Source of the DNA: Alphaproteobacteria bacterium
GTDB lineage: Bacteria > Pseudomonadota > Alphaproteobacteria > Caulobacterales > Maricaulaceae
NCBI GenBank assembly: GCA_021776705.1
Contig: JAJFFL010000021.1
Location: 1 to 32,960 of the forward strand
DNA length: 32,960 nt
Direction: 5' to 3'
A program made the position numbers and the translations under genes. Numbering within the stretch: position 1 is the first letter of the stretch; the number at the start of each line of letters is the position of its first letter. Shown piece after piece: positions 1-32,960 of this stretch. The notes beneath the pieces were generated by a model. The model was not told the DNA's origin, made no database searches, and saw nothing but the letters and a program-made list of their open reading frames with translations.

Positions 1-1
1 C

Positions 2-652
2 GAAACCGCGGCGGAAAACGTTCGGCGCGAGGGCGCGACCGTCGTCGCCGTCGCGATCGACGGCCGGGTGGAGGGCCTCATCGCCGTCGCCGATCCGGTG
101 AAGGCGAGCGCCCAGGACGCGGTCGACGCGCTGCACGAGGCTGGAGTGCGGCTGGTGATGATGACCGGCGACAACCGATCGGCCGCCGAGGCGGTGGGCC
201 GGACGCTCGGCATCGACGAAATTCACGCCGAGGTGCTGCCTGAGGAAAAGTCCCGCGTCGTCGAAACCCTTCGCGCCGAGGGCCGCGTCGTCGCCATGGC
301 CGGCGACGGAGTCAACGACGCCCCCGCCCTCGCCGCAGCCGATGTCGGGATCGCCATGGGCACCGGCGCGGACGTGGCCATGGAGACGGCCGGCGTGACT
401 CTGGTGAAGGGCGACCTCGCCGCCTTGGCGCGCGCCCGACGCCTGTCCAAGGCGACGATGACCAACATCCGCCAAAACCTGTTTTTCGCTTTCGCCTACA
501 ACGCTCTCGGCGTCCCGGTCGCGGCCGGAATGCTTTATCCGCTGACCGGATGGTTGCTGAGCCCGATGATCGCGGCTGCGGCCATGTCGGCGTCGTCGGT
601 GTCGGTGATACTTAACGCCGCGCGGCTGTCGCGGGTGAAGCTGGAGAGGTAA
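2..652 (+). CDS. copA: Heavy-metal (Cu+-type) translocating P-type ATPase, C-terminal part (5' truncated by window edge)
   Basis: Frame open from window start; motifs [38 protein letters not shown] and C-terminal [15 protein letters not shown] typical of Cu ATPases. Confidence 0.93.
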
Positions 653-719
653 GATCTGCAGCGAATGGTTGCGCGCCGCCGCACAAGATCGATGATTGAA
701 GCTCTACGGGAGGTCACGA

Positions 720-1166
720 ATGACGCGCCTAAGCCGCCGCACTCTGATCGGCGCCGCGATCGCCGGCGCAGCGTTCGCACGCCCGGTTTTCGCCGCGGTC
801 CCGGAGCTGACCGTCTACAAATCGCCCTCGTGCGGATGCTGCGGCGACTGGGTGGCGCACGTGCGCGACGCCGGATTCTCGGTCCGCGTCGAACATGTCG
901 ACGACCTGATCCCGATCAAGGAGCGATTCGGCGTGCCGCCGGAGCTCGACGCCTGTCACACCGCCATGATCGACGGCTTCGTCGTCGAAGGCCACGTACC
1001 GGCGCGCGAGATCGTGCGCCTGCTCGACGAGCGGCCCGACGCGATCGGCCTCGCCGTTCCCGGCATGCCTCTCGGCTCTCCTGGCATGGAGCAAGGCGAC
1101 GCCGCCGAGCCCTTCGACGTGATCCTGTTTGCGGCGACCGAGCGCCGCGTTTACGCGCGGTACTAG
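720..1166 (+). CDS. DUF411-family metal-associated protein with Tat/Sec-like signal
   Basis: MTRLSRRTLIGAAIAGAAFA signal, VYKSPSCGCCGDWVAHVRDAGF...ACHTAMIDGFVVEGHVPAREI matches the DUF411 pattern. Confidence 0.88.
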   Translation: MTRLSRRTLIGAAIAGAAFARPVFAAVPELTVYKSPSCGCCGDWVAHVRDAGFSVRVEHVDDLIPIKERFGVPPELDACHTAMIDGFVVEGHVPAREIVRLLDERPDAIGLAVPGMPLGSPGMEQGDAAEPFDVILFAATERRVYARY

Positions 1167-1406
1167 ACGCCCCTCACCCCGGGTTCGGAAACGCGATCTG
1201 CGATCGCAAGCCGGCCTGCCTTTCGCGGACGTCAAAGGCGTTTGCGTCGGCCGGCTTCCGGCCGCGGCTTATGATGATTTCGGCGCTTTCTACTGGAATC
1301 CGCGCCGCGACCGGTTCTGCGTCCGGTCTCCTGAATCCGCGACATCCTGCGCGCGCGTGATCCAGCTTCGATCACGAACAGTTTAGACGCTGAGCCCAAT
1401 TCGCCC

Positions 1407-1437
1407 TTGAACCTGTAGCCACTACAGATCGTATCGT
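1407..1437 (+). promoter_or_regulatory. MerR-family-type promoter/operator upstream of merT
   Basis: TTGAAC (1407-1412), 19-nt spacer containing perfect dyad CTGTAG-CCA-CTACAG (1413-1427), then TATCGT (1432-1437). Confidence 0.8.
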
Positions 1438-1461
1438 CGGATCGGTGGTGAGGAACGGTTG

Positions 1462-1857
1462 ATGGAAAACTCAGAAACGAGTGCGGCGAGTTCCTTGGTT
1501 CCGACCCCGGCGGACTCCGGCGACTCATGGTTGGCGACAGGCGGAGTTCTGGGAGCGTTGCTCGCGTCTTCGTGCTGCATTCTGCCGCTCGCGCTCGTGC
1601 TGACAGGGGCAAGCGGCGCATGGATCGGCAGCTTGACCGCGCTGGAGCCCTACAAGCCGTACTTCATCCTCGGCACGTCCGTATTCTTGGCGGCGGGGTT
1701 TTGGCACGTCTACGTCAGGCGCCGGCCGGAGTGCGAGCCGGACTCCTATTGCGCCAAGCCGAAGTCCCGCCTCTTCACCCAAATCGCCCTGTGGGCGGCG
1801 ACCGGACTGGTTCTCGCCGCGGCGACGATCGATCTGTGGGCGCCGCTGTTTTACTGA
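1462..1857 (+). CDS. merT: Mercuric ion transporter MerT
   Basis: Small TM protein with GALLASSCCILPLALVLTGASGAWIGSLTALEPYKPYF; next to merP/merA. Confidence 0.93.
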   Translation: MENSETSAASSLVPTPADSGDSWLATGGVLGALLASSCCILPLALVLTGASGAWIGSLTALEPYKPYFILGTSVFLAAGFWHVYVRRRPECEPDSYCAKPKSRLFTQIALWAATGLVLAAATIDLWAPLFY

Positions 1858-1868
1858 GGAGAGTTCAA

Positions 1869-2267
1869 ATGAAGAAATTCGCCGCACCGCTCGCTCTCGG
1901 ATTGGCGTTGTCGATCTCCGGAGCCGCGATCGCTTTGCCTTCGTCCAGCGTCGAGGCGAGCGCGCTTGGCGCCGTCAAGGCGGACACCCGGACGGTCACT
2001 TTCGAAATTGAAAACATGACATGCGCGATGTGCCCTGTGACGGTTCGCACCGCGATGAAGCGCGTCGACGGCGTGCGGTCGGTTGACGTCGACTTCGACA
2101 ATAAAACCGCCGTGGTGGTGTTCGACCCCGACGTCACGACAGCCGAATTGATTGCGCAAGCGTCCACCGACGTTGGATATCCGGCCTATACGCTGGGCGC
2201 AGAACGCGAAGAGTCGGACGCCGGCGTCGGCCACGAGCAAGATCCTTCTGAAGATCACGACCATTGA
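1869..2267 (+). CDS. merP: Periplasmic mercury-binding protein MerP (HMA domain, His-rich tail)
   Basis: Signal peptide then VTFEIENMTCAMCPVTVRTAMKRVDGV HMA motif (MTCxxC); operon context. Confidence 0.9.
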   Translation: MKKFAAPLALGLALSISGAAIALPSSSVEASALGAVKADTRTVTFEIENMTCAMCPVTVRTAMKRVDGVRSVDVDFDNKTAVVVFDPDVTTAELIAQASTDVGYPAYTLGAEREESDAGVGHEQDPSEDHDH

Positions 2268-3736
2268 CCCGTCCTCGCGCACAAATTGAAAAACCGAATG
2301 GAGAGCCGATTTTGGCCGACGGTTGCAAAAACGCTGGAGAAAATCGCTACGATCTCATCGTGGTTGGGGCCGGCTCCGCCGGTTTTTCAGCTTCGATCAC
2401 GGCCGCGGAACAGGGCGCGCGGGTCGCCCTTATCGGTTTCGGAACCATCGGCGGAACCTGCGTGAATGTCGGTTGCGTGCCGTCAAAGACAATGATCCGC
2501 GCCGCCGAAGCGCTTCACGGCGCGCGTGCGGCCGGCCGTTTTCACGGCATATCCGGTGACGCGCATGTCGACGACTGGTCGGCGATCGTCGCTCACAAAG
2601 ACGAACTCGTGACGAACCTCCGACAGCACAAATATATCGACCTCTTGAGCGCCTACGACGGGATCAATTATTTCGAGGGGGCGGCGCGCCTCGTCGAAGG
2701 GGGCGTCGCCGTCGGAGATCGGCGCTTCGACGCCGACAAAATCATTGTCGCGACGGGCGCGTCGCCGTCGCTGCCGGACATTCCGGGTCTCGACACGACT
2801 CCCTACCTGACCAGCACCTCGGCGTTGGAGCTGCCTCAACTCCCACGCTCGCTCGTCGTCGTCGGCGGCGGCTACCTCGGCTGCGAGCTCGCTCAAATGT
2901 TTTCGCGTTCGGGATGCGCGGTATCGCTCGTGACACGAAGCCGCCTGCTGCCGGAAGCCGAGCCGGAGATTTCCGACGCGCTCGAAACGTACCTCGTCGC
3001 GGAGGGCGTCAACGTTCGACGCGGGCTCTCGTATGTCGAGGCCGCCAAGTCAGACGCCGGCGTGGCGCTCACCATCGCCATCGATGGTGCGAACGAAACT
3101 CTCCACGCCGAGCAGATGCTTCTGACAACCGGCCGCCGCCCCAACACGAAATCGCTCGGTCTCATGGAAGCCGGTGTTGAAATGCTTCCAAACGGCGGAA
3201 TCGTCGTTGATGAGCGGATGCGCACGAATCTGCGCGGCGTCTACGCGGCTGGAGACGTTACGGGGCGCGATCAATTCGTCTACATGGCCGCGTACGGAGC
3301 CAAGTTGGCCGCCAAAAACGCGCTCAACAGCAATTCTCACGCTTATGAAAATGCGGCGATGCCGTGGGTCGTCTTCACGGATCCGCACGTCGCCGGCGCC
3401 GGCCTTTCGGAAGCGCAGGCGCGGGCGGCCGGCCACAGCGTCAAAACGTCGATCGCCTCCCTTTACCAAGTGCCGCGGGCTCTGGCGGCGCGCGACACGC
3501 GGGGGCTCATCAAGCTCGTCGCCGACGCCGACACCGACCGATTGCTCGGCGGGCAGCTGATCGCCCCAGAGGGCGCCGACTCGATTCAAACAATCGTGCT
3601 GGCGCTGAAACACAACATGACCGCGACGGCGTTGGGAGAGACGATCTTTCCCTATTTGACGACGGTCGAAGGGCTGAAACTCGCGGCTCAAGGCTTTGGC
3701 AAAGACGTGACGAAACTGTCCTGTTGCGCCGGATAA
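2264..3736 (+). CDS. merA: Mercury(II) reductase MerA (no N-terminal HMA domain)
   Basis: FAD motif VVGAGSAGFSASI, redox GGTCVNVGCVPSK, C-terminal KLSCCAG vicinal Cys pair; ATGA overlap with merP. Confidence 0.95.
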   Translation: MTRPRAQIEKPNGEPILADGCKNAGENRYDLIVVGAGSAGFSASITAAEQGARVALIGFGTIGGTCVNVGCVPSKTMIRAAEALHGARAAGRFHGISGDAHVDDWSAIVAHKDELVTNLRQHKYIDLLSAYDGINYFEGAARLVEGGVAVGDRRFDADKIIVATGASPSLPDIPGLDTTPYLTSTSALELPQLPRSLVVVGGGYLGCELAQMFSRSGCAVSLVTRSRLLPEAEPEISDALETYLVAEGVNVRRGLSYVEAAKSDAGVALTIAIDGANETLHAEQMLLTTGRRPNTKSLGLMEAGVEMLPNGGIVVDERMRTNLRGVYAAGDVTGRDQFVYMAAYGAKLAAKNALNSNSHAYENAAMPWVVFTDPHVAGAGLSEAQARAAGHSVKTSIASLYQVPRALAARDTRGLIKLVADADTDRLLGGQLIAPEGADSIQTIVLALKHNMTATALGETIFPYLTTVEGLKLAAQGFGKDVTKLSCCAG

Positions 3737-3756
3737 ACCAGGAGCGCATCCCAGCC

Positions 3757-3793
3757 ATGGCGACCACCGATCTCAGACTTCGAGAACCTGGAC
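3757..3793 (+). pseudogene. 5' fragment of a gene downstream of merA, truncated by the IS left end
   Basis: RBS-like AGGAGC then ATG at 3757 (MATTDLRLREPG...), running directly into the IS terminus at ~3790-3794. Confidence 0.5.
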
Positions 3794-3854
3794 TGCCCCC
3801 CGCAAGGTGGCCGGTGAGCTGAGGTAGAGTTGGGCTTCAGATTTGGAGCTGAAC

Positions 3855-4133
3855 ATGCCGAGAAAGCGTTATTCCCCTGAGGAGATCATCGCGACGCTGC
3901 GCGAGACCGAGGTGCGGTTGAGCCGAGGCGAGAGCGTGGGCGCGATCTGCCGCGTCTTGTCGATCTCCGAGCAAAGCTACCACCGCCGGCGTCGCGAGTA
4001 CGGCGGGCTGAAGGTCGATCAAGCCAAGCGGTTGAAGGATCTCGAACGTGAGAATCAGCGGCTGCGTCGCGCCGTCTCCGATCTCACTCTGGACGCTGTG
4101 ATCTTGAAGGAAGCGGCGCGGGGAAACTTCTAA
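3855..4133 (+). CDS. IS3-family transposase OrfA (HTH)
   Basis: MPRKRYSPEEIIATLRETEVRLSRGESVGAICRVLSISEQSYHRRRREYGGL... typical of IS3/IS407 OrfA. Confidence 0.92.
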   Translation: MPRKRYSPEEIIATLRETEVRLSRGESVGAICRVLSISEQSYHRRRREYGGLKVDQAKRLKDLERENQRLRRAVSDLTLDAVILKEAARGNF

Positions 4134-4165
4134 GCCCCTCGCGCCGGCGCGCCTGCGTCGACCAC

Positions 4166-5023
4166 GTGGTGAGCGAGCACGGCGTCTCTCTGAGCCGGGC
4201 TTGCCGCGTCGTCGGCCAGCACCGTTCGACCCAACGCAAGACGCCGCGGGGCCGGAGCGATGAGCCGGCGTTGACCAAGGCCATCATTCGTCTGGCCGAG
4301 CGTTACGGTCGCTTCGGCTATCGGCCCATCACGGCGCTGCCGAACGCGGAAGGCTGGGCGGTGGACGTCAAGCGGGTCTATCGCATCTGGCGACGCGAGG
4401 GGCAGAAAGCGCCAAGAAAACAACCAAAACGCGGACGGCTGTGGCTCGCGGACGGGTCATGCGTGCGGCTGAGGCCGCGGCGCCCCAACCACGTCTGGTC
4501 CTACGACTTCGTCCAGGATCGAACCCACGACGGCAAAGTCTACCGCATGCTCTGCGTCATCGACGAGCACACGCGGGAATGCCTGGCGATCAAGGTTGAC
4601 CGGCGGCTCAACGCGCGAGCCGTGCTGGAGACGTTGGCGGATCTCTTCGTCCGACACGGTCCGCCCGAACACATACGCTCCGACAACGGACCGGAATTCA
4701 TCGCGATTGCGTTGCGTGACTGGCTCACACGGCTCGGCGTGAAGACGCTGTACATCGAGTCCGGTTCTCCGTGGGAGAACGGTTACTGCGAGAGCTTCAA
4801 TTCCAAGCTCCGCGACGAGCTCCTGAACGGGGAGATTTTCTATTCGCTAAAGGAAGCTCAAGTGCTGATCGAATGGTGGCGAACCCACGACAATCGGCTG
4901 CGACCGCACTCGTCGCTCGGTTATCGTCCGCCGGCTCCGAGCGCCGTCTTGCCCCGATCACCTCGACCGCCGTACGGTGCGCTCGCGTTGGCGAGACCGC
5001 CGTCGCAAACCGCCGGAATCTAA
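4166..5023 (+). CDS. IS3-family transposase OrfB (rve, DDE); may start upstream by -1 frameshift from orfA
   Basis: RACRVVGQHRSTQRK...WSYDFVQDRT...SDNGPEFIA...SPWENGYCESFNSKLRDELLN; in -1 frame relative to orfA. Confidence 0.93.
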   Translation: MVSEHGVSLSRACRVVGQHRSTQRKTPRGRSDEPALTKAIIRLAERYGRFGYRPITALPNAEGWAVDVKRVYRIWRREGQKAPRKQPKRGRLWLADGSCVRLRPRRPNHVWSYDFVQDRTHDGKVYRMLCVIDEHTRECLAIKVDRRLNARAVLETLADLFVRHGPPEHIRSDNGPEFIAIALRDWLTRLGVKTLYIESGSPWENGYCESFNSKLRDELLNGEIFYSLKEAQVLIEWWRTHDNRLRPHSSLGYRPPAPSAVLPRSPRPPYGALALARPPSQTAGI

Positions 5024-5054
5024 CTTCGTGCTCTCTGGCCACCTCGAAGGCGCA

Positions 5055-5171
5055 GGTCCCCCCATCGCCCCCTCGACATGTCGTGGCCCCGGATCGATTG
5101 GGGCCGCAGGAATTATTTCCATCCTTTCAAAAAAGGCAATTCTATTCGCCAACACCGCGTGCGAGACGATG
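5055..5171 (-). repeat. 117-bp duplicate (113/117 by eye) of the 5' end/leader of the TIR gene at 30904-31020
   Basis: Ungapped alignment by eye of 5055-5171 with 30904-31020, 4 mismatches. Confidence 0.93.
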
Positions 5172-5226
5172 CATACGTGCATGCAATTGATCAATACTTT
5201 GGTTCCATCGCTGCGAAATCTCTCAC

Positions 5227-5613
5227 TTGCTCCAGTCCACCCATGTCCATTCCCCACATGGGTTCGTCTATGGCGTTGAGGCTCTTTTCTTCGAAGACTA
5301 CGAAGACGGCAACGCCTATGTGGATGAGACCTGGGGCGACCGCGACGGCCCCACGCACACGATGCAGAGGCAGCTTCGGCTGATGTTCGACCGGCTCAGG
5401 TTGCGGCCTGACGACGTTCTCAGCGGCGTATTTGTACCCTTCCGGAGCCCGACCTGGGCCGCCCTTCGCGGCATGGGCGGCGACAAGGCCAAGCGCTTGG
5501 CGGAGCTGGCGGCAGCGGCGGCTGCGCCGGGTTTGACGTTCCGAGACGCACTCAATCGCATTAAGAATCGATTGACCGGATTTGGCCGCGACCTCAATTC
5601 ACCCCACCGATGA
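5227..5613 (+). CDS. Hypothetical protein, possibly a fragment
   Basis: ORF with protein-like composition (YVDETWGDRDGPTHTMQRQLRLMFDRLRLRPDDVLSGVFVPFRSPTWAALRG); start uncertain and no secure family. Confidence 0.4.
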   Translation: MLQSTHVHSPHGFVYGVEALFFEDYEDGNAYVDETWGDRDGPTHTMQRQLRLMFDRLRLRPDDVLSGVFVPFRSPTWAALRGMGGDKAKRLAELAAAAAAPGLTFRDALNRIKNRLTGFGRDLNSPHR

Positions 5614-5743
5614 ATTCTGATTCATGCCCTGAGCGCATCGACTCAAAACCCTCTCGGCATTTCAGTTCGCGACGTCGATCCGCGAACTTCCGACTTGCAC
5701 AGGCCGCGTCAGGCGCGGTCGTCTTGAACCGGAAGAACGATAC

Positions 5744-6220
5744 ATGTTGAACCTCAAGAAAACCGCTATCTACTTATCGGCCTGCGTCGCCGCCGTTTCT
5801 CTCACGACCGCCCCCGCCGTCGCTGACGAGTGCCCCGTCGACCAAGTTCGCGCCAATGCAACGCCGGCCGGCCCGAGCGCCCCTTCTGGCGTCACCGACG
5901 AAGTCATCGCCTCGATAGATCTTGGCCAAGGCTATGGAGTTCCGGGCCGTCTTCTTCGTATGCGTCGGATTGAGATCGATCCGGGCGGCATCGTGCCGTG
6001 GCACGCCCACAATGAGCGGCCGGCCAACATTTATGTGATCGAAGGATCGGTTACTGAATATCGGAGCAATTGCGCCGTTCCGCTTGACCACTCCGCCGGC
6101 GACGTCGTGTCCGAGTCTGGCGAAATCTCACATTGGTGGAGAAACAACAGCGGCGAAACCGCTCTGCTGATCTCCGCTGATCTTCTCCCGCCCGCGAAGG
6201 ACGAAGACGCGACCAACTGA
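5744..6220 (+). CDS. Secreted cupin-domain protein
   Basis: Signal peptide; cupin core IDPGGIVPWHAHNERPANIYVIEGSVTEYRS...AGDVVSESGEISHWWRN. Confidence 0.82.
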   Translation: MLNLKKTAIYLSACVAAVSLTTAPAVADECPVDQVRANATPAGPSAPSGVTDEVIASIDLGQGYGVPGRLLRMRRIEIDPGGIVPWHAHNERPANIYVIEGSVTEYRSNCAVPLDHSAGDVVSESGEISHWWRNNSGETALLISADLLPPAKDEDATN

Positions 6221-6270
6221 CGGACGCCCTCTCCGTCGCATTTCCCCTCGCGTCATTCGACCCTCGCCTT

Positions 6271-6317
6271 GGAGGCGCGGTCCGGGTTCCCCGCCGGAAC
6301 CGCGCCTCCTCCTTATT
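6271..6317 (+). terminator. Rho-independent-like terminator after cupin gene
   Basis: GGAGGCGCGGTCCGG...CCGGAACCGCGCCTCC stem with a 1-nt bulge followed by TCCTTATTTT. Confidence 0.6.
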
Positions 6318-6332
6318 TTCGCAGGTGATCCC

Positions 6333-7568
6333 ATGCGCTTTGCGGCGTCCACGCGAATTGCGCCTTCCTTCCTGAACGCCGCAGCTCCGGCGCTCAGCCT
6401 TTTCATCATCGGCTTGACCGCGTTCCTCACTGTGGTGGATCTCTTCGCCACGCAGGCGATTTTGCCGTCGCTCACAGCGCACTACGGCGTGTCGCCGGCG
6501 GAGATGGGGGTCGCCGTAAACGCCAGCACGCTCGGCATGGCGATCTCCGGCCTTGCGACAGCTCTGTTCAGCCAAAAAATCAATCGTCGATACGGAATCG
6601 TCGCGAGCCTCGCATTGCTCGCCGTGCCGACGGCGCTGTTGGCGCACGCCCCGGATCTGACGACGTTTGCCGCCTTGCGCGTGGCCCAAGGCGTACTGAT
6701 GGCCTCAGCGTTCGCTCTCACTCTCGCCTATCTCGGCGAACGCTGCAGCGCCGCGGCCTCCGCCGGCGCCTTCGCCGCCTACATTACTGGAAACGTCGCC
6801 AGCAACCTCATCGGCCGGCTCATCGCCGCAGCGGCGGCCGGATCATTTGGGCTGGAATGGACATTTTACATGTTCGCCGCGTTGAACCTGCTCGGCGGCG
6901 CGCTTGTCTTCACGACGATTCGCGGAGTCAAAGCGATGCCCGGTCACGAAACGATGGCGAAAACGCCGTTGCAGACACTTGCCGCCCATCTGTCGAATCC
7001 TGAACTGCGAACGGCTTACGCCATCGGGTTCCTGATCCTTTTCGCGTTCATCGGAACCTTCACCTACGTAAATTTCGTACTTGTTCAGCCGCCGCTCGCG
7101 CTTGGAATGACCAGTCTCGGCGTCGTGTACTTCGTCTTCGCGCCGTCAATTCTATCGACACCGATCGCCGGTTCCGTGGTGAGGCGAATGGGGGCCCGTC
7201 GCGGATTGTGGATTGGTTTCGCCGTTGCGATTCTCGGATTGCCCGCGCTCTTGGCGTCAAACCTCTTCTTGATATTGGTCGGGATGGTGCTGATCGCCTG
7301 CGGCACGTTCTTCGCCCAAGCCGTCGCAACCGGTTTCGTTAGCCGAACCGCAACTGCGGACAGAGGCGCGGCGAGCGGATTGTACCTGTCGAGCTACTTT
7401 TCCGGCGGCCTTATCGGCAGCGCGGTGCTCGGCCAGCTTTATGACAAGGCCGGTTGGGCGGCCTGTGTGGGAGGCGTCGGCGCGGCGCTGGCGGCGGCGG
7501 CGGCCCTGTCGTCGCTGATCGGCGCGACACCGCGCGTCGCCGCCGTTGGAGCCGCATCGTCACCATAA
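6333..7568 (+). CDS. MFS transporter
   Basis: 12-TM-like hydrophobic profile; N-terminal LFATQAILPSLTAHYGVSPAEMGVAVNASTLGMAISGLATALFSQKINRRYGIV. Confidence 0.88.
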   Translation: MRFAASTRIAPSFLNAAAPALSLFIIGLTAFLTVVDLFATQAILPSLTAHYGVSPAEMGVAVNASTLGMAISGLATALFSQKINRRYGIVASLALLAVPTALLAHAPDLTTFAALRVAQGVLMASAFALTLAYLGERCSAAASAGAFAAYITGNVASNLIGRLIAAAAAGSFGLEWTFYMFAALNLLGGALVFTTIRGVKAMPGHETMAKTPLQTLAAHLSNPELRTAYAIGFLILFAFIGTFTYVNFVLVQPPLALGMTSLGVVYFVFAPSILSTPIAGSVVRRMGARRGLWIGFAVAILGLPALLASNLFLILVGMVLIACGTFFAQAVATGFVSRTATADRGAASGLYLSSYFSGGLIGSAVLGQLYDKAGWAACVGGVGAALAAAAALSSLIGATPRVAAVGAASSP

Positions 7569-7651
7569 CCAATCAGCATTTCCGCGCAGCCCGAGCTGGG
7601 ATCAGTTTGGGCTCCAGCCCACGCACAAGTCGCCGAGTGAAGGAAACACAA

Positions 7652-8482
7652 ATGACCATGACCCTCACCAAATCCGATCCCGTCAAAACGCTCGCCCGAC
7701 CGCTGGAAGGCAAGACTGCGTTGGTCACCGGATCGACCAGCGGGATTGGCCTTGGCATCGCCGAAGCGCTGGCCGAAGCGGGCGCGACGATCGTTCTCAA
7801 CGGCCTCGGTGACGCTCAAGCCATCGAGACCACCCGCACCGAACTCGCCGACCGTCACGCGGTCAGCGCTCATTTTCACGGCGCGGACTTGTCCAAACCG
7901 GAAGCCGTCGAAGAGATGATCCGCTTTGCTCAGGACGAAGCCGGCGGCGTCGACATCCTGGTCAACAACGCCGGCATTCAATACGTGGCGCCGATCGAAG
8001 AATTCCCGACCGTCAAATGGGACGCGATTCTCGCAATCAATCTTTCCTCGGCGTTTCACACTATCCGAGCCGTAGTGGCTGAGATGAAGGCGAAGGGATA
8101 CGGCCGCATCGTCAACGTAGCGTCGGCGCACGGTCTTGTCGCATCGCCTTTCAAGTCGGCCTATGTGGCGGCCAAGCACGGCGTCGTCGGTCTGACCAAA
8201 GTCGTTGCGCTTGAATCGGCCGAAAGCGGCGTGACCTGCAACGCCATCTGCCCTGGCTACGTTTGGACGCCGCTGGTCGAAAAACAGATTGAAGACCAGG
8301 CGAAAGCACACGGCATCTCGCGCGAGAAAGTGATTTCCGACGTCCTGTTGAAGTCGCAACCGAACAAGCAGTTCGCCACAGTCGAAGAAATCGGGGCACT
8401 CGCCGTTTTCCTCTCCAGTCCCGCCGGCGCGTCGATCACCGGAACCGCCCTGCCCGTCGACGGCGGCTGGACGGCGCATTGA
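7652..8482 (+). CDS. bdhA: SDR-family 3-hydroxybutyrate dehydrogenase-like protein
   Basis: TGSTSGIGLG, NNAGIQYVAPIEEFP, YVAAKHG, NAICPGYVWTPLVEKQI, VDGGWTAH. Confidence 0.85.
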   Translation: MTMTLTKSDPVKTLARPLEGKTALVTGSTSGIGLGIAEALAEAGATIVLNGLGDAQAIETTRTELADRHAVSAHFHGADLSKPEAVEEMIRFAQDEAGGVDILVNNAGIQYVAPIEEFPTVKWDAILAINLSSAFHTIRAVVAEMKAKGYGRIVNVASAHGLVASPFKSAYVAAKHGVVGLTKVVALESAESGVTCNAICPGYVWTPLVEKQIEDQAKAHGISREKVISDVLLKSQPNKQFATVEEIGALAVFLSSPAGASITGTALPVDGGWTAH

Positions 8483-8508
8483 CCCTCAAAACGCAAAAGA
8501 GATCCGCC

Positions 8509-9582
8509 ATGACCGTGATGGACGTAGCCGCTCCCGCGCCGCGTCGCACTCGCGCGAAGAAAACGCCGACCGACGTCAAGACAATCAATGTCGCCCTACA
8601 AGGCGGCGGAGCACACGGCGCCTTTTCTTGGGGCGTTCTCGACCGGCTGCTTGAGGACGAACGCATCGGTTTCGAAGGTCTCAGCGCGACAAGCGCCGGC
8701 GCGATGAACGCGGCCGTCCTCGCCTTCGGATTGGGCACAGGCGGGCGTGAAGGCGCCAAGAAGGCCCTGGCGTCGTTCTGGCGGCGCATTTCGCATGCAG
8801 GGATGTTCAGCCCGCTCCAGCCGACCGCCTTCGACCGAATGGCGCACAATCACGCGCTGGAAAATTCGCCGGCGTTCCTAGCCTTCGATCTCATCAGCCG
8901 TGTTCTGTCGCCCTACGAATTCAATCCGTTCAATTGGAACCCGCTCCGCCAAGTGCTGGAGGACTGCATAGACTTCGAGACCCTGCGAGAATGCTCAACC
9001 GTCAAGCTGTTCATCTCCGCGACCAATGTCCGCACCGGCAAGATCCGAGTCTTTGAGAACCACGAATTGACCGCCGACGCTGTTCTAGCGTCCGCTTGTT
9101 TGCCGTTCATGTATCAAGCCGTTGAGATCGACGGCGAGGAGTATTGGGACGGCGGCTACATGGGCAATCCGGCGATGTATCCGCTAATCTACAAGTGCGA
9201 CAGCCGCGACATCGTCATCTTGCACATCAATCCGATCGAACGGACCGAGACCCCGAAGTCGGCTCGCGACATCCTCAATCGGATCAACGAAATCAGCTTC
9301 AATTCCTCGCTGATGCGCGAAATGCGCGCGATTGCATTCGTCACCAAGCTCATCGACGAAGGCGGCGTCGACGAGTCCAAAATGAAGCGGATGCTCATCC
9401 ATGCGATCGAGGCGCAAGACTTCATGCGCGAACTCGGCGTGTCCTCGAAGCTCAACTGCGATTGGGAGTTTCTCACCCACCTGCGAGATGTGGGCCGTGA
9501 GCGCGCGACGGAATGGCTGGACACCAACTTCGACGCGCTCAACCAGCGCAGCTCGATCGACGTGTCCGAAACATACCTCTGA
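8509..9582 (+). CDS. Patatin-like phospholipase
   Basis: VALQGGGAHGAFSWGVLDRLL, SATSAGAMNA (GxSxG-like), WDGGYMGNPA (DGG). Confidence 0.9.
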   Translation: MTVMDVAAPAPRRTRAKKTPTDVKTINVALQGGGAHGAFSWGVLDRLLEDERIGFEGLSATSAGAMNAAVLAFGLGTGGREGAKKALASFWRRISHAGMFSPLQPTAFDRMAHNHALENSPAFLAFDLISRVLSPYEFNPFNWNPLRQVLEDCIDFETLRECSTVKLFISATNVRTGKIRVFENHELTADAVLASACLPFMYQAVEIDGEEYWDGGYMGNPAMYPLIYKCDSRDIVILHINPIERTETPKSARDILNRINEISFNSSLMREMRAIAFVTKLIDEGGVDESKMKRMLIHAIEAQDFMRELGVSSKLNCDWEFLTHLRDVGRERATEWLDTNFDALNQRSSIDVSETYL

Positions 9583-9587
9583 GCGCC

Positions 9588-11003
9588 ATGAGCGATGAAC
9601 TAGCTCGCCAACAAGCGACGACCGCATCCGTTGGCGCTTCGGCGCGAGACAAGCTGAACGCGATTTTGTCCATCATCCGCCGAAACCTCGGCGACATGCT
9701 GAGGCCGCCGACTGCGCCGCCGCGCGCCGCGAGCGCGATACACGAAGCGGAAGGCCGGGCCGAAATCTTTGTTGGCTACGTTCAGCTGGCGGGCGTGATC
9801 ACATTCGCTGCGCTCTACGGTCTGTCGCGCGCCGCTTTTTCTGCCGGCGGCGGTTTTGAGCCGGTTCCGCTCATGCTCGTGCTGTACGCTGGATTCGTCG
9901 TCTGGCGGCTTCGAATGGCGTTGCGCGGAAAATTGACGCTCGCAATTTTGACGGTTTCGACCGTCGCCGACGTCGGCGTCCTCATGGGCGCGATTTGGTC
10001 GTTTACCATTCAATATGACGCGCCGGGGGCGCTTTATCTCAAGGCCCCGACGCTGCTCTACGTTTTTACGCTCATTGCTCTCCGCGCCCTCCGCTTCGAT
10101 CCTCGGCAGGTCTTGCTTTCCGGCGTCGTCGCCGCACTTGGATGGATCATCTTGGTGTTCTTGGCGGCCTTCGGAGACGAACCGGCGCCGCTGACGTCGG
10201 ACTACCCCACCTACATGACATCGTTGTCGTTGCTTTGGGGCGCGGAGGCGGAAAAAGTCCTCGCGATCCTCGCGGCCACCGTAATTCTTGCACTCGTCGT
10301 GGCGCGCGCCCGCACCCTCCTGATCCGCACGAGTGTCGAAACAGACGCGGCGACCGATTTGGCTCGCTTTCTCGATCGAAACGCCGCGCGAAGGGTGCGC
10401 CAGGCCGAAACCGCGCTGGAGGCGGGAGACGGCGAACTCAAGCCTGCCGCGATCATGTTCATCGACCTTCGAGGCTTCAGCGCGGCCGCAGCCGCGATGG
10501 ACGCTCGCGACGTGATCAAACTTCTGGAAGAGTACCAAAGCCGTTTCGTGCCGGTCGTCGAAGCCGCCGGCGGTTCTATCGACAAGTTCCTCGGCGACGG
10601 CATCCTTATAAGCTTCGGCACAGCGGCATCGTCAGGTCGCGAAGCTGCGGACGCTTTGGCCGTCATTCCCGCTCTTCTCGGCGCCGCGGACCTGTGGGCC
10701 CGCGATCGAAAAGCGAGAGGCGACCCGCCGCTCGATGTCGCTGTCGCCCTCACAACCGGCGAAGTGGTTCACGGCGTCGTCGGCTACGGCGATCGCCTGG
10801 AATTCACGGTCATCGGAGACGCCGTAAACTTGGCCGCCAAATTGGAAAAACACGCCAAAGTGGAAAACGCCCGGGTGATTGCGACTCTGGACGTCATCCA
10901 ACGCGGTCACGCTCAAGGCCAAGCCGCGACGCCGACACGCATCGTCCGGGCCGCTTGCGTCGAAGGCGTGTCCAAGCCGATCGACCTCGCCGTTTTGGCC
11001 TAG
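9588..11003 (+). CDS. Membrane-anchored class III adenylate/guanylate cyclase
   Basis: N-terminal TM helices; AAIMFIDLRGFSAAA...GGSIDKFLGDGILISFG...GEVVHGVVGYGDRLEFTVIGDAVNLAAKLE. Confidence 0.93.
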   Translation: MSDELARQQATTASVGASARDKLNAILSIIRRNLGDMLRPPTAPPRAASAIHEAEGRAEIFVGYVQLAGVITFAALYGLSRAAFSAGGGFEPVPLMLVLYAGFVVWRLRMALRGKLTLAILTVSTVADVGVLMGAIWSFTIQYDAPGALYLKAPTLLYVFTLIALRALRFDPRQVLLSGVVAALGWIILVFLAAFGDEPAPLTSDYPTYMTSLSLLWGAEAEKVLAILAATVILALVVARARTLLIRTSVETDAATDLARFLDRNAARRVRQAETALEAGDGELKPAAIMFIDLRGFSAAAAAMDARDVIKLLEEYQSRFVPVVEAAGGSIDKFLGDGILISFGTAASSGREAADALAVIPALLGAADLWARDRKARGDPPLDVAVALTTGEVVHGVVGYGDRLEFTVIGDAVNLAAKLEKHAKVENARVIATLDVIQRGHAQGQAATPTRIVRAACVEGVSKPIDLAVLA

Positions 11004-11120
11004 CGGCGGTTCGATGCAGCATGGTTATCGCGGTCATATTAACTCGGCATTTCAATCGTGAGCCGCTCTCCAGCATCCTTCGAGATATGGACCAAGCCCT
11101 GCAACTCGAGGGAGACCATA

Positions 11121-11261
11121 ATGAATCCGATTATTGACTGGGAAAGCGCTTGTGAAGATCCGCATCCGACGCTTGCCGATATCGCCCGTTGCCGGCGTCT
11201 CGCACTCGCCAACCGATTGGCTCGCCAATCCGGTGCGATGCAATTCGATCGAAGAGCCTAG
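11121..11261 (+). CDS. Short hypothetical ORF (46 aa)
   Basis: ATG with GGAGACC upstream; MNPIIDWESACEDPHPTLADIARCRRLALANRLARQSGAMQFDRRA; lies between two genes on the same strand. Confidence 0.35.
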   Translation: MNPIIDWESACEDPHPTLADIARCRRLALANRLARQSGAMQFDRRA

Positions 11262-11270
11262 GAGCGCGTC

Positions 11271-11762
11271 ATGCACAAAGCATCTTTGCTTTTTCAAAAA
11301 TGGGCGCCGCACGCCGTCGCTGTCTTCACGTCCGCCGTGTTTCTCGACTCCTTGCGGTTCAAGTTCACCAACCACCCCAACACGCAAGAGATCTTCGGCC
11401 GCCTTGATGCGTGGGCGACTCAACACGGTCTGCCGGGCTTGTTCGCGCCAACCGGTCTCTTCAGCCAATACTCGATCGGCGTGGCCGAACTGGCGGCGGC
11501 GATCCTACTCCTCGGCGGAATGTTCTTTCCGGCATATCGCTTCCTGCAACCGGTCGGCGCGATTATCGGCCTGGCCGTAATGACCGGCGCGATTTCGTTT
11601 CACTTGTTCACGCCGCTAGGCATCGACCCAAACAACGACGGCGGCGGATTGTTTCGCGCTGCATGCATGGTCTGGCTCGGCTGCTTGTCCCTCATCGCTC
11701 TGCGCTGGGACGCGGTCACAACCCTCGGCCGAAAGATCGCCGTTTTCGCCGCGCCGGCGTGA
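11271..11762 (+). CDS. DoxX-like / DUF417-like membrane protein
   Basis: Four hydrophobic segments; FKFTNHPNTQEIFGRL...GLFAPTGLFSQYSIGVAELAAAILLLGGMFFP...ISFHLFTPLGI. Confidence 0.7.
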   Translation: MHKASLLFQKWAPHAVAVFTSAVFLDSLRFKFTNHPNTQEIFGRLDAWATQHGLPGLFAPTGLFSQYSIGVAELAAAILLLGGMFFPAYRFLQPVGAIIGLAVMTGAISFHLFTPLGIDPNNDGGGLFRAACMVWLGCLSLIALRWDAVTTLGRKIAVFAAPA

Positions 11763-11786
11763 TCGCTTCCACTCGGAAACACACCA

Positions 11787-13148
11787 ATGACCGCCTCCAA
11801 GCAATTCCATCATTCCGACTGCGAGGACCCGCTGACGTCCCGAAGAACGTCAGACGACCGACGTCCGCGCGTGGTGATCGTCGGCGGTGGATTCGCCGGA
11901 CTCGCCGCCGCAACCGCCCTGCGCCGCGCCCCGGTCCGCGTCACGCTGATCGACCGCCGCAATCACCACTTGTTTCAGCCGCTGCTCTATCAAGTCGCGA
12001 CCGCGGCCTTGTCGCCCAACCAAATCGCCTCCCCGATTCGCACGATCCTGCGCGGTCAGAAAAACGCCGCGGTCATGATGGACGACGTGACCGGCATCGA
12101 TCGCGATCGCCGCGAGGTCCAGGCGGGCGACCGCCGCGTGCCCTATGACTACCTGATCGTCGCGACCGGCGCGCGGCAATCCTACTTCGGCCGCGACGAC
12201 TGGGCACCTTTGGCGCCGGGACTCAAGTCGCTTGAAGACGCCATAGAACTCCGCAAGCGCATCCTGCTCGCATTCGAGCGCGCCGAGTTCGAGGGCGACC
12301 CGGACGAGCGGCGCCGCTTGCTGACGTTCGTCGTGATCGGCGGCGGCCCCACAGGTGTCGAAACAGCCGGGGCGATCGCAGAACTCGCGCGCAAAGCCCT
12401 TGCGATGGACTTCCGCTCCATCGACCCCAGCTGCGCACGCATTGTGCTGGTGGAGGCCGGTCCGCGCCTGCTGTCCGTTTTTCCGGAGAGACTGGCTCGC
12501 CATGCCTCGCATGCGCTCGACGCGCTCGGGGTCGAGGCGCTTGTCGGGCGAAAGATCACCCAAATCGTCGATGGCGGCGTGACGCTGGGCGACGAGTTCA
12601 TCGCCACGCGTTCCGTCGTCTGGGCGGCTGGCGTGGCGTCGTCGCCAGCGGCGGCTTGGACTGGATGCGAAACAGACGGCGCCGGTCGCGCCCTGGTTCG
12701 GCGAGATCTGACGGCGCCTGGACATTCTGAAATCTTCGTTCTTGGCGACTGCGCGCATGCCGCCAACGACAGCGGCGCTCCTTTGCCGGGCCTGGCTCCC
12801 GTCGCCAAGCAGCAAGGAATCTACGCGGCGCACGTCATCTCCAACGAGCTCAAAGGACGTAGGTCGCGCAAACCGTTTCGGTACAAACCAGTCGGAACGA
12901 TGGCGACGATCGGCCGGCACTCTGCAATCGCTGATTTCGGACACGTGCGGCTCGTCGGCTTCGTGGGTTGGCTGACTTGGTCCGCGGCTCACATCTATTT
13001 TCTGATCGGTTTCCGCAATCGCGTCGCCGTCGCGTTCGATTGGGCATGGAGCTATTTGACGTTCGAACGCGGCGCGCGGCTGATCACCGGGCCCATTGCG
13101 CCGACGCGACCGACATCGCAGACGCCCAGCACGCGCCGTGCGGCGTGA
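11787..13148 (+). CDS. ndh: Type II NADH dehydrogenase (NDH-2-like, FAD-dependent)
   Basis: VVIVGGGFAGLAAATALRRAPVRVTLIDRRNHHLFQPLLYQVATAALSPNQIA; VVIGGGPTGVETAG; C-terminal TM region. Confidence 0.92.
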   Translation: MTASKQFHHSDCEDPLTSRRTSDDRRPRVVIVGGGFAGLAAATALRRAPVRVTLIDRRNHHLFQPLLYQVATAALSPNQIASPIRTILRGQKNAAVMMDDVTGIDRDRREVQAGDRRVPYDYLIVATGARQSYFGRDDWAPLAPGLKSLEDAIELRKRILLAFERAEFEGDPDERRRLLTFVVIGGGPTGVETAGAIAELARKALAMDFRSIDPSCARIVLVEAGPRLLSVFPERLARHASHALDALGVEALVGRKITQIVDGGVTLGDEFIATRSVVWAAGVASSPAAAWTGCETDGAGRALVRRDLTAPGHSEIFVLGDCAHAANDSGAPLPGLAPVAKQQGIYAAHVISNELKGRRSRKPFRYKPVGTMATIGRHSAIADFGHVRLVGFVGWLTWSAAHIYFLIGFRNRVAVAFDWAWSYLTFERGARLITGPIAPTRPTSQTPSTRRAA

Positions 13149-13158
13149 GGCGGCGCGG

Positions 13159-13974
13159 ATGCAGGTCACCTTCTGGGGCGTTCGCGGCACGTTTCCGGTG
13201 TCCGGGCCTGACTTTGTTCGCTACGGCGGGGAGACGATGTGCGTCTCCGTGGAGAGCGGCGATGGACAGGTCATTCTTGACGCCGGAACTGGACTAAGAG
13301 CTCTCGGCGATCGAATTGCCGCTGCAGCGACTTCGCCAAGGGTAGATCTCTTCCTCAGCCACGGCCACTTGGATCATGTGATGGGACTGTCGCAGTTCGC
13401 GCCGCTATGGCGACGCGACGCCTCCATCGTGATCTGGACTCCGGACTTCGACGGCGGCGGCGCCGAACGCGCCGCACGATCGATACTGCGTCCGCCATTG
13501 ATGCCCCCCGACGCCGCTGACCTTCCAGCGATGCTGGAATGGCGAACGGTCTCCGCCGGCAAGACGATTGAAACCTCGCAGGGCGTGTGCGTGACGCCGT
13601 TTTCCGTCCGGCACCCGGGCGGAGCAGCCGGGTTTCGAACTTGTATCGGCCAGCATTCCGTCGCCTACGTGACTGACCATGAACATGGCGAGCCAGCGGC
13701 CGACGCCGCGCTTGTGAGCGCTGTCCGAAACGCGGACATCTTGATCTATGACGCGACGTTTACAGAGGCTGAGATGGCGCGGCGACGCGGCTGGGGCCAT
13801 TCCTCTTGGGAAGCGGGGGTTCGGTTGCGCGACGATGCCGGCGCCGGCCTCGTCGCCTTCGCCCATCACGAACCGAACCGAACCGACATCGAGCTGGACA
13901 CAATGGCTTTTGAGGCGACGCAAGCGGCGTCTGACGCTGCATTCGTGAAATGCGGTCTCATATTGAACGCTTAA
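13159..13974 (+). CDS. Metallo-beta-lactamase-fold hydrolase (PhnP-like)
   Basis: MQVTFWGVRGTFPVSGPDFVRYGGETMCVSV; LSHGHLDHVMGL; YDATFTEAEM; AFAHHEPNRTD. Confidence 0.88.
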   Translation: MQVTFWGVRGTFPVSGPDFVRYGGETMCVSVESGDGQVILDAGTGLRALGDRIAAAATSPRVDLFLSHGHLDHVMGLSQFAPLWRRDASIVIWTPDFDGGGAERAARSILRPPLMPPDAADLPAMLEWRTVSAGKTIETSQGVCVTPFSVRHPGGAAGFRTCIGQHSVAYVTDHEHGEPAADAALVSAVRNADILIYDATFTEAEMARRRGWGHSSWEAGVRLRDDAGAGLVAFAHHEPNRTDIELDTMAFEATQAASDAAFVKCGLILNA

Positions 13975-14039
13975 CCGCGAAGATTTCTGCTTCGCCGCGC
14001 CGTTAGAATTGCAGTACAAGCCCTACAGACTTTAGGGGC

Positions 14040-14969
14040 ATGGGGGCGGCTGACATGGAAATGCAGCAAGTCCGTTACTTTCTCGCACTGGCACGTGAAT
14101 TGAATTTCACTCGAGCTGCTGATTCCTGCAACGTATCCCAACCGGCATTGACGCGCGCCATCCAGGCGCTAGAAGCCGAGTTTGGGGGCCCGCTGTTCCA
14201 TCGCGAACGCTCCCGCACCCATCTCTCCGAACTCGGACGCATGATGCTCCCTCACATCGAGGCGATTCAATCTCAGACTGAAGAAGCGAAGGCGCAAGCC
14301 AAGTCATTTTCGAAGGCGAAGGACATCGAACTGAAACTTGGCGCCATGTGCACGATCGGCCCCAAGGTGATGTCCGATCTCATCGTTCGGTTCCATCATG
14401 ACTTCGACGGCGTCGCTCTGGTCGTCTACGACACTGAGGGGCGTGCGCTCGCCGATATGGTGCTCAAAGGCGATCTTGAAGTCGGGATTGTCGGCTTGCC
14501 GGATCCGCTCGACGAACGGCTCCATGCCATTCCGCTCTTTACGGAACGCTTCGTGGTCGTGCTGCCGCCCAACCATCGCCTGGCGCAAAAGCAAGTGATT
14601 CATGTGAGCGATCTAGACGGCGAACCGTATCTTAATCGGGTCAATTGCGAGGTGTTCGCACCGGCCAGAAAAGTGTTCGTCGAAAAGGGCGTCAACACGC
14701 CGATCGTGTTCCGCTCCGAACGCGACGATTGGGTCCTCGGGATGATACGAGCCGGGATGGGTTGGGGCTTCTTCCCGGAGTTCTGCGCCATTCCTGACGA
14801 TTTGCCGGTGAGACCGCTGATTGATCCAATTTTCGACCGGACGATCAACTTGGTGACCATGCGCGGCCGTCCACATTCGCCAGCCGTCGGAGCCTTTTTG
14901 CGCAGCGTGCGCGCGCACACGTGGCCAACTCCAGAAGGTGATTGGCAAGCGTTGGAATCCGTACATTGA
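14040..14969 (+). CDS. LysR-family transcriptional regulator (start may be 14055)
   Basis: MQQVRYFLALARELNFTRAADSCNVSQPALTRAIQALEAEFGGPLFHRE wHTH. Confidence 0.95.
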   Translation: MGAADMEMQQVRYFLALARELNFTRAADSCNVSQPALTRAIQALEAEFGGPLFHRERSRTHLSELGRMMLPHIEAIQSQTEEAKAQAKSFSKAKDIELKLGAMCTIGPKVMSDLIVRFHHDFDGVALVVYDTEGRALADMVLKGDLEVGIVGLPDPLDERLHAIPLFTERFVVVLPPNHRLAQKQVIHVSDLDGEPYLNRVNCEVFAPARKVFVEKGVNTPIVFRSERDDWVLGMIRAGMGWGFFPEFCAIPDDLPVRPLIDPIFDRTINLVTMRGRPHSPAVGAFLRSVRAHTWPTPEGDWQALESVH

Positions 14970-14982
14970 CAGTAGGCTTCAA

Positions 14983-15438
14983 CTAGCCTGCCGCTTGAGC
15001 GGCGACTTCTGGCGGAATTGACCGGGCCCCTGCTTGCGCCGCCAAAGCCACAAACGCAGTTCCAATCAAGAGCCCCATGATGTGCCACGACGTGGGTGAA
15101 CCGGTCGCCTGCGCCAGCTCTTCCGCTGTGACGGCCGCCATGAGGAAGGCGCCGATGTAGGCCGCGGACACCGCCGCGGCGGCCGCCAGCTCGCCACGCC
15201 GGACGGGTCCCAACGACACATAGGCACCAAGCACGCCAAGCGCGCCGGAAGCGCCGCCAACCAGATTCATGAGCGCGAAATAAAGCGGCTGCACGCTCTC
15301 CTGCGCCGTATCGGGGACCGCGGCCGCGTGGAACCAAAGCATATGGTCGACGGTGGCGTAGAGCACGCCAAACGCCATCAGAAAAAGGCTCAGCAATACG
15401 AACAGGACGACGCTCGTCCATCGCAGAAACAGGCTCAT
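14983..15438 (-). CDS. Hypothetical four-TM membrane protein
   Basis: Hydrophobic ORF MSLFLRWTSVVLFVLLSLFLMAFGVLYATVDHMLWFHAAAV...; immediately convergent to the lysR gene. Confidence 0.7.
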   Translation of the reverse strand: MSLFLRWTSVVLFVLLSLFLMAFGVLYATVDHMLWFHAAAVPDTAQESVQPLYFALMNLVGGASGALGVLGAYVSLGPVRRGELAAAAAVSAAYIGAFLMAAVTAEELAQATGSPTSWHIMGLLIGTAFVALAAQAGARSIPPEVAAQAAG

Positions 15439-15475
15439 GTCGATTCTCAATTCTAGGGTGAATACGCCGTTCTAA

Positions 15476-15847
15476 TTAGGCTCGGCCGGCGGCGTTGTTG
15501 CGGCGGGCCGTTTCCTCGTCGAACGCCTCGAGCGCACGTGCTGCGGTTTCTAGAGATGCACCGCAGCCCATGAGCAAACCGCGCTGGATCGCTCCAAGGG
15601 CTTCCTCACGCAGTGAGCCGCTTTGGGCGGCGGCGGCAGCATGACGGGCCGCGCAGCCCTGGCAATTGGTCGAAACGGCGAGACCCAACGCGATCAACGC
15701 TTTCGCCTGCGGTCGCGGCGTCTGGCGAACCGGCCCAATCGCTGTGGAGAGCAAACCGCGCAACGTCAACGCCGATCCTGGCGATGATTGAGCAAGCCGT
15801 TTGATTCCCAAGGAGACTTCTTCTTCGGCGCAATGGTGCATTGTCAT
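15476..15847 (-). CDS. Carboxymuconolactone decarboxylase/AhpD-like protein
   Basis: QAKALIALGLAVSTNCQGCAARHAAAAAQSGSLREEALGAIQRGLLMGCG (CxxC-x3-H-like). Confidence 0.8.
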   Translation of the reverse strand: MTMHHCAEEEVSLGIKRLAQSSPGSALTLRGLLSTAIGPVRQTPRPQAKALIALGLAVSTNCQGCAARHAAAAAQSGSLREEALGAIQRGLLMGCGASLETAARALEAFDEETARRNNAAGRA

Positions 15848-16214
15848 CGGTTCGGTCCTCCAGCCGATTGCCAGCGATGGCGAGACCATGACGTCGAGGC
15901 GTCCTGAGCTGAAATGCCGATTGGGCATTGGCGTCATGCGCCGCAGGCATCAAGCTATATTCAGCTAGAAGACCAGCCCTCACCGGCCAATTGTTCGCGC
16001 ACGGCCGTCGAGGCTCTACTGGACGACGCGATCACAATTGACCCATTCTCTTTCGCCGAGGTTCGCCGACGGCGTTCAAACACTATCGACTGTTGTTGCG
16101 CCATCGCAGATCGAGCACTCGAAATAGACAAATCGGCGGACATGGGCGGCGCAAAAACTCTAACCCAAAACTCGGCGCGCCAATTCTCTAGGACGATCCG
16201 TTTTTGGTCCGCTG

Positions 16215-16448
16215 CGCCGGTGCACACGTGTGCAACTGAGATGAAAGCGCGACGTAGATTGAAAAAGCGCCGCCTGTCCTCTCCGCCAATATGCGAAAAT
16301 GCATAAGCCTCTAATTTTGTTGGCGTATCAGCGGAAATAGAGCAGACGGAGGGATACGTACCCCTCTCTAATCCAATTTCTAAGTGATTGATTTTACGAC
16401 GTTCACGGAGAAAAAGGCGTAGAGAATTGTAACAAGCCGTCGCAACAG
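16215..16448. repeat. Left copy of ~235-bp dispersed direct repeat
   Basis: Aligned by eye to 31130-31364; first ~150 bp nearly identical, then progressive divergence. Confidence 0.93.
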
Positions 16449-16470
16449 GCTCACCGTCGCAACAGGCTCG
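16437..16470. repeat. Two tandem 17-bp units CCGTCGCAACAGGCTC(A/G)
   Basis: 16437-16453 and 16454-16470 differ only at the last base. Confidence 0.9.
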
Positions 16471-16910
16471 ATTGTCCGCATGGCCGATCAGCCGACCAAT
16501 TCGCAATCAAGCGTTTGGCCAAGCGTCGCGATTGCGCCAACCAGCACAGACTTCTAGGCTGCCGCGCAGCGCAATCCGCATGTCGCCCTCGCCCGTCAAG
16601 GTAATGTCTGAGGCGTACGGAGCGGTGACCAGCCTCGACCGGTACTCGCGACCAGGTGCTCGAGCGCACCTCTACGTCGTTCGACGTAGCCCTAACGAAC
16701 GCCTCATCGAGATCTCAGCGCCATTGCGGGAAACCGCGCTCCTCGGCCACTCGCTTCCTACCGAACGCTCTCGCAAACGGCAGGCCGAACTGATCCCACC
16801 ATTCGCCGACGTCTCGTGCGTTGCGTCGATCGCGGGTTCGTCGAGCCATTGGTGAGCCAAGCAAACCCGAGACTTGAGAATTGCTGAAATTTGCAGTCGA
16901 GCGGCGAAAT

Positions 16911-19900
16911 TCAGTCCGCGTTGTTGCTAGACGCCGTAGCGCCTCGATTCAGCCAATAGTGGTCCACCACTCGCAACGCGCGCGCAATCGCGCCGGGCGG
17001 CGCGCAGACGTCGTCGCCGATGCGGTAGCCTTCGCCTTGGAGCGCAGGTACGGCTTTGAGATCGCCCTCGTTCAAGAGCCGCCGCGCTCCTCGCAGCTTT
17101 CCCGTCGCTGGGTCGCAGACGAGCGAGACGAGCGTGTGCTGGCGGCGTCGGACCTCGATCGGCGGCAGGCCAGCCACGGCGCGTTGAGCGTCCGTGCGCA
17201 ACCAGCCGATATCGAGTCGAACCAGTTGATAGTTCACAAGTCCGATCGCTGAAGCGCCGTCGGGGCGGATGGAGATCGGCCGGACCGGGTTCCAGACAGC
17301 GCCGTCGACCCGTCTGAAGGCACTGACTGGAGATTCTTGGGCAAATGGGCCGACGAGGCTGTCGCCGCTGGCGACGTCATAGAGCAGGAATCCCGTAGCC
17401 GTCCGGAGAGCTATGCGCGCGCCATCGGCCAGAATCTGCCCATGTTGGGCTTCCCGATGTGATTGGGTGACTGGACCAAGAGGACGGGCGGTGGCGACGT
17501 CCCAAATTTGCAAATATGCCCTATCGTCTTCACGACCGAAACTGTCTCCTCGATCGAGATGACTGCGGACAACAAAACGTCGGTCGTCGGTCAACTCGAT
17601 CCGTTCGCTCTCCCACAGCGGCGGCAATTCGGCAAAGATCTCGCCTGTGAGAGCCTCCCTAAAGACGACCGAGCCTGACTCGTTTGTGACCAACGCCTCC
17701 GCCGCTCCGTGAAGCGTCACTTGCCAAGAGTCGAGTTCGAAATTTCTGACCGATTCGCCTGTGGCTACATCATAAACGTCCACGAAGGTGCGGTCTCCGT
17801 CCCCTTGTTCGACAATCAGCTCCTCTCCAGTGCGTGATAGAGAGAAGGAGTGGAAGCCGCGACGAACCGGAATCATGATTCCCGACCCGACCGACGCTCC
17901 GGTGGCGACGTCCCAGACCCTTAATAGGTATTGCGGATCGGGGTTCGACCGGGACGGGACACTGGATTCGCCGATCGGCCTTGAGAGAGTAACCAACCTC
18001 CAGCCATCTGCGGAAAAGGCGCTGTCAAAGGCGGTGTAGAATTCGAGGCCCGGTTCGCGCTCAAGCTCGCTTGGGATAACCGCCCCGGTCCGCGCATCGC
18101 GAAGTATTAGGTAGGCTGGGGGGTGAACATACGGCGCATCAGGCGCGCTAGTCGGTGGTGGCCGTGTGCTGCGCACGCCGATCAGGCGGCGTCCGTCTGG
18201 ACTGATCCCGGCGATTCGTTCTCTGCGGAGGCCGTCGGGGGTCTCAACCTGAGCCGGAATGGGCTCCGAATCCACATCAGGTTCGTACGTCGAGAGATCC
18301 CGTCGGCGCCACGTCTGCGTCTCCGGAGCCCGATCAGAGTCCAGTTTCAACGCGTCGCCGACCCACAGCACCGTATGATCAGGCGACAAAAAGAAATCGA
18401 CGAGCGAATTCGGCGGGGAAATATCCTCCATCCAAGGCGCGGTAAACCCAGTGACAATCCGAAACGAGTAGCCAGGGTTGGGGATTATTGGACCGGGCTT
18501 TGAGAGGATTCGCGGGATGGATGGCGAAAAGGCAACCCCGAGATCCGGATAGTCGTCGCTCGCGTCCGGCCAGAACAGCACGTCCAACCCGGCTACGCCC
18601 GGGACCCGCTCGAAACGATCACCTGTCAGGCGAGCGGCGTACGGGCCGCCATCGATGTCGAAAGGGTCGCCGATCCACTCTCCCGTCTCGACATCGAACA
18701 GGCGATAGCGGCGATGCCTGAGATAGCTGTCACCGCGCTTTCTTTCGTCAAACCAAGACGTAACCACCGCGAAGCGACGTCCATCCGCGCTAAACGCGGC
18801 TGCCTCCAAAAATTCTCTGTCCTCGGCTTCGAACCTCAGTGCGCCTGCCTCCCCGGTTGTGGCGTCCCAAAAGTTGACCGTCTTGTATCCAAAAAGGACA
18901 ACCGAACGCCCATCCGGCGAGAATCCGGGGCTCTTAGGAGACGTTGCGTTCCCGAAGATCGGCGTGACAGGCTGGTAAGTGTCGGTGCGCCAAACCTGCG
19001 CCTCGCCATCTTTGTTTACTGTCAGGAGCCGCTCGCCGTCAGGCGAGAACCTGGCGAAGGAAAACCTGCTGCGGTGTTCCGGCGGATAGTTCAATGGACC
19101 TGCGAGCGGCGTCCCGGTAAATGCGTCAACGACGAAAACGCCATACGCCTCGCCTTCATCGATCACGCGCTCGGAGGCTGAGTTCGTCGTCGTCAGTCTA
19201 CCATCAAGCACGAACAACCTGCCATTTGGCGATAAATGCCCGCGCATCTCACTGAATGCAATCGGCGGGTCGGCGACGCTCTCCCCAGTCTCGATCGAGA
19301 ACAATCTCGGCGCATAGCAGTCGAGGAAGAGGAATGCGCCGTCAGGTGAAAACTGTGCCGCGTTCAGTTTGTCTCCACACGAGATCGGCGCTCCGACTAA
19401 GGCGCCCGTTTCGGCGTCCCAAACCCTCACCGACCTTTTGCCGCCCGAAAAGCGTCCAACCTTTGTGGCTATGCGACGGCCGTCCACAGATTGAGCCACG
19501 AAAGAATGCTCCTCGCCCTCGCCAATGCCGATGCCGTCGGGAAGCTGGGTCGCGGCATCGATCAAGCTTTGCAATGCCGCCGGCGCGGGCCTGGCGAGGA
19601 GATCGCGGCGAGCGCCAAGGGCGGCGAGGCGTACGGCGCGCTCAGTGGTTTCGACAGTGTGACCTTCGTCGATCGCGCGCTCGAACGCCTGGCGAGCGCT
19701 CTGCGCCAAACCCGCCGACGTTGTCGGAGACCGTTCGCGTTCGATCCAGCCGAGGCCCGCGCCAACGACGCCGAACAGAACAACTCCTACCGCCAGCGCT
19801 TGCATTCGCCGGGCGCGGGCCCGGCGACGTTCGCGTTTCCAGAGGTCGTCAAAGGCGGCGCCGACGAGTCCTGCGGCGAGGCGAACCTTGAGGCGAGAAA

Positions 19901-20375
19901 GCCCGTCCTTGCGCCAGTCCGGAGCCAGTGGTTCGTCCTGCTCGCCCGTAAGTTCCCCGTCGGGGCCGACCTTTTCCTTTAGCGCCGGGCAGAAACACTC
20001 CGTCTTTGGATCATTTGAGTTGGGCTTGCCCCCGACGATCACAGCGAATACGCGACCCACCCCGCGATGCTTGAAGCGGCGCACCTCGAGGTCAACCCAC
20101 TTCGATCGAGCCGACTGGGGCGAACACAGAACGATCAGGCTTTCGGAATCGTCAATCGAACCTTGCAAGGCTGCGCCGAGGCTCTCTACTGCGCCCATCT
20201 CCTCGTCGTCTCGGAAGAAACGGCCGAGCCGCCGCGACTTCGGATCGAGGCCAGGCGCGGTCACGCCGCCAGGCGTTCGCCACGCTTCGAGCGCCTTGTG
20301 CAGCTTCACCGCCCAGCGCTTGTCGCGCTGGCTGTAGCTTATGAAGGCGCGATAGCGTCGCTTATTTTCACTCAT
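16911..20375 (-). CDS. TIR-domain protein with single TM helix and C-terminal WD40/beta-propeller repeats
   Basis: N-term RYRAFISYSQRDKRWAVKLHKALE...ESLIVLCSPQSARSKWVDLEVRRF; TM MQALAVGVVLFGVVGAGLGW; many (F)SPDGRR...VWDxxTG repeats. Confidence 0.9.
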   Translation of the reverse strand: MSENKRRYRAFISYSQRDKRWAVKLHKALEAWRTPGGVTAPGLDPKSRRLGRFFRDDEEMGAVESLGAALQGSIDDSESLIVLCSPQSARSKWVDLEVRRFKHRGVGRVFAVIVGGKPNSNDPKTECFCPALKEKVGPDGELTGEQDEPLAPDWRKDGLSRLKVRLAAGLVGAAFDDLWKRERRRARARRMQALAVGVVLFGVVGAGLGWIERERSPTTSAGLAQSARQAFERAIDEGHTVETTERAVRLAALGARRDLLARPAPAALQSLIDAATQLPDGIGIGEGEEHSFVAQSVDGRRIATKVGRFSGGKRSVRVWDAETGALVGAPISCGDKLNAAQFSPDGAFLFLDCYAPRLFSIETGESVADPPIAFSEMRGHLSPNGRLFVLDGRLTTTNSASERVIDEGEAYGVFVVDAFTGTPLAGPLNYPPEHRSRFSFARFSPDGERLLTVNKDGEAQVWRTDTYQPVTPIFGNATSPKSPGFSPDGRSVVLFGYKTVNFWDATTGEAGALRFEAEDREFLEAAAFSADGRRFAVVTSWFDERKRGDSYLRHRRYRLFDVETGEWIGDPFDIDGGPYAARLTGDRFERVPGVAGLDVLFWPDASDDYPDLGVAFSPSIPRILSKPGPIIPNPGYSFRIVTGFTAPWMEDISPPNSLVDFFLSPDHTVLWVGDALKLDSDRAPETQTWRRRDLSTYEPDVDSEPIPAQVETPDGLRRERIAGISPDGRRLIGVRSTRPPPTSAPDAPYVHPPAYLILRDARTGAVIPSELEREPGLEFYTAFDSAFSADGWRLVTLSRPIGESSVPSRSNPDPQYLLRVWDVATGASVGSGIMIPVRRGFHSFSLSRTGEELIVEQGDGDRTFVDVYDVATGESVRNFELDSWQVTLHGAAEALVTNESGSVVFREALTGEIFAELPPLWESERIELTDDRRFVVRSHLDRGDSFGREDDRAYLQIWDVATARPLGPVTQSHREAQHGQILADGARIALRTATGFLLYDVASGDSLVGPFAQESPVSAFRRVDGAVWNPVRPISIRPDGASAIGLVNYQLVRLDIGWLRTDAQRAVAGLPPIEVRRRQHTLVSLVCDPATGKLRGARRLLNEGDLKAVPALQGEGYRIGDDVCAPPGAIARALRVVDHYWLNRGATASSNNAD

Positions 20376-20418
20376 GTCGCGCTCCCCACCGCCGTCTCCC
20401 CCGGACGGGTCCGCGTCG

Positions 20419-20877
20419 TCATCTCGAATTTGGCGAATTGGGCTCGCTGTCCTGATAAGACTTCAGGCGCGCCTCAAAGAGTTTGGCGTTCGAAGCTGGG
20501 TCCAAGTCGTCGCCGAACGACCCACCAAGATAGATGTACGCAACCGGCTGATCCGCCTCGCATGCAAGGCTGTAGAACGAGCGCGCCTGTTCGCGATCGG
20601 CTTCGAAGCCGGCGCCGTTCGCGTAGGCGCGCGCAAGGATTGTTCGACTGTTTGCATCGCCGGCGTTCGCCGCGGCCGCAAGAATCTTCAGCCCGCAATC
20701 GACCAATACGCGATCCGGCGTTCCGGCGGCGCCTGCCGATTCCGAGTCCGTATCCGCGATAGCATGCAGGTCTTTGATGAGAGCCGCGACGATCTGTGGG
20801 GACGCAGTTTCGCCTTGCGATTCAGCGGGCGCCGCCATGATCAGACCCAAGGCGGCCGCAAACGCTCCCGTTTTCAT
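20419..20877 (-). CDS. Secreted Sel1/TPR-like repeat protein
   Basis: MKTGAFAAALGLIMAAPAESQ signal; LAAAANAGDANSRTILARAYANGAGFEADREQARSFYSLACEADQPVAYIYLGG. Confidence 0.65.
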   Translation of the reverse strand: MKTGAFAAALGLIMAAPAESQGETASPQIVAALIKDLHAIADTDSESAGAAGTPDRVLVDCGLKILAAAANAGDANSRTILARAYANGAGFEADREQARSFYSLACEADQPVAYIYLGGSFGDDLDPASNAKLFEARLKSYQDSEPNSPNSR

Positions 20878-21224
20878 GCCGCTGCCCGTCCCCCAAACGC
20901 GTCGACCCAACCTTATAGGCATGCAAGTCGGTTGCAAAGGAGTCAGAAAAGCGGCGCGCAGGATCTGCCGCCGCCCCAGGTTTCTTGCACGATGCTCTTC
21001 GTCTAACCGAACTGCCCCATTAAAGTGACCAGTGTGCGGCACTCGGGCGAAGCTGAAAGCCTATAATGAGATCACGCCTACGCCCTACACCGATGTCGCG
21101 CAGCTCGCCAACCAGTCCAAAATTTGCAAGACAACTCGCCCCGCGAGGAGCAGATTTCATGTACCGATAGGGCGTCGACGCAGCTTGCGCGGACGACGCT
21201 GCGGCGTTTTCGGCTGGGGGGCCG

Positions 21225-22220
21225 ATGTCGTCTCTCGACACCACCGTCTCGCGACCCGCGGCTTGGCCGTGGGCGATCGCTTTCATACTGCTCACCGTCC
21301 GGTTTCGGTACATCTTAACTGACGACGTCGATCTCTCGTACAATATCAGTTGGCTTATCCCGTTTCTCGCCGCCTATCTCGGCGTGCGCTACGGTCGTCG
21401 CGCGCTCGCTCCGATCCTGATTGCGGCGCCAATTCTCTTGCTGTCTGTCGAATTCGACGAGTTCCTGGGCGAACGCCTGACCGTCGCCGCGGGCTTGAAC
21501 GTTGCGATGTTCGCGCTCGCGGTCGCAACAGCGCTCGCCTTCGCCGCGCCGGAGCCGACGTCGCCCGGCGCCACGCTCTCGACAAAGCACTCGCGCGCAG
21601 CGATCGCGGTGTTCGTGCTGATCCTCTACTTGCTGTCCTTCTCGGTGACCGTCAGTCTCGAAACGTACGATGGGAACGCGTGGGCGGGTGTTGCGCCGTT
21701 TCGCGATTGGGCGTTTCCTGCGCTCGCGTTCTGGATGGCCGCGTCCGGGCGATTGTCGTTGCGCGGGCTCATCGTCGGTCTTGTCGTCTTTTCCGCCATC
21801 GTGTCGCTGACGCGGTCGCTGCTATTCATCGCGGACATCGGCCAAAACAACGGCTGGATCGCGCAGCCATGGATCGCCGCCGCGAACTTCTATTGGGACG
21901 GCCTGCGCTACGAAGCCGAGCGCATGATCGCCAACGAGCCGGCGTTCATGTACGCGGATCTTGATTGGAGCCCGAGCCGCATTTTTGCCGTGCCGTTCGC
22001 GCTCGCCGCCGGCTTCGCCGGACTCGCGCTTGAACCGGCATGGCGAGCCCGGCGGCTGCCCGCCCCTACACCCCGCACGCGCCAGTTGCTGCACGCCGCC
22101 GCGATCACAGCGGTTTTTGGCGCGCTGGCGTTCAGTCTCGCATCCGACGGAATGAATCTTACTGGTGAGGCGGTGTGGAACGCGATGTCAACGGTGGAAG
22201 CGGTTGGGCCAAATCCTTAG
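21225..22220 (+). CDS. Hypothetical multipass membrane protein
   Basis: Many hydrophobic segments; 9 bp upstream of the next ORF on the same strand. Confidence 0.75.
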   Translation: MSSLDTTVSRPAAWPWAIAFILLTVRFRYILTDDVDLSYNISWLIPFLAAYLGVRYGRRALAPILIAAPILLLSVEFDEFLGERLTVAAGLNVAMFALAVATALAFAAPEPTSPGATLSTKHSRAAIAVFVLILYLLSFSVTVSLETYDGNAWAGVAPFRDWAFPALAFWMAASGRLSLRGLIVGLVVFSAIVSLTRSLLFIADIGQNNGWIAQPWIAAANFYWDGLRYEAERMIANEPAFMYADLDWSPSRIFAVPFALAAGFAGLALEPAWRARRLPAPTPRTRQLLHAAAITAVFGALAFSLASDGMNLTGEAVWNAMSTVEAVGPNP

Positions 22221-22229
22221 TTCATCCGA

Positions 22230-24815
22230 ATGTCGGAGACGCGCATGAGAGCCGCGGCGGCCGTTGCTTTGTCGTGCCTTGTGCTCGCCGCATGCGCCAC
22301 GAATCCGGGCCTGCCGTATGCGACGGATACGATCGAGGTCGCTAATCGATACCCCCAATTCATTTACCCGATGGTCAATCCGATCATGCTGGCGATCCTC
22401 GCCGCTGCGGCGTTCGGATTCGGAGCCATTGGCGGACGACGCGCCGCGTTTTCGACGCCGCTCTTTTTCGCTCTCCTGACGTTCATCGCCGTCGTAGCCA
22501 AACAGATCTATAGTGACCCCGATTACATCGATCTTGAGTGGTTCGGGACAATCTTGGCTTCGGCCACCGCCGCCGCCGCAGGGCTCGCGGGCGCGCTGAT
22601 CGGCCGATGCGCCGCGGCGCGATGGACGACGGCCGACATCACGGATGCGGACTTTCAAACCGACGAAGACATAGGCGGCGACCTAAGCCGTCTCGCCGCC
22701 ACTGCGCGGCGGCTGGACGTGTCCGCCACGTTGCGGTCGTTCGTCTCTCTCTACTCGGTGCTTTCGAGCTTGACGTTGCTGATCCTGATGGCGGCGAGCT
22801 TACTTGCGCTACGCAACCAACTTGGAGGCGATTCCGGCGTCGGTTTCACCTGGGGTCTGGTGTTGGTCGCCGCCGCGGCGCTGCTTGCGCCCCTCGGCCT
22901 GGCGATTTTTGATGAGATGGCGCGTCAGCCCTTGCGGATCGCCTCGGGCGTGATCGCCGTCGTCGCCGGCGTCCTGACGATCGTGTTCGGATCGCTTTTG
23001 GCGCTGCTGTCCGGCATCGTCATTTACGTCGGGGCCGTTACGCTTCTGCGCGGCGAATACCACGGCGACTTCGCCCTCGACGATCCGCAGATTCGACGAG
23101 AGGTGTTCATCTACGTCGCCCTCTTGGCGCTGCTGACGTGGACCACGTATCGCTCGCTGCACATCGAGCGCATGCTTGCGAGCAAAGCGCCGCGGCCGGT
23201 GCTGCTCGGCTTTCTCAAGAGCGCCCGATTGAGTCGGCGGTTCGCGTACTTATTCGGCCTGCCGTCGTCGATGTGGCGGGCCGCCTCGTTGAGCCGCTTT
23301 TCATCGTGGCTTTTGCTCGCGTCGCGGCCGATGGTTTACGTTTCATTCGGAGTCGCCAGCTTCGGCTTGGATATCCAGCGTTTCACCACCTACGACTCCT
23401 TCGGTTGGGAAGAGCAAAACACGAGCTTCGGTTGGTCGCCCTATGCGCTCGCCGCGTTCGCCGTCGGCGCGGCGCTGCTCGTGCTCGGCCACGCCGCGTT
23501 TGCGTTCGGCAAACGGCTCGCTGCGCGTCGAATCTGGGAGCCGGAGGTCACTTCAACGAATGCGCCGGCGCCGATTCTGTTTCTGCGGTCGTTCGAGGAC
23601 GATCAACTCGGCATATCGCGTTCCTGGCTCGATCTTCCGGGCAGATGGCTGGACCTGTGGTCGTTCCGGCGCAACGTCGACGAGATGATGATCGACGAGT
23701 TCGCCCAGCTCGGCCCGGTGATCGCGCTTGGCAAACCCGGCGAGATCAGCGCCAAGTTCGGCGCTCAGAGGCGCTACGCGAGCCACGACGATTGGCAAGA
23801 ATTGATCGTCGACGCCGCCGCGCGCGCGAAGGCGATCGTCGTCGCGGCCGGTGAAACGCCGGGGCTGGTTTGGGAGTATGACCTTTTGAGGTCGCGCGGT
23901 TATCTTGAGAAAACGATCTTTTTGTTCCCGCCGTTCGCACTCACGTCAGAACGCGCGAGCAAGTCGCTTGCGCGCTTCGCTGAAGCGTATCCGGAACTCG
24001 ACCCGCGTTCGCGCCTCGACGGCGACTCGCTGATCGCGCTCACCGTGGAAAACGGCGCGGCGCGGCCGTGGACCGCAAAGCGGCCGTCCGCCTCGGCCTA
24101 CTTGGTCGCGCTGCGCCGCTTCTTTCTCCTGCGCGAACGCCCGGGCGCTCTTCGGACTGCATCGGATTCACCAAAGCCGCCGTTCAAACACCGTTTGCGG
24201 CTTATCGGCTTGGCGGCCGTCGCAATGGTCGCCGTCTCCGTGATCGCAGTCGGGTTGTTTGCGCCTAGACGAACGGTGACGCCGGCTTTCCTTCCACCCC
24301 TTGATCAATCGATTATCGCTGCATTGGCTGGAGCAACAATGTGCGGCGGCGAAGTCGACGACATGCTTGAGCAATGCCGACGTGATGCGCTGATTGCCGC
24401 GGGCGCGACGCCGCTTTCAACAGCGGATGCAGACGCGATGCTTGAAGCCTTGCGCACCGAGTGGGGATCCGAACCGACTGGCATCTTCAATATTGCGCGC
24501 AGCGATTTCGCTCTTGAAGCTGTCGCAGCGTGCGATGACGTGACCAGCATTGAGGCGTTCGACGTCCTTAGGGCCGGGTTGTCGGATCATCCAGCTTCAC
24601 TTGTCGATGTCGCCGTTCTCACTGACTTGCCTGAATCGTCCGCCTTTCGAGCCGGCGTGATCGCGGCGTTTCTCGCTGAGTCCTCCGGACCGCCCGATCG
24701 GTTTTCGGCGGCCCCCGCAGAGTGGGTCGCCGCGGCGTGTGCTGGTGACGGCCAATCGTGCTCAGGCACAAAGTGCCTGGTGCGAATCTTGGTCCGCCCG
24801 TTGATCGAGCGATGA
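22230..24815 (+). CDS. Large polytopic membrane protein with a cytosolic TIR/SLOG-like 'FLRSFEDD' domain
   Basis: Lipobox-like LVLAAC near N-term, multiple TMs, then APILFLRSFEDDQLGISR...GPVIALGKPGEISAKFGAQRRYASHDDWQELIVDAAARAKAIVVAAGETPGLVWEYDLL...KTIFLFPP. Confidence 0.8.
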   Translation: MSETRMRAAAAVALSCLVLAACATNPGLPYATDTIEVANRYPQFIYPMVNPIMLAILAAAAFGFGAIGGRRAAFSTPLFFALLTFIAVVAKQIYSDPDYIDLEWFGTILASATAAAAGLAGALIGRCAAARWTTADITDADFQTDEDIGGDLSRLAATARRLDVSATLRSFVSLYSVLSSLTLLILMAASLLALRNQLGGDSGVGFTWGLVLVAAAALLAPLGLAIFDEMARQPLRIASGVIAVVAGVLTIVFGSLLALLSGIVIYVGAVTLLRGEYHGDFALDDPQIRREVFIYVALLALLTWTTYRSLHIERMLASKAPRPVLLGFLKSARLSRRFAYLFGLPSSMWRAASLSRFSSWLLLASRPMVYVSFGVASFGLDIQRFTTYDSFGWEEQNTSFGWSPYALAAFAVGAALLVLGHAAFAFGKRLAARRIWEPEVTSTNAPAPILFLRSFEDDQLGISRSWLDLPGRWLDLWSFRRNVDEMMIDEFAQLGPVIALGKPGEISAKFGAQRRYASHDDWQELIVDAAARAKAIVVAAGETPGLVWEYDLLRSRGYLEKTIFLFPPFALTSERASKSLARFAEAYPELDPRSRLDGDSLIALTVENGAARPWTAKRPSASAYLVALRRFFLLRERPGALRTASDSPKPPFKHRLRLIGLAAVAMVAVSVIAVGLFAPRRTVTPAFLPPLDQSIIAALAGATMCGGEVDDMLEQCRRDALIAAGATPLSTADADAMLEALRTEWGSEPTGIFNIARSDFALEAVAACDDVTSIEAFDVLRAGLSDHPASLVDVAVLTDLPESSAFRAGVIAAFLAESSGPPDRFSAAPAEWVAAACAGDGQSCSGTKCLVRILVRPLIER

Positions 24816-24930
24816 TCTCAAGCTTGGACAAGCCGACGTTTTCGGATGTCGCGACGCGGCGGCCGCGTCTTGGACCTCATCCAGTGGCGGCTCTAGACTG
24901 TGGGTTTGCTTGTCGCCGAGGGGCCCATTC

Positions 24931-25284
24931 ATGAAAAGCCGGGAGGATATCGCGCGCGTCGTTCACGAAGCGGTGCGCGCTTGGGCCAAGTCGAGGGGAG
25001 ACGCGTCGATCCCCGCGTGGAGCCGGGCGCCGAGGTGGATGCGTGAGGCGACGCTTGAGGCGATCCGATTTCGGCTCGCGAATCCAAAAGCGCCGGCTTC
25101 CGCCCAGCACGAACAATGGATGGCGGAGAAGCGCGCCAACGGTTGGAGGCGCGGCAAGGTCAAGGACGTGCGCAAGAAGACACATCCTTTGCTCGTGCCG
25201 TATGCGCGCCTGCCCATATTTGAACGCCGCAAGGACGCGCTTGTCGGCGCCGTCATCGACTCCCTGACGGGCCCGATCGCGTAA
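24931..25284 (+). CDS. Stand-alone RyR (ryanodine receptor repeat) domain protein
   Basis: VVHEAVRAWAKSRGD...WSRAPRWMREATLEAIRFRLANPKAPASAQHEQWMAEKRANGWRRGKVKDVRKKTHPLLVPYARLP..ERRKDALV fits the RyR pattern (HexW..K..GW.yG..kd...KtHP.lvPY..L....r.KD). Confidence 0.82.
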   Translation: MKSREDIARVVHEAVRAWAKSRGDASIPAWSRAPRWMREATLEAIRFRLANPKAPASAQHEQWMAEKRANGWRRGKVKDVRKKTHPLLVPYARLPIFERRKDALVGAVIDSLTGPIA

Positions 25285-25357
25285 GGCGGCTGCCGCTTGC
25301 CAAGGCGGCGCTCGGCCCGCAGAGTTTTTCGGCGCTGCGGGGCGCTTGGGGGAAGCC

Positions 25358-27079
25358 ATGTCTCAAGGCGAGTTCTTGTCGGCGATCGACGCGCGCCTGC
25401 AGGCGCCGGGGCCGAAGCGCATCCTGTCGCTCGACGGCGGCGGCGTGAAGGGCATCCTCACCGCCGGCATGCTGGAAGTGATCGAGGACCGGCTGCGCGC
25501 GCGCATTCCCGATCCGGAAGCGAAAGAAAAGTTTCGCTTGTGCGACTACTTCGACCTGATCGGCGGCACGTCGACCGGCGCCATCATCGCCGCCCTGCTC
25601 GCGCTCGGGCTCAAGGCGGAGCAAGTCACCGAAGCCTACCGCGCGTTTTGTCCCGGGATTTTCAAACCGGGGTTTCGCGTGCCTATCTTTCAGTCAATCT
25701 ACGACCCGAAAAATTTCGAGCGCGTGATCCGCGCGACGCTCGCCGAAATCGCGCGCCGCTACGGCCGCGACCTGGACGCAATGACCCTCGACACCGAGAT
25801 GCTGCGCACCGGGTTCGCGGTGTTTTGCAAGCGCGCCGACACCGGCTCGCCCTGGATGCTCACCAACAATCCGCGGTCGATGTACTGGGACCATGCCACG
25901 GGCCCTTGGGCGGAATATTGGCGCGGCGTTTTCGAGCGTGAAGACGACAAACCGTTCCATCCCAACGCCAAGTATCCGCTCGGCGACGTGGTGCGGGCGA
26001 GCGCCGCAGCGCCGTTGTTTCTGGAGGCCGCGAAGATCAAAATCGGCGACGAGAAGACCGGCGTCTTCGTCGATGGGGCGGTAAGCACCAGCAACAACCC
26101 GGCGCTGCAGTTGTTTGTGACGGCGGCGTTGCGCGGTTACGATCAGCGCGCGGTCGACGACGGCAGACGCACGCCGTTCGGCTTTCGCTGGGCCACCGGA
26201 CCCGAGAACCTGTTTCTGTTGTCGCTCGGCACCGGGTCGCGGCGCGAGAAAATGAGATTCCGCAAGTACGTCGTCACCGAGCAAGTGGAAGCTGTCCGCG
26301 CGGTCACAGCGCTGACCACGATCATAGCCGACACGGTCAACAACGCGGTGGCGGTTCTCCAGGCCCTTTCCGCGCCCGCAAAGCCGGTGACGCTCAACAG
26401 CGAACTCTCGAACATCGACGGCTTGCTCGCTTCCGACACGCCGCTCTTGACGTTCCGACGGGTCGATCCGTCGATCGAACTCGACAAGCTCGACGCCGAG
26501 GCGCCCGGCGGCCCGCCGGGGCGCCGGAAGTCTTCGTGGCGCGACCACGCCAAGCGCGTAGGCCAACTCAGCGATCTTGACCGGGCGGACCCGCGCAACC
26601 TTGACTGGCTTCATCATATCGGACGGGTTCACGCCGAACGAGCCGTTGACGAAAAAGACTTTCCAGCCGCCTTCGACATCGAGGTTATGGGCGGCCCCGA
26701 TGGCCGCGCCGCCCGCCAGGCGGACGAAGCGGACCCCGCGCTGGTCGCGCGCATCGCCGAGGTGGTTCACGAGGCCCTGAGAGCCTGGAAGCTGTCGGCG
26801 GGCGAGGAGTCGCACCCGCATTGGAACGAAGCTCCTGAGTGGATGCGATCGTCGACGCTCGAGTCGGTCCGGTTCCGCATCGCCAATCCATCCGCTCCAG
26901 CTTCGGTGGAGCACGAGAGGTGGATGGCGGAAAGAGCGCGCGATGGTTGGCGACGAGGCCCGGAAAAGGACGAGACCGCCAAGACTCATCCGATGATGAT
27001 ACCCTATGCCGAGCTGCCGGAAGACGAGCGCAAGAAGGACGCTTTGATTATATCGGTGGTAGACGCGCTGATCCGGTAA
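25358..27079 (+). CDS. Patatin-like phospholipase (CapV-like) with C-terminal RyR domain
   Basis: RILSLDGGGVKGILTAGML; GGTSTGAII; VDGAVSTSNNPA; C-term VVHEALRAWKLSAGEESHPHWNEAPEWMRSS...EHERWMAERARDGWRRGPEKDETAKTHPMMIPYAELPEDERKKDALI. Confidence 0.92.
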   Translation: MSQGEFLSAIDARLQAPGPKRILSLDGGGVKGILTAGMLEVIEDRLRARIPDPEAKEKFRLCDYFDLIGGTSTGAIIAALLALGLKAEQVTEAYRAFCPGIFKPGFRVPIFQSIYDPKNFERVIRATLAEIARRYGRDLDAMTLDTEMLRTGFAVFCKRADTGSPWMLTNNPRSMYWDHATGPWAEYWRGVFEREDDKPFHPNAKYPLGDVVRASAAAPLFLEAAKIKIGDEKTGVFVDGAVSTSNNPALQLFVTAALRGYDQRAVDDGRRTPFGFRWATGPENLFLLSLGTGSRREKMRFRKYVVTEQVEAVRAVTALTTIIADTVNNAVAVLQALSAPAKPVTLNSELSNIDGLLASDTPLLTFRRVDPSIELDKLDAEAPGGPPGRRKSSWRDHAKRVGQLSDLDRADPRNLDWLHHIGRVHAERAVDEKDFPAAFDIEVMGGPDGRAARQADEADPALVARIAEVVHEALRAWKLSAGEESHPHWNEAPEWMRSSTLESVRFRIANPSAPASVEHERWMAERARDGWRRGPEKDETAKTHPMMIPYAELPEDERKKDALIISVVDALIR

Positions 27080-27300
27080 AGGCGGTGCTGGGAAAAAATG
27101 AACCTTCGGCCCTGCGAAACGGGCGTTGGTTTGGACCGTGACTTGAGTGTTCAACTGGGTGGTCCGTCTGCGTTTCAAATTCCTCGACCGCAGCATCCGC
27201 TTTTGTCACGGCGAGACCATCGATTCTCGATTTGGCAACTGAAGCGGATGTCATGCTTTGAACGCTTATCCATCCGGAACGCGCGCTATCCACCTGAAGC

Positions 27301-28347
27301 TCATTCTGCGGACTTGAGGATCGCCGTAACCGGATGATGGTCGGTATATTGGAAGCCGAAATTCCGGGTCGAGACATCGAGAATGTTCACATTCGGCGAG
27401 AAAAGGAGACCGTCAATAATGAAAGTCGCATTCTCCCCGGCGACGTAGGGCTTGTGCGCGGTCCGAACCGTTGGAGTCGAATCGTCAACTGCCCAGGTCC
27501 ATCCATCTGGAACAAGTTCCTGCGGGAACTCGCGAACCCAAAACAGATCCTCTTCGGACGTCGTGTTGTCGTTTCGATAGTCCGACAACAAGAGGTTCCA
27601 GTCGCCTCCAACAACGACGTGAGCCCCGCCGTCGTATGCCTCCTTCGCCAGCGCCAAGACGCGCCTTACCTGTGCTTCTCGAACCGCCGCCGTGTCCGTG
27701 TCAAAAGACGACAAGTGAATATTCATCAGCACCCAGCGATCCTCGGACGATTGATCAACGAACTCGATGACCTCGACGCCGTAGCGCTTGCGGAAGATGC
27801 CCAACGCAAAAGTCGGCTCCACCGGCAGCGCGCGGACCCGCGCTTCGTCGATCTTGAGAGCTGAATAGAATGCGTTTCCCACGCGGGTGCGCACCGGCGG
27901 CGGAACGAACCGAGTGTTCACTTCGGCTGTGAAGACGTGATCGTATCCGGCCAATGCCCGCGAAACGAGTCGTCGGACATTTGTCTGGTAGGTGCTCCAC
28001 GACGGCTCCGCGAGTTCCTGAATGAAATAAACGTCGGACCGTAGGCTCGGAATTGTCTTCGCGATCCAGGCCGCGTTTCTCTGCACCAGCGCTTTTTGCG
28101 CGGGGCGCATTTGAGTTCCGCCGTCCATCACAAAGTCGGCTTCGGCTCCCATCCCTGCGTAGCCGATATTCCAGGTCGTCACCTGCAACCACGGGCCGAC
28201 GAAGTCGACCGCATTCTGCGACCGGACAATCTGAATTGACGCGCTGTCGCGGCGGACCTGCTGCCGATTCACCAACGCGATGACCGCCGCCCAGGCCGCT
28301 AGGAGCGCGAACACCAAGACGAGCGCGATTGCTAGCTTCTTGAGCAA
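27301..28347 (-). CDS. Endonuclease/exonuclease/phosphatase (EEP) family protein with N-terminal TM
   Basis: TM MLKKLAIALVLVFALLAAWAAVIAL; LQVTTWNIGYAG; NIHLSSFDTD; VVGGDWNLL; TDHHPVTAIL. Confidence 0.87.
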   Translation of the reverse strand: MLKKLAIALVLVFALLAAWAAVIALVNRQQVRRDSASIQIVRSQNAVDFVGPWLQVTTWNIGYAGMGAEADFVMDGGTQMRPAQKALVQRNAAWIAKTIPSLRSDVYFIQELAEPSWSTYQTNVRRLVSRALAGYDHVFTAEVNTRFVPPPVRTRVGNAFYSALKIDEARVRALPVEPTFALGIFRKRYGVEVIEFVDQSSEDRWVLMNIHLSSFDTDTAAVREAQVRRVLALAKEAYDGGAHVVVGGDWNLLLSDYRNDNTTSEEDLFWVREFPQELVPDGWTWAVDDSTPTVRTAHKPYVAGENATFIIDGLLFSPNVNILDVSTRNFGFQYTDHHPVTAILKSAE

Positions 28348-28531
28348 TCCGCCGCTCCCATTTTGATTTCAACCGGGTCCCAAAGGCTCAAAGCTCACTC
28401 CATGAATTTGGCGATACGAGTGTCTCAATTCACGGTTTGTCGAGAACATCAACAAGGACGCTGACATGCCTTCGTCAAATTTCTACCGAATTGTTGCGGT
28501 TAGAACCTGGGAGAAGTCAGGGGGAAACGTC

Positions 28532-28993
28532 ATGCGGCTCTGGCAGGGATTCTTCTGTTCCATTACGGTTGCTTTCGCATTCATCGCCCCCGCATCGGCC
28601 GGGGAGCCGGTGGGCGAACGCTGCCGCCCGCATGTCACCGCGACGGCAAGCTTGGCGTTCGACGACATTGACCACCGCCGCTGGTACGACCGCTTCTGGA
28701 CGGGACGATGTCAGGGTTTGGGGTTTTGCTTGTCCGGTTCTCCGAATTGGAATGAAACCGCCGGGTCACTGGAGTCGCGCTCCGCTCCTGGGCAAGAATC
28801 AAATACTCGAGCGGCCGCTTGCGAACTTGGCGAACTGGTCGGTCATGAATGGGCGCGCGACAACGCCGTACGATGCATCGACACCGCCGACGTAAGGCGA
28901 TGGGGCCGCAGCCTAACGAGTACGGCGACCCCGCTCGAAACCTTGGGAACCGTTAGACGCCAAGCGGAAGCCAAGTTGTCGTGCTCTCGCTGA
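28532..28993 (+). CDS. Hypothetical secreted protein
   Basis: ATG with GGGGGAAA upstream; MRLWQGFFCSITVAFAFIAPASAGEPVGERC signal; several Cys. Confidence 0.6.
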   Translation: MRLWQGFFCSITVAFAFIAPASAGEPVGERCRPHVTATASLAFDDIDHRRWYDRFWTGRCQGLGFCLSGSPNWNETAGSLESRSAPGQESNTRAAACELGELVGHEWARDNAVRCIDTADVRRWGRSLTSTATPLETLGTVRRQAEAKLSCSR

Positions 28994-29006
28994 GCGTAGA
29001 CGTTGA

Positions 29007-31004
29007 TCATGAATTGCCCGCCATGACTCGCGACAAAGCGACGAGGGACAAGAAGACGATCACCAGAACGCCGACCTTGTAGAATACGAAGCTCGCCAGA
29101 AACATGATCACGACCGCGACCACCGTTAGCATGCCGGGCGAGTCCGTCGGCCATACTCGTATCCGCTTCAAGCGTTGACGAATTTCCTCATCGGAGAGAT
29201 TGGTAATCCGACGCAGGCGTGCAACGCCGATGTTTTCAAGTTCGTCGAACACGACCCGACGGCCGGCGCTCGCCGCCTGGCGAAGGAACAAGTAAAATCC
29301 ACCCAAGAACCCGATAACAATGAAAGCGAAGATGACCCACGTGAAGACGTTTTGAGGCGCCGTGCTGGGCGTATTCTCCGAGAACAGGTACCCGGTGATC
29401 TGGTCTAGGGCTTCTCGCGACGGATCCTGGACGAACGCCTGGATCATCCAAACGTCAGGAAGATAGAAACTCAATATGTTTGAGTCCGACGTGCGCATGT
29501 AGATGTTCTGCGCGCTCATGAAATAGCAGACGATCATCACGATGAAGAACACCGCCAATCCATAACCGAAGAACGCCCCGAGAGCCTCAAAACCACGTCG
29601 GCGGTCCTTCGAATTCAGATCCGGGATCACGGTCAGTCGATACGCATGGGTCACGCCCGGGAAAAACGCCAACCCGACACCGATCAAAATGAACATGAAC
29701 GAAAACAGCGAACCCACGCCGACGCCGGCATAAAGAGCGTAGACCGTGATGTCGAAGTAGCGGTTCGCGTCAGGATCGGTCGACACGGGGTCGCGGCGAT
29801 CGAGGTAGGCGGCGATCGACCAGTCCCGCTCCAAGCTGGGATGATCCAACGGATAGCCGTCGCCTCCGGAAACCTCGGAGATGACGTTTATCTTTCTATG
29901 TTCCGCCGGAGAATCCGCGATCGACGCGACCACTTGGTGGTAGTCGACGGCGGCGTACGAAAGTGCAAGGGAACTGACGAACAACATCGAAAAAACAACG
30001 AACCGCCCGATGTGCTTTTGCATGCGCAAGAAGTCAGGATGCTCCGCCGTGATTGGGTCGAGGTCGGTGGTTAGAATCATGCGGCGCTGAACCATTTCGC
30101 GGCCGGCGCGTCGCAGCTCAGACAGAGCCAGAAAAATAAGAGACCATGCCAGCGGCAACAAAACCACCGCCGTCAGGCTCCAATTCAACGCCGGAATGAA
30201 CCCGACTTGCTTTGCGCCAGTGTCCAACGCGGCGTCGCCGCCGAGGGAAGGCTCCCAGGTGACGAAACCAACGTTGATGAGGCCGGCGGCGATGATCACG
30301 CAAAATCCGACGGAGAAGGTGATCAAAAACACGGCGATGGCGGTCATCGTGCGCGCCGGCGATTGACGCGTAAATTTCGTCGCGCCGGATTCGGTCGTAG
30401 TTGACTCCGGCGTCGCTGTCGTCGCGATGGCCGAATGTTCAGGCGCGGAATCAGGTTGCGGCGAAATTAGATTGGTGGGATTCGCCGTTCTCATAGACTT
30501 TGGTTGAGCGCCATCGACACGAATCTCGAGTTTCGCCAGAGCGCGCAAAATCGCGTTCGTGTTCGAAACGCGTTCGACGTTGAATTCTCGAAAGCCGTAC
30601 GGCACGCGACTGAGACTGAACCCGTCGATGCACGTAGCGACCAGTTTTTCGTCAAGCACGCCTGTCAACGACTCTTCGCGCACCCAATGGGAGCGAATCG
30701 AGGCGTCGGACCAAATGACAATGACGGCGGCAGCAGAAGTGACCACGTCGCCGATGCGAATGCGAAACGCTTCCGTGGAGAGCAGATCTTCGTCCCACCA
30801 GACGTCGTAGCCCAAGCTCGTCAGGGCGTCCTTGAGCGAGCGCGCATGCTCGACATCGACGTGCGCGTAGGAAATGAAGATCGTCTTGGCCGACGCTGGC
30901 GCAGGTCCCCCCATCGCCCCCTCGACATGTCGTGGCCCCGGATCGATTGGGGCCGCAGGAATTATTTCCATCCCTCCAAGAAAGGCAATTCTATTCGCCA
31001 ACAC
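29007..31004 (-). CDS. TIR-domain protein with ~7 C-terminal TM helices (alternative ATG start at 30914)
   Basis: KTIFISYAHVDVEHARSLKDALTSLGYDVWWDEDLLSTEAFRIRIGDVVTSAAAVIVIWSDASIRSHWVREES, followed by multiple hydrophobic helices. Confidence 0.9.
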   Translation of the reverse strand: MLANRIAFLGGMEIIPAAPIDPGPRHVEGAMGGPAPASAKTIFISYAHVDVEHARSLKDALTSLGYDVWWDEDLLSTEAFRIRIGDVVTSAAAVIVIWSDASIRSHWVREESLTGVLDEKLVATCIDGFSLSRVPYGFREFNVERVSNTNAILRALAKLEIRVDGAQPKSMRTANPTNLISPQPDSAPEHSAIATTATPESTTTESGATKFTRQSPARTMTAIAVFLITFSVGFCVIIAAGLINVGFVTWEPSLGGDAALDTGAKQVGFIPALNWSLTAVVLLPLAWSLIFLALSELRRAGREMVQRRMILTTDLDPITAEHPDFLRMQKHIGRFVVFSMLFVSSLALSYAAVDYHQVVASIADSPAEHRKINVISEVSGGDGYPLDHPSLERDWSIAAYLDRRDPVSTDPDANRYFDITVYALYAGVGVGSLFSFMFILIGVGLAFFPGVTHAYRLTVIPDLNSKDRRRGFEALGAFFGYGLAVFFIVMIVCYFMSAQNIYMRTSDSNILSFYLPDVWMIQAFVQDPSREALDQITGYLFSENTPSTAPQNVFTWVIFAFIVIGFLGGFYLFLRQAASAGRRVVFDELENIGVARLRRITNLSDEEIRQRLKRIRVWPTDSPGMLTVVAVVIMFLASFVFYKVGVLVIVFLSLVALSRVMAGNS

Positions 31005-31020
31005 GGCGTGCGAGACGATG
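30904..31020 (-). repeat. 117-bp repeat, second copy at 5055-5171
   Basis: Ungapped, 4 mismatches by eye; spans the TIR gene 5' end. Confidence 0.93.
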
Positions 31021-31077
31021 AGTTCAATGGCCGGTCAAAACTAATTCTCGAAACTGGCCACCAGAGCCAAGCGCTTC

Positions 31078-31124
31078 AAAACCGCCGGACTCTAACTTGG
31101 TGCTCTGGCCACCTCGAAGGGGCA
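31078..31124 (+). mobile_element. Right-end remnant of an IS3-family element related to the one at 3794-5054
   Basis: AAACCGCCGGACTCTAACTTGGTGCTCTGGCCACCTCGAAGGGGCA matches 5007-5054 (orfB 3' end plus IRR). Confidence 0.85.
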
Positions 31125-31129
31125 GTCCA

Positions 31130-31364
31130 CGCCGGTGCACACGTGTGCACCTGAGATGAAAGCGCGACGTAGATTGAAAAAGCGCCGCCTGTCCTCTCCG
31201 CCAATATGCGAAATTGCATAAGCCTCTAATTTTGTTGGCGTATCAGCGGAAATAGAGCAGACGGAGGGATACGTAGCCCTCTCTATTCCAATTGCTAAGC
31301 GGTTGATTTTACGTCGTTCGCGCGGAAAAAGGCGGAGAGAATTGTAACAGCCGATCGTAACAGC
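31130..31364. repeat. Right copy of ~235-bp dispersed direct repeat, with an 18-bp perfect palindrome
   Basis: Same orientation as 16215-16448; GGTGCACACGTGTGCACC at 31134-31151. Confidence 0.93.
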
Positions 31365-31409
31365 GCATCAACCCTCAAGCCCGGCGTTCTGTCGCCTAGG
31401 TGTACGAAC

Positions 31410-32960
31410 CTACCCAGCGGACCCCTCCTCCCTGCGTTCGTCCTCCCCAAACGCGCCTGCAAAGGCAGCCGCTCCGTCGGGAAGGGGCGCGAACCAGCGA
31501 TGCAGGGCTGGCAACACGAGCAGCGTCAAGACCGTTGAGGTGGCGAGACCGCCGGTAACGACGGTGGCAAGCGGGCGCTGCACCTCGGCTCCGACGCCGG
31601 TGGCGAAGAGGAGCGGCGCCAATCCGAGAGCGGTCGTCAAGGCGGTCATCAAAACCGGCCGAGCGCGCAACGCAGCGGCGTCGAGCGCGAGTTCATCGAG
31701 CGATCGGCCCGCGCGTGCGAAGTCATCCAAGAAGCTGACGAGCACCATCCCGTTGCCAAGCGCGATGCCGAACAATGCGATGAATCCCACCGTGGCCGGC
31801 ACCGACACCGGTAGTCCGGCCAGCCAAAGCGCAATCGCGCCGCCTGTAAGAGCGAGCGGGATGTTCAAGAGGATCAGAATTGAAGACTTAAGACGCCCGA
31901 ATGTCAGCAATAGGATCAACAAGACGATGCCAAGTGTGACGGGAATGACCACGGCGAAGCGCTCGTTCGCCTTCTGCTGCAACTCGAACTGTCCGCCCCA
32001 CGCGACGCGGTAACCGGGAGGAAGCGAGAGTTCGCGATCAACACGCGCCCGCGCTTCTTCGACGAATGAGCCGATGTCGCGACCCCGCACGTTGGCCTGC
32101 ACGGTTATGAAGCGCTGCCCGTCCTCACGGGTGATCTGACGAGGCCCCACAAGCAGTTCAATGTCCGCAACATCATCGAGCAACACGCGCGCGCCGCCAG
32201 GGGCGGAAAGCACGATGCGGCGTACGGCTTCCGGCGAAGACCGCGCATTCTCTCGAAACCGTACAACGATCGGGAATTGACGGACACCATCAAACACGAC
32301 GCCCGCTTCCGCTCCTCCTACTGCGGCGCGGAGTGCGTCAAGCGCGTCTTCCACATCAAGGCCGTAGCGGCCGATCGCAGCGCGATCCACGGTTACGACA
32401 AGTTGCGGCGCGCCTGTGATTTGGTCGGCCTGCACGTCCGTAGCGCCTTCCACCTCTTGGAGCATCGACTGCAAGAGCCGGGATCGGTCCAAGAGCACGT
32501 CAGTGTCCGGGCCGAATATCTTGACCGCCAGTTCGGCGCGCGTTCCAGTCAGCAGCTCGTCAACGGACATGGCGATCGGCTGACCGACGTTGGCGAGCAC
32601 GCCGGGGGCGTCCTCCAGAAACTCCGACAGCGCATCGCGAAGCTCTGAGGGAGACATGTCACCGCGCCATTCGATGCGCGGCTTTAGCGCAATAAACGAT
32701 TCCGCGTTGTTCGTCGGGTCAGCGTGCGCGCCGACCTCTCCGCGCCCGATGCGGCTCACGATTTCATCAATTTCAGGGAACGAGTCGAGCAGTCGCCGCT
32801 CCAGCCGCGTCATCGTTTCACGCGCTTCCGTCAGGGAGATCGACGGCGCCATGGTGACGCGCAACATGATGTCGCCCTCTTCGAGGGCGGGCGTGAATTC
32901 CGAGCCCAGCCTTGACGCCGCAACTCCGCCTAGGACCAAGAGCCCGACAGCAAGGCCGAC
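31410..32960 (-). CDS. czcA: Heavy-metal RND efflux permease (CzcA/CusA-like), C-terminal half (N-term beyond window)
   Basis: GSEFTPALEEGDIMLRVTMAPSISLTEA, RPLATVVTGGLATSTVLTLLVLPALHRWF; frame open to window end. Confidence 0.92.
   Translation of the reverse strand, partial: VGLAVGLLVLGGVAASRLGSEFTPALEEGDIMLRVTMAPSISLTEARETMTRLERRLLDSFPEIDEIVSRIGRGEVGAHADPTNNAESFIALKPRIEWRGDMSPSELRDALSEFLEDAPGVLANVGQPIAMSVDELLTGTRAELAVKIFGPDTDVLLDRSRLLQSMLQEVEGATDVQADQITGAPQLVVTVDRAAIGRYGLDVEDALDALRAAVGGAEAGVVFDGVRQFPIVVRFRENARSSPEAVRRIVLSAPGGARVLLDDVADIELLVGPRQITREDGQRFITVQANVRGRDIGSFVEEARARVDRELSLPPGYRVAWGGQFELQQKANERFAVVIPVTLGIVLLILLLTFGRLKSSILILLNIPLALTGGAIALWLAGLPVSVPATVGFIALFGIALGNGMVLVSFLDDFARAGRSLDELALDAAALRARPVLMTALTTALGLAPLLFATGVGAEVQRPLATVVTGGLATSTVLTLLVLPALHRWFAPLPDGAAAFAGAFGEDERREEGSAG

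What the first reader, a model, noticed from the sequence alone, without database searches (positions are those of the whole stretch)
21225..27079. Candidate undescribed TIR-like / RyR / patatin-RyR signalling cassette
Four collinear + strand genes (gaps of about 9, 115 and 73 bp) encode a multipass membrane protein, a polytopic protein with a TIR/SLOG-like domain, a lone RyR domain, and a patatin phospholipase fused to a RyR domain. Two further TIR-domain proteins flank them on the minus strand. TIR domains make NAD-derived nucleotide signals (e.g. Thoeris), patatins are CBASS effectors, and bacterial RyR domains have been proposed as nucleotide-ligand sensors. I infer that a TIR-derived signal could be read by RyR to trigger membrane lipid degradation. 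No CD-NTase, Sir2-SLOG ThsA or Macro sensor is visible, so this is not a textbook CBASS or Thoeris locus.
Basis: partly seen in the sequence, partly recalled or inferred. Interest (0 to 1): 0.85.

Follow-up and report, generated by a model that had tools for sequence, protein, structure and literature searches.

The report
RyR-sensing phospholipase beside TIR genes
A bacterium carries a phospholipase fused to a 'ryanodine receptor' domain whose close relatives in phages bind the immune messengers 2'/3' cyclic ADP-ribose, next to genes for enzymes (TIR) of the kind that make those messengers, so it is probably a new version of a known bacterial antiviral alarm system.

Summary
Four + strand genes at 21225-27079 have the stated gaps (9, 115, 73 bp): a multipass membrane protein, a polytopic protein with a soluble 'FLRSF' domain, a lone RyR, and a patatin-RyR fusion. 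Both RyR domains match PF02026. They fall in one strongly supported clade with phage RyR proteins of the RyDEP family (PMC13232231, May 2026 preprint), which bind or cleave 2'/3'cADPR, and keep all four ligand residues (H/W/H/D). In relatives, RyR genes lie beside TIR genes far more often than chance (12 of 35 loci, 1.3 expected), and lone RyR genes beside patatin genes (3 of 12, 0.11 expected). The best match to the window's TIR-WD40 protein among 199 relatives lies in a locus with a lone RyR and a patatin. A TIR-made ADPR signal read by RyR and executed by patatin is the best mechanism, about 50% likely. The exact four-gene unit is not conserved; the FLRSF protein is probably TIR-like but unproven and rarely linked to RyR. 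By their defining parts this is neither Thoeris I/II nor CBASS. No activity was tested, and a preprint on TIR systems that could pre-empt the finding could not be read.

The parts
16911..20375 (-). TIR-WD40 protein (1154 aa), catalytic-type Glu97 in SKWVDLE, one predicted TM at ~193-211; proposed maker of the NAD-derived signal
   Evidence: Pfam TIR_2 2e-8, ThsB_TIR 1e-5, WD40-type propeller hits; Glu invariant in A4; best of 199 relatives is 54% over 343 aa in G071, ~2.4 kb from a lone RyR in a locus that also has a patatin
20419..21042 (-). small Sel1-like protein (207 aa) upstream of the TIR-WD40 gene, divergent from the cassette across a 182-bp intergenic stretch
   Evidence: weak Sel1 match below cut-off
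21225..22220 (+). multipass membrane protein (331 aa), no known family
   Evidence: no Pfam/PADLOC/NCBIfam assignment; hydropathy; no BLAST relative in the other RyR loci
22230..24815 (+). polytopic membrane protein (861 aa) with a soluble 'FLRSF' domain (~440-650) carrying an invariant Trp548-Glu549; probably TIR-like
   Evidence: 12-member alignment A5 with invariant W-E; hhalign to TIR E=2.4e-4, prob 44%, Glu aligned; no Pfam family; single-sequence fold inconclusive
24931..25284 (+). lone RyR-domain protein (117 aa), ligand residues H60 W63 H85 D102; proposed buffer/eraser or partner of the fused RyR
   Evidence: PF02026 1e-10; family-wide invariants; clade with phage RyR proteins 100/99
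25358..27079 (+). patatin-like phospholipase (Ser72/Asp239) fused to a C-terminal RyR domain (residues ~456-573; H519 W522 H544 D561); proposed ligand-gated effector
   Evidence: PF01734 6e-25, PF02026 1e-10; PDB relatives patatin-17 and cyclic-nucleotide-activated CBASS phospholipases; RyR part modelled at pLDDT ~95 and matching RyR repeat structures; phage RyDEP structure 35tm matched over most of the domain
29007..31004 (-). TIR + multi-TM protein (665 aa), Glu111; a second possible signal maker or a membrane TIR
   Evidence: PF13676 7e-14; Glu invariant in A3

Best explanation
The locus is a TIR-to-RyR signalling system, probably an abortive-infection type antiviral defence. A TIR enzyme, most likely the divergent TIR-WD40 protein (with the membrane TIR-like FLRSF protein or the TIR-TM protein as alternatives), converts NAD+ into an ADP-ribose-type messenger, probably a cyclic ADPR isomer. 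The RyR domain at the C-terminus of the patatin binds it in the H519/W522/H544/D561 pocket and switches on the phospholipase, which degrades membrane lipids. The lone RyR, of the same clade as phage RyR sponges and hydrolases, lowers or clears the messenger or sets the threshold. Shown here: domain identities, conserved catalytic and ligand residues, phylogenetic kinship with cADPR-binding phage RyR proteins, and significant RyR-TIR and lone RyR-patatin gene linkage. Inferred: the TIR product, ligand binding by these particular domains, gating of patatin, the lone RyR's role, and anti-phage function.
For: PMC13232231: phage RyR-domain proteins bind or cleave 2'/3'cADPR through H75, W78, H100 and D117, including homologues from a Pectobacterium phage and a Ruegeria phage. 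Both window RyR domains keep all four residues at identical spacing and are mostly 30-45% identical to RyR proteins of 270-odd phages, among them a Pectobacterium and a Ruegeria phage. Both fall with all sampled phage RyRs in a 100/99-supported clade. RyR-TIR linkage: 12 of 35 loci vs 1.3 expected (P~4e-10); 9 of 23 genera vs 1.1 (P~1e-8); 10 of 15 loci in genomes with only 1-3 TIRs vs 0.17; also a TIR in line with RyR genes in a clostridial contig. Lone RyR-patatin: 3 of 12 vs 0.11 expected, P~1.5e-4, in several patatin lineages. G071 has patatin, RyR and the best TIR-WD40 match in one locus. Patatins are nucleotide-gated effectors in CBASS, and the window patatin finds solved ones by sequence.
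Against: No activity or binding is tested. In the sample the fusion occurs only in this genome. The patatin's closest relatives (45-49%) are unlinked, in one family syntenic, housekeeping-like patatins. RyR3 R12 also binds ATP and ADP (PDB titles), so the ligand need not come from TIR. The residue after the W of the 'DW/RW' motif is M here but Q in the three phage proteins aligned, so ligand preference may differ. Genes 1-2 are not conserved with RyR. TIR density is high in some relatives, and the linkage test assumes uniform gene placement.
Confidence: 0.5

Rival explanations
1. RyR-patatin is a metabolic or stress-regulated lipase: the RyR domain senses ordinary adenine nucleotides (ATP/ADP/ADPR), with no dedicated TIR-made messenger; proximity to TIR genes reflects shared residence in variable islands.
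For: Human RyR3 R12 domains are solved with ATP, ADP and AMP-PCP (titles); the patatin domain is closest to unlinked chromosomal patatins, one in the same genome; TIR genes are abundant in several relatives.
Against: RyR-TIR linkage is strongest where TIRs are rare (10 of 15 vs 0.17 expected), often with immediate adjacency; the RyRs group with phage anti-Thoeris-type RyRs.
Confidence: 0.2
2. The four genes are not one system: patatin-RyR plus lone RyR form one module with the TIR-WD40 gene, while genes 1 and 2 are unrelated passengers. (Not exclusive of the best explanation.)
For: Gene 1 is absent from other RyR loci and FLRSF relatives sit near RyR only in one broken copy; 115-bp gap between gene 2 and the RyR gene.
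Against: All four are co-directional with short gaps, and terminator-like sites are no more common than in shuffles; FLRSF looks TIR-like.
Confidence: 0.45
3. The RyR modules are signal erasers or sponges captured from phages; the lone RyR, and perhaps the fusion, dampen TIR signalling rather than read it.
For: Same clade as phage sponge/hydrolase RyRs; the catalytic His and Asp of RyDEP are kept in both.
Against: RyR occurs as the C-terminal part of putative effectors (patatin here, two-TM-TrkA_N proteins elsewhere), an input-domain layout; cellular lone RyRs are widespread in Hyphomonadaceae and the phage sequences nest inside them.
Confidence: 0.15

Closest known systems
RyDEP phage RyR-domain family (PMC13232231; PDB 35TM; PF02026)
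   Same: Same domain over nearly its full length, same four ligand residues, same strongly supported clade as the sampled phage members
   Different: Chromosomal, present as a lone gene plus a fusion to a phospholipase, in loci with TIR genes, rather than a phage immune-evasion protein
Thoeris (types I and II)
   Same: TIR protein with catalytic-type Glu near a putative ligand-gated effector; cADPR isomers as the likely signal class
   Different: No SIR2-SLOG or Macro ThsA; RyR instead of SLOG/Macro as the proposed receptor; patatin instead of NADase or membrane disruptor
CBASS with patatin effector (CapV, NF041079)
   Same: Patatin-like phospholipase proposed to be switched on by a nucleotide signal
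   Different: No CD-NTase found; the patatin scores 89.9 bits against the equivalog cut-off of 200; it carries a RyR domain
Two-TM-TrkA_N-RyR proteins of related alphaproteobacteria
   Same: RyR towards the C-terminus of a putative effector, frequently next to TIR genes and often paired with a lone RyR
   Different: Membrane channel-like protein instead of phospholipase; its RyR belongs to another part of the tree; in some paired loci it has lost one ligand residue (HWRD or HWHN)
DUF4062/Swarozyc TIR-like NADases (PMC13174449)
   Same: Shows that divergent TIR-like families exist and act in defence; two DUF4062-STAND genes lie near the RyR pair in L048
   Different: FLRSF has no detectable DUF4062 match and no tested activity

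Membership tests
RyR domain PF02026 / RyDEP-type | HMM match above curated cut-off | tested here: met
   42.2 and 41.7 bits vs 27.4
RyR domain PF02026 / RyDEP-type | Ligand residues H75, W78, H100, D117 | tested here: met
   H60/W63/H85/D102 and H519/W522/H544/D561, identical spacing
RyR domain PF02026 / RyDEP-type | Binds or cleaves 2'/3'cADPR | not testable with these tools
   known only for phage homologues (PMC13232231)
Thoeris | TIR protein with catalytic Glu | tested here: met
   TIR_2 matches and conserved Glu in both flanking TIRs
Thoeris | ThsA with SIR2-SLOG or TM-Macro | tested here: not met
   none among window proteins scanned with Pfam or PADLOC
Thoeris | TIR makes a cADPR isomer or His-ADPR that activates the effector | not testable with these tools
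   needs biochemistry
CBASS | CD-NTase in the operon | tested here: not met
   no nucleotidyltransferase match among window proteins scanned
CBASS | Patatin effector at equivalog level (NF041079) | tested here: not met
   89.9 bits vs cut-off 200
Patatin-like phospholipase PF01734 | HMM match plus G-x-S-x-G and DGA/G dyad | tested here: met
   89.1 bits vs 27.7; Ser72, Asp239
TIR superfamily (FLRSF domain, gene 2) | Profile similarity and catalytic-type Glu | tested here: inconclusive
   hhalign prob 44%, E 2.4e-4, Glu aligned; no Pfam family; fold model pLDDT 53 with no significant match

The most novel reading that the evidence does not exclude
Bacteria use RyR domains as the receptor for TIR-made cyclic ADP-ribose messengers, gating several effectors (phospholipase here, two-TM-TrkA_N channel-like proteins elsewhere) with a small RyR as built-in off-switch: a bacterial cADPR-RyR axis that phages counter with their own RyR proteins and that may foreshadow the proposed link between cADPR and animal ryanodine receptors.
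Probability: 0.4. Interest if true: 0.9.

Novelty: new variant of a known kind. Interest (0 to 1): 0.74.

Why it matters
If right, it adds a new receptor-effector pair (RyR-phospholipase) to TIR nucleotide immunity, explains why so many phages carry RyR proteins (they would mimic a host receptor), and gives a bacterial setting in which RyR domains read cyclic ADPR isomers, directly relevant to the long-debated action of cADPR on animal ryanodine receptors. It can be tested with one purified protein and enzymatically made ligands.

Tried and rejected
FLRSF fold: AlphaFold2 of the domain alone gave pLDDT 53 and no PDB match under E 0.001; not used. FLRSF relatives from viral contigs: none, and the 7-row alignment was too variable for that search. 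Patatin-RyR or RyR in viral contigs: none, although annotated phage genomes hold over 270 RyR genes. Deeper FLRSF sampling in class and phylum: rare (1 other genome of 241, 2 of 349). FLRSF linkage to RyR: rejected as general (only a broken copy in G174). The patatin part of the model from the shallow alignment is poor; only its RyR part is used. Recent DNA duplication of the two RyR copies: no direct repeat of 25 bp or more. Plasmid RyR hits: those viewed mostly lie in phage-like gene neighbourhoods, not RyR-patatin operons. PADLOC names for the TIR-TM protein are weak, partial TIR matches only. 'Textbook CBASS or Thoeris' rejected for lack of the defining parts.

Full report
What is there. 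The four + strand genes are present at the stated coordinates and gaps. Gene 1 (21225-22220) is a multipass membrane protein of no known family. Gene 2 (22230-24815) is polytopic with a soluble domain at about residues 440-650. Gene 3 (24931-25284) is a lone RyR. Gene 4 (25358-27079) is a patatin with a C-terminal RyR. Two TIR proteins flank them on the minus strand, a TIR-WD40 protein and a TIR-multi-TM protein, both with the catalytic-type Glu. The TIR-WD40 gene and a small Sel1-like gene are divergent from the cassette across 182 bp. No CD-NTase, SIR2-SLOG or Macro gene was found among the window proteins scanned.

Whose genome. The contig belongs to a 2.87-Mb draft assembly. One same-family genome, G043, has a contig of the same length as the Alkalicaulis satelles record behind L094 (903532 bases), which NCBI places in Maricaulaceae, Alphaproteobacteria; so the window very probably comes from a Maricaulaceae-type bacterium.

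RyR domains. A May 2026 preprint (PMC13232231) shows that phage RyR-domain proteins (PF02026) bind 2'cADPR and 3'cADPR, one of them cleaving the bond, through H75, W78, H100 and D117; homologues from a Pectobacterium and a Ruegeria phage bind with nanomolar constants. Both window RyR domains keep the four residues at exactly the same spacing, as do 38 of 40 lone RyRs and all 8 phage RyRs sampled. Over 270 annotated phage genomes hold relatives, 44% identical in a Pectobacterium phage and 36% in a Ruegeria phage; I cannot tell whether these are the exact proteins assayed. The RyDEP structure 35tm is matched over most of its length by the family profile (E 8.5e-14). In a tree of 96 RyR domains both window copies, 34 lone RyRs and all 8 phage RyRs form one clade (100/99), apart from the RyRs of large two-TM-TrkA_N proteins; the tree has few columns. 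The fused RyR is modelled at pLDDT about 95 and matches RyR3 repeat structures.

Linkage. PF02026 occurs in 29 of 199 relatives but in 7 of 387 genomes of the class sample, both counts including the own genome. Excluding the window, 12 of 35 RyR loci have a Pfam TIR_2 match within 10 kb; 1.3 were expected from TIR number and genome size (P about 4e-10). In genomes with one to three TIRs, 10 of 15 do (0.17 expected). Collapsed to genera it is 9 of 23 versus 1.1 (P about 1e-8). The TIR table was cut off at weaker matches, so the observed number is a lower bound; uniform gene placement is assumed. Adjacent pairs include L033, L036, L040, L054, L058 and L066. Outside the class, a clostridial contig (L110) has two RyR genes followed on the same strand by a TIR-LRR gene, and a Streptomyces contig (L107) has a TIR ORF running into a RyR gene.

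Patatin. Lone RyR genes have a patatin within 5 kb in 3 of 12 scanned loci (0.11 expected, P about 1.5e-4). L095, a Hyphomonadaceae contig, has six TIR genes, then a lone RyR, then a patatin. In G267 a TrkA_N-RyR gene is followed by a patatin. In a patatin tree these fall in at least three lineages, and the window patatin is sister to an unlinked paralogue in its own genome (94/94), with further unlinked chromosomal patatins nearby. So RyR and patatin have been brought together repeatedly, once by fusion, but this patatin family is not dedicated to defence.

Which TIR. The best match to the window's TIR-WD40 protein in 199 relatives (54% over 343 aa) is in G071, about 2.4 kb from a lone RyR in a locus that also carries a patatin and a second TIR-WD40-like gene. 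I therefore favour the TIR-WD40 protein as the signal maker.

Gene 2. Twelve family members share an invariant Trp-Glu after a predicted strand. Profile comparison with TIR domains rose from probability 18% to 44% (E 2.4e-4) as the family was deepened from 7 to 12 rows, with the Glu aligned; RyR as negative control gave nothing. TIR-like is likely but not shown. Relatives are rare and not generally linked to RyR.

Mechanism and rivals. Best reading: TIR makes an ADPR-type messenger, RyR of the fusion binds it and switches on the patatin; the lone RyR buffers or clears it. A hint for a reader/eraser split: in nine of the loci where a lone RyR accompanies a large RyR protein, the large one has lost the H100 or D117 equivalent (HWRD or HWHN) while the lone one is HWHD. 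Rivals are a nucleotide-sensing housekeeping lipase, a non-unit cassette, and phage-derived erasers; see the fields above.

Novelty. No paper in the searchable library joins 'RyR domain' and patatin. [quoted passage not shown] I file it as a new variant of TIR nucleotide signalling, not as Thoeris or CBASS.

Noticed in passing
window 8479-9582 and 9585-11003, + strand: A second patatin-like protein (PF01734 2.5e-25), only distantly related to the first, overlapping or directly followed by a class III nucleotide cyclase gene (PF00211).
   Followed up: partly
window 1-5100 and 31410-32960: Metal-transport/resistance-type genes (P-type ATPase piece, mercuric-reductase-like oxidoreductase, RND efflux pump) and an IS3-type transposase flank the region, suggesting a variable island.
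   Followed up: partly
window 27301-28347, - strand: Endonuclease/exonuclease/phosphatase-family protein with a hydrophobic N-terminus between the patatin-RyR gene and the TIR-TM gene.
   Followed up: no
L075-L078, L084, L086, L088, L090, L091: Lone RyR paired with a large RyR protein whose RyR has lost one ligand residue (HWRD or HWHN), while the lone RyR keeps HWHD: a possible reader/eraser split.
   Followed up: partly
L095 (JANSWU010000006.1), 1-19600: TIR-dense island: six TIR genes, then lone RyR, patatin, a TPR-S/trypsin protein and two more TIR genes within 20 kb.
   Followed up: partly
L110 (uncultured Clostridia), 3900-14000: Co-directional genes: membrane protein, two RyR proteins, TIR-LRR protein and others, suggesting a RyR-TIR operon outside Proteobacteria.
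   Followed up: partly
L048 (G043, matching the Alkalicaulis satelles contig), 383-8647: Two DUF4062-STAND ATPase genes (TIR-like NADase family Swarozyc, PMC13174449) beside a lone RyR / large RyR pair.
   Followed up: partly
L064 (G267), 3327-8742: Same-strand TrkA_N-RyR gene, patatin gene and a gene whose product has a weak DUF4231 match and a SLOG-like start.
   Followed up: no
L139 (own genome contig C45), 3848-5659: Paralogous patatin (49%) in a 603-aa open frame with a C-terminal extension that is not RyR.
   Followed up: partly
phage genomes: Over 270 annotated phage records (Salmonella, Pseudomonas, Aeromonas, Arthrobacter and others) carry RyR proteins about 29-46% identical to the window RyRs, many named hypothetical.
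   Followed up: partly

Follow-up and report, generated by a model that had tools for sequence, protein, structure and literature searches.

The patatin-RyR gene and its neighbours

The window, that is, the whole stretch of 32,960 nucleotides analyzed here, contains a gene whose product joins an N-terminal patatin domain to a C-terminal RyR domain (Table 1). The first-pass annotation had proposed a patatin ORF with a GGGVKG/GTSTG/DGA core at this position, and the ORF, the PF01734 match and the motifs were all recovered. The Pfam search gave PF01734 an E value of 5.7e-25 and 89.1 bits (cut-off 27.7), and the oxyanion, GTSTG and DGA motifs are conserved across the alignment of the patatin family. 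With all lipase motifs intact and the profile above its cut-off, the protein is predicted to be a patatin-like phospholipase; the top PADLOC match of its patatin part was a phospholipase effector (E 1.1e-35). This assignment comes from motifs and profiles and not from the AlphaFold2 model, which was poor over the patatin part because the alignment used contained two patatins only. At the junction with the RyR part the frame is unbroken and codon usage is alike on either side. The fusion, found in a single metagenome-assembled genome (MAG), could be strain-specific. A 500-aa antisense ORF (25694-27196) was rejected as a real gene: G+C at codon positions 1/2/3 is 0.66/0.48/0.81 in the patatin frame and 0.77/0.48/0.66 in the antisense frame, which favours the former and makes the latter a shadow ORF.

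Table 1. Features of the patatin-RyR locus and of the related patatin gene elsewhere in the genome
Feature	Position	Strand	Basis or remark
331-aa multi-TM protein	21225..22220	+	about 10 bp before the 861-aa gene
861-aa multi-TM protein	22230..24815	+	115 bp before the free RyR gene
Soluble domain, residues 426-657 of the 861-aa protein	23505..24200	+	weak TIR profile match
Free-standing RyR protein, 117 aa	24931..25284	+	second RyR match in genome search; same gene run
Patatin-RyR fusion protein, 573 aa	25358..27079	+	ORF and Pfam
Patatin catalytic domain PF01734, residues 23-252	25424..26113	+	Pfam; family alignment reaches about residue 445
Oxyanion-hole motif GGGVKG, residues 27-32	25436..25453	+	
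GTSTG, residues 70-74, nucleophile S72	25565..25579	+	
DGA, residues 239-241, catalytic D239	26072..26080	+	
RyR domain, RyDEP-like, residues 466-571	26753..27070	+	Pfam, profile, AlphaFold2, Foldseek
Key RyR residues of the fusion	H519 (26912), W522 (26921), H544 (26987), D561 (27038)	+	
Endonuclease/exonuclease/phosphatase-family protein, N-terminal TM	27301..28347	-	between the patatin-RyR and TIR-TM genes
TIR-transmembrane protein (TIR_2), candidate signal maker	29007..30914	-	SxWVxxE catalytic-Glu motif
TIR-WD40 protein	16911..20375	-	TIR resembles TIR-WD40 of the G491 RyR locus
Patatin paralogue with C-terminal SLOG-like domain	L053 3848-5659, contig C45, own genome		

About 74 bp upstream of the fusion gene lies the gene for a free-standing RyR protein, 60% identical to the fused domain. 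Two TIR genes are found within 6 kb of the fusion gene, on the opposite strand and outside its gene run; the 2.87-Mb genome has five TIR_2 matches, two of them in the window. Whether the endonuclease/exonuclease/phosphatase-family gene belongs to the system is uncertain. The soluble domain of the 861-aa protein, which has invariant LR.F, G.P and G..WE motifs and was detected in 23 of the 299 genomes covered in the order, had no match in Pfam, NCBIfam or the PDB. Aligned with a TIR profile it gave a weak match (hhalign probability 8%, P 0.004, against 0.06-0.62 for controls) in which WE falls on the TIR catalytic Glu; it possibly acts as a TIR-like signal maker and might belong to a new TIR-like domain family. 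The protein was rejected as an established TIR on account of this weak profile match and of a single-sequence model with a mean pLDDT of 50, for which the Foldseek matches were meaningless. None of the other genomes of the order that carry the domain is among the RyR-bearing ones, and membership of the 861-aa protein in the system is unsupported beyond this genome.

Farther upstream (68-5023), a metal-resistance stretch made up of the end of a HAD-type ATPase gene, DUF411, MerT and a Pyr_redox/mercuric-reductase-like gene borders a mobile element, an IS3-type transposase pair. The window also encodes, at 8509-11003, an unrelated second patatin of 357 aa (RssA-like), with a guanylate-cyclase-domain protein after it; a comparable SDR-patatin pair is present again on contig C270 of this genome.

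The RyR module and its ligand residues

PF02026, which spans the RyR core alone, matched residues 515-562 of the fusion with an E value of 1.4e-10 and 41.7 bits (cut-off 27.4), bearing out the RyR assignment of the first-pass annotation; the complete module takes in about residues 455-573. PF02026 turned up in 8 of the 399 phylum genomes sampled, in 7 of the 385 sampled from the class and in none of 14 control genomes, and because it is so rare the match is not due to chance. An iterated profile built from bacterial and phage RyR proteins covered ~106 residues (466-571; domain E about 5e-45), AlphaFold2 assigned a pLDDT of 91-97 (about 95) to residues ~460-573, and the best Foldseek matches of the modelled module were human RyR3 Repeat12 structures. 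Thus the C-terminal module is a complete RyR domain, in agreement with the full-length module proposed earlier. Ryanodine receptors match it in fold but are not its nearest kin; the closest relatives are free bacterial RyR proteins of the module's own family, followed by phage RyR proteins.

According to a May 2026 preprint (PMC13232231), phage RyR proteins bind 2'cADPR and 3'cADPR or cleave them. In one of them, RyDEP, H75 and D117 form the catalytic pair, W78 contacts the adenine and H100 the phosphates (PMC13232231). RyDEP and its phage relatives have the same ~107-aa domain as the RyR modules of the window, and we mapped these residues onto both modules by spacing and profile alignments. 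In the fusion the equivalents H519, W522, H544 and D561 occur at identical spacing (+0/+3/+25/+42), and the free protein has the same four residues, H60, W63, H85 and D102, again at that spacing. PDB 35tm, a RyR-domain protein that we take to be the RyDEP structure, matched both modules across ~100 residues.

Since the His/Asp pair that corresponds to the RyDEP catalytic dyad is intact in both modules, the fused RyR could itself be a signal-degrading enzyme instead of a sensor. In a reading built on this, both modules would be signal-clearing glycosidases, with the fusion protein disposing of ADP-ribose signals and its lipase under some other control. We consider this reading highly improbable: most phage homologues that were tested show no cleavage even though their sequences are highly conserved (PMC13232231), so that an intact dyad is no predictor of hydrolysis, and it is difficult to see why a clearing enzyme would be fused to a lipase.

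A tree of 31 RyR domains placed the host proteins, including both modules of the window, in one group (100/99) and the phage proteins, together with one Ensifer plasmid sequence, in another (100/99). The RyR modules of the window therefore differ from RyDEP in belonging to a chromosomal host clade, in which one is fused to the patatin and the other adjacent to it, and because this clade stands apart from the phage one, the fused RyR derives from the host free-RyR lineage rather than from a recently acquired phage gene. By its placement in the tree, the fusion is assigned to the host clade outside the phage RyDEP group, its ligand residues nonetheless being present. A recent tandem duplication as the origin of the pair was not supported, as the two modules are not sisters in the tree, although the forks concerned are weak. 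Close relatives, up to 45% identical, were found in 288 phage records; the matches include one Pectobacterium phage and one Ruegeria phage, and these two genera are among the sources of nanomolar binders in the preprint (PMC13232231).

The abundance of phage relatives bears on a counter-counter-defence reading, in which a phage RyR protein, whether sponge or RyDEP, would disturb a restraining pairing or signal and so trigger the lipase, with the free RyR as part of the trap. RyDEP forms a homodimer (PMC13232231), Panoptes offers a precedent for the sensing of sponges (PMC12657218), and in 9 of 13 family loci a free RyR gene adjoins that of a larger RyR protein (see below). The separation of host and phage RyR proteins into two clades speaks against this reading, which we judge quite unlikely.

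Sensor exchange and RyR neighbourhoods in relatives

The fusion itself was seen in this one genome. A scan of 84,980 genomes for peptide patterns of the patatin-RyR protein returned no relative, a scan of GTDB genomes with a RyR pattern yielded 13 loci with the fusion at none, and no further fusion was found among plasmids, 137 genomes of the family and the phylum and class samples. Nor did a literature search find the fusion in any paper; the 2015 survey of nucleotide-based conflict systems by Burroughs and colleagues reportedly treated SLOG and perhaps mentioned RyR.

The nearest patatin relative found was a paralogue from the same genome (47% identity over residues 10-441), which carries a SLOG-like domain at its C terminus. 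This domain scored weakly against the YspA-type SLOG model (21.1 bits, cut-off 28.2) and is clearly homologous (E 1e-12 to 1e-21) to the SLOG-like proteins found next to RyR/patatin gene sets; the paralogue is a candidate second ligand-gated lipase of this genome. The remaining members of the patatin family end near residue 400-445 and lack a fused sensor; in three genomes (G059, G004 and G271) such unfused patatins adjoin RyR-channel and SLOG genes. SLOG is the domain class through which ThsA of Thoeris senses TIR-made cADPR, and SIR2-SLOG ThsA effectors are switched on by 2'cADPR and 3'cADPR (PMC11204291). One patatin core thus exists fused to RyR, fused to SLOG or on its own next to both, which suggests that RyR senses a related signal. 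We infer, by analogy, that the RyR of the fusion would recognize a cADPR-related signal, and this exchange is the strongest indirect argument for it.

We examined the surroundings of RyR genes in relatives, using 20 RyR-bearing genomes picked by the presence of RyR regardless of its neighbours and gene calls made by a simple script rather than a trained annotator. In 6 of the 20 genomes RyR had a TIR gene no more than 5 kb away, where 0.10 was expected (P 2e-10, or 8e-9 with the window genome left out and 6e-7 with near genera collapsed as well); for patatin genes the count was likewise 6, where 0.15 was expected (P 3e-9; 8e-8 and 2e-6 after the same two steps). The P values take gene placement to be independent and are uncorrected for defence islands, which, if shared, could explain part of the clustering. 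In half of the surveyed genomes neither TIR nor patatin was near RyR.

The 13 loci of the GTDB scan, which used an alignment of bacterial RyR proteins, are labelled as Hyphomonadaceae genera or as Alphaproteobacteria. At nine of them a free RyR gene lies near that of a membrane protein of ~560-640 aa with a diverged C-terminal RyR; those examined have one TM segment or two at the N terminus, and some also match TrkA_N. At one locus (L064) 5 bp separate the free RyR gene from a patatin gene, and in G491 a free RyR gene is 66 bp from a TIR-WD40 gene; there a patatin gene is ~4 kb off and a second TIR-WD40 gene ~2 kb beyond. Genes for a membrane-RyR protein, a TPR protein and a TIR protein are adjacent in G425, in an order identical in G426, and a TIR-WD40 gene is 25 bp from a membrane-RyR gene in G856. 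Cassettes of membrane-RyR, patatin and SLOG-like genes occur in G059 and G004, and the same three are together in G271.

Two genes separate the free RyR and membrane-RyR genes at L060, L063 and L066 (~5300-10000); those of L060 code for a GH108 muramidase-like protein and for a trypsin protein that matches TPR-S. In the membrane-RyR proteins of L056, L057, L058, L063 and L066 the phosphate-binding His is missing from its usual position, with Arg or Lys at or near it, and the free RyR retains it. The membrane-RyR partner may thus have a ligand pocket different from that of the free RyR.

These neighbourhoods also help to weigh a reading outside defence, in which the ligand of the RyR is an ordinary adenine nucleotide (ATP, ADP or ADP-ribose) and the protein is an enzyme of lipid metabolism or stress tuned to the energy state. 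The best fold matches, human RyR3 Repeat12, bind ATP, ADP and AMP-PCP, and structures with these ligands (e.g. PDB 6uhh) were among the Foldseek matches. Repeat12 of animal ryanodine receptors shares adenine-ligand residues as well as the fold with the fused RyR, and because it binds ATP, ATP is a possible ligand here; RyDEP W78 also braces adenine (PMC13232231). The bacterial protein differs from the animal receptors in having a single RyR copy on a soluble lipase and no channel. The rare and patchy distribution of RyR, its clustering with TIR genes and the alternation of RyR and SLOG on the same patatin all count against an ordinary nucleotide, which we regard as unlikely.

A candidate nucleotide-gated lipase

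Thoeris, in which ThsB is a TIR protein and ThsA a SIR2-SLOG or macro-domain effector, has a similar expected logic, a TIR-made ADP-ribose signal acting on an effector with a C-terminal sensor. TIR genes near the locus and the SLOG sensor of the paralogue are Thoeris-like features, whereas the effector here is a patatin, the sensor is RyR and TIR is not in the operon. No ThsA was found in the window, the neighbouring genes scanned having no SIR2, SLOG or macro domain, and the TIR proteins of the window fell below Thoeris cut-offs (PADLOC ThsB 13.9 bits; NCBIfam type III ThcB4 17.4 against 220); for these reasons the locus was not classed as Thoeris. The fusion may all the same work like a Thoeris effector.

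The patatin effectors of CBASS, CapV and CapE, have the same lipase core as the fusion, and nucleotide-activated membrane damage is a likely further common trait. CBASS patatins such as CapV are not known to have a separate sensor domain, so the RyR domain is an addition to the patatin and not, as first proposed, a replacement for a cyclic-nucleotide sensor. Besides its separate C-terminal sensor, the fusion differs from CBASS effectors in its low score against the lipase model (89.9 bits for NF041079, cut-off 200) and in having no linked CD-NTase: none was present in the neighbouring genes scanned, and the one SMODS gene that the genome has lies on a different contig. We therefore did not class the locus as CBASS. 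Under a CBASS-like alternative, a cyclic oligonucleotide produced elsewhere would activate the protein through its patatin domain, and RyR would serve only for dimerisation. The weak similarity to CBASS lipase models and that one CD-NTase are compatible with it; the subthreshold score, the lack of a CD-NTase among the neighbouring genes scanned and the conservation of the RyR ligand residues make it very doubtful.

The bacterial 2-TM/TrkA_N-RyR proteins resemble the fusion in coupling an effector-like module to a C-terminal RyR, and in relatives their genes adjoin free RyR, TIR, patatin or SLOG genes. They differ in their channel-like membrane output, which takes the place of the lipase, and in the diverged clade of their RyR.

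Taken together, a ligand-gated phospholipase is the best reading of the patatin-RyR protein, and it gains support from the conserved ligand residues, the TIR and patatin neighbourhoods and the SLOG-fused paralogue. NAD-derived ligands are favoured for the fused RyR. More specifically, we propose, with about an even chance of being right, that the protein is a nucleotide-gated phospholipase effector of an anti-phage, abortive-infection system whose RyR domain senses an ADP-ribose-type signal made by a TIR enzyme. Upon infection, a TIR-type enzyme (either nearby TIR protein or the 861-aa protein) would convert NAD+ into a cyclic ADP-ribose-type signal. Binding of this signal to the C-terminal RyR would rearrange a RyR dimer and switch on the S72/D239 lipase, and the cell membrane would be damaged. 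The free RyR might clear the signal as phage RyDEP does, setting a threshold, or else pair with the fused RyR. Several points weigh against this proposal: the position of the TIR genes outside the patatin gene run and on the other strand, the half of the RyR genomes with neither gene close by, the single MAG with the fusion, the weak case for the 861-aa protein, and the chances that the fused RyR degrades the signal or binds ATP.

No host protein that receives a cADPR signal through RyR was found in the literature searched. The fusion is a candidate for such a receptor that is small and soluble and would have a measurable lipase output. If the proposal is true, TIR signalling would be tied to membrane-damaging patatins, and bacteria would offer a model for the reading of cADPR by RyR, a long-standing question in animal ryanodine receptors. 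More tentatively, and with a somewhat smaller chance of being correct, host RyR domains might be the receptors of a TIR-linked immune family of Alphaproteobacteria, with a patatin or a 2-TM/TrkA_N channel as output, a soluble RyR as damper or partner and the phage RyDEPs as the viral counterpart. No description of such a family was found in the literature searched.

RyR genes also occur on plasmids of Streptomyces, Endozoicomonas, Aeromonas, Acinetobacter, Rhodococcus and Prescottella (L010-L014, L016 and L017). They lie mostly amid phage genes and therefore carry little information on host function; they are consistent with phage-plasmids that encode RyDEP-like proteins. At a further locus (L096 in G917, 5967-12536), a 758-aa protein that has RyR near its N terminus stands divergent from a 97-aa free RyR protein beside a DUF4062-looking gene, a further RyR pair in a conflict-type setting.
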